Source: Gentiana macrophylla
Taxonomy: Eukaryota > Streptophyta > Magnoliopsida > Gentianales > Gentianaceae
NCBI GenBank assembly: GCA_026214975.1
Contig: JAOBSW010001145.1
Coordinates: 1-64,000 of the forward strand
Reading direction: 5' to 3'
Length of the DNA stretch: 64,000 nucleotides
A program made the translations under genes and the position numbers. Below are positions 1-64,000 of the stretch, one piece after another (the first letter of the stretch is position 1; the number at the start of each line of letters is the position of its first letter). The notes beneath the pieces are model-generated. The model did no database searches and had not been told where the DNA came from. It saw only the letters and a program-made list of their open reading frames with translations.

Positions 1-124
1 TAATAATCACTTATCATTAAATAGTACATATAAACAAGTGATTTAATATGAAATATATATAATTAACTCCGATTTAAGGTTATAATTGATGACATAAATA
101 GGTATATTTTAACCGTCATCATAG
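1..124. other. Unassigned AT-rich edge sequence
   Basis: This AT-rich stretch does not match the homologous region of copy B (near 8088-8110), where the env-like ORF should begin. Similarity to B starts near 125. It is either the end of another insertion into copy C or sequence beyond a deletion. No coding or repeat structure is visible. Confidence 0.4.
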
Positions 125-699
125 GCTAACCAACAACAATCCCAAAACCACAATTCAAACAAACCACCCGTTTATCGTCCAAACGGGATTTCCCAAACAA
201 AACAACACCAAACCACAACAAAACCACAATGCAGCCCATCCATTATCATCCATAACCATCCCAGATCACCACAAAGGAAGAAAAAATAAACAAAACAAGA
301 AGAAAAAAACCAATAAGGTGAATTTCATGTAAAAGAGTCGACTCGAAAATCGAACTCCAAAAAAAACGTGAAATAATCTACGAAAAGCTTATAAAATCTT
401 ACCAAGTACGCTGAAGGGATGATGATGATGATGATTAGAAGTCCTAACCGTGAATAATCGAACCCAAAGATTGGATTTTTCTCCCAAGAAAACCGCACAA
501 GCTAGGTCACCAAATCGAATTATCGGTTGCTTGTTGGAGGATTTGGGTTGAAGAATCAAAGAGAGGGGTTTGAGAGCTGTTCGTGGGACTTCGAATCGCC
601 CAATTTGGTGTAGAAACAAGGATTTTAGGGTAAAAGGAGGGCAAAAGTCGGGTTTGCAATTTAAATTTTCTGATGCGAATAAAGAATTGGAGCAGGGGG
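125..699 (-). other. Leader region of the lost env-like ORF, element C
   Basis: This is homologous to the B leader (8094-8670) and the E leader (57721-58289). It keeps the splice-donor-like TTG|GTAAG, with the intron starting at about 402 on the minus strand. The acceptor and the env-like start codon are missing because homology stops near 125. Open frames here, such as 507-812 and 389-619, do not keep the same frame between copies and are probably not genes. Confidence 0.5.
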
Positions 700-707
700 T
701 ATTTATA
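700..707 (-). promoter_or_regulatory. TATA box of putative internal promoter, element C
   Basis: TATAAATA on the minus strand, immediately downstream of the palindromic-word array at 717-973. B (8671-8678) and E (57713-57720) have TATATATA at the same place. The order array-TATA-leader-ORF copies the layout of the LTR promoter. Confidence 0.6.
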
Positions 708-716
708 GACGCAGGG

Positions 717-973
717 TTGAACGGGCGTCCAGGATACTGGACGGGCGTTCAGCTGGGGATCACATGAACTGGACGGGCGTCTGGAAGTCCAGACGTTCGT
801 CCAGATGTCCAAATCACGTACATAGTTGGAGGGAGTTTCTCAGACGGGCGTCCAAGAATTGTGGACGCTCGTCCAGTATTTTCAACGGGTGGACGGGCGT
901 TCAGCTGGGGTGGACGCTCGTCCAAGGCATACACATAGCAGACGGGCGTCCAATAGGCATGGACGCACGTCCA
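717..973 (-). repeat. ACGNNCGT palindromic-word array before env-like ORF, element C
   Basis: About ten copies of a 13-14 base word of the form (g/a)GACGnnCGTcca in 257 bases, for example ggacgggcgtctg and ggacgctcgtcca. The core ACG-two bases-CGT is self-complementary. Spacers vary from a few to about 25 bases with no fixed period. The array lies just upstream of the TATA box at 700-707. Confidence 0.85.
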
Positions 974-1110
974 AGGCAGAATTCAGCAAAAAGAAACTTA
1001 AGATTTTTCATTTAAATCAAACTCAAATTTTTATTTCATTATAAATAGTCATACAAAAACTTCAAATAACAAAATAAAAAACTGGAAAACACATAAAAAC
1101 ACTAGAAAAT

Positions 1111-1168
1111 AGTGGGTTGCCTCCCACCGAGCGCTTTTGTTTTACGTCGTTTGCTCGACGAAACAGCC
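1111..1168 (-). other. Intercistronic RNA motif 2 (double hairpin), element C
   Basis: This lies directly downstream of the small-ORF stop. On the minus strand: hairpin CGTCG-AGCAAA-CGACG, an A-rich linker ending AAAGCGC, then hairpin GTGGG-AGGCAA-CCCAC. It has the same architecture as motif 1 at 1685-1738 with different stem sequences. Confidence 0.7.
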
Positions 1169-1176
1169 TAACGACG

Positions 1177-1575
1177 CTAGTCATCGTAAATCGCCTCCCA
1201 ATCCACAATCCGGATCAGACGGCGGAGCATGTCAATAGCAGGGGGAAAATCATATTCGTCTTGTAAACCCCAGTCCTCGCCAGCAACATCCACACCTCGG
1301 AAATGCTCAGCTTGCAGCACTAGCGCCAAGTCAGTCAGCATCGGATCATTGAGGATCGTATACGGTCGTCCTAAAGTCTCCTGCAGGTCCTCTGAGCTAA
1401 AATCTCCACCTCCCGAAGATCGGGGCACAATGAGAACATACGTAACGGTCCTAATGCGGGTACTAATATCAAAATCTTCGTCCAAAATGATAGTCCCTCC
1501 GGGTCCGTCACCTAGAGTGATAAGTGGGATCCTACTAATGAAAGGAAACTCCTCTGGTAGAACTCCGTAATCCAT
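1177..1575 (-). CDS. Conserved acidic small ORF of the Athila-like family, copy C
   Basis: An uninterrupted ORF of 132 codons starting MDYGVLPEEF and ending with an acidic IYDD tail. I do not recognise the family. The protein is acidic, has no obvious transmembrane segment or signal peptide, and includes a glycine-rich stretch (GDGPGGT, near residue 20) and a C-terminal segment with FPPAIDMLRRLI. I chose the internal ATG because it is shared by B and E; an upstream ATG at 1608 exists only here. It lies between pol and the env-like ORF, with a structured RNA motif on each side. Six or so amino-acid differences from copy B sit alongside more numerous silent differences, which suggests past selection on the protein. 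Function is unknown. Confidence 0.7.
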   Translation of the reverse strand: MDYGVLPEEFPFISRIPLITLGDGPGGTIILDEDFDISTRIRTVTYVLIVPRSSGGGDFSSEDLQETLGRPYTILNDPMLTDLALVLQAEHFRGVDVAGEDWGLQDEYDFPPAIDMLRRLIRIVDWEAIYDD

Positions 1576-1684
1576 ATCTAAAAACACAGCTAAACTGAAC
1601 AGATTCAAACAAAAACTTAATTAGACTTAAGATAAAACTAAATCACAGAAAAAAAACAATAAAAGAGAGTACTAATATAATAAG

Positions 1685-1738
1685 GGATATCTAGGATGCC
1701 TCCTAGTGGCGCTTTTGGTTAATGTCGTTAGCTCGACA
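1685..1738 (-). other. Intercistronic RNA motif 1 (double hairpin), element C
   Basis: This follows the end of pol. Minus strand: hairpin TGTCG-AGCTAA-CGACA, linker TTAACCAAAAGCGC, hairpin CTAGG-AGGCAT-CCTAG. It is homologous to B 9654-9707 and E 56707-56754. Confidence 0.7.
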
Positions 1739-1744
1739 CTCTTT

Positions 1745-3532
1745 TTAAGATCAGCCTGGATCAGGCCATTTAACCTTTCTGCCAGCCACTACCCCGTGTA
1801 AGCTCTGATCAGTCGTGTGGCTGCAGAAACAACATCTAACACATGGGGTTAATTCTTTAATTGCCTTCCATACACGTTTAAACTTCCCCATGGTTGATTT
1901 CTTCTTCTTCTGACGACGTTTCAATTGTTGTTCCCTTTCAAACTCTTCCATGTCCCAACTACCTGCTATAACTTCTTCAGAAGGACCACTACCGTCATCC
2001 TCAGAGAACAAATCGGGCGAAAACTTGTCAAATTCATTGACTTCTGAAGTACCACACCCGAGGATATCGAGGAATCAAACAATCAAAGGTTGTTCCTTGG
2101 CTTGACCAATGTAATGCTTTCACCTTTGACCATTCACTCGGAACGGCTGGTCACCATAACCTCGTAGTTCTAAAACACCTCCAGGAATGATTTGGAGAAT
2201 TTCAAAGGGACCGGACCATCGTGTCCTCAGCTTACCAGGGAACAGATGTAACCTGGAATTGTACAATAAAACTTGTTCCCCTACTTGGAATTCTCGCTTC
2301 TTGATTTTAGCATCGTGAAGGAGTTTTGTCTTTTCCTTACTTATCCTGGCGCTTTCGTAGGCCTGAAGTCTAAATTCGTCTAACTCATGCAACTGTTGCA
2401 GTCGATGTTTTCCACAAGATTGGGTATCGAAGTTTAAAAACTTCGTGGCCCAATATGCTCTATGCTCTAACTCAACTGGCAAGTGGCATGGTTTACCATA
2501 AACCATTTGGTAGGGTGATGTACCCATGGGGGTCTTATAGGCAGTTCGATATGCCCACAGTACATCATCCAACTTTAAACTCCAGTATTTTCTATGACTG
2601 TTAACTGTTTTCTCCAGGATCTTCTTTAAACTTTGGTTGCTTCTTTCAACCTGACCACTAGTCATAGGATGATATGGTGTACCAGTTTTGTGCCGGACAC
2701 CATATTTCTCAAGAACTTTCTCCAGAGGTCGGTTACAAAAGTGTGTCCCTTCATCACTAATCAAGGCTCGTGGACACCCGAATCTCACGAAGATGTTTTT
2801 CTTTAGAAACTTCATGACCGTCTTATGATCATTGTGAGGCGTGGCTTGAGCCTCCACCCATTTCAAAACGTAATCCACACAGACTAAGATGTATTTATTT
2901 CCACAAGATGATGGGAATGGTCCCATAAAATCGATGCCCCATACATCAAAGACTTCACATTCTAGGATGGGTTTCAATGGCATGTCAAAACGCCTTGTTA
3001 GAGCTCCGGTTCTTTGACACCTATCACAAGCTTTACAGAAAGCTTATGTATCTTTAAAGATCGTGGGCCAATAGAAACCGGATTGAAATATCTTAGCAAC
3101 GGTTTTCCAAGGACCAAAGTGTCCTCCAGTGGGTCCACTGTGGCATTGCTCAATGATATCACGTTGCTCAGATTCAGGTACACATCTCCTTAGCAAACCA
3201 TCTTTACAAATCTTGAAGAGGTAAGGTTCATCCCAAACGAATGTTTTCAAATCAGCGAAAAATTTCTTCTTCTCCTGATAAGAAAATTCTGGATCAAGAT
3301 ATTGGGAATGAAGGTAGTTTACGATGGAAGAATACCATGGAACATCTGGAGCACAACCGTCGATAAGCATGATATTCTCCAGAGGAAAGTAAAGGTCTAT
3401 ATCGTCAGGGTCATCCTTTTCCTCACTCAACATTCTGGAAACATGATCAGCTACTACGTTTTCACTGCCCTTTTTGTCTTTAATTTGGACATCAACTCTT
3501 GTAGGGTTAGTATCCAACGTAGTAAGCGCGGT
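1745..3532 (-). pseudogene. pol: Pol 3' half (integrase and C-terminal tail), element C
   Basis: This encodes the end of RNase H and the whole integrase of the Athila-type polyprotein. The HHCC zinc region begins near 3145 ([11 protein letters not shown]). The catalytic core has [23 protein letters not shown] and the E of [10 protein letters not shown]. The Athila-typical [19 protein letters not shown] follows, then an acidic C-terminal tail near 1751-2011. It is broken by nonsense or frame changes near 3045, between 2983 and 2998, and near 2120, where a conserved cysteine codon became TGA. It is interrupted at 3532 by element B and joins the part that resumes at 22547. Confidence 0.85.
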
Positions 3533-5132
3533 TGTCACGGATTTTATGCAATGAAAAACAACAAGTAATATTATTTATAAATCCGATATACCTCAAGTGC
3601 AAGGATCGTAGTAAAGAGGTTAATACCGGGTCGATCTTACGGGGAACTGACGATTGTTAATCCTAGTTTTTATTTAACTAAACTATGCCACGAAAACTAA
3701 CCTAAACAGCAAATAGAGCTAAACGAGACTGAAAGTAAAAATAACACGGATGTAAAAACTGGACAAAAGAATGAATCTAAAGCCATGGAAAATACGGGCT
3801 GTGAACAATTTAAACTACAACTAAACCTAAGATGCAATAAGAAAATTTGACTAAACTAAACAATTCAAGTTTTAGGGGATTAAATTCAGATATAACGAGC
3901 AAACGAGCAATTGATCCACCTATCCTATCAACATTCAATTCCTAATCAGATTAATTCATGACTTCTAACCAAGTTGTGATTCACCTCATCTAAAGTACGA
4001 ACCCTAATTTCTTAGATAGTCCATCTATTAATCTCTATCTTTCGATCTAAGATTAACGTTTTTTCTAACCAAAGATGTGAACTTTAATGTTTCTAATCTA
4101 GAAATCTAAAATATTAACTCTCGTTATGTAGATCAAATAACTATTCTTTTATCATGGGGATCTAGGGTTTACATGATTTTCATCAAAGTAAAACAATCAA
4201 GCGTGCACATCTTTCGATATAATTGCAATAAACTTTCAAACATGATAAAGAAACAACTTGTATTAAAAACTCACAAATTAATCAAGATTCGAATCTGAAT
4301 AGTTGACGGATAGGCTTCACAACGCTCGTTCAAGGGCTTTAGCCTATAAGCATCCTCTTGAAAGCTTGGAATTGTTGAAGAAAAGAACATAAAACTAACT
4401 AATTTAATCTAGGATTTAAGTGCATAAAATTGAAGGAAAAGTATGTAAAAACGCAGCCTGAGCCGCCCCTAGGATTAGGGTTTTGAGTAATGTGTAATGA
4501 TATCCCCCTAGGGTCGAAAATAGCGCTGGTATTTATAGAAAATAAAGTCGGCTGTGCTGAGGCGGTGGACGGACGCCCGTCTGGATGTATGGACGCCCGT
4601 CCAGATTGTATAAACTTCTTCGAGTCGGGCCGAGTCTTCATCAGACGCCCGTCCTTCACAAAATTGGACGCTCGTTCACTGAAAATCTGAACATCCTGAA
4701 CCAAATTTCTCCTGGGACTTTCGTCCACATCTTGAGCCTTTCGTCCACTCGGACCTTGATTCAAGCTTCGGACGCTTGATCCGAGATTGACTTAATCTTG
4801 ATCTTTCCATACTTATCTCTTTTTCTTCAATTCAAATCATCATTATCTCTTCTATCATCAATGTAATTCGACTCTTATCTCTTTTTGATCATCATTTGAG
4901 CATCAAACATGTACCTATAACACATCAAAACATCGCAAAACGTAATATCATCCAAATAATCATAAAATCGAAATTAAAACACCAAAATTAACCTATTTTG
5001 CGAATAACTCCTTAAAAACCTCATTTACTCAATAAGTCCATTAAACACTCGTTTATTATGCAAATTTATACAAATATGAGGGAAATTATCATAAAATATA
5101 TCAATATAAATCGTATAAATTCACTCTTAACA
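3533..5132 (-). repeat. 3' LTR of element B
   Basis: About 1.6 kb, starting TGTTAAGAG and ending CCGTGACA on the minus strand (TG...CA). It matches the 5' LTR at 18050-22541 outside the nested element. It contains a TATA box at 4530-4537 and an array of ACGNNCGT words upstream of it. Confidence 0.9.
4530..4775 (-). promoter_or_regulatory. LTR promoter of B (3' LTR): TATA box plus palindromic-word array
   Basis: TATAAATA at 4530-4537 on the minus strand. Upstream of it (4567-4680) are four good ACGNNCGT words (gacgcccgtctgg, ggacgcccgtcca, agacgcccgtcct, ggacgctcgttca). Beyond 4700 there is a degraded stretch where the 5' LTR of the same element has three further words. Confidence 0.65.
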
Positions 5133-5170
5133 ATTCCCCCACACTTAGCTTTTGCTCGTCCCGAGCAAAA
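5133..5170 (-). other. Polypurine tract and adjacent hairpin, element B
   Basis: On the minus strand a perfect 9-base-pair hairpin (TTTTGCTCG, loop of three, CGAGCAAAA; 5150-5170) is followed by GTGTGGGGGAA, the polypurine tract that would prime plus-strand synthesis, next to the LTR start. The same hairpin occurs in E at 61211-61231. Confidence 0.8.
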
Positions 5171-5588
5171 CAAAACGAAAATCAAGGCTCGGAAAAAAGA
5201 ACAGACATCTCAGACAGTATAGCATAGATCCAATAAATCAGAAGTTCACCACTGTGTGTGCATAGCCATAGAAAACTTCCACTAAATCCAAACTTGAGAA
5301 ACTCAAAGCAAAACTAGCTAATACCCCATCGTAGACTAGCAATAAATGACACTCATAAGATGTACCCTACAAACGTAAAATATCCCGAAAAGAATGATTG
5401 AATATATCTATTGCCTTTCTGAAATACTCAGAGGATAATCCCTACAGCATATCTTTCAGTTTCTACTGGGGATAAGATAGACGATAACTTAGTCTTACAT
5501 TCATTTCATACCACTTCTTATATGAGTTGATTTAACTAGTTCACTTTTTAAACGCACATCAGAATGAGCTCTTGCCCTCATAGCAGAA

Positions 5589-5697
5589 TAGGATATTCGA
5601 GATATACCCTACCTTACTCAAATCATAAGGCAGCTTCTTCTGATTGTCGTGAGCTTTTAGTCATCATTGTGGTATAGGACATACGTGGTATACCCTA
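5589..5697 (-). other. Duplicated hairpin pair in 3' UTR, element B
   Basis: Two related hairpins in tandem. One spans 5589-5611 with stems TAGGGTAT/ATATCCTA and loop ATCTCGA. The other spans 5675-5697 with ten-base stems including G-U pairs and loop CAC. They correspond to E 60769-60791 and 60681-60705. Confidence 0.6.
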
Positions 5698-6617
5698 TCG
5701 CACTCAAATCATTGACTAGCTTTCGACACACCCAAATTAATTCAACTTTTTCTCTTTAATTACAACTTTTCAACAACATTAGTTACGTTTTACTTATCAC
5801 ATTCAAACCTTAGATATTCACAGTATAACATACTTCGGATCTAAATACAAACTATCATAAACCTCAAGATATATACGTAGCACTAAGCACACGACTTATA
5901 AGATAACAAAAATCACTAATCAAAAGGGGTATAACTTTATAAATTAGCTCATCATTCACTATGGCTTGTGAAAAATAGATCTCAGGTGAAACAACTAACT
6001 TATCAAACATATGATATATAGCTTGGATGACTATAAAAATAATGAACAAAGATTATGCATTGCTTACTCGGGACAAAACAAAAACAAAAATGTCAAATTT
6101 TTTTTGAAAATTCTAGCTCATTTTGCATAGACTGGTAACGAATTAAGCAAATGTATAGATACATATCAAATCATTCCCTCCCCCACACTTAAATATCAAC
6201 ATGTCCTCATGTTGTGCAGAATTAAAGAAAAGATAAAGGACTTAGCTGATTTCAATAGATACGCGAATCGGTGGTCAGGCCGGGGCCTACGTAGTGACAA
6301 TTAAAACTCGACAACACCGCTAAAAAGATACCTGCACTACTTGACAAACACGGTAAAACCTCGGGGAAAACGGGGAGTTATACCAAAAGAAAGGATATAG
6401 CAAAATTGAGTAATAGTAAAAGATAAAACATTCAACACATCCAAAAGTTTAAACAGAGTAGAAATGAAAGTACAGATGCCTTATGGCTTACACGATTCAC
6501 TAGGAAAAATAAACAGTAGCTATATGAAAAGTACAACGAATCACGTAATGAAAAGTAGCAGGACAAAACAACCATCGTATCAAAGAAAAAACAAAAGCTA
6601 GAATCAGAAAAATAAGA

Positions 6618-8087
6618 TCAGTGCTTCCCTGGTGCCGCAGAATCATCAGCCGGAGGTGATCCACCCGCAGGCGAGTCAAGCTGCTCCTCATCAGTAGACG
6701 ACTCAGACTCATCCAGAACATACGCAATGGCTTGCTCAACCTCGTCTGAATAAATGTAATCGATAATGCTCGGATCGAAGACTCTGTCGTCCCGTATAGG
6801 CCGGCCCTCACTCATACACTTCAAAATAGTTAAAATATTGTTCTGAGAAGTCCTTATATCCTCCATCCAGTTCCGTACACTGTTAGCCATACTCAACCTC
6901 ATCCGGACTGAGGGAGTTAAAGTAGGAAGGGAGGATGCTCGAGGCGGTGCTGAAGAAGAACCGGGCTCATGTGGTACTTCAGCCTCAGTCTCAGTCTGAC
7001 CGGTAGTCTTCACCTTCTCCCGTTGCAAGAACCTTGGATTCTTCGGTTTGTGATCGGTCTTGTACTCGGGAACTCTAGCATCTTGACAGAGACCGTGGAT
7101 CAAATGTGGACATATCAAGCACCTAGTATACACTTTCTGATTCATGGCCATCTCGTCGAAAATCGCTTGTCCTACATCAACATTTAGCTGGAAGTTCAAG
7201 GCATATAACATTCCTAGGTCACCAATGTGAAAATTAGTCAGGTTGTTCTTAGGTAACAACCTGTTCTGAATAAACCGACATTGGACCTTCCAATCTTCCG
7301 TCCAACTCGTGGACACCAATTCCTTTCTGGCCCCGCCCGGTCTTAGTGTCCACGGCACCTCCGGGCACACCAACAACCGTAACTCCTCCAACGGATCCTC
7401 ACCGGCATCCTGCTTGGCCTTTATCGCCTCCTTGTAGTCCAACCCCTCAAAAGGATCTAACCCGTACTTCCCATTGATAACCGCCGGTGTAAATGGCACC
7501 TTAACTCCTCGAACAGTGACCACCCCAGTTTCCAAATCCGTCTCCGAACAGTTCGCATAAAACTCACGAACTAGGGTAGCATTGACAGGAGTTCTAGGGG
7601 TTTTCATCAGGACACCCCACTTTCTATCCGTAAGCAGCTTAGCAAAAGCGGGATCAACCTTGGTCTCAAGGACGGCTCGCTCTATCAACATCGTCCTCGT
7701 CAGATAATGCTTATTATAGACCTCCATCGCCTTAGGGTTGATGAATCTACGTGCAAATGGAATAGGGATAGAGGGCCTCACATTCTGCCTAGCCGGTTCT
7801 ACTTGCTCAGGTGGATCCTCGGTTCTACGCCCCGGCTCAATGTCATCTCTCTCTTCCCGAGACTCTGACACCCTAGTCCGCATCCTCGCTAATGGCTCAT
7901 CATCAGTTTTAGACCCAGACTCATCTCGTAAAGAAACCCTAGATTGACCCCTAGGCGGATTCTGACGTTCACCTATATGGATGCCTCGGTTTGGATTGAC
8001 TAATGCGGGGTCTATAGTCTTTTTCTTTTTAGCAGGCTCAGTAGCAACCCCCTTACCATGCCTCTTCATCACCTCTTTACGAACCAT
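6618..8087 (-). CDS. Env-like third ORF of Athila-like element B (putative plant transposon protein type)
   Basis: An intact ORF of 489 codons in the place where Athila elements carry an env-like gene. The N-terminus is basic (MVRKEVMKRHGKG). An acidic, proline-rich linker follows. The core, about residues 110-320 (ARRFINPKAMEVYNKHYLTR to the NKVYTRCLICPHLIHGLC region), resembles the widespread 'putative plant transposon protein' domain. The tail is acidic and serine-rich (DESESSTDEEQ). I see no signal peptide and no hydrophobic segment long enough to span a membrane, so calling it an envelope rests on position only. E has a broken homologue at 58296-59770, and C has lost it. Upstream are a possible leader intron, a TATA box and the palindromic-word array. 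Function is unknown. Confidence 0.75.
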   Translation of the reverse strand: MVRKEVMKRHGKGVATEPAKKKKTIDPALVNPNRGIHIGERQNPPRGQSRVSLRDESGSKTDDEPLARMRTRVSESREERDDIEPGRRTEDPPEQVEPARQNVRPSIPIPFARRFINPKAMEVYNKHYLTRTMLIERAVLETKVDPAFAKLLTDRKWGVLMKTPRTPVNATLVREFYANCSETDLETGVVTVRGVKVPFTPAVINGKYGLDPFEGLDYKEAIKAKQDAGEDPLEELRLLVCPEVPWTLRPGGARKELVSTSWTEDWKVQCRFIQNRLLPKNNLTNFHIGDLGMLYALNFQLNVDVGQAIFDEMAMNQKVYTRCLICPHLIHGLCQDARVPEYKTDHKPKNPRFLQREKVKTTGQTETEAEVPHEPGSSSAPPRASSLPTLTPSVRMRLSMANSVRNWMEDIRTSQNNILTILKCMSEGRPIRDDRVFDPSIIDYIYSDEVEQAIAYVLDESESSTDEEQLDSPAGGSPPADDSAAPGKH

Positions 8088-8093
8088 GGTGAA

Positions 8094-8373
8094 CTAAGGC
8101 TACACAAACAACAATCCCAGCCCCAAAATCAAACAAAACCACCCGTTTATCGTCCAAACGGGTTTCCCAAATAACACAACACCAAACCACAAAAAACCAC
8201 AATGCAGCCCATCCAACATCATCCATAACCATCCCAGATCATCAACCAAGAAAGAAAAATAAACCAAACAAGGAGAAGAAAACAAATAAGGCAAGTTTAT
8301 GTAAAAGAGTCGACTCGAAGATCGAACTCAAGAAAAATGTGAAATAATCCACGAAAAGCTTATAAACTCTTAC
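8094..8373 (-). other. Predicted leader intron before env-like ORF, element B
   Basis: The donor is TTG|GTAAGAG (intron base at 8373) and the acceptor TTAG|TTCACCATG, ending at 8094, seven bases before the start codon. The donor is identical in core in C (near 402) and E (58018), and the acceptor aligns with E. The length, about 280 bases, is usual for a plant leader intron. No transcript evidence is available here. Confidence 0.45.
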
Positions 8374-8670
8374 CAAGTACGATGATGGGATGATGAATAA
8401 ACGGATTAGAAGCACAAACAATGCCAAAACGAACCCAAAGATTGGATTTTTCTTCAAAGAAAACCGCACCAACTAGGTCACCCAATCGAATTATCTGTTG
8501 TTTGTTGGAGGATTTGGGTTGCAGAATCAACGAGAGGGGTTTGAGAGCTGTTTGTGACACTTTGAATCGCCCAATTTGGTTTAGAAATGAAGATGTTAGG
8601 GCGAAGGAGGGCAAAAGTCGGGTTATGCAATTCAAATTTTCCGATTCGAATAAAAAATGGAAGCAGGGGG

Positions 8671-8678
8671 TATATATA
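8671..8678 (-). promoter_or_regulatory. TATA box of putative internal promoter, element B
   Basis: TATATATA on the minus strand, about ten bases downstream of the array at 8689-8943 and about 580 bases before the env-like start. The position is conserved in C and E. Confidence 0.6.
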
Positions 8679-8688
8679 GATGCAGGTC

Positions 8689-8943
8689 TGAACGGGCGTC
8701 CATGATACTGGACGGGCGTTCATCTGGGGATCACATGAACTGGACGGGCGTCTGGAATCTCAGATGTGCGTCCAGTTGTCCAAATCACGTACAGAGTTGA
8801 AGGGAGTTTATCAGACGGGCGTCCAAGAATTTTGGACGCTCGTTCAAGGTTTCCAAAGGACGGACGGGCGTTCAGGAAGTGTGGATGCTCGTCCACTGTA
8901 ATACATATCAGACGGGCGTCCAAAGGCATGGACGCACGTCCAA
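8689..8943 (-). repeat. ACGNNCGT palindromic-word array before env-like ORF, element B
   Basis: Ten words in 255 bases, for example ggacgggcgttca, agacgggcgtcca and ggacgctcgttca; two have drifted in the core (gatgtgcgtcca, ggatgctcgtcca). Order and spacing closely follow C 717-973. Confidence 0.85.
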
Positions 8944-9075
8944 GGCAGAATTCAGCAAAACTTTAAAAATTTTCATTTAAATCAAACCCAAATTTTTATT
9001 TCATTATAATAAACTCATACAAAATTTCAAATAACAAATAAAAACGTGGAAAAACAAATAAAAATACTAGAACAT

Positions 9076-9132
9076 AGTGGGTTGCCTCCCACCGAGCGCT
9101 TTTGTTTTACGTCGTTGGCTCGACGAAACAAC
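9076..9132 (-). other. Intercistronic RNA motif 2 (double hairpin), element B
   Basis: Downstream of the small-ORF stop. Minus strand: CGTCG-AGCCAA-CGACG, linker with AAAGCGC, then GTGGG-AGGCAA-CCCAC. Confidence 0.7.
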
Positions 9133-9142
9133 CTAACTAACG

Positions 9143-9541
9143 CTAGTCATCGTAAATCTCCTCCCAATCCACAATCCGGATCAGACGGCGGAGCATGTCA
9201 ATAGCAGGGGGAAAATCATACTCGTCTTGTAAACCCCAGTCCTCGCCAGCAACATCCACTCCTTGGAAATGTTCAGCTTGCAGCACTAGCGCCAAATCTG
9301 TCAGCATCGGATCATTGAGGATTGTATACGGTCGTCCTAAAGTCTCCTGCAGGTCCTCTGAGCTAAAATCTCCACCTCCCGAAACTCGGGGAACAATAAG
9401 AACATAGATAACGGTCTTGATGCGGGTACTAATATCAAAGTCTACGTCCAAAATGATAGTCCCTCCGGGTCCGTCACCTAGAGTGATAAGTGGGATCCTA
9501 CTAATGAAAGGAAACTCCTCTGGTAGAACTCCGTAATCCAT
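9143..9541 (-). CDS. Conserved acidic small ORF of the Athila-like family, copy B
   Basis: 132 intact codons, start MDYGVLPEEF, end EEIYDD, colinear with copy C (1177-1575) and with the frame-broken copy E (56882-57279). There is no recognisable catalytic motif, membrane segment or cysteine cluster. It lies about 110 bases after motif 1, and motif 2 follows its stop within about 15 bases. It has stayed open while pol of the same element collected several breaks, which is consistent with, but does not prove, a real product. It could be an accessory protein or the N-terminal exon of the env-like product. Confidence 0.7.
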   Translation of the reverse strand: MDYGVLPEEFPFISRIPLITLGDGPGGTIILDVDFDISTRIKTVIYVLIVPRVSGGGDFSSEDLQETLGRPYTILNDPMLTDLALVLQAEHFQGVDVAGEDWGLQDEYDFPPAIDMLRRLIRIVDWEEIYDD

Positions 9542-9653
9542 ATCTAAAACACTGCTAAACTGACAGATACAAACAAAAGCTTAATAAGGCTAGAAACTTA
9601 AAACGACTAAAGCAATAAAAAGTATAAAACAAAAGTAACTAATATTAGAAAGG

Positions 9654-9707
9654 GATATCTAGGATGCCCCCTAGTGGCGCTTTTGGTTAATGTCGTTAGC
9701 TCGACAC
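9654..9707 (-). other. Intercistronic RNA motif 1 (double hairpin), element B
   Basis: Immediately after the end of pol. Minus strand: TGTCG-AGCTAA-CGACA, linker TTAACCAAAAGCGC, then a second hairpin with stems CTAGG and CCTAG around a GGGCAT loop. Confidence 0.7.
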
Positions 9708-9709
9708 TG

Positions 9710-12700
9710 TTTAAGCTCAGCCTGGATCAGGCCATTTGGCTTTTCTGCCAGCCACTACCTCGTTTAGACTTGGGTCAAGATGGTTCGGCCGCAGAACAAA
9801 GACTTAACACATGGGGTGAAATCTTTGATAGCTTTCCAAATACGTTTAAACTGCCCCATGGTCGACTTCTTCTTCTTCTGAGTATTCTGATGACGTTTCA
9901 GCTTACGCTCCCTCTCAAACTCTTCCATATCCCAACTACCTGCTTGAACTTCTTCAGATCGACCACTACCGTCATCCTCTTAAAACAGGTCGGGTGAAAA
10001 CTCGTCAAATTCTTCGACTCCTTTAGTACCACACCCGAGGATATCGAGGAAACGAACAATCAAAGGCTTTTTCTTGGGTTCACCAATGTAGTGCTTACAC
10101 ATTTGACCATTCACTAGAAACGGTTGGTCACCATAACCTCGTAGTTCTAGAACGCCTCCAGGAATAACTTGAAGAATCTCAAAGGGACCGGACCATCGTG
10201 TTCTTAACTTTCCAGGGAAGGGATGTAACCTGGAATTATACAGAAGAACTTGTTCCCCAACTTGAAATTCTCTCTTCTTAATCTTGGCGTCATGGAGGAG
10301 TTTCATCTTATCTTTGATGATCCTGGCGCTTTCGTAGGCCTGGAGTCTGAATTCGTCCAACTCATGCAACTGTTGCAGTCGATGCTTACCACAAGATTGG
10401 GAATCAAAGTTCAGAAACTTTGTAGCCCAATAAGCTCTATGCTCTAACTCGACTGGCAGATGACATGGCTTACCATAAACCATTTGATATGGAGATGTAC
10501 CCATAGGAGTCTTATAGGCGGTCCTGTATGCCCATAGTACATCATCCAATTTCAAACTCCAGTCTTTTCTATGACTGTTGACCTTTTTTTCCAGGATTTT
10601 CTTAATGCTTTGGTTGCTCCTTTCAACCTGACCACTAGTCATCGGGTGATATGGTGTGCTTGTCTTATGGTGAACACCATATTTTTCAAGAACTTTTTCT
10701 AAGGGTCGGTTGCAAAAGTGCGTTCCTTCATCACTGATCAAGGCTCGAGGGCACTCAAATCTCACGAAAATATTTTTCTTTAAGAACTTCACGACCGTCT
10801 TATGATCATTGTGAGTCGTGGCCTGAGCCTCCACCCATTTTGACACGTAATCTACGCAGACTAAGATGTATTTGTTACCACAAGATGATGGGAAAGGTCC
10901 TATAAAATCGATGCCCCATACATCAAAGACTTCGCATTCTAAGATGGGTGTCAAAGGCATGTCAAAACGCCTTGTCAGAGTACCGGTTCTTTGGCATCTA
11001 TCACACGCTTTCTGAAAGCTTCGTATCTTTAAAGATCGTGAGGCCAATAGAAACCGGATTGGAAGATCTTAGCAACGGTTTTCCAAGGACCAAAGTGACC
11101 TCAAGTGGGTCCACTGTGGGCTTTGCTCAATAATATCATGTTGCTCAGATTCGGAACACATCTTCTAAGCGGACCATCTTTCTGAGATCTTAAGCAGATA
11201 AGGTTCATCCCAAACGAAGATTTCAAATCGAGAGAAGAACTTTTTCTTCTCCCGATAAGAGAATTTCGGATCAAGATATCGGGAATGAAGGTAATTGACA
11301 ATGGAAGAATACCATGGAACATCTGGAGCGCAGCCATCGATAAGCATAATGTTTTCTAGAGGAAAGTAAAGATCTATATCATCTGGATCATCCTTTTCCT
11401 CACTTAACATTCTCGAAACATGATCCGTCACGACGTTTTCACTGTCCTTTTTGTCTTTAATTTGAACGTCAAACTCTTGTAGGGTCAGTATCCAACGTAG
11501 CAAGCGCGGTTTGGCCTCTTTCTTTGTCATCAGGTATCGCAAAGCAGCGTGATCAGTCCACACAATCACTTGAGCTCCTAACAAGTAACTACGAAACTTG
11601 TCCATAGCAAAGACTACGGCCAATAATTCCTTTTCAGTAGTAGTATAGTTAACTTGAGAAGGGTTCAATGTGTGACTGCCGTAATAGATTGGCTGGAATT
11701 TCCCTTTGATTCTTTGTCCAAAAACAGCACCAACTGCATAGTTTGATGCGTCGCACATAAGCTCGAAAGGTAGATTCCAGTCAGGCGAAATAAGAATCGG
11801 AGCAGAGATTAAACGGTTTTTAAGCTCCTCAAACGCCTGCTTGCAGTTATCATCAAAATTGAACTCAACGTCTTCCTTAAGTAAAGTAGACAGGGGCTTG
11901 GCTATCTTGGAGAAGTCTTGAATGAATCTTCTGTAGAAACCAACATGTCCAAGAAAGCCTCTCACTTCACGCACATTCTTCGGATGACTCATCTTTTCGA
12001 TGGCTTCTACTTTTGCCCTGTCAATTTCTATACCTTTGGCACTAATCTTGTGGCCAAGAACTATTCCCTCATCAACCATGAAATGGCATTTTTCCCAACT
12101 GAGTACTAAGTTCTTTTCCACACATCTGGATAAGACCCGGTCAAGATTATCAAGGAAATCATCGAAAGATTGACCAAAGACCGAAAAGTCATCCATGAAA
12201 ATCTCCGTACACTTTTCAACTAGCCCGTCAAAGATAGCCAGCATACATCTTTGGAATGTAGCTGGGGTATTGCAAAGACCAAATGGCATCCGCCTGTAAG
12301 CGAATGTACCATAGGGACAAGTGAAAGTGGTCTTTTCTTGGTCAACAGGATCTATAGGTATCTGAAAATATCCTGAATATCCATCCAGAAAGCTTGAGAA
12401 TGCGTGTCCCGCCAGACGCTCAAGCATCCGATCAATGAACGGAAGGGAAAATGATCTTTCATGGTTACTTCATTGAGCTTTACGTAATCAATGCTGAGAC
12501 TCAGAACCGTGAACAAGCCTCAATGCTATTTCTTCTCCTTCTCATTCTTCTCAATCGTAATTCCACCTTTCTTGGGAACTACGAGTCGGGATACCCATTC
12601 ACTATCGGCGATGGCATAAATGTTACCCATATCCGTAAGTTTGATGATTTCTTTCTTAACCACCTCTTGCATATGAGGTTGAGCCTCCTCCTGGGCTGTC

Positions 12701-14146
12701 TAACACATTTCGCACCTTCATTAGTCTTGATCTTATGCATACAGATGTCGGGAGATATCCCTCGGATATCTCCTACTTGCCACCCAAAGGCTTTCTCGTT
12801 CTTTTTCAAGACGTTTATTAACTTCATTTCTTCTAGTCGAGACAGCTTGGCAGATATAATCAATGGAAGCTTGTCACCTTCTCTTAAAAACACATACTTT
12901 AGATGTTTAGGCAACGGCTTCAGTACTAGATCTGCAGGGGGGTCTTCCAAACTTGATTTAAGATCTACACTTTTTAACTCAACATCGTTGAGTTTACTTA
13001 GTGGTCCCACTGCCAAAGCTTCTCCTTCCAGCAACTCATCCTCAAATTCAGCTGCTAACTGCTCTAGACTCACCACACCATGATTATTCAAATTATCAAC
13101 CAATCGCTCATATTCAGTTGCAACAGCCATGACTTTCTTTTCCATGAAATCATCAAAGTCATCAGACATATCATCAATGTAAAAGCCGGTTGGAGGACCA
13201 GAGGGTACTTGAATGGATCTGGAGACATTATAGCTTACTTCTTGATCACCAACTCGTATCGTCACTCGCCCACCATCGCAGTCAATGAGGGCTCTAGTCA
13301 TGTGAGACGTAAAAGGTCTTCTAAGTATCGAGGGGACATTTTCATCCTTTTCAATGTCTCAGGACGTACAGATCAACAACGGAAAGGTAAATCTATCAAT
13401 TTGAACTAGTACGTCTTTTAAGATTCCCATTTGCTTTCTTAGAAGATCTATCGTAATTGCAAATTCATGGTAGTGGGTTCTAGAAGATCAATTAAACCAT
13501 TTGCTTGCACATGAGACAATGGCATGAGGCTTATAGATGCACCTAGGTCACACAAAGAGTTAGGGAAGACCAGGCCTCCCATTAACACTGTAAGCACGAA
13601 CTTTCCAGGGTCACCTCTCTTGGTTGGTAAGTCTTCATACTTGATCATTGAACAATCCTCACCAATCAGCCTCTCCATGTCTGACAACTTTCGTTTTGAA
13701 GAAACAACATCCTTGATGAATTTCGTATACTTAGTCATTTCAACCAAGACCTCAGATAATGAAAGATTCACCTGAGTATTTTTCAAGAGATTCAGTACTT
13801 TTTCATACTTCTTATCTTCACTCAAAGGGATGTTGCTCTTTCTTGGTGGAAATGGAAGCTTTTTCAGATCATTCTCAGAAAAGACTTTCTTCGAAGATGC
13901 ACTGACAGCTTTGTCTTCCAGATCTTTCCACCGAACAGCTTTTTCAACCTTTTTATTAGTCAGGGGATCAGCCTCCTGACTTCCACTTGATTCTTCATTC
14001 CTCAGGGGTTCAGCCACCTGAGGACTCCCAACTCTTTCACCTCTCAGGGGATCAGCCACCTGAGTATTCTCTTTCAGCCAAGGGGAGTGTAGGTGCTCAG
14101 CTTCCCCTCCTGCCTTATCAATGGCAGGAGGGGCTAGTGGTTTCCC
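9710..14146 (-). pseudogene. pol: Pol polyprotein (protease-RT-RNase H-integrase), element B
   Basis: Colinear with the intact pol of E (52275-56702) but broken. From 5' to 3' on the minus strand: an ADPL-repeat N-terminal region and aspartic protease ([10 protein letters not shown], near 13560) at 13448-14059; protease/RT linker at 12579-13301; reverse transcriptase with FMDDFSVFG and RNase H with [11 protein letters not shown] and WTDHAAL at 11165-12427; integrase with [14 protein letters not shown] at 9980-11047. Frame breaks lie between these blocks, notably near 13330-13450, 12430-12600 and 11050-11170. The pol stop of E has been lost by a one-base change near 9711. The product would be non-functional. 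Confidence 0.88.
14104..14146 (-). promoter_or_regulatory. -1 ribosomal frameshift signal at gag-pol junction, element B
   Basis: On the minus strand the heptamer GGGAAAC (14140-14146) is followed by a six-base spacer and a perfect stem of eleven pairs with an eight-base loop (14104-14133; arms CCCCTCCTGCC and GGCAGGAGGGG). The spacer contains the gag stop. Identical in layout to E 52269-52311. Confidence 0.8.
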
Positions 14147-15378
14147 TGGTGGGAAGGACCACTAACTTGAGTACCGCTTCTTAAATTCATTGCACCGGCC
14201 TCCTCTCTACCGTATGGAATTGATGGTACGAGGTCAGTACATTGGCCATTGTTTAAATCGGTTTGAGCAACTTGACCACCCTTTGGATTCTTTTCAGTGA
14301 AACAGGCGTTTGCCAGGGGTCTAAGCTAAGCTGTTCACCGGCCATTGTCTGATTTGCCTCTCAAGGTTTTTGTTTGTACTCATCAGGAGTTGGATACTTT
14401 TATTTTGCTCCTTCAATTTAGCTTCAAGATTGTTAGACTGGGAGGGGCCTTGAGAGTTTTGGAAATTTTGAGAATAGGGCTGGCTGGGCCAACTTTGGAC
14501 AGCAGGATTCGAATTTGCGGGCCAATTTTGATTGAACCTTTGATTAGAATTGGAAAAATTGGAATTCTAGTTCTGAGGAAAACCAGGGTTTCTATTGAAG
14601 TTTTGATTCTGATTGAAATTAGAATTTGGATTGAAACTTGAAGATTGATTGAACCCTTGGTTTTGGAGATTATTCTGGCCAGAAAATTGATTAAACCTTT
14701 GATTGTTCTGGCCATAGAATGCATTTACTTCAGCATTCTGTCCGTTCATAGGACAGAATCTAGATGTGTGCCCCATATTGTCACAGTTTTGACATGTGAC
14801 CTGATTATACTGTCCATAATCATGAACATCATTCACTTGATAAGGTGCAGGGGGATTGAATTGACACTGGCCAATCACATGGCGGTCGACAAAGAGCTTC
14901 TCAATACTGTAACACGAGGGTTACGTGGAAAGGAGGAAGTTTGATTCATCTGATTCGAAACTTGAGAAGTTGCCATCTGCTTCTGCAGCATGGCGATCAA
15001 ACTTTGCATGTTTACTTCCTCAACCTTAGGAGGATGAGGTGCTTGAATGGCTTGATAAGAGGGGGCGTAGTTATACTTGGCAATGTCCTCGAACAGTGCC
15101 CACCCCTCATCAGGCGTTTTCTTCAAAAACTCCCCACCAGATGAACTATTGACCATGCCTTTTGTAAGCTCAGTCAATCCACTAAAGAAAGTGTTGACTT
15201 GCCTTTCCAGTGGCAAGCCATGGTGGGGACACTTTCTAAGTAGAGATTTGAATCTTTTCCAACACTCGAAAAATGATTCATTCTCTTTCTGGTAGAAAGT
15301 GAATATTTCATTTAAACACTGGTCTGTCTTTGAAGGTGGGAAATATTGACTTAAAAATTCCTTTTCAAGTTCAGACAA
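14140..15378 (-). pseudogene. gag: Gag, C-terminal part (capsid end and zinc knuckles), element B
   Basis: This is the gag region downstream of the LINE insertion. It contains capsid sequence (LEKEFLSQYFPPSKT, FSGLTELTKGMVNSSSGG), then a frame break near 14880 within the first zinc knuckle. An asparagine/glutamine/phenylalanine-rich stretch includes the CCHC knuckle CQNCDNMGHTSRFC. Further breaks occur near 14570 and 14330. It ends at the conserved gag stop within the frameshift site. The 5' half of the gene is at 17038-17526. Confidence 0.82.
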
Positions 15379-15421
15379 GACAAGGCTATATAGCAATCTT
15401 CTACCATTCCCAAAACAACTT

Positions 15422-16328
15422 ATGCAGATGGGTATTTCAGGACCTTTTAAATGTCCCCACTGTTCCAACATGGATACTATGCTTCACTCTTTTTGGAAAT
15501 GTGATACAGCAAAAGATGTGTGGTCTCATTTTCAACATATTCTTAGTTTCTCTCCTGATCAGTCTTCTTGGAAAAAGTTCATGCAATCTTGGCTGTTAAA
15601 TGGCTTTGGGGGAGCTCTAGGGAAGGTCTTACCTCTGGTTTTCTATTTTACACTTTGGGAATTATGGAAGAGGAGATGCTGCACTATTTATGGGGATGAG
15701 GATTTCTCTGTCCATGCTACAATTCAAGCTGTGACTCAAGATCTTATGTTTGCCTGCAAGGTTATGCATATTAAACAGGAGAACAATATTGATGGTATTC
15801 TGAAAGCTGCTGGTATCTGTCCTGCTTTAGAAAGAATTGAGGCCAAGAGGGCAATCTTGATTAAATGGCACTTTCCGGATTATGGCATTTTCAAATCGAG
15901 GCTGTGATGGCTCCTCTGGGAATCCTGGGCCATCAGGGGGAGGTTTTGTGATCAGGAATCATATGGGGAAAGCTCTTTTAGCTGGATGGGAAGCTTACTC
16001 TGAGGCCACAAATATGCAGGCTGAAATTTGGGCCATGCTGAAAGGGATCCATCTCAGCTTACATCATCATTTTCTCCCTCTTCAAGTGGAAACAGATTCC
16101 AAAATCTTGTATGATGTTCTTCAAGGTGGTGCAGCTATCCCTTGGAAATATATGCAGGAGATCCATACTCTTAAGTTGCTCTTGGAACAACACAACATCT
16201 CAATTATCTCACATTTACTGAGAGAGGCCAACGTCAGAGGTGATCACCTTGCCAAACAAGCAAGCAAAGCGCAAACTTCTCGAGATCTTTGGATCTTTGT
16301 CACTTGGATACTCTACTTGGTCTTTTAA
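15422..16328 (+). pseudogene. LINE ORF2 C-terminus: zf-RVT zinc region and RNase H
   Basis: The first part (15422-15907) holds a zinc-binding motif of the kind found after plant LINE reverse transcriptases (CPHCSNMDTMLHSFWKC). After a one-base frame break near 15890 the second part (to 16328) is an RNase H of the type carried by plant L1 elements. Acidic residues lie at CDGSSGNPG, AEIWAML, VETDSK and REANVRGDHLAK. The endonuclease and reverse transcriptase are absent because of 5' truncation. It acted in target-primed reverse transcription in the parent element; this copy is dead. Confidence 0.85.
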
Positions 16329-16391
16329 TTCTCCGAGATAATTTACAAATACCAGGATCCGATTGCAATCATAGCAAGTCACCCACTGGAA

Positions 16392-16606
16392 GCACTCCTC
16401 ATCCTATGAGGAGTGCAAGCAGTTGTGTTTTTCCTCATTTCATTTATTCTTTAGAGTGCTACTTATTTTGGTTGAAGTTTGCTCTTGCTCCTTTATTTGT
16501 GCCTCCTTGTTTGTTTGTCCGGGATTACTATATTTTGATCTTTGTGATGGTGCTTTGCAATTGGAATGAAACTCTGGGACGCACTCTTCATCTCTATGAA
16601 GAGTGC
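16392..16606 (+). other. Twin hairpins in LINE 3' UTR
   Basis: Two perfect 11-base-pair hairpins, at 16392-16416 (GCACTCCTCAT/ATGAGGAGTGC, loop of three) and 16581-16606 (GCACTCTTCAT/ATGAAGAGTGC, loop of four). They differ at one pair, C-G to T-A, changed on both arms. Both are followed by a similar CAA(G/A)CAG. Confidence 0.75.
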
Positions 16607-17037
16607 AAACAGGTTGTTCCTCTCTTTTTTACTCCCCTTGAGTTTGTCTTCTTCTCCAAGGTGCATTCTGCTGGTGTGATGCTCTTTGGTTGCAGGATTT
16701 GTTGATTGAGGGTTTCTGGAGCTTTGAGAGGGTTTCTATATCCTGCTGCTTTCTCTTGGTTTTTTTGCTTTTGTTTTTGGCCATTGATATGTATAGGTTA
16801 GTTGGCCTTGGTGTTTTAGTCTTTTTCTTTCCGGTAAAGTATGCCTGCACTCTTCCCTGTGCACCCGGTTTTTCCCACTCTGGGTTTTACGGACACAGGG
16901 TTTAAGGAGGTGGGGTACTCTACCGTGACCCGTATTTTTGACATATGCACTGGAGAGCCAGGAGGTGGCTTGGAACTTTGTATCTCTTTCCAATAATAAA
17001 AACAAAGTTTCCTTAAAAAAAAAAAAAAAAAAAAAAA

Positions 17038-17526
17038 GGTGGTAATAGATTCAGCGGGGAGAGAGGTATACCACTCTTTAGCCTCTCCCTTTAAAGAAAA
17101 TGGGAACAGTTTCAGTTTTATAGCATCCTCACTTACTCCTTGGATGCGTGTAGTACCACATATCTCTAAGAATGTATGTAAGTGAGTATGGGGATTCTCT
17201 GACTGATAACCGTGGAAAATAGATGCATGTTGCAACATTTGAATGAGTCCCGGCTTTAGCTCGAAGGTCTGTGCAGTTATGGCTGGGATAACAATAGCCG
17301 GGTTGACTTTGACTTCGCCTGGCATGACGTAGTCTGCCAACGTACGTCTATCTTCAGCAGCCATAATTATGAAGTTTTCAAATTCTTCGGCTAAACGATC
17401 CTCTAAATCTTGATCGGCTTCTTCAGAAGGAGCCGCAGAACGGATTTTCCGCCTGTTTGCCCGGACTATGGTCCGCTCTAAGTCAGGGGTATACAGTAAT
17501 GGTCCCTTTTGACTTCGAGTTTGCAT
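17038..17526 (-). pseudogene. gag: Gag, N-terminal part, element B
   Basis: This starts at the ATG of MQTRSQKGPLLYTPD and runs through an arginine-rich segment, TLADYVMPGEVKVNPAI and the capsid-like ICGTTRIQGVSEDAIK to EWYTSLPAES, where the LINE poly(A) interrupts. An in-frame upstream ATG three codons earlier exists, but MQTRS is the start shared with C and E. The rest of the gene is at 14140-15378. Confidence 0.85.
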
Positions 17527-17619
17527 AAACCGAACCAAAATCAGGTGGTTGAAACCTAAAAACTATGAATTAAAGCCTAAGAAAAGAAAAAGAAATAAAA
17601 TTAGTTAAGACAGGGGAAC

Positions 17620-17801
17620 AGACGGACGTCTGCCTAAAAATTGAGCTAGACGGGCGTCTGGAAGTCCAAACGCTCGTCCGATCAGCTGAAGAACTGGACG
17701 GACGTCCAAATTGGATGGACGCTCGTCCGACAAGTTAAAAACGATTCAGAGTCGAGAAATTTAGAACAGACGGGCGTCCACTGGTCTAGACGCCCGTTTG
17801 G
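17620..17801 (-). repeat. ACGNNCGT palindromic-word array in gag leader, element B
   Basis: About seven words between the PBS and gag (for example ggacggacgtcca, ggacgctcgtccg, agacgggcgtcca). No TATA box follows this array, unlike the other two positions. Confidence 0.8.
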
Positions 17802-18026
17802 AAGCAGAAAAACGAAGCAGGAACAGAGAAAAACAGCAGGAAAAAGATGGGGAGAAAAACAGAAAGACAGAAAACAAATAGAAAGAAAGTCTAATCCTAA
17901 GGGGATTTGAGAACTATAAAAGAAGAACTACGAAAACCCTAATTACCTAATTATAACTAACTAAAAAGATTAAAAACATGAAATAAAATTAAAACAAGAA
18001 AATAAAAACTAGGCAACCGTCCGGTT

Positions 18027-18043
18027 CCCCGGCAACGGCGCCA
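18027..18043 (-). other. Primer binding site (tRNA-Asp), element B
   Basis: Minus strand TGGCGCCGTTGCCGGGG, complementary to the 3' end of plant tRNA-Asp, six bases inside the 5' LTR. This primer is typical of Athila elements. Confidence 0.9.
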
Positions 18044-18265
18044 AAAACTTGTCACGGATTTTATGCAATGAAAAACAACAAGTAATAATATTTATAAATC
18101 CGATATACCTCAAGTGCAAGGATCGTAGTAAAGAGGTTAATACCGGGTCGATCTTACGGGGAACTGACGATTGTTAATCCTAGTTTTTATTTAACTAAAC
18201 TATGTCACGAAAACTAACCTAAACAGCAAATAGAGCTAAACGAGACTGAAAGTAAAAATAACACG

Positions 18266-18792
18266 TGATGTGATTCCGGTTGGAACCAGATCTGATGTTT
18301 TGCCCAGGAAGTAACTAAGGGGAACAATGACGAGCTAATGATCCTAGACCTAGTAATCCAACTAAATCGTAGGCAGAGAACGCCCAACAATCGCTCACAA
18401 TGCTGGTAAATTCTCGAAGGGTTGAATCCTCTACTACGAAGAGAACTCTCACACGCATGTGATAAATCAAAGTCAAGAAGACTTCAATAAAAGCTAAGAA
18501 GCCAAATTTTATATCATCATAATTGTCTAAAGAATGAATAGCTAGTGTTTGCCTTATATAGGCTTACAATCAAAAGAAAAAGCAACATCTAAGCAATGTG
18601 GGAGAAATTCCCACTTAAAAATGCGCCTATCTCCTATTGGCCAGAAACGAAATGTTCCTATTGGCTAATAAAAGAATAAATAAATAAAGTGCTAAAAATC
18701 CAATATAAAATAAAACCAACTCCTAATTAATTAAATAATATTCATAAATAGCACGAATGATGTATCCTCCGAGCATGAACTGGATCACATCA
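18266..18792 (-). repeat. 3' LTR of TR-GAG-like element
   Basis: 527 bases, TGATGTGATCC...GGAATCACATCA on the minus strand, with inverted termini. Nearly identical to 20646-21166 apart from small indels. Confidence 0.88.
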
Positions 18793-20016
18793 TTCCCTCC
18801 CGGTTCGAAAGGATTCGTCCTCGAATCCACCTGGATCGAATAGTAAGCGTGGCTGAACATATGTGAGTAGGCCCTCATAGTGAAGTACATCCAAGAAAAG
18901 TATAAAGGTGAACACTTGAGTAACCAGCCTCTTGTACAAACGAAGGGGACCAACATAATAATCAGCAACCACAAAATCGAAAGGACGACAATGCACCAAA
19001 AATGGATCATGATAAATATGTGTTGCTCGTATATCTTTTAAGTGCGCAAGCGACCCAGCCGACTTGGCAACATTGTCAACGCCTCCAACAAAAGAAGCAT
19101 GTACCTGCAAAGAAAATGCTGGGGTAACACAATACAATGGTGGTTCAACGGTGGCCACCTGTGGCACCGCATCCGCAACAGCCATCTCAACCACGGAAGC
19201 ATCATCAACATCAACTATAAACTCAGATGCCTCAACACTCTCAACCTGATGCACATCAACCAATGCCTCCACCTTGTTAATAACCTCATCAACAATAGGA
19301 CAAGGCAGCCTCTCATCAAGAGTTTTCTCCACCTCAACGGTTGCAATAGTTTCCTCATGGCGTGTGCTCATGGCATCTTTCAATTCTTTACATTTTCGTC
19401 GAGATTCAGCCCAAAACAGTTCACTTTTCTTCTTAAATCGTTCTTCTTCTTGCTTACTCTGCTCAGATTGCTTCTTCCACTTAGCGAGTATCCCTAGTAT
19501 CCGGAGTCTTTCTTCCTCTATCCTCGCATCCTCCTCTTTTTGAAGCATCACTCTAGCCAAGTAACGAGGGGGCACAAATTGCTGTTGCAATTCTCTTTTC
19601 ATAGCATTCCACGTACTAATCTTTGGTACTTTATGTATATGACTCAAAAATTTTAATTCTGTCCACCATCGCGAAGCCTTCCCTGTGAACAGAAGTGGTG
19701 CAAAGTAGCACTTATCCGCATCTGAATAGTTATAGCGTGCAAAATAGTGCTCTAACTCAGCTTCCCAGTAAAAATATGCATCACCATCAGGTGCACCACT
19801 AAATGATGGCAGCCCCATAATTACCTCACAACTCTCGTGTTTACACTCACCCTTATGCTCAATCGTAATGAAATTTTTCGACAGCAGAATTACACAGGTG
19901 TGAAAATTTTCACACCCTAGTGTGAAACCCACGTATTTAATGACCAAACTAAGACGAATCTGCCAAAACTCAAAAGACAAAATTTGTAGAACAGAGAGTT
20001 TTCTAAGTGATGTCAA
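18790..20016 (-). CDS. Gag-like protein of TR-GAG-like element
   Basis: An open frame of 408 codons. The likely start is the ATG at 19818 (MGLPSFSGAPDGDAYFYWE), giving about 342 residues. A retrotransposon-gag region (ASRWWTELKF, W-x2-MKRELQQQFVPP-x-Y) is followed by a charged predicted coiled coil (KEEDARIEEERLRI to RRKCKELKDAM). An acidic middle and a hydrophobic C-terminus end in LLFDPGGFEDESF, which abuts the polypurine tract. No zinc knuckle, protease or polymerase is seen. It presumably forms particles using enzymes from autonomous Ty3 elements. Confidence 0.75.
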   Translation of the reverse strand: MTSLRKLSVLQILSFEFWQIRLSLVIKYVGFTLGCENFHTCVILLSKNFITIEHKGECKHESCEVIMGLPSFSGAPDGDAYFYWEAELEHYFARYNYSDADKCYFAPLLFTGKASRWWTELKFLSHIHKVPKISTWNAMKRELQQQFVPPRYLARVMLQKEEDARIEEERLRILGILAKWKKQSEQSKQEEERFKKKSELFWAESRRKCKELKDAMSTRHEETIATVEVEKTLDERLPCPIVDEVINKVEALVDVHQVESVEASEFIVDVDDASVVEMAVADAVPQVATVEPPLYCVTPAFSLQVHASFVGGVDNVAKSAGSLAHLKDIRATHIYHDPFLVHCRPFDFVVADYYVGPLRLYKRLVTQVFTFILFLDVLHYEGLLTYVQPRLLFDPGGFEDESFRTGRE

Positions 20017-20499
20017 AATTTCAGATTTTTCGGAGGTCTAGAAGTGGCTCAAACAATCATTTTTCAGAAACTGGTGCAATCTGTCATAAATTTCCAGAAT
20101 GATAGCAGTGATTTAAGGTGCCGATTGTGACCAAATTAGAACGAATTTGGAAAAACTCAAAAGATAAAGGTTGTAGATCGGATAATTTCCTATAATATCA
20201 CCAAGTTTCGGGTGATTCCGAATCGGATAGACCACAAAAATCGAATTCAAACGATGATTAACAGGTGCAGTTTTTCTGGGCAGATCGTGTGTATTGATCG
20301 GCAGTTTTAGACAAGGTATGTGTCGAATCTGGATTGGGTACAAAGACAAAAAGTGTACATCGAGATGTGTTGGAGATGTGGTAAAAATTTTAGAATTTTT
20401 GGAGGGTTTTTGTTTAGGGATCGAACTGATACAAAAACGGGTCTGGGAAAAAAAATTTAGGGTTCTTGGGATGAAGGTTTGAAGATTTCTTGTGTTCTT

Positions 20500-20532
20500 G
20501 GGGGGGGAGGGGGGGGGGGGGGGGGGGGGAGG
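20500..20532. repeat. Poly(G) tract in leader of TR-GAG-like element
   Basis: About 30 nearly uninterrupted G residues (C on the coding strand) between the PBS side and gag. It may be prone to slippage and quadruplex formation. The proline-rich open frame read from it on the minus strand (20113-20595) is not credible. Confidence 0.7.
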
Positions 20533-20645
20533 CGACTGAAAAAAAATGAACAAGAAGAACGATTTTTTTTTTTTTTTTGGAATAAAGGAAGACAAAAATA
20601 AAAGGGATATTTGCTCACCGAAGTTCTTTGAGCTCTGCTACTAAT

Positions 20646-21166
20646 CGATGTGATTCGGTTGGAACCCGGATCGATGTTTTGCCAGAAGTAACTAAGGGGA
20701 ACAATGACGAGCTAATGATCCTAGACCTAGTAATCCAACTAAATCGTAGGCAGAGAACGCCCAACAATCGCTCACAATGCTGGTAAATTCTCGAAGGGTT
20801 GAATCCTCTACTACGAAGAGAACTCTCACCGCATGTGATAAATCAAAGTCAAGAAGACTTCAATAAAAGCTAAGAAGCCAAATTTTATATCATCATAATT
20901 GTCTAAAGAATGAATAGCTAGTGTTTGCCTTATATAGGCTTACAATCAAAAGAAAAAGCAACATCTAAGCAATGTGGGAGAAATTCCCACTTAAAATGCG
21001 CTTTATCTCCTATTGGCGAAAGCGAAATGTTCTATTGGCTAATAAAAGAATAAATAAATAAAGTGCTAAAAATCCAATATAAAATAAAACCAACTCCTAA
21101 TTAATTAAATAATATTCATAAATAGCACGAATGATGTATCCTCCGAGCATGAACTGGATCACATCA
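20646..21166 (-). repeat. 5' LTR of TR-GAG-like element
   Basis: About 521 bases. The inner terminal base pair is changed (CG instead of CA). The adjoining internal sequence contains TAGTAGCAGAGC, a degenerate relative of the initiator-Met primer site. Confidence 0.8.
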
Positions 21167-22541
21167 ACACGGATGTAAAAACTGGACAGAAGAATGAATC
21201 TAAAGCCAGGGAAAATACGGGCTGCGAACAATTTAAACTACAACTAAACCTAAGATGCAATAAGAAAATTTGACTAAACTAAACAATTCAAGTTTTAGGG
21301 GATTAAATTCAGATTATAACGAGCAAACGAGCAATTGATCCACCTATCCTATCAACATTCAATTCCTAATCAGATTAATTCGTGACTTCTAACCAAGTTG
21401 TGATTCACCTCATCTAAAGTACGAACCCTAATTTCTTAGATAGTCCATCTATTAATCTCTATCTTTCGATCTAAGATTAACGCTTTTTCTAACCAAAGAT
21501 GTGAACTTTAACGTTTCTAATCTAGAAATCTAACCTATTAACTCTCGTTATGTAGATCAAATAACTATTCTTTTATCATGGGGATCTAGGGTTTACATGA
21601 TTTTCATCAAATTAAAACAATCAAGCATGCACATCTTTCGATATAATTGCAATAAACATTCAAACATGATAAAGAAACAACTTGTATTAAAAACTCACAA
21701 ATTAATCAAGATTCGAATCTGAATAGTTGACGGATAGGCTTCACAACGCTCGTTCAAGGGCTTTTAGCCTCTAAGCATCCTCTTGAAAGCTTGGAATTGT
21801 TGAAGAAAAGAACATAAAACTAACTAATTTAATCTAGGATTTAAGTGCATAAAACTGAAGGAAAAGTATGTAAAAACGCAGCCTGAGCCGCCCCTAGGAT
21901 TAGGGTTTTGAGTAATGTGTAATGATATCCCCCTAGGGTTGAAAATAGCGCTGGTATTTATAGAAAATAAAGTCGGCTGTGCTGAGGCGGTGGACGGACG
22001 CCCGTCTGGATGTATGGACGCCTGTCCAGATTGTATAAACTTCTTCGAGTCGGGTCGAGTCTTCATCAGACGCCCGTCCTTCACAAAATTGGACGCTCGT
22101 TCACTGAAAATCTGAACATCCTGAACCAAATTTCTCCTCCTGGACGCTCGTCCACATCTTCAGACGCTCGTCCACTCTGGACGCCAGTCCAGGATTGACT
22201 TAATCTTGATCTTTCCATACTTATCTCTTTTTCTTCAATTCAAATCATCATTATCTCTTCTATCATCAATGTAATTCAACTCTTATCTCTTTTTGATCAT
22301 CATTTGAGCATCAACACATGTACCTATAACACATCAAAACATCGCAAAACGTAATATCATCCAAATAATCATAAAATCGAAATTAAAACACCAAAATTAA
22401 CCTATTTTGCGAATAACTCCTTAAAAACCTCATTTACTCAATAAGTCCATTAAACACTCGTTTCTTATGCAAATTTATACAAATATAAGGGAAATTATCA
22501 TAAAATATATCAATATAAATCGTATAAATTCACCCTTAACA

Positions 22542-25183
22542 GCAGTTTAGCCTCTTTCTTTGTCATCAAGTATCGCAAAGCAGCGTGATCAGTCCACACA
22601 ACTACTTGAGCACCCAACAAGTAACTACGAAACTTGTCCATAGCAAAGACTACGGCCAATAATTCCTTTTCAGTCATCGTGTAGTTTACTTGAGACGGAT
22701 TCAGTGTGTGACTGGCATAATAGATTGGCTGGAATTTCCCTTTTATTCTCTGTCCTAAGACTGCACCAACAGCATAGTTTGATGCATCGCACATAAGCTC
22801 GAAAGGTAGATTCCAGTCAGGCGAAATAAGGATCGGCGCAGAGATTAATCGACTCTTAAGCTCCTCAAACGCTTGCTTGAAACTTTCATCAAAATCAAAT
22901 ACAACGTCTTCTTTAAGGAGTGTAGACAGGGGCTTGGCTATCTTGGAAAAGTCTTGAATGAATCTCCTATAGAATCCGACATGTCCAAGAAAACATCTGA
23001 CTTCGCGCACATTCTTAGGATAACTCATCTTCTCGATAGCTTCCACTTTGGCTCTGTCTACCTCAATACCTTTGGCGGAGATCTTGTGGCCAAGAACTAT
23101 TCCCTCAGCTACCATGAAATGGCACTTTTCCCAGTTTAGGACTAAGTTCTTTTCCACACATCTGGATAAGACATGGTCAAGGTTGTCAAGACAATCATCG
23201 AAGGATTGACCAAAGACCGAAAAGTCATCCATGAAGATTTCCATACACTTTTCAACTAGCCCGTCAAAGATAGCCAGCATACATCTTTGGAATGTAGCTG
23301 GGGCATTGCAAAGACCAAATGGCATCCGCCTGTAAGCGAATGTACCATAAGGGCAGGTGAAAGTGGTCTTTTCTTGGTCAACAGGATCTATCGGTATCTG
23401 AAAATATCCCGAATATCCATCCAGAAGCTTGTGAGAACGCGTGTCCCGCCAGACGCTCAAGCATCTGATCAATGAACGGAAGGGGAAAATGATCTCTCAT
23501 GGTTACTTCATTGAGCTTTCTGTAATCAATGCAGACTCTGTAACCAGTAACAAGCCTCAATGCTATTTCTTCTCCATTCTCATTCTTCTCAATCGTAATT
23601 CCACCTTTCTTAGGAACTACCTGAGTCGGGGATACCCATTCACTATCAGCGATGGCATATATGATACCCATATCTAAAAGCTTGATGATTTCTTTCTTAA
23701 CCACCTCTTGCATATGAGGGTTGAGCCTCCTCTGGGGCTGTCTAACACATTTCGCACCCTCATTAGTCTTGATCTTATGCATACAGATGTCGGGAGATAT
23801 CCCTCTGATATCTCCTACTTTCCACCCAAAGGCTCTCTCGTTCTTTTTCAAGACGTTTACCAGCTTCATTTCTTCTAATCGAGACAGCTTGGCAGATATA
23901 ATTAATGGAAGCTTGTCACCTTCTCTTAAGAACACATACTTTAGATGTTTAGGCAACGGCTTCAGTACTAGATCTGCAGGAGGGTCTTCCAAACTTGATT
24001 TGAGATCTCCACTTTTCAACTCAACATCACTGAGTTTACTTAGTGGTCCCACTGCCAAAGCTTCTCCTTTCAACAACTCATTCTCAAATTCAGCTTCTAA
24101 CTGTTCTAGATTCACCACACCATGATTCTTCAGCTTCTCAACTAGTCGCTCGTATTCAGTCGTAACAGCCATGACTTGCTTTTCCATGGAATCATTGAAG
24201 TCATCAGACATATCGTCAATGGAGAAGCCGGTCGGTCTTTCAGAGGGTTTCTGGCTAGCTTTGAAAATGTTGTAACTCACCTCTTGATCACCAACATGTA
24301 TCGTCACTTGCCCACCATCACAGTCAATGAGGGCTCTGGCTGTAGATAGAAAAGGTCTTCCAAGAATTAGAGGGACATTCTCATCCTTTTCTATGTCCAG
24401 AACGTACCAGTCAACCGGGAAGGTAAATCTATCAATTTGAACTAATACGTCCTTTAATATTCCCGCAGCTTTCTTGGAAGATCTATCCGCGGATTGAAGA
24501 TTCATGGTAGTAGGTTCTAGAAGATTGTCCAACCCAAGTTGTTTGCAGACAGACAATGGCATCAGGCTTATGGATGCACCCAGGTCACATAAAGAGTTTG
24601 GGAAGACTAGGCCTCCCATCAGTAATCTGAGAACAAATTTCCCAGGGTCACACTTCTTGATTGGTAGATCTTCATAATTGATCATAGAGCAATCCTCACC
24701 AATCAACCGATCCATGTCTGCTAACTTCTTCCTAGAAGAAACAACATCCTTGATGAATTTGGCATACTTAGGCATCTTCACCAAAACCTCGGATAATGGA
24801 AGATTAATCTGAGTATTTTTCAGAAGGTTCAGCACTTTTTCATACTTTTTATCCTCACTCAAGGAGATGTTGCCTTTTCTAGGTGGAAATGGAAGCTTGT
24901 TCAAGTCACTCTCAGAAAAGACTTTCTTCGAGGAGGAACTGACAGCTTTGTCTTCCAAGTCCTTCCACCTCACCACTTTTTCAGTCTTCTTACCAGTCAG
25001 GGGATCAGCCTCCTGATTCTCACTTGATTCTTCATTCCTCAGGGGTTCAGCCACCTGAGGACTTCCAACTCTTTCACCTCTCAGGGGATCAACCACCTGA
25101 GTATTCTCTTGCAGCCAAGGGGAACGTAGGTGCTCGACTTCCCCTCCAACCTTATCACTTGCAGGAGGGGTTAGTGGTTTCCC
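22542..25183 (-). pseudogene. pol: Pol 5' half (protease, reverse transcriptase, RNase H), element C
   Basis: After the frameshift site the frame runs open through the ADPL-type repeats, the protease ([13 protein letters not shown], then [14 protein letters not shown]) and the start of the RT ([20 protein letters not shown]). A small indel near 23430 shifts the frame. The rest of the RT ([14 protein letters not shown]) and RNase H ([21 protein letters not shown]) is open down to TKKEAK, where element B interrupts. It continues at 3532. Apart from the indel and the insertion this half is well preserved. Confidence 0.88.
25141..25183 (-). promoter_or_regulatory. -1 ribosomal frameshift signal at gag-pol junction, element C
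   Basis: GGGAAAC on the minus strand at 25177-25183, a six-base spacer containing the gag stop (TAA here, TAG in B and E), then a stem-loop at 25141-25170. Only the outer seven pairs (CCCCTCC/GGAGGGG) are kept. Confidence 0.72.
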
Positions 25184-26884
25184 TGGTTCGGGAGACCACT
25201 TAGTTGTGTACCAGATCTTAGGTTCATTGCACTAGCCTCTTATCTACCATACGGAATTGAAGGTACCAGGTCAGTGCATTGGCTATGATTTAAATCGGCT
25301 TGAGCAACTTGACCACCCTTTGGATTTTTTTCTGTGAAGCTGGGCAAATGCCCGGGGGGTCTAGAAGCTAACTGTTCAGCCAACTGCCCTAATTGCCTCT
25401 CAAGATTTTTGTTTGTGCTCATCAGGAGTTGGATGTTTTTACTTTGCTCCTCCACTTTAGCTTCAAGAGTATTGGGGTGAGAGGGGCCTTGAGAGTTTTG
25501 GAAGTTTTGCGGAAGAGGTTGGCCAGACTGACTTTGAATTACAGAATTGGCATTGTTTGGCCAATTCTGATTGAACCTTTGATTCTGATTGGAAAAATTA
25601 GTATTACAGTTCGATTGAAATTAGGGTTCTATTGAAATTTCGATTTTGGTTAAAGCCACGATTCTCGATAATTACCTTGGCGAAGAATTGATTGTTAAAC
25701 CTCTGATTTTGCTGGCCATAGAAAGCATTTACTTCAGCATTCTGTCCATTCAGAGGACAGAGAAGAGATGTATGCGCCACATTGTCACAGTTCTGACATG
25801 TGACTGTATTATACTGTCCATTGTCATGAACAGTATTAACTTGATAAGCAGAGGGGGAGACAAATTGACACTGGCCAACTATATGACCAGTCTGACAACA
25901 ATTTTCACAGTACAAAACTTGAGAGTTCTGTTGAAAGGAAGGATTCGGATTGATCGGATTGGGAGAAATTTGAGAAGCTGTCATCTGCTTTTGCAGCATG
26001 GCGATCAGACTTTGCATATTCACCTCCTCGATCTTGGGAGGAGGAGGTGCTTGGATAGCTTGATACGAGGGGGCATAGTTGTATTTGGCAATATCCTCGA
26101 ACAATGCCCACCCCTCTTCAGGTGTTTTCTTTAAGAATACCCCACCAGAAGAACTATTGACCATGCCCTTTGTGAGCTCGGTCAATCCACTGAAAAAAAT
26201 ATTGACTTGCCTTTGTAGCGGCAAGTCATGATGGGGACACTTTCTAAGAAGAGATTTAAACCTCTTCCAACACTCGAAAAATGACTCATTTTCCTTCTGG
26301 CAAAAAGTGAAAATATCACTTAGACACTGGGCTGTCTTAGAAGGTGGGAAGTATTGACTCAGGAACTCTTTCTCGAGTTCCGCCCAAGTAGTGATGGTTT
26401 CAGAGGGGAGAGAATGGTACCACTCTTTTGCCTCCCCTCGTAAGGAAAATGGAAACAGTTTAAGTTTTAAAGCATCCTCACTTACTCCTTGGATGCGAGT
26501 TGTACCGCATATCTCTAGAAACGTGTGTAAGTGAGTATGAGGATTTTCTGACTGAAACCCGTGAAAAATCGATGCATGCTGCATCATCTGGATAAGCCTA
26601 GGTTTCAGTTCAAAGGTAGGTGCATTAATGGTTGGTAGAACGATAGCCGGGTTGACCCTGACTTCGCCAGGCATGGCGTAATCAGCCAACGTACGTCTAT
26701 CTTCAGCAGCCATAATGACTATGTTTCCGATCTCCCGAGCTAGATCTCGCTCGATATCTCGATCGACTGTGTTCTCTTCGTCAGGGAGGTCCGCAAAACG
26801 GAGCCTTCTCCTGTTTGGTCGGACTATGGTCCGCTCGAGGTCATGGGTATAGAGTAGTGGCCCCTTTTGACTCCGAGTTTGCAT
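25178..26884 (-). pseudogene. gag: Gag, element C
   Basis: It starts MQTRSQKGPLLYTHD at 26884. The arginine-rich and capsid regions (TLADYAMPGEVRVNPAI, FLEICGTTRIQGVSEDALK, KEFLSQYFPPSKT) are open. Two zinc knuckles are intact, CENCCQTGHIVGQC and CQNCDNVAHTSLLC. The frame breaks near 25610-25640 in the low-complexity Asn/Phe region, and a stop replaces a lysine codon near 25240. Gag coats the RNA and forms the particle. The gag terminus is the stop inside the frameshift signal. Confidence 0.87.
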
Positions 26885-26950
26885 AAACCGAGACCAAATT
26901 CTAGTTGTCTAACGAGAACGAACAGATAGGGAAAATAATGGACGACAGAC

Positions 26951-27110
26951 CAGATGGGCGTCCAAGTTACTGGACGGGCGTCTGCCTGGAGAATGAACAG
27001 GACGGGCGTTCGGATAACCGGACGCTCGTCTAACTGATAAAATAAATGAATAAAGTTATAAAAATAGACCGGACGGGCGTCCACCACCCCAGACGCCCGT
27101 GTACTGGTAC
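26951..27110 (-). repeat. ACGNNCGT palindromic-word array in gag leader, element C
   Basis: Six words in 160 bases between PBS and gag, for example ggacgggcgtctg, ggacgctcgtcta and ggacgggcgtcca. Confidence 0.8.
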
Positions 27111-27210
27111 AAAATCGAAACAGAAACTCTTATCTTACAAAAACAGAACTAAAAACACAATATCTAATTTAGATTACTAACGAAAATAAAAACTAGACAA
27201 CCGTCCGGTT

Positions 27211-27227
27211 CCCCGGCAACGGCGCCA
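27211..27227 (-). other. Primer binding site (tRNA-Asp), element C
   Basis: TGGCGCCGTTGCCGGGG on the minus strand, a few bases inside the 5' LTR, identical to that of B. Confidence 0.9.
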
Positions 27228-27233
27228 AAAACT

Positions 27234-28798
27234 TGTCACGGATTTTATCAATGAAAAACAAACAAGTAATAAATTAAATCCGGTATACCCCAAGTGCAGG
27301 GATCGTAGTATAGAGGTTGATACCGGGTCGATCTTACGGGGAATCGGGGTTGTTTAATCTAGTTTTTATTATCTAACCTAAAGCTATGTCACGATTACTA
27401 CTAAAAAGAAACGGAAATAAAACAGTGAAAGCTAAAACGAAAAACGAAACTAACAATAAAAGTAAACTGGACAGAAGATCGAGATCTAAATCCAGGGAAA
27501 TATGGTTGCGAACAAATTAACTAAACTAAATCTATTCTAAGTTTATTATGAAGCAAAGGTTGCAGTTTTACTAAGCAATTCGAATTCGAGTGGTTTAATC
27601 AATATTTTACGAACGAACAAGCGATTGATCCACCTATCCTACAACAATCAATCTCTATCCCGATTATCTCGTGATTTCTAATCATGTTGTGATTCACCTA
27701 GCCAAGGTATGAACTCCTAATTTCTTAGAAAAGTTCGTTTCTTAATCTTCTATCTCTCGATTTTAAAGATTAATGCTTTCAAAACAAGGTGTAAGATTTC
27801 TCAATCTAGTTATCTAGAAATTCAACCTATTTAACTCTCGTTATTTTAGGTTAAAGATCTAATCTTTATTATGGTGATCTAGGGCTTAATAACGATTTTC
27901 ATCAACATTAAACATCACACATGCAAGCATCTTTCGATATAATTGCATAAAAACAAGATAAACATAATAAAGATACAACTTTGATAAGAAAAACTCACAA
28001 GATAATCAAGAACGAAACTGAATTGTTGATAGGACGGCTTCACAATGCTTGTTCAATGGAGGTCTAGCCTCTAAACATCACCTTTGAGCTCGAAATTGTT
28101 TGAGTAAAAGTACATAAAAAGTATTTGAGTAAAAACTGTTTGTAAACTAAGGAAAAACGCAGCTCAGCCGCCCCTAGGGTTTAGGGTTCGAATATATGGT
28201 GATTTATGTGGAGAAAACCGCAGCTATTTATAGATTTTCAAGTCGGTTCCGCTAAGTCGGCGCTCGGACGCTCGTCTGGATGGGTGGACGCCCGTCCAGC
28301 TTGTATAAACTTCTTCGAGTCGGGCCGAGCTGGATCAGACGCCCGTCCTTCTTTATTTTGGACGCTCGTCCACTAAATTTGGGAGAACTCTGAATCAAAT
28401 TGCTTCTTCTGGACGCCCGTCCACTGGACGGAGAACGGAACGCACGTTCACTTGATCAAAAATCCGGATTTCCTCATCTTTATCTCTTTCCTTCTATGCA
28501 AATCTCCCTTATCTCTTTTCCATCAATTAGATTCAACATTTATCTTCATTGAATCATCTTTTGAGCCGCAATTTTGCATCTACAAGTCATTGAAAACATC
28601 GCAAAAATGTAATAATGTCCAAATAAACATAAAATCATCAACAAAACACATAAATTAACCAATTTTGCGATTAACCCGTTTAAAAACTCATTCGCTCAAT
28701 AAATCAATTAAACACCTAATTTCTATGCGAATTATACGAATATGGAGAGTATTGTGACAAAATATAACGATATAGATCGTATAAAATCACCCTTAACA
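27234..28798 (-). repeat. 5' LTR of element C
   Basis: 1,565 bases, TGTTAAGGG...CCGTGACA on the minus strand. It aligns with the LTRs of B and E but is clearly diverged from both, so C is a distinct and probably older insertion, as its being the host of B also requires. Confidence 0.9.
28225..28451 (-). promoter_or_regulatory. LTR promoter of C: TATA box plus palindromic-word array
   Basis: TATAAATA at 28225-28232 (minus). The upstream array at about 28264-28451 has six words such as ggacgctcgtctgg, ggacgcccgtcca and agacgcccgtcct. Confidence 0.65.
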
Positions 28799-30981
28799 CA
28801 ACTCTTCCAGACCCTCACCTGGTTGTTGAGGTGGTGGTGAATGTGCTATCTCAACTGGCTCATCTGCCCCCTCACCTAGTTTTTGAGGTGGTGGTGAAAG
28901 TGCTATCTCAACTGGCTCATCCGCCCCAATCCCCCCTCAACCGGTGGATCCAGCAATGGAGAACCCCCGGGTGGAGGAGGAGAAACATTGTACCCGTCAT
29001 CCATCCAAAAATTGGGTAGAAGGAGAATAAGCCACAACCCCCTCGGCCTGAGGAGAGAATGGGAAAACGTGCCCATAAAATTTCATATCTCGGGACACAA
29101 AAATCTCCTCAAAGTCGAGATCATACAAAGTCCATCCTATCTTTGCAAAGGGATATCCCAGAAAAAACGCACTTACGACTCATGGGCATAACATAAACTA
29201 CCGAGAACACGAAGCATAGATAAATCTGGTGGCTTTCCAAACAAGACCTCATGGGGAGTTTTGTAATTCAGAACACTCGATGGGGTACAATTAATAATAC
29301 GGGAGGCTGCCAACACATACTCTCCCCAAAACATTAACGGTAAGTGACCCTCAAATCGAAGGGCCCGGGCAACGTTCAAAATATGTTGGTGTTTACATTC
29401 AACACGTCCATTCTGTTGTGGGGTAGCTACAAAAGAAGATTAAAAAATGATGCATTGTTCACGAAAGTAATGAAGCAATTTTCGAAATTCGGTTCCATTA
29501 TCACTACGAACACGTTTATTAGTAACATCAAATTGTCGTGAAATCAAAGCCACAAAGTCTAAAAATACTGTTTCAACCTCTACTTTATTTAAAAGAAAGT
29601 AAACCCAAACTAATCGTCAACAAGGGTCAAGAAATAAGTAGCACAACACGTAGAAGGAGTATTATAAGGTCCCCACAAGTCACAATGAACAAGTTCAAAA
29701 ATACGGCTAGCACGACTCTCACTCAGTGTAAAATGTTCACGATGATGCTTAGCCCGAAAACAGACATCGCAACCTTCTTCATTTAAATATTTGGAAACAG
29801 TAATATTAGGAATATTCTTAAGGACCTTTTCAGAAGGGTGACCAGCCTTGGTGCCAAAAATTTGCAGATTTCCCGCCATCAATGGCCAAAACCCGAACCT
29901 CCGGAACGCCCATGAACAGAAAAAGTCCATCCACACGCTCTGCCAATCCAATCAATTCCTCGTCACTCGGTTCTGCATAACACATAATTTTCCCTTAAGG
30001 TGCAGAACACAATCAATATCATCCTGAAATTGGGCAACCGATATCAAGTTGCAATTCAATTTGGGCACGTATAAGACATTTTTTAAGCATAAATTTCTGG
30101 GCAACATCACACTCCCTTCACGAGTCGCCACTGATGCACTCCCATCAGTTAACCCAATCAGACACTGAACAATTGGTCTTGGATCAACGAGTGATTCAAA
30201 AAAACCAGTCACGTGATGTGTTTCTCCTATGCCAACAATCCACGCAAACTTACCTGTCAAGCGGTCCTATGATTTAGGAAAGGTCAAATGATCTAAAATG
30301 GTCTGCCATTGGGCTGGTGTGATATTACCGAGCCCGGATTGCTCCAAACTCTTGGGTCGAGCCGAAGAAGTGGGCTGATCCGAGCCCAACACAGCACCTA
30401 CAACAACAGTGCTCATCTTCGGCTGAATAGAAATCAAACCTGCTCCTCGCCGTCGTTCGCCTCCACCGGTCCGATCACCTCCGTGGCGGCGGGAAGAGAC
30501 AGGTTTCATCTTGTCCTTCGATTTCCAGGTTCGATTCTGAATCAATCGGAAGTTCCACGACTATCATGGTCGTCATATCTCCTTCAATCAAGGCGGCCGA
30601 GTTCGAGTTCTCGTCATCGTCTGTTGCTCTTGCTTCCATGGCAAATTCCAGCCATGTTCTTCCGTTTCCTTTTCTTTTCTCTCTTTTTTTCGTTTGTTAG
30701 TTTGTTCTGTCAGAAAGGTAAACGCCCTCTCAAATTTCACAAAACAATTAAGTTGACATTTGCTTTATCGGCATATCATATAATATACCAACCGTTGTGC
30801 TTGTGCAATTGTTTGCAAGAAATCTCCGCCTTTACTCATTTTTTTTAAGCCTTCTCCGCCTCCGCACACCCAATTTTAAACGCCCTTTGATCTGTCTGTT
30901 GGACAAATATAGGCTTTTGCAATTTAGATCTCGATCAAAAAATCATAGGCTTTCAAGGGGATTAATCTGGCTCCGATACCA
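28799..30981 (-). pseudogene. Degraded Ty1/copia element F: gag end, protease, integrase
   Basis: Minus strand, from the PBS leftwards. The initiator-Met-like PBS TGGTATCGGAGCC is at 30969-30981. Gag remnant is at about 30267-30545. Protease (30260-29952) has WIVGIGETHHVTG, in which the catalytic Asp of the usual DSG is Gly. The integrase zinc region has HPSEKVL and CDVCFRAKHHREHF, and the core has VHCDLWGPYNTPS and [18 protein letters not shown]. The integrase/RT linker near 28810-28960 contains a short tandem repeat (GADEPVEIA twice). Many stops and shifts. The RT half lies beyond element C, outside the window. Confidence 0.8.
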
Positions 30982-31445
30982 TGTCAAGAAGTTTGGAGAA
31001 AATATTTCACATCTTATTCATCAATACAATAGAACAATATTTATAGTATAATCTAGGGTTTCATTTCCTATCCGTAATTACCAAGCTATCCTTACTAAAA
31101 TAATTACAAAATACAACATATTATATTCCAATATATCGTAATAGTTGTAGCACTATATACGGTAGATTTATCAAGTTGAGAACCCCTCGAACTTTCCATC
31201 TTTTATTTAAGTGTGTTCTTATTGGCATCAAAAAGCAAACAGATAAGAGGAGAATATTTTCTCATACATTCATCTTGGTACACACCTCAGTTCATATAGC
31301 AACATTCTCTAACAGATTATAACACTTGGTCCACTAACATAATGCCAAGTGTCTAAACTAAATCTAGTGATAGATCCTCATGGATAAACACCATCATTTA
31401 ACATTATATTCCAACATTAAACATTATATTAATTAATTCCTAACA
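30982..31445 (-). repeat. Copia LTR shared by elements F and H
   Basis: 464 bases, TGTTAGGAATTAATT...TTCTTGACA on the minus strand. On its left is a PBS (start of F); on its right is a polypurine tract AGCTTGAGGGGGGA (end of H). One LTR therefore serves as the 5' LTR of F and the 3' LTR of H. Confidence 0.75.
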
Positions 31446-32761
31446 TCCCCCCTCAAGCTAAAGGTAGGAACAACTAGTACATTTAGCTTGGTTCTGAACT
31501 CCTCCAACATAGGACCTGGGAGTGCTTTAGTTAGGGCATCTGCTATCTGCATAGAAGAGGGCACAAAGCATACTGCTAGTTGTTTGTTGATCACTTGATC
31601 CCTCGTATAGTGAACATCAACCTCTATGTGTTTGGTCCTTGCATGATACACTGGGTTGTGAGCAAGGAAAGTGGCACTTAAGTTGTCACACCAGGCAACT
31701 GGAACACTGGTTAGTTGAATCTGCATTTCCAGAAACAGTTGCTTGATCCATGTCAGTTTTGAGGATAAATTGGCCAAGGATTTGTATTCAGATTCTGCAC
31801 TTGACCTAGAAACAACACTCTGTTTCTTTGAGCTCCAAGAAACCAGGGATTTTCCAATGTAAACATAGTAACCTACAAAAGACTTCCTATCTGGGGGATA
31901 GCAGGCCCAATCAGCATCACAAAAACCTGTCAGTTGAGTAGGACCAGAAGCACTGAAAAACAGACCATAATGTAATGTACCCTTCACATATCTCAAAATC
32001 CTTTTAAGTGCTTGCCAGTGTATCTGTGTAGGACTCTGCATATACTGGCTAAGATAATTCACAGAATAGGCAAGATCAGGTCTTGTGTTGGTTAAGTATT
32101 GTAGTCCTCTTGTAGCACTTCTGTAGATAGTAGGATGCTTCATTGGCTCAGCTTGATCTGGGAGCAGATGTTGGCCAGGTACCATAGGTGTTGAACATGG
32201 CTTGATGCGATCAAGTTGTAGTCTCTTTAGGAGCTGTGATGCATAATGTCCATGTGTTAAGTACAACCCTGCTGAAGTTCTGTGTGCTTCCATCCCCAGA
32301 AAATGGGATATTGACCCATATCTTTCAGTGCAAATTTTGAATTTAACATATCAACAAACTTCTTGATCAGCTTCTGTGAGCTACCTGTCACCAATATGTC
32401 ATCTACAGACTAAAACATACAACAAATGTTCATTAGTCTTAAGAACAAAAAGAGATGAATCTGATTTTGATTGGTTGAAACCCCAGTGCAACATCTGTAG
32501 TCTTAGGGCAGCAAACCATGTTCTAGGAGCTTGTTTATGTCCATACAAGGCTTTATGGAGCTTACAAACATAATGTGGCTTGTTCTTATCAACAAAGCCC
32601 TCTGGTTGTTCCATATAGACATCCTCCATCAGTGGTCCATTAAGAAAAGCATTGTCAATGTCAACTTGATGAATATGCCAGTTCAAGTTGACTGCTAAGG
32701 CCAGGACAACTCTGGTAGTAGAGGCTTTGGCCACTGGACTAAAGGTTTCTGTAAAATCCAC
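31433..32761 (-). pseudogene. Copia element H: reverse transcriptase and RNase H
   Basis: RT block 32399-32761 begins ETFSPVAKASTTR and has FLNGPLMEDVYMEQPEGF and KALYGHKQAPRTW. The frame breaks at the YVDD catalytic motif (near 32400). The second block, 31433-32293, holds the connection (CSTPMVPG), NTRPDLAYSVNYLSQ and a complete RNase H (GFCDADWA, SSAESEYKSLA, ARTKHIEVDVHYTRD, ADALTKALP). Its stop lies inside the LTR, overlapping the polypurine tract. Confidence 0.85.
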
Positions 32762-32967
32762 ACCATAAGTCTGATGAAATCATTTGGCAACCAGTCTTGC
32801 CTTGTGCTTGATGGTTGTTCCATCAGGTCTGATTTTCAATTTAAACACCCATCTACAGCCAACAGGATTTTGTTTGTTGTGTGGAGGCACTATAGTCCAG
32901 GTTTCATTTTTTGCAGTGCATTAAATTCAGTGACCATAACAGCTCTCCATTCAGTGCTGTTCAATGC

Positions 32968-34268
32968 TTATGAGACCTTGGTTGGTTCAGACAGGTGATC
33001 TGGGAGTATGGAGGACTGAATTTGGGCATAGTAGGTTTTTGGTTTAAAAATTTCACTTTTAGAACGTGTTTGCATAGGATGACCCTGTGTTGAAGGCTGT
33101 GGTGAAGATTCACTGGTTTGATCTAGGATATGGTCATTTTGTGCTAAAACATTGGATTGAGCTTCTGAATTAGGACTAAGAGATACAGAAGCATGAGTGG
33201 ATAAGGTATTGTCTTGTATAGGACTAGAGTTCTGGACTGGACTGAGGTTGGGTGTAGGAGAGGGTGAGAATTCATGTATTGGAGAAGCAGGACTGGATTG
33301 CACACTAGGGTCCGGTTCACATGTTGAAACAGGAGCAGGTTCATCAGTTACTTCACCAGATAATGGCCTTGCAGCAGTGGACATAGGTAGAGAGATGATG
33401 GTGGATAGTTCAGGGTCAAAAATGACTTCCCTATGAGGTCCTAGTAGGAATTTTTCTCTAAAGGGGAACTCTGACTCATTGAAGACCACATTCCTAGTTA
33501 TGAACACTCTTCTTGATTCATCTAGACATTTGTAGCCTTTTTGGTGAGGACTAACACCTAAGTAGGTACATTTTGTGGTGTGAAACTTAAACTTAACAGT
33601 ATGGAAAGGCTTGAGATGTGGAAAACATGCAAATTTGTAATCTGGCTTCTTGTTATACAGAACTTCAAAAGGAGATTTGAGAATAATAACAGGAGTAGGA
33701 AGTATATTAATGACAGAAACAGCTTCAACAAAGCTATCCCACCAAATTTTCAAAGGTAAGGATGCTTGTAATAGTTGTGTCAGTCCTAATTCAGTTATGT
33801 GTCTGTGTTTTCTCTCTACCCTACCATTTTGTTGATGGGCATGAGGACAAGGATGCCTGAATTGTATTCCTTGTTCTTTGAGATAAGGTGTAAGATTCCT
33901 ATACTCTCCCCCCAATCTGTTTGTAAACACTTAATCTTGGTGGAAAACTGATTCTCAGCCAGACTTTTAAATTGGAGAAAGACAGTATAAACTTTAGATT
34001 TTAGTTTCAAAGGGAAAATCCAAGTGTACCTGGACCAGTCATCAACAAAGATGACATAGTAATGAAAACCAGATACAGATGGAATGGGAGCAGGCCCCTA
34101 GAGGTCAGAATGAATCAGTTCAAGAACAACATAAGCATGTGAATTAGAATTAGGATAAGGTAAGGCATGGCCTTTACCATATTGACAAGCATCACAAAAA
34201 TCATGGTTTCCATTAATATCAACATTACAAGACTTCAGAATCTGATTTAAAACAAGTTTGGATGGATG
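32968..34268 (-). pseudogene. Copia element H: integrase
   Basis: The zinc region (HPSKLVLNQIL, CDACQYGKGH) lies at 34098-34268. A break follows, then the core at 32968-33930 with FTNRLGGEYRNL (D of the usual TDxGGE lost), HAHQQNGRVERKHRHI, LGVSPHQKGYKC and a long Ser/Pro linker. N-terminal parts (gag, protease) and the 5' LTR are missing: similarity stops near 34268 where unrelated coding sequence begins. Confidence 0.83.
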
Positions 34269-34558
34269 GGTACCCTCAGGGTCTTCTTGGAATCCGGGTA
34301 CCCTTTCTGGTACCATCTCTTGGCTTCGTTGCGGTCTAGTCGCCCCGATTGCGGTTTTTTCGCTGCGGGCCTCCTCTAAAGCCACGACGGCCTCTTTGGA
34401 CTTGGACTTCTGATTCAAGACATTTCTAGCGTCGTCAGCGGCTAGAACCTCTCTTCGCGACCTGTCCCAATATGCAGTGGGATTATCAAATGTTTCTCCT
34501 CCGCCCTCACTGCGGGGTTGATTTTGTGCACCCCCTTTCATCGGGGTTTATGGTACTA
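34269..34558 (-). pseudogene. gag: Fragment of another gag-like ORF (possible Tat-like Ty3 element)
   Basis: Minus-strand ATG at 34541 opens about 90 charged codons (QNQPRSEGGGETFDN, YWDRSRREVLAADDARN) that run without a stop into the copia fragment. It is unlike the Athila gags here. Together with the PBS-like and leader sequence right of element E (62792-63556) it fits the start of gag of a Ty3 element that E entered in its 5' UTR. The family assignment is tentative. Confidence 0.4.
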
Positions 34559-34916
34559 GTGGTTTTTAAGGGTGAATTTACACGATTTATGACGCTATAT
34601 TTTATAAATATTTCCCCTATATTTGTATAAATTTGCATAAGAAACGAGTGTTTAATGGAAATATTGAGTAAATGATATTTTAGAAGAGTCAATCGCAAAA
34701 TAGGTTGATTTATGTGTTTTAATTGTGATTTTATGATTATTTGGACATTATTACATTTTGCGATGTTTTTATGTGTTATAGATACATTTTCAAGGCTCAA
34801 ATGATGATCAGAAAGAGATAAGAGTCGAAATATATGATGATAAAAGAGATAATGAAGGAATTGACAAGAAGAAAAGAGATAGAGATCAAGAAATCGAAAT
34901 TCAATCATATTGGTGG

Positions 34917-35141
34917 CGTCGAATCCCGCCCAGTGGGCGGGCGTCGATGCGATGGGACGAGCGTCCGGTTGAGAAAGTTGATTCAGGAAGTTTGGACGCT
35001 GAGGTGGACGCTAGAAGGACGGGCGTCTGATCCAGCTCCGCCCGACTCGAAGAAATTTACACAAGCTGGACGGGCGTTCACCCATTCCAGACGGGCGTCC
35101 AGCCGCCGCCATGCTAAAATCGACCTAGTTTTCTATATATA
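34917..35141 (+). promoter_or_regulatory. LTR promoter of E (5' LTR): palindromic-word array plus TATA box
   Basis: Array at 34917-35105 (words such as ggacgagcgtccgg, ggacgggcgtctg, agacgggcgtcca; the first units are corrupted compared with the 3' LTR), then TATATATA at 35134-35141 and AGCTGCGGTTTTCTCC, conserved in all LTRs of the family. Confidence 0.65.
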
Positions 35142-35685
35142 GCTGCGGTTTTCTCCACAATATGATCATATATTCGGACCCTAAACCCTAGGGGCGGTTA
35201 AGCTGCGTTTTTCCTTAGTTTACAAACAGTTTTTACTTAAATACTTTTATGCACTTTTATTCAAAACAATTCAAGTTTCAAAGAGGATGCTAAGAGGCTA
35301 GACCTCCATTGAACGAGCGTTGTGAAGTCGTCCGATTCAACAATTCAGTTCCTTTCGTGATTACTTTGTGAGTTTTAATACAAGTTGTTTCTTTTATCAT
35401 GTTATTAATTATTTATGCAATATCATATCGAAAGATGTTTGCTTTGTTGATCGTTTGTTTGATGAAAATCATGTTAAACGCTAGATCACCATGATAAAAG
35501 AATAGTTATTTGATCTATATAACGAGAGTTAATAGGTTAGATTTCTAGATTAAAAACGTTAAAGTTTACATCTTTGGTTAGAAGAAGCGTTAATCTTAGA
35601 TCGAAAGATAGAGATTAATAGATGAACTATCTAAGAATTTAGGGTTCGTACTTTAGATGAGATGAATCACAACTTGGTTAGAAAT

Positions 35686-37081
35686 TGTTAGGAACATGTT
35701 ATTATGTTTTGATGATGGCCATACTAGCTGTTATAGCAAGCCTGAAATAAGTTAGAATTCTTTGTATAAGTCTTTACTTAGGGTCTGACAAGTTGTATAA
35801 GTTAAGTCAGACAAGTATTGTACTAGTTGGTAGGATGGCAAAGCAAAGACAGATATTCGGCAGAGTGAAGCCAGCCAAGCACCAGCAGAGAAGTAATGAA
35901 GACTTTATAGTCTGACTTATAACCAAGGAAGTCTGTGATGACCTTGGATAAGTCTAAGTTATGTTTTAAATGATAAAACTCAAATGTTCAAATATGGTGT
36001 ACACTGGTCTCACCCAAATCAAGGATCAGTGAAGTTCAAAGACTCTCCAAATACTAGAACAAAGAAGGAGACAGTGAATCGGTGAGTAAACTGACTTTCG
36101 GCAAAGAAAAAAAAAAAATGAAGAAGAAGTAGCGGCTAAGTCAAGAGGCTCACTCGACCGTTCTAGAAACGGCGAAGAGACACCTACAAGGCCAGAATTG
36201 ATATACGATGAAGATTCAGAAGATCATGCATTAAATGCTCAAATCATTAAAGGATCAATCAATGACGGATTATCTGCTATACGTTTGAAGAAAGAATCCG
36301 ATCACTGAAATTAAGTAGAATACAATTAAGGGGGAATCAAGAATAAAATCAATATAGCCAACGGACGGAATTTAAAAAATGAAGGTATTCAAGGCTATAA
36401 ATAGAAGGCATTGACAGAAAAAGAAAACAACAATCAAGAAAGAAAAATCTAGCAGAAACTCTGTCAATTTGAAAAGCCTTCTCTCTGAAATTACAAGGAT
36501 ACATCTAGTGATCAACTCAGACTTCAAAGCTACAAAGTCATACTCTGAGGCGAGGATTGATCAAGCAAGTGTGTGAATCACATTCACATCAAACTGAAGC
36601 AACTGAATCAGAGGCAATCTGAGAAGGAGTTGAATCTGTGATAGCTGTTGAAGGATCTTGATCTTAAGGAATAGCAGAAGGAAGACTGAATCACTGAAGC
36701 TGCTGCAGTCAAGGAGTGATAGTCTTGTAGATTGTGAAGCTTGGGAAGCCAAGGACAATCATACTATTGTATCTGTGAAAACAATAGTGAATTCCTCCAA
36801 TCATCACAGGAGAAGAGTGGATTAAGGGATTACACCACCCTGAACCACTAGAAGTCTTGTGTCAATTTAATTTCTGCAATTTACTTTACAGCATTCATTT
36901 AATTTGCATACATCATAATTTGCATCTGTGACTGTCTAAACCGATTTGAAAACAATATAGTAAGAAGGGACTTATCCGCTGCCCAAAAGCTTTTAACTAG
37001 AAGAAGAAAAGTTTTTGAAACTCCACTATAGTCATTCACCCTCCCCTCTCGACTATAGTTTCACCTTCTCTGGGACCAACA
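35686..37081 (+). repeat. 5' LTR of element G
   Basis: 1,396 bases, TGTTAGGAACATG...GGGACCAACA. A second and third copy are at 46693-48110 and 50582-51997. It differs from the 3' LTR by a deletion of about 20 bases near 36350 (attattccctcattaa is missing) among other changes. Confidence 0.92.
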
Positions 37082-37083
37082 AT

Positions 37084-37096
37084 TGGTATCGAGCGG
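37084..37096 (+). other. Primer binding site (initiator Met tRNA type), element G
   Basis: TGGTATCGAGCGG two bases after the LTR end, close to the copia consensus TGGTATCAGAGC. Confidence 0.8.
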
Positions 37097-38657
37097 TGTT
37101 CCTAGTATCGTAACTGTTGAGATCAAATTTACAGTAACAAGGAGATCACATATTTTCAAAGTAGTTTTCAAATCTGAGTTTTTCATTCATTGTCATTTAT
37201 ATCTTCAATTGCCTTGATGGATTCCTCAAACTTCTTGTCAAAAGTACTGTTTTCAATGTTAATAATTTTGATGAATATAAAATAAGAATGTTATCTCATC
37301 TTGCAAAGAACTCATGAGGAGATCTTTGGATGTAATCAACGACGGCCCAATCATGATCACTACTTGTGGTAGGCACAGGAGCGAGATCAAGGAAAGGAGA
37401 TAAACAAACCCAAGAAAGATTGGACCAAAGATGATGGGAGAAGAGCAAACCTAGAATTTGTAGCAAAAGATATGATCTTAAAGACTACAAGCAAAGAACA
37501 TGTTCATGAGAATAAAGGATTGCAAAACAAACAAAGGAGATGTGGGACAAGTGGCACTAATCAATGAAGGATCTCAAGCAAATCAAAGAAAATAAACTAT
37601 CTCATTTGCAAAAGCGAAGTTTGAAAATTTCAAGATGAAGGCGGTGAATCCATTGATCGGATGGACAACATATTCTCAAGCATCATCGATGAATCGCAAT
37701 GTGACTTGGTCACACATATCCCCAAAAAGAAGTATGCTTGAAGATCTTGAGAGGACTACCTGAAAGATGGAAGATCATAACATCACTAATCAGAGGAACA
37801 ACAAATCTTGCAAGCACTGACACTCTGACACTGATGTCCCAATTAAAAGCTCATGAATTCGAATTGAATGGCGAAGATGGTGCTCCGGCAGAGACACACA
37901 AAATCACCGCATTATTGCACCCTCAAACAAAGTAACTTTCTTGAATGCATCAAACAAAGAGACACAAGAACTAAAAGAGCAGGTAGCTTTATTAGTTAAA
38001 CGTTTTGTGAGTTTAAAAAGAAGCCATTCAAAGGAAATTCATCATCAAACAAAAAAAGTCAAGCTCAACCAGAGACATGAAGAAGAAAGATGATGAATAC
38101 AGATGCTTCAATCGCAACAAGAAAGGTCACTTCAAGGTGATTGTCCCGAAGAAAATGACAAAGATGATGAAAAGAAGAAATACAAAGCATCACGAAAAGA
38201 AAAGGAGCAAGAAGGCACTTAAGGCGAGTAATCCAAAGAGTGAAAAGCATGAAGAATCATCCGACAATGACTCAGATGATAGTGATGAAGAAGACAGTTC
38301 AGAAAATGAAAAAGCATGCCTATGTCTCATGACCAAAGAATTGGATGAAGATAAAAGTGATAGCTCAGATAATCGAGGAAACAAGCCTATGTTTAATGGC
38401 TAAAGAATCGATGAAAGCGAGGTAACATCTAGTTCACATTCTTCATCTAATGCATCCACATCTAACACCGCACAATCCTCTAGTCTTCCATTAGATACAG
38501 CAGACCTAGTCCAAAATCTCATGACTAAATTTGATGAAATTGAAAAGAATCATGAAATTCTAGAAAAGGAATGCAAGGATCTAAGGAAAGAGAATAAGAG
38601 GTTAAAGAAAGAACTGGATAAAGCAAAAGCTGAATTAACTAGTAAGAGACCTACTTA
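37097..38657 (+). pseudogene. gag: Gag of element G (broken)
   Basis: The region encodes a copia-type gag in several frames. KILRGLPERWKIITSLI with LTLMSQLKAHE is at 37738-37935. A degenerate zinc knuckle (CFNRNKKGHF, with the second Cys replaced) lies near 38100. An acidic Ser/Asp/Glu stretch (SSDNDSDDSDEEDSSE) is at about 38260-38310, and a coiled coil rich in Lys/Glu/Leu is at about 38520-38657. Coiled coil after the knuckle is usual for SIRE gag. Several stops and shifts. Confidence 0.75.
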
Positions 38658-41600
38658 AATGATCAACAAAAAGCAGATGATCATACATCCGTTATTAATG
38701 AGATCGATTAAGGAAATCTCCTCACCGGTGAAGGTATCCTTTGCACCACTAAAGGCACCAACTTACAAACCCCCAAAAGGTTTGGATCAGATCCGGTCTT
38801 GGCTACAACAATCGGGATGAACGTAGGAATAATGGTCAACACAATTTAAATTGAGGACCACTAGTGGACCAAAATTTAGAAAGAGATGCACCATGTCTCC
38901 AACAGATCATCCTGTTCGGTGAAGTCAAAACCCAAAGCAGTAAGTGAAACGACAAACTAAATCCTCATTCCAGTCAATCAAGAACAAAAACCATCCGAAA
39001 AGAAAAGGAAGACTTTACCCCTTCATAGGATGATTGGAATGTTGCTCTCGCAAAATACAAGAAGAAACCATTCCACAAAATGCATCATGTGTTTAAGAAA
39101 ACCAACTGCATTTCTAGACACATGAAGCAAGAAAGGTTTCCTCTTGCATTTTGGAAAGTAAAGAAGGATGCAAATGCACCAAAAGGTGGAGAAAAGTATC
39201 GAATACCTTGGTAAAAATACTAGAAGCTATTTCGCCATGCCTTATACATATGAAGTTGATGACTTCAATTATCCAAAAGAAGACCTTTTGGATACACCCT
39301 TGGTATGGGAGGCATGATTGCTATACAGTATGGACCCAAACAAGTGTTGGGTACCTAAACTTAATTAAACTGTTTTGTAGGATGTCCGGTACATAGGCAA
39401 AGTGGATGTTCCAGACACATGACAGAAACAAGAGATGGCTCACTGACTTCAAAGCTTTTGATGGACCCAAAGTCACATTTGGAGGTAAAGAAAACCCTGG
39501 CAAAATTAAGGGGGAAGGCACAATAATCAAGAACAATCTAAAGATTCGAGAATGTGGCATATGTCAAGGGACTTAACTTTAATCGATGAGCATCGGTCAA
39601 TTTTGTGACAAAGGCTACAATGTACATTTCAACAAAGAAGGATGCAAAGTGATTCACAGTCAAACCAACACAATAGTTCTTGCGAGGAAGAAGACAAGAC
39701 AACATGTATGTGGTGGATTGGAGAAACGACCAAAGGCGAAACATGTCTACTTGTCAAGAATAAACAATCAACACAATTTGGATTTGGCACAAAAGATTAA
39801 ATCACCTGAATTTCAAGACCATCAACAAACTATCAAGGAGCAAGTTAGTTGAAGGCCTGCCAGAGATCACATTCAAAAAGGAAAGTCTATGTGATAGATG
39901 TCAGAAAGGAAAACAAATAAAAAGCTCATTCAAGTCAAAGCCTCATCAATCTACAACAAGAGTTCTACATCTGCTACACATGGACCTGTTTGGACCAGTC
40001 ACACCAGTGAGTGTGAGTGGTAAGAAATACACTCTTGTAGTGGTGGATGACTTCTCAAAGTACACCTGGACCATCTTCATGAATAAGAAGAAAGAAACAC
40101 TCAAGAAGCTGCCAGATTTGTTGAGAAGACTCCAGAATGAGAAAGAACTAAAGATTATCAAGATCAGATCAGATAGAGGCACTGAATTTCTAAATGAAAT
40201 TATCAGAACCTATTGTGAAGAAAATGGAGTATTACATCAACTATCTGCAGCAGGAACTCCACAACAAAATGGTGTGTAGCAGAAAGAAGAAACAGAACCA
40301 TCAAGGAAGCAGTCAGGACAATGATAGCAGAAGCATGTTTACCAAAGAGATTTTGGGTGAAGCAACAAACACCAAGATGCCATACACAAAACAGATCAAT
40401 CATCAACAAACACCATGGAAAAACTCCATATGAAATATGGAATGGTAGAAAACCCAATATCTCATATTTTCATATGTTTGGATCAAAATGTTTTGTCTTA
40501 AACAGGAATCAACTGCATACCTTTGATGAGAAGGCTGATGAAGCAATCTTCATGGGATACTCAGACACCAAACAAAGCATTGAGTACTAAATAAAAGAAC
40601 TTTGGTGATTGAAGAATCAATACATGTGGTTTTGATGAACCAAACACAAATGGTGAAGATCTTCAAGATCAAGAAGAGAAAGCACCACAAAGAGAAATCT
40701 ATACAAATGCAACCATACCAACTACTATCACGAATCATCATTCGAAGATCAAGAGGAGCCACATACCAATACGGATGAAGCTCCTCAAGTTGAAGTTCAT
40801 GCTCGGCATGAAGGTATGGAAGCACCAAGTGAAGATCAACTTCAACCAGATCTAAATTGGCTAAGAGACCATCACGAAGAACAAGTCATTGGAGACATTC
40901 ACACGAGAGTCGAACAGAAGACAACCTGGAGCACATGCTAACTTGCTTTCTATCACAAGTGGAACCCAAGACCATAGATGATGCAATCCAAGATGCAGAT
41001 TGGATCATGACCATGCAAGAAGAACTAAATGAATTTGAAAGAAATGAAGTGCAGGGGAACTTGTTGACAGACCTGAAATGGCCAACATCATTGGTGCAAA
41101 ATGGGTATTCAGGAACAAGATGGATGAGCAAGGAACTGTTGTCAGAAACAAAGCAAGGCTAGTATGTTGTCAGAAACAAAGCAAGGCTAGTTGCAAAAGG
41201 CTATTCCCAAGCTGAAGGAATAGATTATGATGAAACTTTTGCTCCAGTAGCAAGATTGGAAGCAATCAGACTTTTTCTAGCATTTGCTGCACACAAAGAT
41301 TTCAAAGTCTATCAAATGGATGTAAAGATTGCATTCCTAAATGGACTCTTGGAAGAAGAAATTTATGTAGAACAACCTCCTGGATTTCAAATTAAAGGAA
41401 AAGAAGACAAAGTATACAAACTCAAGAAGGCCTCTATGGACTCAAACAGGCACCTAGAGCCTGGTATGAAAACTCATCCTGATTTACGATCAAGAATGGA
41501 TTCAACAAAGGAACTATTGACAAGACTCTATTTAAAGCTGGAGGAAGGAGCAAGCACATTGCTAGTGCAAATCTATGTTGATGATATAATCTTTGGATCG

Positions 41601-42523
41601 AGAGGATGAAAATGTGTGAGAAATTTACAAACCTCGATGAAGAGCAAATTTTAGGATGAGCATGATGGGAGAATTAAACTACTTCCTTGGCCTTCAAGTA
41701 AAGCAAATGAAGGATGGCATTTTCATTAGTCAAGCAAAGTATACAAGAGATTTGATACACAAGTATGGGATGGATACAAGTGGCACAAACAGACACACCA
41801 ATGTGTGCCAGAGTCATACTTGGAAAAGATGAAGGAGGAAAAGATGTTGATCAAAAATTGTATAGAGGAATTATTGGATCATTATTATACTTAATCGCAA
41901 AGCGGACTGACATAGCATTTGCGGTAGGAGTATGTGCAAGATTTCAAGCTCAACCAAAAGAATCACATCTTCTAGCGACTAAAAGGATAATCAAATACTT
42001 GAAAAACACTTTAAATGTTGGTATTTGGTATCCAAAAGATGGAGGATTTACATTGATATCATATTCGGACTCGACTATCTTTGGATGCAAAATAGATAGA
42101 AAAAGCACCTCTGGAACTTGCCAAATGCTAGGAACCGGACTAGTCTCTTGGTTCAATAAAAGCAAAACTCCATATCTACATCAACACCAAGCGAGAATAC
42201 ATAGCGGCAGTAGGTAGTTGTTGTGCACAAATCTTGTGGATAAGACAACGACTAAGGGACTATGGAGTGTAAGAGAAAACAATTCCAATCATGTGTGATA
42301 ACACAAGTGCAATATCTATTACGAGAAAATCCGATGATTGCACTCAAGAACAAAGCACATTGATGTAAGACATCATTTTATCGAGAGACCATGTTGAAAA
42401 GGGGATGTCATCCTAAAACACATACCCACTGAAGATCAATTGGCTGACATCTTCACTAAACCACTCAGTTATGAAAGATTCAGCAAGCTAAGAACTGAGT
42501 TAGGAATGATTGAAATTGAATAA
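38658..42523 (+). pseudogene. pol: Pol of element G (integrase, reverse transcriptase, RNase H; broken)
   Basis: Recognisable blocks: GAG-pre-integrase near 39720-39850; integrase core 39970-40279 (HMDLFGPVTPVSVSGKKYTLVVVDDFS, RSDRGTEFLNE, GTPQQNGV) and its C-terminal part 40321-40590 (FHMFGSKCFVLN); RT 41187-41609 ([44 protein letters not shown]); RNase H 41765-42217 (YRGIIGSLLYL, DRKSTSGTCQML). The end is near DIFTKPLSYERFSKL, stop at 42521-42523. The protease is not clearly readable. A short direct duplication (tgttgtcagaaacaaagc, near 41138 and 41165) adds to the damage. Confidence 0.85.
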
Positions 42524-42693
42524 GTATCAAAAAGCGGCTAACTGGAGTATCGGCTAAGTGACTTCATTAATCGGTACGACCTTTACCGTTAGGAGAGATG
42601 CAAAGCAAGTAAGGCACGGCATCAAGTGAAGGTAACTTAAGCGATTGTTAGGAGCAAGTGAAATGGAGCAACTAAGTAAAGAACCTATAGAAC

Positions 42694-42843
42694 GGCTAAG
42701 TGGCCAGCGAAGGCACTTCACCGAAATAAAGACTTGGACAAATTAAGAGTGTGAACAAAATCAATTCTGGCTAAGTGGCCAGCGAAGGCACTTCACCGAA
42801 ATAAAGACTTGGACAAATTAAGAGTGTGAACAAAATCAATTCT
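42694..42843 (+). repeat. 75-base tandem duplication
   Basis: Two adjacent copies (42694-42768 and 42769-42843), effectively identical, beginning ggctaagtggccagcg. The identity suggests a recent event. Confidence 0.9.
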
Positions 42844-43092
42844 GATTACACGTGGAGAATAAGGAAATTATGGAGGATTATTCTATACACACGTGGCGAT
42901 CAACTTATGATCATGGAGGTAATTATATTATTTTTCGAATTATAAACTCCTCGATTCCCGGGCTCTATCATTACTTGCCTCAAACCACACCTCCACTCCA
43001 CTCGAATATCGCGATTTTTATACGCAAAATCACGCCATTATGCCACAAATCCTTCCATATTCAAAACCACGTTCACACTACCCAAATCACAC

Positions 43093-43100
43093 TATAAAAA
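43093..43100 (+). promoter_or_regulatory. TATA box of possible internal promoter, element G
   Basis: TATAAAAA in the context CACTATAAAAACAAG, 115 bases before the ATG at 43215. The interval is a pyrimidine-rich leader and the start context is aaaATGGC, close to the plant optimum. Confidence 0.5.
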
Positions 43101-43214
43101 CAAGACTTAGAGATTTTCAGAAATCTTTACGCTTTCTTGTCAATTACAAACTCTACTCTTGATTCTTTCTATTGCAAATGAAATTCATTTCCAAAACTTC
43201 TCTCCTCTTCAAAA

Positions 43215-46200
43215 ATGGCATCATCCTCCACAAACACCCAAGCTGGATATGAAAAATCGATTGCCACGGGATCCTTCTTTCAAGAAGAACACTACTTGAA
43301 ACTGTGTGGAAATGACGAAGATGCCAAACGATTAGCAGCAGGTTGCAAAATCCTAAAGCTATCAACCTTCCTCAATCCTCCTATCACCGAGGTTTGCTAT
43401 GAAAGTCCGATTTCTTCGAAATGCACAACAATCGTGCTGGGCTCCTGCTTTGAAGAAGGTGATGAGTGGGAAGAAGACAAGATTGTAGCATCTGTCAACG
43501 GAAAGGAAGTGACGATTACGTAAAAGGTAATTCACAAACATCTCATACTTTCCAATAAAGGTCAAGCAAAAGTGACACTTGTATCACAAAACTTGGATGA
43601 TTTCGGGCAACAATTGCCAAAGCGGCAAACCAGGATCCACAAAGGTCAAGCTGTTTGAGATACGCTTTAAAGAAACCATTCAATGAGTTCGATGCCCTAA
43701 TTGGCAAGACTATTGAAGGAAAATTGGGAGCAAATAATGCAATGACGGAAATCAGAATGAGGCTGATGGGAATCATCTACAATAATCTGCAATTCAACTG
43801 GGCAAAATACTTCTTTCTAAGACTCAAAGAGCAAATCCAAGGTGAAGAAAAAGCAGCAAACAAGGGGACAAAAGAAGGGAAGACAAAGAAAGGACAATTC
43901 TGGGTGAAAAAGTCATATGGTATTCAGTTACACTATTTGTTGCAATGTCTCAAAGTCCCCACAGTACAACTCCACAAACTGCATGAATCCAAAGTCATGT
44001 TTACTTATCTTAAACAACAACAGAAGGAAGGAGAAGGGAAGAGAAAGAAACCTACACGCAGCACCACCGGTCAAAGAAAGAAACAAAAGATTCAGCGAAG
44101 TCTTGAAAAGACCGACTTTGCACAATTGATTGATGAAGGAGAAGAGGAAGAAGGTTCGACCATCAAAGCGAAGCAAAGCAAGAAGAAGAAATCGGTTGGG
44201 ATCAACAAACATCCTAATAAAGAAAACACTTTGGAGAGGATGAGGAATCATCTCCGGAAGAAAGTCAGACAATTATTTGCAAACGATATAGATGATCGAA
44301 TTGCGAGAATATCTTGAGTGGAAGGAAGGTGATTCCAAACAACGACTTCAAGACTCGAGATCACATGCTTCTTTGAAGAAGCATGGCTATTTGACTTTCT
44401 CGGGAATCACAACTCGGTAGGTGTACTTGATGAATCACCTACATGGGAAATGGTTGATGCGACCAAGGAAAAGCGCCCTGCATCTACAGGAGACAAAGTG
44501 ATGACTCAGAAGATGATGGGGATGATCATGATGATGGTGATGATCATGATGACAATGATGATAATGATCATGATCAGGATGATAATGATGATCTTGATCA
44601 AGACAGAGAAGAGAACTCTCCTGCACCAGATGCAATTGATGACACCACTCTTCTCCGTACATTTATGAAAACACAAGCCTCCGGCAAGTCTACATCTCCA
44701 GCAAAGACATCCACTCAACCGCTGTCTGTCAGCGTTCCAGCCAACAGCAAACACATTGTGGACACTGGCTCAGCTGCTGCCACTCCAGTCAAGACAACCC
44801 CCGGAATAGAAATAGGGGAAACAGCAGCTCAAGCCACACCAGCATACACATCTACCCAAATACTTGAAGATCTAGATGTACATGCAGATGTCACTCAACA
44901 TCCAGACAAGGGACAACAGACAGATCCAGAACCAGCTGAAACAAGGCAGAAAATCTCTCAGCTGAACACTGGCATTACAAATGAAACTTTTGAGAAAGCG
45001 GCAGACTTGCTAGCTGAAGAATTGGAACAGCAAGCAATGTATCTCAGATCTATGACTTCAGCTTTTAATGACAAAAGCTCCTCCATTGAAAACAAGTTTC
45101 AGGCCATTGCAGAATACATTGATGCACAAAATATTGTTGTTCAACAACAAGGAGATCTGATGAAGCAACTCAACATCAATATTACCAACAGTCTTGCAGG
45201 CCTCAGGCAACACATCTCCCAAGAAAAGCGAATCACCGGGCGGTAGCTTTTGGGACTAGACTTGGAGTGTCAATGAGAAATTGAATGATCACAACAAAAG
45301 ATTCACTTCTATTGAATCAAAACTTGACTCTCTGATTGGAACGGTAGAGGCCACCAATAGCATCCTACTCCAGCAAAGGGATGATGCTGCCAAAAAGGGG
45401 GAAAACCAGGATAAGCCTGAAGGATCAACAATCAGACCCCCAAACTTCATTGAAGAACAACTGAGGGCAAGGGACAGAGAAATAAGAATCTGAAATGAAG
45501 CGTAAGAAACAAAGAAAGAAGTCGGTCGAGAAGAAAGGAAAAGGCCCTAAAGGAACCCTGCATTGGATTTCCTCACCCTATGCAAAGAAAAGATGATGAT
45601 AGAGATAGGTCCGGCAGACAGCAAACCAGGATAAGCCTGAAGGATCAACAATCATACCCCCAAACGTCACTGAAGAACAACTGAGGGCAAGGGACAGAGA
45701 AATAAGAATCGAAATGAAAGCGGAAGAAACGACAAGAAGAAGCGGTCGAGAAGAAAGGAAAAGGCCCAAAGGAACCTGCATTGGATTTCCTCACCCTATG
45801 CAAAGAAGAGATGATGATAGAGATAGCAGTCCGGCAGACAAAGAAGAGGATCACCGGTCAACACGGACTCAAAGCACGGAGGAAAAACCGCAGAGAGGTA
45901 GCAGCGGCTCCGGATATCTTGAGAGCACAAGACTTACACTGGTCACCAAAGCAAAGCGAGAATATGATGAGATGTCTTTGGACCATGTAAGAGAATTTTT
46001 CAGAGTACAAGAAGGACTCTATCCTCACTCCTCACAAGATGAAGCCTGGGGTGATTGGCTAAGCTACCAGGATGAAAGGATGAGAACCGATATGGCCAAA
46101 CTTTACAATGAAGTCAAAAGAGAATTTGCACTTCTCAAACAAGCCAACAATAAACCAAGCTCAGCCATACCACTATCTCGCAAAAGGACGGAAGACTTGC

Positions 46201-46467
46201 CGGTGAAAAGCAAGAGGAATTCAAATATATGGCAAAATTCTTCAACCCTATGGGAGAATGGAAAACAGGAGCAAAGTGGAGTCTCTACAAAAGCCTCAAG
46301 TTTGCAGATTCACATATTCTCGAGGCTAGGAAAGACTTGAAAAATATTTTGGAGAACCTAAGGCAAATGAGACCATGCTCGATTTTCATGCAGACTCTTT
46401 GCCAAAAGAGTTTTTTGAGGTGTATCTGAATACACTGACTTTGGCTTATGGAAGTGGAAGTTTTTAA
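43215..46467 (+). pseudogene. Third (env-like position) ORF of SIRE-type element G, broken
   Basis: Coding blocks in successive frames: 43215-43523 (MASSSTNTQ..., EEHYLKLCGNDEDAKRL), 43655-44317 (FNEFDALIGKTIEGKL, then Lys-rich), an Asp/His-rich run at 44500-44620 leading into 44665-45246 (a Thr/Ser/Pro-rich then coiled-coil-like segment), 45281-45493, 45714-46340 (WGDWLSYQDERMRTDMAK), ending near 46467. I see no transmembrane segment or signal peptide, so 'env-like' means position only. It shares no visible similarity with the env-like ORF of the Athila copies. Frame breaks and an internal 220-base duplication show that it is dead. Confidence 0.65.
45403..45842 (+). repeat. 220-base tandem duplication in third ORF of G
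   Basis: Units start at 45403 and 45623 (aaaccaggataagcctgaag). They differ by scattered substitutions and single-base indels. The second unit keeps the reading frame; the first has stops, so duplication preceded decay of one unit. Confidence 0.88.
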
Positions 46468-46676
46468 ATTATTTGGAAAGACATGGAAGAGGTTCAAACT
46501 ACGAAATTCAAGAGGTACAAGGCTGAATTGAGCAAAATGTAGTTTGTAACACTTGAATAAAGTCTTAGAAATTATTACCCTTCGATGGATGAATAAAATT
46601 GTTGAACTTTTTATACATTGTGTATTATGAAAATCTTGATTACTTATGTTCAGGCTTATGAGGGTTTTGGCATCAT

Positions 46677-46692
46677 CAAAAAAAGGGGAAAT
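46677..46692 (+). other. Polypurine tract, element G
   Basis: AAAAAAAGGGGAAA run directly before the 3' LTR start at 46693. Confidence 0.85.
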
Positions 46693-48110
46693 TGTTAGGA
46701 ACATGTTATTATGTTTTGATGATGGCCATACTAATTTGTTATAGCAAGCTGAAATAAGTTAGAATTCTCTGTATAAGTCTTTACTTAAGGTCTGACAAGT
46801 TGTATAAGTTAAGTCAGACAAGTATTGTACTAGTTGGTAGGATGGCAAAGCAAAGACAGATATTCGGCAGAGTGAAGCCAGCCAAGCACCAGCAGAGAAG
46901 TAATGAAGACTTTATGGCCTGACTTATAACCAAGGAAGTCTGTGATGATCTTGGATAAGTCTATGTTTTAACTGATAAAACTCAAATGTTTAAATATGGT
47001 GTACACTGGTCTCACCCAAATCAAGGATCGGTGAAGTTCAAAGACTCTCCAAATACTAGAACAAAGAAGGAGACAGTGAATCGGCTGAGTAAACTGACTT
47101 TCGGCAAAGAGAAAACAAAACAGCGAAGAAGAAGTGACGGCTAAGTCAGTAGGCTCACTCGACCGTTCTAGAAACGGCGAAGAGACACCTACAAGGCCAG
47201 AATTGATATACGATGAAGATTCAGAAGATCATGCATTAAATGCTCAAATCATTAAAGGATCAATCAAGGACGGATTATCTGCTATACGTTTGAAGAAAGA
47301 ATCCGATCACTGAAATTAAGTAGAATACAATTAAGGGGGAATCAAGAATAAAATCAAGGATTATTCCCTCATTAATATAGCCAACGGACGGAATTTCAAA
47401 AACGAAGGTATTCAAGGCTATAAATAGAAGGCATTGTGTAAAAAAAAAAACAACAATCAAGAAAGAAAAATCTAGCAGAAACTCTGTCAATTTGAAAAAG
47501 CCTTCTCTCTGAACTTACAAGGATACATCTAGTGATCAACTCAGACTTCAAGGCTACAAAGTCATACTCAGAACTGAGGATTGATCAAGCAAGTGTGTGA
47601 ATCACATTCACATCAAATGAAAGCAATCGAATCGAGAGGCAACTCGAGAAGGAGTTGAATCTGTGATAGTTGTTGAAGGATCTTGATCTTAAGGAACAGC
47701 AGAAGGAAGACTAAATCACTGAAGCTGCTGCAGTCAAGGAGTGATAGTTTTGTAGATTGTGAAGCTTGGGAAGCCAAGGACAATCATACTATTGTATCTG
47801 TGAAAACAATAGTGAATTCCTCCAATCATCACAGGAGAAGAGTGGATTAGGGATTACACCACCTGAACCACTATAAGCCTTGTGTCAATTTAATTTACGC
47901 AATTTACTTTACAGCATTCATTTAATTTGCATACATCATAATTTGCATCTGTGACTGTTTAAACCGATTTGAAAACAATATAGTAAGAAGGGACTTATCC
48001 GCTGCCCAAAAGCTTTTAACTAGAAGAAGAAAAGTTTTTGAAACTCCACTATAGTCATTCACCCCCCCCCCTCCCTCTGACTATAGTTTCACCCTTCTCT
48101 GGGACCAACA
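46693..48110 (+). repeat. 3' LTR of element G
   Basis: 1,418 bases, TGTTAGGAACATG...GGGACCAACA, followed by the target duplication gaaat. Confidence 0.92.
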
Positions 48111-48532
48111 GAAATCACGAAGAAGTCTGAATTGGAATTGAATGTTGATAGGATAGGTGGATCGATTGCTCGTTTGCTCGTTATAACTTGATCAAATCCC
48201 TAAAACTTGAATTGTTTAGCTTAGTAGTCTGTTATTGCATATCTAGTTTAGTTTAGTTTAAATTGGTTCGAAACATATCTTTCCTGGCTTTAGATCATAT
48301 CTTCTGTCCAGTTTTCACGTTTTAGTTAAAGTTTGTTTTCGTTTCTGTTTTGTTTTATTCGCTGTTTAGATCAGTTTCGTGACATAGTTTAGGTTAGACA
48401 ACAACTAGAAATCCCAATCGTTTAGTTCCCCGTAAGATCGACCCGGCATTAACCACTATTACTACGATCCTTATACTTGAGGTTAACCGGATTATTACTT
48501 GTTTTGTGTTAATAAAATCCGTGACAAGTTTT

Positions 48533-48549
48533 TGGCGCCGTTGCGGGGA
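48533..48549 (+). other. Primer binding site (tRNA-Asp), element E
   Basis: TGGCGCCGTTGCGGGG starts six bases after the LTR end. It has one C fewer than B and C, a small mismatch with tRNA-Asp. Confidence 0.88.
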
Positions 48550-48812
48550 ACCGGACGGTTGTCTAGTTTTTGTTTTTTGTTTTTCTGTTTGTTTTTGTTT
48601 TTCCTGTTTTTATTTCGTTTTAATTTCCTGTTTTAGTTGATAAACGTTTAGGTAATTAGTTAATTAGGGTTTTAGCTTAGGGTTTAAGGTTCTCTTGTGA
48701 TTAGTTCTCCCCTCTATCTCTTCTCTCTGTTTCTGTTTCTATTCTTTCGTCCCCCATCTTTTCTGTTATTTTCTGCAAATTTCCTGCTTCTGTTCTAATT
48801 TTCCCGCTACCA

Positions 48813-49013
48813 AACAGGCGTCTGGGATATTGGACGCCCGTCCACTGGAAAATTTCCAATACTGTTCTGTTTTCTTTCACTTAGACGAGCGTCCATAAAA
48901 TTTGGACGCCCGTTCAAGTTTTCTGAAGACCGGACGAGCGTTTGGTCAACCGAACGCCCGTCCAGTCCAAAAGTTGAGCAAACGCCCGTCCAAGCCTTTG
49001 GACGCCCGTCTGT
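48813..49013 (+). repeat. ACGNNCGT palindromic-word array in gag leader, element E
   Basis: Eight words in 200 bases between PBS and gag (for example ggacgcccgtcca, agacgagcgtcca, ggacgagcgtttg, gaacgcccgtcca). No TATA box follows. The surrounding leader (48550-49144) is T-rich with no other visible feature. Confidence 0.82.
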
Positions 49014-49144
49014 TTTATTCTTTTCCTCAATAATTCTGTTTCTTTTCCTTCTTTCCCTTTCTTTTCTTTAGGCTTTTAATTTTTAGTTTAGGCTTTTAAT
49101 TTCTTAGTTTTTAGGCTTCTTTTTACTTGTTTTTGTTCCGGTTT

Positions 49145-52100
49145 ATGCAAACTCGGAGTCGAAAGGGACCGTTATTATACACCCCTGACCCCGAGCGAAC
49201 CGTAGTCCGGCCAAACAGGCAGATTTTCCGTTCTGCGGTTCTGGCAGACAGAGCCGAGCAAGATCTCGAAGACCAATTAGCAAAGGAAATCATTGATTTT
49301 GTGATAATGGCCGCTAATAATAGACGTACGTTGGCAGACTATGCCATGCCAGGCGAAGTCAAAGTCAACCCGGCTATTGTTATTCCAGCCATTACCACAC
49401 AAACCTTTGAGCTAAAGCTAGGACTTATCCAGATGATGCAGCATGCATCAATTTTTCATGTCTACCAATCAGAGAATCCGCATACCCACTTACACACATT
49501 CTTAGAGATATGCGGTACTACACGCATCCAAGGAGTAAGTGAGGATGCTATCAAGCTAAAACTTTTTCCATTTTCGTTGAAAGGAGAGGCTAAAGAGTGG
49601 TACACCTCTCTTCCCTCTGAATCCATCTCCACCTGGGCCGAACTCGAAAAGGAGTTCTTGAGTCAATATTTTCCACCTTCAAAGACGGCCCAGTGTTTGA
49701 ATGAAATATTCACTTTCTATCAGAAAGAGAATGAATCTTTCTTCGAATGTTGGAAGAGATTCAAGTCTCTTCTTAGAAAGTGCCCCCACCATGGCTTGCC
49801 ACTGGAAAGGCAAGTCAATACATTCTTCAGTGGATTGAACGAGCTCACCAAAGGCATGGTCAATAGTTCTTCTGGTGGGGCATTTCTGAAGAAAACACCT
49901 GAAGAGGGATGGGCATTGTTTGAGGACATTGCAAAATACAACTACGCCCCCTCTTATCAAGCAATCCAAGCACCTCCTCCTCCCAAGGTTGAGGAAGTTA
50001 ACGTGCAAAGTTTGATCGCCATGCTGCAGAAACAGATGGCAACATCTCAAGTTCCAAATCCGATAAATCAAACTTCTTATTTTCCACAGAACCCTCAGGT
50101 TCTGTACTATGAAAATTGCTGTCAGACTGGCCATATGAATGGCCAGTGTCAATTTAATCCCCATGCACCCTATCAAGTGAATGCTGTTCATGATTATGGA
50201 CAGTACAATCAAGTCACATGTCAGAATTGTGACGAGGTGGGGCACACATCTAAATTCTGTCCTATGAACGGACAGAATGCGGAAGTGAATGCATTCTATG
50301 GCCAGAACAATCCAAGGTTCAATCAGTTTCCTGGCCAGAATAATTTCCAAAACCAAGGATTTAATCCATCTTCAAGTTTTAATCCTAATTCGAATTTTAG
50401 TTCGAATCAGAATTTCAATAGAAACCCTGGGTTTAATCAGAACCAAAACTCGAATTTTTCCAATCCTATGCAAAAATTCAATCAGAATTGTCCTTCCAAT
50501 TCAAATTCTCAATTTCAAAGTCGGCCCAGCCAACCATATGCTCAAAACTTCCAAAACTCTCAAGGCCCCTCCCAATCTACCTGTTAGGAACATTTTATTG
50601 TGTTTTGATGATGGCCATACTAGCTGTTATAGCAAGCCTGAAATAAGTTAGAATTCTCTGTATAGGTCTTTACTTAGAGTCTGACAAGTTGTATAAGTTA
50701 AGTCAGACAAGTATTGTACCAGTTGGTAGGACGGCAAAGGCAAGAACAGATATTCGGCTAAGTGAAGCCAGCCAAGCACCAGCAGAGAAGTAATGAAGAC
50801 ATTATGGTCTGACTTATAACCAAGGAAGTCTGTGATGACCTTGGATAAGTCTAAGTTATGTTTTAAGTGATAAAACTCAATGTTCAAATATGGTGTACAC
50901 TGGTCTCACCCAAATCAAGGATCAGTGAAGTTCAAAGACTCTCCAAATATTAGAACAAAGAAAGAAACAGTGAATCGGCTGAGTAAACTGACTTTCGGCA
51001 AAGAGAAAACAAAACACCGAAGAAGAAGTGACGGCTAAGTCAGTAGGCTCACTCGACCGTTTTAGAAACGGCGAAGGGACACTTACAAGGTCAGATTTGA
51101 TATACGATGAAGATTCAGAAGATCATGCATTAAATGCTCAAATCATTAAAGGATCAATCAAGGACGGATTATCTGCTATATGTTTGAAGAAAGAATCCGA
51201 TCACTGAAATTAAGGAGAATACAATTAAGGGGGAATCAAGAATAAAATCAAAGATTATTCCCTCATTAATATAGCCAACGGACGGAATTTCAAAAACGAA
51301 GGTATTCAAGGCTATAAATAGAAGGCATTGATAGAAAAAGAAAATAACGATTAAGAAAGAAAAATCTAGCAGAAACTCTGTCAATTTGAAAAAGCCTTCT
51401 CTCTGAACTTACAAGGATACATCTAGTGATCAACTCAGATTTCAAAGCTACAAAGTCATACTCAGAACTGAGATTGATCAAGCAAGTGTGTGGATCACAT
51501 TCACATCAAACTGAAGCAACTGAATCAGAGGCAATCTGAGAAGGAGTTGAATCTGTGATAGCTGTTGAAGGATCTTGATCTTAAGGAACAAAGACAAAGG
51601 AAGATGAATCATCAAGTCAGCATTGCGAGTCAAGGAGTGATAGTCTTGTAGATTGTGAAGCTTGGGAAGCCAAGGACAATCATACTATTGTATCTGTGAA
51701 AAACAATAGTGAATTCCTCCAATCATCACATGAGAAGAGTGGATTAAGGGATTACACCACCCTGAACCACTATAAGCCTTGTGTCAATTTAATTTCTGCA
51801 GTTTACTTTACAGCATTCATTTAATTTGCCTATATCATAGCTTATATCTGTGACTGTCTACATTGATTTGAAAACAACATAGTAAGAAGGGACTTATCCG
51901 CTGCCCAAAAGCTTTTAAATATAAGAAAAGTTTTTGAAACTCCACTATAGTCATTCCCCCCCTCTGACTATAGTTTCACCCTTCTCTGGGACCAACACTA
52001 CCAATCTAGAAGCTAAATTGGAGGAGCAAAGTAGGTCAATGAAGAATCTAGAGAGACAAATTGGGCAACTGGCTGAACAGTTAGCTTCTAGACCCCCAGG

Positions 52101-52281
52101 GCAGCTGCCCAGTTTCACCGAGAAGAATCCAATGGGTGGTCAAGTTGCTCAAGCTGACTTGAACAAAGGCCCATGTACTGACCTCGTGCCATCAATTCAA
52201 TATGGTAAAGAGGAGGCCAGTGCAATGAATCTGAGAAGTGGTACTCAAGTTAGTGGTCCTTCCCATCAGGGAAACCACTAG
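49145..52281 (+). pseudogene. gag: Gag of element E, interrupted only by a solo LTR
   Basis: The start is the ATG of MQTRSRKGPLLYTPD at 49145, shared with B and C. The frame is open to 50581, is split by the solo LTR (50582-51997 plus one target duplication), and resumes in frame at 52003 to the stop TAG at 52279-52281. Without the insert it is about 571 codons. Parts: Arg-rich N-terminus; capsid-like core (FELKLGLIQMMQHAS, FLEICGTTRIQGVSEDAIK, LEKEFLSQYFPPSKT); a first zinc knuckle with its leading Cys changed to Tyr (YENCCQTGHMNGQC); an intact knuckle CQNCDEVGHTSKFC; a long Asn/Phe/Gln-rich low-complexity region; and a short Leu/Glu-rich helix (NLEAKLEEQSRSMKN). The stop lies inside the frameshift signal to pol. 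Confidence 0.88.
50582..51997 (+). mobile_element. Solo LTR of the G copia family in gag of E
   Basis: 1,416 bases, TGTTAGGAACATT...GGGACCAACA, flanked by the perfect target duplication ctacc (50577-50581, 51998-52002). Removing the LTR and one copy restores the gag frame. It results from recombination between the two LTRs of an inserted element. Confidence 0.93.
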
Positions 52282-52311
52282 CCCCTCCTGCCATTGATAA
52301 GGCAGGAGGGG
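52269..52311 (+). promoter_or_regulatory. -1 ribosomal frameshift signal at gag-pol junction, element E
   Basis: The slippery heptamer GGGAAAC at 52269-52275 is in phase (G GGA AAC in the gag frame). A six-base spacer CACTAG ends with the gag stop. A perfect 11-pair stem follows, with arms CCCCTCCTGCC (52282-52292) and GGCAGGAGGGG (52301-52311) around the loop ATTGATAA. After slippage the codons become GGG AAA CCA CTA and enter the open pol frame. Confidence 0.85.
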
Positions 52312-55300
52312 AAGCTGAGCACCTACACTCCCCTCAACTGCAAGAAAAGACTCAGGTGGCTGATCCCCTGAGAGGTGAAGAAGTTGGAGATCCTCAAGTG
52401 GCTGATCCCTTGAGAACTGAAAAAGCAAGCGAAAGTCAGGAGGCTGATCCCCTGACTACAAAAAAATCTGAAAAAGCTGTTCGATGGAAAGATCTGGAAG
52501 ACAAAGCTGTAAGTGCATCCTCAAAGAAAGCCTTTTCTGAGAGTGACCTTAAGAAGCTTCCATTTCCACCGAGAAAGAGCAACATTCCCTTGATTGAGAA
52601 CAAAAAGTACGAAAAGGTTCTGAACCTGTTGAAAAATACTCAGGTAAATCTTCCATTATCAGATGTCTTGGTTGAGATGCCTAAGTATACAAAATTCATC
52701 AAGGATGTTGTATCTTCGAAAAAGAAGTTAGCAGGCATGGAAAGGCAAATTGGTGAGGATTGCTCCATGATTAATTATGAAGACTTACCAATTAAAAGAG
52801 GTGACCCTGGCAAGTTCGTACTTACAGTATTAATGGGAGGTCTAGTCTTCCCTAATTCTTTGTGTGATCTAGGTGCCTCTATAAGTCTTATGCCAATGTC
52901 TGTATGCAAACAGCTCGGTTTACAAAGCCTTCTAGAACCCACTACTATGAGTTTACAATTCGCTGATAGATCTTCTAAGAAAGCTTCAGGGATCCTGAAA
53001 GACGTTTTGGTTCAGATTGATAGATTTACCTTTCCAGTCGATTGGTATGTTTTAGATATGGAGAAAGATGAAAACGTCCCCCTGATTCTTGGAAGACCTT
53101 TCTTATCTACAGCTAGAGCCCTTATCGATTGCGATGGTGGGCAAGTGACTATCCGAGTTGGTGACCAAGAGGTGAGTTACAATGTCTTAAAGTCCATTCA
53201 AGTACCCTCTGGCCCTCCAACCGGCTTTTCCATTGATTATATGACGGATGATTTCACCGATTATATGGATAAGCAAGTCATGGCTGTAGAAGCTGAATAT
53301 GAGCGATTGGTTGATAATCTAAATACTCATGGTGTGGTAAATCTAGATCAATTAGCAGCTAATTTTGAGGAAGAATTGTTGGAAGGAGAAGCTTTGGCAG
53401 TGGGACCACAGAGTAAACTCAGTGATATTGAGTTGAAAAGTGGAGATCTCAAGTCAAGTTTAGAAGACCCCCCTGCTGATTTGGTGCTGAAGCCGTTGCC
53501 TAAACATCTTAAGTATGTGTTTCTAAGAGAAGGTGACAAGCTTCCATTGATTATATCTGCCAAGCTGTCTCGGTTAGAGGAGATGAAATTGATCAATGTC
53601 TTGAAACGTAATGAAAAAGCTTTTGGTTGGCAAGTAGGAGATATCCGAGGAATATCTCCTGACATCTGCATGCACAAGATCAAGACGAGTGAGGGTGCAA
53701 AATGTGTACGACAGCCCCAGAGGAGGCTCAACCCTCATAAGCAAGAAGTCGTTAAAAAGGAAATCATCAAACTTCTGGACATGGGAATCATTTATGCCAT
53801 CGCGGATAGTGAATGGGTTTCCTCGACTCAAGTAGTTCCCAAGAAAGGTGGAATTACGATTGAGAAGAATGAGAAGGGAGAGGAAATAGCATTGAGACTT
53901 GTCACTGGTTACAGAGTCTGCATCGACTATCGAAAGCTCAATGAGGTAACCATGAAAGATCACTTTCCCCTTCCATTCATTGAACAGATGCTTGAGCGTC
54001 TGGAGGGACACGCATTCTACTGTTTCCTAGATGGATACTCAGGATACTTCCAGATACCCATTGATCCAGCTGACCAAGAAAAGACCACATTCACCTGCCC
54101 TTATGGTACATTCGCTTACAGGCGAATGCCATTTGGTCTCTACAATGCCCCAGCTACATTTCAGCGATGTATGCTAGCTATCTTTGACGGGCTTGTAGAA
54201 AAGTGTATGGAGATTTTTATGGACGATTTTTCGGTCTTTGGTCAATCTTTTGATGATTGCCTTGACAATCTTGATCAAGTGTTATCCAGATGTGTGGAAA
54301 AGAACCTAGTACTTAATTGGGAAAAATGCCATTTCATGGTAGATGAGGGAATAGTTCTTGGCCACAAAATATCCGCCAAAGGTATAGAAGTTGACAGGGC
54401 AAAAGTGGAAGCTATCGAGAAGATGAGCTATCCCAAGAATGTGCACGAAATCAGAGGTTTTCTTGGACACGTCGGTTTCTATAGAAGATTCATTCAAGAC
54501 TTCTCCAAGATAGCCAAGCCCCTGTCCACTTTACTAAAGAAAGACGTTGAGTTCAATTTTGATGAGAGCTGCAAGCAAGCGTTTGAGGAGCTTAAGGATC
54601 GTTTAATATCTGCTCCAATTCTTATTTTGCCCGACTGGAACCTACCTTTTGAGCTTATGTGCGACGCATCAAACTATGCTGTTGGTGCTGTTCTAGGGCA
54701 AAAGATCAAAGGGAAGTTCCAGCCTATCTATTACGCCAGTCACACTTTGAACCCCTCTCAAGTTAACTATACCACTACTGAAAAGGAACTATTGGCCGTA
54801 GTTTTTGCTATGGACAAGTTCCGTAGTTACTTGTTAGGAGCTCAAGTGATTGTGTGGACTGATCACGCTGCTTTGCGGTATCTGATGACAAAGAAAGAGG
54901 CTAAACCGCGCCTACTGCGTTGGATACTGACCCTACAAGAGTTTGACGTTCAAATTAAGGACAAAAAGGGCAGTGAAAACGTAGTGGCTGATCACGTTTC
55001 TAGAATGTTAAGTGAGGAAAAGGATGATCCAGATGATATAGATCTCTACTTTCCTCTAGAGAACATTATGTTGATAGACGGTTGTCCTCCTGATGTTCCA
55101 TGGTATTCTTCCATTGTAAATTACCTTCATGCCCGATATCTCGATCCAGAAATGTCTTATCAGGAGAAGAAAAAGTTCTTCTCTGATTTGAAATATTTAG
55201 TTTGGGATGAACCTTATCTTTTTAAGATCTGTAAAGATGGTTTGCTTAGGAGATGTGTTCCAGAATCAGAGCAACGTGATATTATTGAGCAATGCCACAG

Positions 55301-56702
55301 TGGACCCACTGGAGGTCACTTTGGTCCGTGGAAAACCGTTGCTAAGATCTTCCAATCCGGTTTTTATTGGCCTACGATCTTTAAGGACACAGAAGCTTTC
55401 TGTAAAGCTTGTGATAGGTGCCAAAAGACCGGTACTCTGACAAGGAGTTTTGACATGCCTTTGAAACCCATCCTCGAATGCGAAGTCTTTGATGTATGGG
55501 GTATCGATTTTATGGGACCATTCCCATCATCTTGCGGTAATAAATACATCTTAGTCTGCGTGGACTATGTGTCTAAATGGGTGGAGGCTCAAGCCACTCC
55601 TCACAATGATCATAAAACGGTCATGAAATTTCTAAAGAGGAATATCTTCGTGAGGTTTGGATGTCCACGTTCCTTGATTAGTGATGAAGGGACGCATTTC
55701 TGCAACCGACCCCTAGAGAAAGTGCTTGAAAAGTATGGTGTTCGTCATAAGACAGGTACACCATATCATCTGATGACTAGTGGTCAGGTTGAAAGGAGCA
55801 ACCAAAGCATCAAGAAAATCCTGGAGAAGACGGTGCTTGATCATAGAAAGGATCGGAGTTTGAAGTTGGATGATGTACTCTGGGCTTACAGAACTGCCTA
55901 TAAAACCCCTATGGGTACATCTCCATATCAAATGGTCTATGGTAAACCATGTCATCTGCCTGTCGAATTAGAGCATAGAGCTTATTGGGCTACAAAGTTT
56001 CTGAACTTTGATTCCCAATCTTGTGGAAAACATCGACTGCAGCAGTTACATGAGCTAGACGAATTCAGACTCCAAGCCTATGAAAGTGCCAGGATTAGTA
56101 AAGATAAGATGAAGCTACTCCACGATGCTAAGATTAAGAAGAGAGAATTTCAAGTCGGCGAACAAGTTCTTATATACAATTCTAGGTTACATTTGTTTCC
56201 TGGGAAGTTGAGGACACGTTGGTCCGGTCCCTTTGAAATTCTCCAAATTATTCATGGAGGCGTTCTAGAACTGCGAGGTTATGGTGACCAGCCGTTTCGA
56301 GTAAATGGTCAAAGGTGTAAGCACTACATTGGTGAATCTAAAGAAAAGCCGTTGACTGTTCGTTTTCTTGATATCCTCGGGTGTGGTGCTACAACAGTCG
56401 AAGAATTCGACGAGTTTTCACCCGACCTGTTTTCAGAGGATGACGGTAGAGGTCGATCTGAAGAAGTTCTAGCGGGTAGTTGGGATATGGAAGAGTACTG
56501 GAGGGAGCGTCAACTGAAACGTCATCAGGAGAATCAAAAGAGGAAGAAGTCAGTCATGGGGAAGTTTAAGCGTGTTTGGAAAGCTGTTAAGGATTTCACC
56601 CCATGTGTGAGATCTTTGTTTCGCAGCCCACACTCATCGATCGAGCTTACACGAGGTAGTGGTCGCGAAAAGTCAAATGGCCTGATCCAGGCTGAGCTTT
56701 AA
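52275..56702 (+). CDS. pol: Pol polyprotein (protease, reverse transcriptase, RNase H, integrase), element E
   Basis: An open frame of about 1,475 codons entered by -1 frameshift. No ATG-initiated start precedes the domains; the first in-frame GTG at 52356 is unlikely to be used. Positions are counted from 52356. First come three VADPLR-type repeats. The retropepsin-like protease has DLGAS near residue 171 and LGRPFLSTA near 247. The RT has [17 protein letters not shown] and the catalytic FMDD near 621. RNase H starts [11 protein letters not shown] near 768. The integrase has an HHCC zinc region near 978-1025 and D, D, E near 1050, 1109 and 1145. [19 protein letters not shown] and an acidic/basic tail follow, ending [18 protein letters not shown] is a hallmark of the Athila lineage. 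All catalytic residues appear present. Confidence 0.92.
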
Positions 56703-56706
56703 ACGG

Positions 56707-56754
56707 TGTCGAGCTAACGACATTAACCAAAAGCGCCACTAGGGGGCAACCTAG
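56707..56754 (+). other. Intercistronic RNA motif 1 (double hairpin), element E
   Basis: It begins four bases after the pol stop. Hairpin 56707-56722 has stems TGTCG/CGACA and loop AGCTAA. The linker is TTAACCAAAAGCGC. Hairpin 56739-56754 has stems CTAGG/CCTAG and loop GGGCAA. Confidence 0.75.
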
Positions 56755-56881
56755 ATATCGTTCTTTTAGTTGATTTTGTTTTATGCTTTTGTAGCTTTAG
56801 TAGTTAAGTTTAGTTTATTAAGTATTAGCCTTATTAAGTTTTTTTTTGTTTTCATCTGTCAGTTAGTTGTGCTTTCTAGAT

Positions 56882-57279
56882 ATGGATTTCGGTGTTCAGC
56901 CAGAGGAGTTACCTTTCCTTAGGAAGATCCCACTAATCACTGTAGATGACGGACCGGGAGGAACCATCGTTTTGCACGTAGATTTTGACATTAGTACCCG
57001 CATCAAGACAGTCACCTATGTTCTCATTGTTCCCCGTTGTTCGGGAGGTGAAGACTTTACTTCTGAGGAGTTACAGGCAGCTCTTCAGCCGCCCTTACAC
57101 AATCTGAATGATCCGATCTTTGTGATTTAGCGCTAGTGCTGCAAGCTGAGCATTTTCGAGGTGTTGATATAGCTGGTGAGGACTGGGGTGTGCAAGATGA
57201 GTATGACTTCCCTCCGGCAATTGACATGCTCCGCCGTCTTATCCGAGTTGTGGATTGGTCGGACATTTACGATGACTAG
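56882..57279 (+). pseudogene. Conserved acidic small ORF of the Athila-like family, copy E (frameshifted)
   Basis: It starts MDFGVQPEELPF and is colinear with the 132-codon ORFs at 1177-1575 and 9143-9541. An indel near 57115-57130 produces an early stop after NDPIFVI. The rest of the protein (LALVLQAEHFRGVD to VDWSDIYDD) continues in another frame to the conserved stop at 57277-57279. Function is unknown. Confidence 0.75.
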
Positions 57280-57295
57280 CGTGGTTAGGTTGTTT

Positions 57296-57344
57296 CGTCG
57301 AGCAAACGACGTAAAACAAAAGCGCTTGGTGGGAGGCAACCCAC
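57296..57344 (+). other. Intercistronic RNA motif 2 (double hairpin), element E
   Basis: It begins 17 bases after the small-ORF stop. Hairpin 57296-57311 has stems CGTCG/CGACG and loop AGCAAA. The linker ends AAAGCGC. Hairpin 57329-57344 has stems GTGGG/CCCAC and loop AGGCAA. Confidence 0.75.
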
Positions 57345-57496
57345 TGTTTTCTATTTGTTTTAGCTTATCTTCTAGTAATTTTATGTTTTTCGTTGATTTT
57401 TATTTGTATGTTTGAAGTTTTATTTAAGTTTAATGAGAAAATGAAAGTTTGAATTTAAATTGTATGAAATTTTATAAATTTTGCTATTTTTCTCTA

Positions 57497-57705
57497 TTGG
57501 ACGCCCGTCCAGTTCCCTGGCCGCCCGTCCACCATGCACAAATATTGAACGAGCGTCCAACATTCTTGGACGCCCGTCTGAGAAACCTCTTTCAACGCTG
57601 TATGTAAATTTAGTATATGGACGAGCGTCTGTTTCTATGGACGCCCGTCCAGTTCATGTGGCCTCCAGCTGAACGCCCGTCTGATTACCTGGACGTCCGT
57701 CCAGC
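57497..57705 (+). repeat. ACGNNCGT palindromic-word array before env-like ORF, element E
   Basis: Eight words in about 210 bases (ggacgcccgtcca, ggccgcccgtcca, gaacgagcgtcca, ggacgcccgtctg, ggacgagcgtctg, ggacgcccgtcca, gaacgcccgtctg, ggacgtccgtcca). A TATA box follows at once. Confidence 0.87.
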
Positions 57706-57712
57706 CCCTGCC

Positions 57713-57720
57713 TATATATA
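57713..57720 (+). promoter_or_regulatory. TATA box of putative internal promoter, element E
   Basis: TATATATA eight bases after the array, the same arrangement as in the LTR (35134-35141), and about 575 bases before the env-like ATG. Confidence 0.6.
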
Positions 57721-58017
57721 CATCTTCAACCCATGGAAACTCACTTTTTCAGAGTTTCAAATACACAAACCCGACTTTTGCCCTCCTCTTGCCCTAAAAT
57801 CCTTGTTTCTACACCAAATTGGGCGCTTCAAAGTCCAACAAACAGCTCTCAATCCCCTCTTGTCGATTTTCCACTCCAAATCCTCCAACAAACATCCATT
57901 AATTCGATTCAGGGATTTAGTTGGTGCGACTGTTTTGAAAAAAATTTGATTTTTGGGTTCAATTTGGCATTGTTTGGACTTCTAATCCGTTCTATCATCA
58001 TCCCATCATCATATTTG

Positions 58018-58289
58018 GTAAGATTTTGTAAGCTTTTCCTAGTTTTTGCACGTTTTTTTTGAGTCGATCTTCGAGTCGACTGTTTTATAGGAGTTTTCTC
58101 TTACTTGTTTTTCCTTTTTGTTCTGTTCTTGTTTCTTGTTCTGTGGTGATATGGGATGTTGATGGATGATGTTGGATGGTCTGCATTGCCGTTTTACTGT
58201 GGTTGGGTTGTTTGGGAAATCCCGTTTGGACGATAAACGGGTGGTTTGTTTGAATTGTGGTGTTGGGGTTGTTGGTTGTTTAGTTTTAG
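58018..58289 (+). other. Predicted leader intron before env-like ORF, element E
   Basis: Donor TTTG|GTAAGATT at 58018, acceptor TTTTAG|GTTCAGATG ending at 58289, six bases before the env-like ATG; 272 bases, T-rich. The same sites occur in B. The acceptor could also be used from a donor further 5' to splice genomic RNA, as described for the Athila-lineage element Bagy-2. Confidence 0.45.
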
Positions 58290-58295
58290 GTTCAG

Positions 58296-59770
58296 ATGGT
58301 GCATAAACAGGTTCAGAAACGGCATGGTAAGGGTGTAGCTAAGGAACCTGCCAAGAGGAGTAAGGGTGTGGACCCCACCTTAGTCAATCCAACCCAAGGT
58401 ATTCGTATTGGTGAGCGTCAAAATCCTCCTAGAGGTCAACCTAGAGTTCCTTTACAGGATGAGCCTGAATCTGGGTCTGAAACTGATGATGAGCCATTAG
58501 TGAGGATACAGACTAGGGTGGCGGAAGCTCGGGGTGAGCAAGACAATGAGCCTGAGGGAGATGAGCCGGTTAGACAGAGAGTGAGACCCGCTATCCCTAT
58601 TCCCTTTGCTCGTAGATTTATCAATCCTAAGGCGATGGAGGTCTATAATAAGCATTATCTGACTCGGACGATGTTGATCGAGCGAGCCATTTTAGACGCG
58701 AAGGTGGACCCCGCATTTGTGAAGATGTTAACGGATAGGAAGTGGGAAGCCCTGATGAAAACCCCTAGGACTCCAGTCAATGCTACACTAGTTCGTGAGT
58801 TTTATGCGAACTGCTCGGAGACGGATTTGAGAACTGGGATGGTCACTGTTCGGGGGGATAAGGTGCCGTTTACACCGGCAATTATCAATGGGAAATACGG
58901 TCTGGATCCTTTTGAGGGGTTGGACTACAAGGAGGCGATAAAGGCCAAACAAGATGCCGGTGAGGATCCGTTGGAGGAGTTACGGTTGTTGGTGTGCCCT
59001 GAGGTGCCTTGGACACTTAGACCGGGTGGGGCTAGAAAGGAATTAGTGACCACGAGTTGGACGGAAGATTGGAAGGTCCAATGTTGGTTTATTCAGAACC
59101 GTTTGTTACCTAAGAACAACCTGACTCACTTCCACATTGGTGACCTTGGGATGCTTTATGCCTTGACCTTCAAGCTCAATGTTGATGTGGGACAAGCTTT
59201 ATACGACGAGATATCGATTATCAGAAAGTTTATACGAGATGCTTGATTGTCCCGCACCTTATACACAATTTGTGCTCTGATGCTCAAGTTCCCGAGTACA
59301 AGACCGATCACAAACCGAAGAATCCTAGGTTCTTGCAGAGGGAGAAAGAGAAATCTTAGGGTCAGACTGAGACTGAGGCTGAGGTAGCACGTGAGCCTGG
59401 TTCCTCTTCAGCACCACCTCGAGCATCCTCCCTTCCTACTTTATCTCCCGCCGTCAAGATGCGGTTAAGCATGGCCAATAGTTTCCGGGAATGGATGGGT
59501 GATATTCGGGATACACAGAACAACATTTTGTCGATTCTTCAATGTATCTGCGAGGACCGGCAGCCGAGGGACGTGAGAATCTTCACACCAAGCCTGAGGG
59601 AGTATGTTTTCCGGGTTGACATCGAGCAGGCCATTGCAGACGTTCTAGATGAGTCTGAGTCATCTTCAGATGAGGAGCAGCCTGACTCGGTAGAGAGGAC
59701 TACGGCACCGCCTTCTGGACCCTCCTCTGATCCTCCGGCTGATGATTCTGCGGCGCCGAGCCAACCTTGA
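58296..59770 (+). pseudogene. Env-like third ORF, element E (frameshift and stop)
   Basis: Homologous to the intact 489-codon ORF of B (6618-8087). It starts MVHKQVQKRHGKG. The core from ARRFINPKAMEVYNK to DVGQALYDE is open to about 59215, then an indel shifts the frame (stop at 59244-59246). The restored frame has a further TAG at 59357-59359, then is open through MRLSMANSFREW to the acidic, Ser-rich tail and the stop at 59768-59770. No membrane-spanning stretch is visible. Confidence 0.82.
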
Positions 59771-60667
59771 TCTTCTTTTGTCTATTTTTACGTTGGTTGT
59801 TTTGTATTGACATTTTTACTTATATGATTCATTGTACTTTTGTTACTGTTACTATTTATTTTCGATGGGTCATGTAAGCCATAAGGCATCCGCACTTTCA
59901 TATCTACTTTGTTTATACTTTCTGGATGTATTACATGCTTTACCTTTTGATTTATCTTGATTTTGATATCTCTTTTCATTCTGGTATAATTCCCCGTTTT
60001 CCCCGAGATGTTTCCGTGTCTGTCAAGTCGTGCAGGTGTGTTTTTAGCGGTTTTGTCGAGCTTCATTGTCTGGTTACGAGTTCTAAGTGTCACTATGTAG
60101 GCTCCGGCCTGACCGACATTCGAGTAACGCTTGAAATCAGCTAAGTCTTTTATCTTTTCTTTCATTCTGCACAACATGAGGACATGTTGGTTTTTAAGTG
60201 TGGGGGAGGGGAATGAATGACGTGTATATATACATTTGCTTATATCGATATGTTTCTATGCAAAATGAGCTATAATTTTCAAAATTTTCGACATTTTTGT
60301 TTTTGTTTCGTCCCGAGTGAGCAAATGCATGATCTTTGTTCGTTATTTTTATAGTCATCCGAGCTATATATCATATGTTTAGTAAGTTAGTTGTTTCACC
60401 GTTATCTATTTTTCACGAGCCATAGTAAATGATGAGCTAATATATAAAGTTATACCCCTTTTGGACGAGTGATTTTTGATTATCTTATAAGTCATGTGCT
60501 TAGTGCTACGTATATATCTTGAGATTTATGATAGTTTGTATTTAGATCCGGAGTATGATATACTGTGAATATCTAAGGTTTGAATGTGATAAGTAACACG
60601 TACCTTAATGTCAAATGAAAAAGTTGAGTTTAAATGAAGTAATTGGGTGTGTCGGAAGCTAGTCGAT

Positions 60668-60842
60668 GATTTGAGTGCGGTAGGACATTATCTCGAAATG
60701 TCCTATACCACTATGATGACTAAAAGCTCACGACAGTCAGAAGAAGCTGCCTTATGATTGGAGTAAGGTAGGGTATATCTCGAATATCCTATTCTGCTAT
60801 GACAGGGCAAGAGCTCATTCTGATGTGCGTTTAAAAGTGAAA
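60668..60842 (+). other. Tandem hairpin module in 3' UTR, element E
   Basis: Two related units of about 88 bases (starts 60668 and 60756, gatt(t/g)gagt). Hairpin one: TAGGACATT/AATGTCCTA at 60681-60705. Hairpin two: TAGGGTAT/ATATCCTA at 60769-60791. Both loops are ATCTCGA. The inner stem pairs differ but still match. Both are followed by ctatgA...A(A/G)AGCTCA. Confidence 0.65.
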
Positions 60843-61210
60843 AAAGTTAATCAACTTATATAAGAATTGTTATGAAATGAATATGAGACTAAGTTATCGT
60901 CTATCTTATCCCCAGTAGAAACTGACAGATATGTTGTAGGGATTATCCTCTGAGTATTTCAGAAAGGCCCTAGATATATTCGATCATCCTTTTCGGGATA
61001 TTTTACGTTTGTAGGGTGCATCTTATGAGTGTCATTTATTGCTAGTCTACGAGGGGGTGTTAGCTAGTTTTGCTTTGAGTTTCTCAAGTTTGGATTTAGT
61101 GGAAGTTTTCTATGGCTTTGCACACACGCACTGGTGAACTTCTGATTTATTGGATATGTGTTATGTATGTTTAGATGTCTGCTCTTTTCTCGAGCCTTTA
61201 TCTTGTTTTG

Positions 61211-61248
61211 TTTTGCTCGGGACGAGCAAAAGCTAAGTGTGTGGGAGT
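61211..61248 (+). other. Hairpin and polypurine tract, element E
   Basis: A perfect nine-pair hairpin TTTTGCTCG-gga-CGAGCAAAA (61211-61231), then GTGTGTGGGAG before the LTR start at 61249. The tract is slightly weaker than in B, whose sequence is GTGTGGGGGAA. Confidence 0.8.
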
Positions 61249-62786
61249 TGTTAAGGGTGAATTTACACGATTTATGACGCTATATTTTATGAATATTTCC
61301 CCCATATTTGTATAAATTTGCATAAGAAATGAGTGTTTAATGGAAATATTGAGTAAATGATATTTTAGAAGAGTCAATCGCAAAATAGGTTGATTTATGT
61401 GTTTTAATTGTGATTTTATGATTATTTGGACATTATTACATTTTGCGATGTTTTTATGTGTTATAGATACATTTTCAAGGCTCAAATGATGATCAAAAAG
61501 AGATAAGAGTCGAAATATATGATGATAAAAGAGATAATGAAGGAATTGACAAGAAGAAAAGAGATAGAGATCAAGAAATCGAAATTCAATCATATTGGAC
61601 TGGCGTCCAGAATCCCCGTCCAGTGGACGGGCGTCTGATGCAGTGGACGAGCGTCCGGTTGAGGAAAGTTGATTCAGGAAGTTTGGACGCTGAGGTGGAC
61701 GCTAGAAGGACGGGCGTCTGATCCAGCTCGGCCCGACTCGAAGAAATTTACACAAGCTGGACGGGCGTTCACCCATTCCAGACGGGCGTCCAGCCGCCGC
61801 CATGCTGAAACCGACCTAGTTTTCTATATATAGCTGCGGTTTTCTCCACAATATGATCATATATTCGGACCCTAAACCCTAGGGGCGGTTAAGCTGCGTT
61901 TTTCCTTAGTTTACAAACAGTTTTTACTTAAATACTTTTATGCACTTTTATTCAAAACAATTCAAGTTTCAAAGAGGATGCTAAGAGTCTAGACCTCCAT
62001 TGAACGAGCGTTGTGAAGCCGTCCGATTCAACAATTCAGTTCCTTTCATGATTACTTTGTGAGTTTTAATACAAGTTGTTTCTTTTATCATGTTATTAAT
62101 TATTTATGCAATGTCATATCGAAAGATGTTTGCTTTGTTGATCGTTTGTTTGATGAAAATCATGTTAAACGCTAGATCACCATGATAAAAGAATAGTTAT
62201 TTGATCTATATAACGAGAGTTAATAGGTTAGATTTCTAGATTAAAAACGTTAAAGTTTACATCTTTGGTTAGAAGAAGCGTTAATCTTAGATCGAAAGAT
62301 AGAGATTAATAGATGAACTATCTAAGAAATTAGGGTTCTTACTTTAGATGAGATGAATCACAACTTGGTTAGAAATCACGAAGAAGTCTGAATTGGAATT
62401 GAATGTTGATAGGATAGGTGGATCGATTGCTCGTTTGCTCGTTATAACTTGATCAAATCCCTAAAACTTGAATTGTTTAGCTTAGTAGTCTGTTATTGCA
62501 TATCTAGTTTAGTTTAGTTTAAATTGGTTCGAACATATCTTTCCTAGCTTTAGATCATATCTTCTGTCCAGTTTTCACGTTTTAGTTAAAGTTTGTTTTC
62601 GTTTCTGTTTTGTTTTATTCGCTGTTTAGATCAGTTTCGTGACATAGTTTAGGTTAGACAACAACTAGAAATCCCAATCGTTTAGTTTCCCGTAAGATCG
62701 ACCCGGCATTAACCACTATTACTACGATCCTTATACTTGAGGTTAACCGGATTATTACTTGTTTTGTGTTAATAAAATCCGTGACA
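61249..62786 (+). repeat. 3' LTR of element E
   Basis: 1,538 bases, TGTTAAGGG...CCGTGACA, followed by the duplication gtggt. It provides the empty site for copia element G (ggttagaaatcacgaag, near 62367-62383). Confidence 0.93.
61597..61832 (+). promoter_or_regulatory. LTR promoter of E (3' LTR): palindromic-word array plus TATA box
   Basis: Array 61597-61795 with words such as ggactggcgtcca, ggacgggcgtctg, ggacgagcgtccgg, ggacgggcgttca and agacgggcgtcca; TATATATA at 61825-61832. Confidence 0.65.
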
Positions 62787-62791
62787 GTGGT

Positions 62792-63537
62792 GAACCCTTG
62801 CTCCCTTCCAACGCCTTTTATGCGAGCTGATTTAGCTTGGAGATAAGATCGTTAATCTGGTCGCCACCAACTGTCTGACAAACTGATCCTTTCTAACACC
62901 CTCAACTACTTCGTACTTTCTTTGACTTTTGGCGAGTTGGACGGAGATCTTTTGGATAGTGACAATTCAGACGAGGTAGTGGCCGAAAATATGAATTTCA
63001 GGGGAGAAATGTGATGATTCAAACGCAAAAGCCCCAGAAATTGGTATGATTTATCTCGAAAATGTATGCACTATCAAGGAAACAAAATGGCTTCTTTTTG
63101 GTGAGGTGGTTTCCAAAATAACAAGAAAACAAAAGCGATAACTTGACTTTTTTTGGTAAAATGGTGATGTTCAACCTTAAAGATACCAAGAGAGGTGATT
63201 TCTCAAACGCAAGCCCGGTATATCTCAGGCTTTTTAACACAAATGAGCGTATTGCTCCCAAGACTGCAAAAGCCTAACTAAAAACAAGAACTTGATCGAA
63301 GAACACCACGAGAGAGGTGATTTCTCAAACGCTAACTCGTGAGCTCTACGGAAGCTTTGTTAAAGTTACCTCTTTTTGATCCATCTTTTTTTATGAAGTT
63401 GGCTCTAAGATTCCTTCGAGTAAGAACAAGAAAACTCTGCTGGACTTGAAGAGACGATGAAGATGGTGATCTCCAACCTCGCCGTACGTAGGCTTTCTAG
63501 GGGATCTTCACGTCTGAGAGACCGAAAAACTGACGCC
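62792..63537 (-). other. Probable leader of a Tat-like Ty3 element on the far side of E
   Basis: Noncoding sequence continuous, before E inserted, with 34558 and leftwards. It contains a 20-base direct repeat (gagaggtgatttctcaaacg at about 63191 and 63311). No convincing ORF. The interpretation as a 5' UTR depends on the PBS-like site to the right and the gag-like ATG at 34541. Confidence 0.35.
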
Positions 63538-63556
63538 ATTCCCGGTAACGGAGCCA
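63538..63556 (-). other. PBS-like site
   Basis: The plus strand reads like a tRNA 3' end (attcccggtaacggagCCA), similar to tRNA-Asp with about four differences. On the minus strand this is a primer site beginning TGGCTCCG, with a possible LTR starting a few bases to the right. Confidence 0.4.
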
Positions 63557-63564
63557 CCTAATAA

Positions 63565-64000
63565 TGCAGAGACTATCACGGTGGTCTAGCAGTGGTTTAT
63601 ATTGTGGATATCTGGCTTATATGTAGTGTTTGAGTGATGAAAGGCCGGTGGTGCACGGCGGTGTATATAAGAGCGAGACGGAATAAATATTTTGACAAAT
63701 TTTAGTCCTCTTTATAATTTAGCGTGTGTCTATCTCAGTTACCTAAAGCCTTCTTTTATAGGGAGGAGGGAAGATTCCGGTTTAAGATTAAGACAAGTAG
63801 ACAAAATATCTTTGCGGCGCAGTTATGTGGTTGCTAAGATCACCATCCACAGGGTCGCCTGTTCTTCGTCCTATCTCAGCCTTCTCTGCTATTCCCTTCA
63901 AGGGCTTGTGCGGTCTCTTATGGACCCCTTTTTAGGGTCGCAGATCGTCCCCCTGAGCTACTAGCCACCTCAAAGGTTTGAAGGCTCTTGACGGGGACCT
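63565..64000 (-). repeat. Possible 5' LTR of the Tat-like element (runs off the window)
   Basis: If the PBS is real, LTR sequence begins at about 63565 (tgcagagac on the plus strand). A TATA-like tgtatataag lies near 63662. The other end is outside the window, so the identity cannot be proved. The 90-codon open frame at 63692-63964 (+) is not supported by any motif. Confidence 0.3.

Follow-up and report, generated by a model that had tools for sequence, protein, structure and literature searches.

Does a plant LTR retrotransposon join gag and pol by a -1 programmed ribosomal frameshift? In retroviruses such a frameshift sets the ratio of Gag to Pol. A compact and conserved -1 signal would provide a directly testable plant case of how LTR elements produce an excess of Gag over Pol. 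According to the sections consulted, the vast majority of plant LTR elements display one gag-pol frame (PMC2829016), and most element groups possess one open reading frame (ORF) and some two (PMC6317226). In a few plant lineages the frames are joined by splicing (PMC12786077, PMC6317226), and a survey of 2003, in the part consulted, gave separate plant gag and pol frames in the +1 direction only (PMC5009743). No earlier -1 gag-pol case in plants was found in the literature searched, mostly without subscription journals, and priority is not certain.

The locus lies in a stretch of 64,000 nucleotides of Gentiana macrophylla (contig JAOBSW010001145.1), hereafter the window. A preliminary description of this DNA had assigned to one of its retrotransposons, element E, a classical -1 frameshift signal between gag and pol. 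As judged from sequence comparison, the junction very probably works as such a signal in the Ty3-type (Athila-like) family of element E, in which we infer the slip itself; if true, this would be the first known -1 gag-pol frameshift among plant LTR retrotransposons. The kind of signal is already known, and what is new is that it sits in a plant Ty3 lineage and probably originated from a one-frame ancestor.

Sampling of copies

From the host genome of 1.79 Gb, 68 loci were taken by three junction-similarity queries, which yielded 3,447, 3,639 and 3,800 first-look candidates and from which 8, 30 and 30 loci were taken out of 40 scored matches each. The window's own elements E, B and A are among them. 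As the loci were chosen by junction similarity, identity close to the junction is inflated, and the group labels A, B and E denote the query by which a locus was fetched, not a position in a tree. In the alignment used for divergence by codon phase, columns filled in less than 60% of rows were removed. Five copies of further subfamilies (L120-L124), picked for looking different, were found by an exact 20-mer reaching from the heptamer to stem base 7.

For the count of stem pairs, 39 of 100 listed places of the 20-mer were judged, comprising 19 out of 20 that had been chosen to be spread out and another 20 chosen for TAA; one locus of the first set that had been cut too short (L093) was replaced by a longer fetch (L119). 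Seven further loci were picked from 40, two of which were left out of the stem table as they do not carry the exact heptamer, spacer and stop; L075 possesses the heptamer with one spacer change, and L076 has lost one heptamer base.

Structure of element E

Element E extends over approximately 34562-62786 (Table 1) and is fairly young, since its LTR parts are 98.1% (1102/1123 bases) and 99.5% (414/416) identical. A nested element, one ORF of which carries the copia-type pair gag_pre-integrs and rve, interrupts the 5' LTR. Downstream of the LTR follows TGGCGCCGTTGC, a putative primer-binding site that may match tRNA-Asp. For Diaspora and Calypso, tRNA-Asp was named as primer (PMC1142308).

Table 1. 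Positions of the features of element E and of the corresponding features of elements A and B in the window.
Feature	Position	Strand	Basis and remarks
5' LTR of element E, first part, split by nested element	34562..35685	+	repeat comparison
Nested copia-type element in 5' LTR of E	35686..48110		LTRs 96.3% identical, TSD gaaat
5' LTR of element E, second part, then primer-binding-like TGGCGCCGTTGC	48110..48526	+	repeat comparison
gag, upstream part (PF03732; zinc knuckle match under Pfam's cut-off)	49115..50581	+	ORF list, Pfam matches
Solo LTR, copia-type, inserted in gag, TSD ctacc (5-bp)	50582..51997	+	repeat comparison; ~1.4 kb
gag, last part, to stop	51998..52281	+	frame reading
pol frame (protease, RT, RNase H, integrase), -1 relative to gag	52254..56702	+	ORF list, Pfam matches; first ATG 52677
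Candidate slippery heptamer GGGAAAC, read G GGA AAC in gag phase	52269..52275	+	direct read; intact in 65/68 copies
Six-base spacer CACTAG, last three bases the gag stop	52276..52281	+	direct read; stop TAG/TAA in 67/68 copies
Predicted stimulatory hairpin, 11 pairs, 8-base loop	52282..52311	+	folding; arm-versus-loop conservation
Extra ORF past pol (PF20167, putative plant transposon protein), env-like position	58290..59246	+	ORF list, Pfam match
3' LTR of element E	61247..62786	+	repeat comparison
Same junction signal in element A (TAG)	14127..14146	-	
Same junction signal in element B (TAA; 7 uninterrupted stem pairs)	25164..25183	-	
ORF past pol of element A, PF20167 match, env-like position	6618-8093	-	Pfam match

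The pol frame is open over 1,482 codons from stop to stop. Reverse transcriptase, RNase H and integrase were matched, together with three protease matches under the Pfam cut-offs, and the domain order protease, RT, RNase H, integrase is that of the Athila clade. In keeping with that clade, neither a chromodomain nor a second archaeal-type RNase H was found at E 0.01, the RNase H matches being confined to residues 770-897. In the ORFs past pol of E and A the Athila ORF-1 domain PF03078 is absent, and PF20167 is found instead; PF03078 is present in just 16% of Athila elements and hence not required (PMC6317226).

That gag and pol are joined in element E holds for the phases, which are correct, but gag of E itself is disrupted by a solo LTR. 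This insertion, of the same family as the nested copia-type element and 93.8% identical to it, leaves the two gag parts in different raw frames, with the raw upstream ORF (49115-50587) running slightly into it.

The gag-pol junction

The heptamer, the spacer with the gag stop and the 11-pair hairpin were all recovered where the preliminary description had placed them, the former two by direct reading and the hairpin by folding. The gag frame ends with the codons CAG GGA AAC CAC TAG, its stop occupying 52279-52281. The predicted hairpin consists of the arms CCCCTCCTGCC (52282-52292) and GGCAGGAGGGG (52301-52311), in which 11 of 11 pairs are perfect; for 52276-52330 the fold energy is -26 kcal/mol (z -4.35), a stability reached by none of 200 shuffles. 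Past the slip, the pol frame would contribute 1,475 sense codons. The preliminary description gave it no ATG start of its own; its first ATG is codon 142 at 52677, so that no start lies close to its beginning.

The pattern X XXY YYZ that is looked for in -1 signals occurs in zero frame inside the overlap at 52269-52275, the usual spacer of about 5-9 nt before a stable structure measures 6 nt, and the long downstream frame in -1 position, under selection as a protein, is pol. Bare GGGAAAC is not rare, with six occurrences in the window against 9.84 expected. Among 200,000 dinucleotide shuffles of 52254-52320, 0.86% had a slippery heptamer in phase within the overlap. In 0.003% this heptamer was accompanied by a perfect stem with 8 or more pairs at a distance of 4-9 nt, and no shuffle had such a stem with 11 or more pairs. 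A search of Rfam gave three weak matches only, far under the gathering scores.

In the proposed mechanism, most ribosomes would read CAG GGA AAC CAC, encounter the stop and release Gag. Some would be stalled by the hairpin six bases downstream with their tRNAs on GGA AAC, shift backwards by one base onto GGG AAA and go on with CCA into pol, and Gag would thereby be made in excess over Gag-Pol from a single RNA. Three parts of this scheme we infer, namely that plant ribosomes slip at GGGAAAC, the rate at which they would do so, and the role of the hairpin as stimulator.

Occurrence of the signal in the host genome

The preliminary description had presented the signal for element E. It is indeed present there, but it proved to be the property of a large family: the exact 20-mer GGGAAACCACTARCCCCTCC, spanning heptamer, spacer, stop and stem, occurs 1,730 times in the genome (902 + 828 per strand), the reversed control not at all. 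In the window, gag of A, B and E ends in MNLRSGTQ..GNH-stop throughout, and pol lies in the -1 frame in each; both additional copies show defects, gag of A being frame-shifted and gag of B possessing one extra stop close to its end. Element A appears nested in pol of element B (3532-22541, minus strand), and its LTRs are 97.6% identical.

Conservation is observed family-wide. The heptamer is intact in 65 of the 68 copies (60 by strict pattern and five rows outside it), and the gag stop is kept in 67, group A (30) and group E (8) having TAG and group B (29/30) TAA. The frame relation, taken from the spacing of the gag-end and first pol motifs, was measurable in 59 of 68 copies and not in nine; it is -1 in 47 of the 59, with a distance of exactly 335 bases in 43. 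The other 12 comprise nine with the third relation and three that are one-frame by length (L008, L018, L047); as these retain the gag stop, none is an open one-frame gag-pol. Intact relatives with one frame and without the heptamer, which the preliminary description had named as counterevidence, were found nowhere within the family. The last 60 gag codons are free of stops in 53 of 68 copies (0 and 2 in the other frames), and the first 60 pol codons in 62 (0/68 in either other frame). Retention of heptamer, stop and -1 relation across the family supports the classical -1 frameshift interpretation.

In the 39 judged copies with the exact 20-mer, the stem has 11 pairs in 27, 10 in 7 and fewer than 10 in 5; by eye, small indels displaced the stem in several of the latter.

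Selection across the junction

Among the 68 copies, divergence between their three subfamilies over the 300 bases upstream of the signal is 0.316 at gag third positions versus 0.154 and 0.104 at the others, and from +182 to +1200 it is 0.325 at pol third positions versus 0.127 and 0.104. The excess at third positions is in gag phase before the signal and in pol phase after it, which shows coding constraint in both frames. Conservation of the heptamer is partly protein constraint, as its sites are coding in both frames. In the choice between TAG and TAA the stop is preserved although the change alters a pol residue.

For the hairpin, the three nearer subfamilies are less informative than L120-L124. 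Zero change at eight stem third positions has a P of 0.007 under the rate further downstream and of 0.21 under that of +60 to +182, a stretch that is slow among the nearer subfamilies (pol-third mean 0.108), so that a quiet stem in these alone is weak evidence. The constraint on the stem appears to be settled better by L120-L124, which are 74.8-85.1% identical to three reference copies past +43. In these, pol-third divergence is 0.019 at 0 to +45 and 0.31-0.39 from +45 to +1150, with 0.345-0.385 past +180. Both arms are fixed with a single exception, where U-A has become U-G and pairing is retained, whereas loop sites 25, 26, 27 and 30, the third base of the stop (site 12) and the first bases past the stem vary. 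Of the 15 stem sites outside the selecting 20-mer, 14 show a divergence of at most 0.06, compared with 51.7% of the sites in +45 to +420.

Across the 68 copies, none of the 11 pairs of this hairpin has changes in both partners; compensatory changes are missing because its sequence is nearly fixed, and the predicted structure accordingly rests on arm-versus-loop conservation and folding energy. A conserved RNA element of 180 bases, suggested by the three window subfamilies, was rejected, as L120-L124 do not support constraint past about +45.

Alternative explanations

At least one stop within 200 pol codons is found in 35 of the 68 copies, many of which are thus decayed, and one-frame relatives exist. 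Both facts would suit an old frame break that was amplified, in which copies multiply on Gag-Pol from other elements while their own pol stays unexpressed. This is nevertheless very unlikely, for the third-position excess in pol persists between subfamilies, so that pol was selected as a protein while separated from gag, and a dead joint would not hold the heptamer, the stop and both arms fixed while the loop and the neighbouring bases vary. Readthrough of the stop codon was rejected because it changes no frame; in 58 of 68 copies the gag frame runs 30 codons further to its next stop, which has the same position in all of these.

Gag and pol could also be joined if splicing removed a short intron containing the stop from some of the transcripts, as Neumann et al. 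2019 reported for the related plant Ty3 clade Ogre (PMC6317226), and the codon-phase signal in +45 to +180 is weak between the three window subfamilies. Still less likely than a frame break, an intron makes no prediction of a fixed in-phase heptamer, a 6-base spacer and two fixed arms, and it is opposed by the pol frame, open over its first 60 codons in nearly all copies while the other frames are open in none. In L120-L124 divergence in +45 to +180 is 0.314 at pol third positions versus 0.175 at phase 0, yet 0.312 at phase 1, and this stretch is not decisive. Least probable is that pol has a start of its own, the ATG at 52677, used through reinitiation or through internal entry or bypass; one of the latter two was proposed for Sireviruses (PMC2829016). 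Such an ATG does precede the protease match in frame; however, the pol frame upstream of it is constrained as protein, third positions from +180 to +420 diverging by 0.38 versus 0.115 and 0.102 in L120-L124. Moreover, the methionine sits in an EQMP-type stretch that is internal to one-frame gag-pol of plant proteins (e.g. P0175, P0178) and hence need not be a start.

Relatives and origin of the two-frame arrangement

An LRSG-type motif at the gag end is shared by the E family with Athila, Calypso and Diaspora. The 120 pol matches listed from a protein database with plants are 30-54% identical over the covered part, and in at least eight of them LRSG is followed by PFPQR within 150 residues in one protein; the remaining 112 are without one of these two strict motifs. 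Listed matches with a named source are plant proteins. L003 and L004, approximately 53% identical in pol, possess single frames of gag-pol length with 1,998 and 2,004 codons, and in L003 gag and pol were read within one protein. Both come from bacterial assemblies, which bear the names Geminicoccus harenae and Solirubrobacter sp., and are probably plant contamination.

A gag protein from a metagenome contig of 1,509 bp (P0124), compared as protein only, is 62% identical over 228 aligned residues and ends in NQGNH. Among the 120 listed gag matches it is the only one ending in QGNH-stop, and a search with its gag end returned nothing but P0124 among 164 candidates. Other gag proteins that stop soon past LRSG end at scattered places and were not counted as further cases. 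Pol and P0124 were compared with viral contigs, and no relative was found there; a junction 19-mer matched two contigs in the viral collection.

Because the one-frame relatives L003 and L004 exist outside the family, the one-frame gag-pol looks ancestral and the two-frame arrangement derived, the latter being probably common to the family and to one relative from a metagenome, P0124. On balance we favour, with some reserve, the view that a Ty3/Athila-like lineage of plants gained a retrovirus-type -1 frameshift independently, starting from an ancestor with one gag-pol frame, and that it is shared by several subfamilies with at least 1,730 copies and by more than one plant. If the one-frame state is ancestral, the recoding signal would have newly evolved within a fused polyprotein, in the variable linker that separates gag from protease. 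The subfamilies of the E family offer a natural series in which the -1 signal can be tested.

Comparison with known systems

In form, the stimulator of HIV-1 or HTLV comes closer to the plain hairpin predicted in element E, while that of the polerovirus group is a compact pseudoknot. GGGAAAC was listed for SRV-1, MPMV and FIV, whose -1 sites share with element E the heptamer, a spacer of 6-7 (6 here) and a stable structure downstream, but are listed with predicted pseudoknots, in contrast to the plain 11-pair predicted hairpin described here (PMC3835772). The slip site reported for a plant polerovirus is likewise GGGAAAC; in this virus the P1-P2 frameshift takes place at the same heptamer on plant ribosomes, but in an RNA virus replicase with unrelated genes (PMC5592212). 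On mammalian ribosomes GGGAAAC is among the most shift-prone heptamers (PMC5009743).

With Athila, Calypso and Diaspora the Ty3-type pol is common, and the extra ORF past pol resembles Athila and Calypso, Diaspora being without it in the description consulted; Diaspora displays one gag-pol frame of 1,892 codons, as opposed to two frames and a stop in the E family (PMC1142308). In Sireviruses, too, gag and pol occupy different frames and the joint carries a conserved inverted repeat, but these elements are of Ty1/copia type with pol in the +1 frame, and no -1 heptamer appears in the consulted text (PMC2829016).

Further repeats in the window

Three palindromes of 22 nt with the loop CUGAU (52351-52372, 52393-52414 and 52435-52456, plus strand) follow each other at 42 nt spacing in the Gag-Pol linker. 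When the junction hairpin and these palindromes were examined together in the 68 copies, changes on both sides were found in four pairs, all within the three palindromes, and were equalled in 0 of 500 shuffles. The palindromes could represent a second RNA element or a QVADPL peptide repeat. Inside the nested copia-type element, 45403-45840 contains a tandem pair of approximately 220 bp, 92.8% identical.
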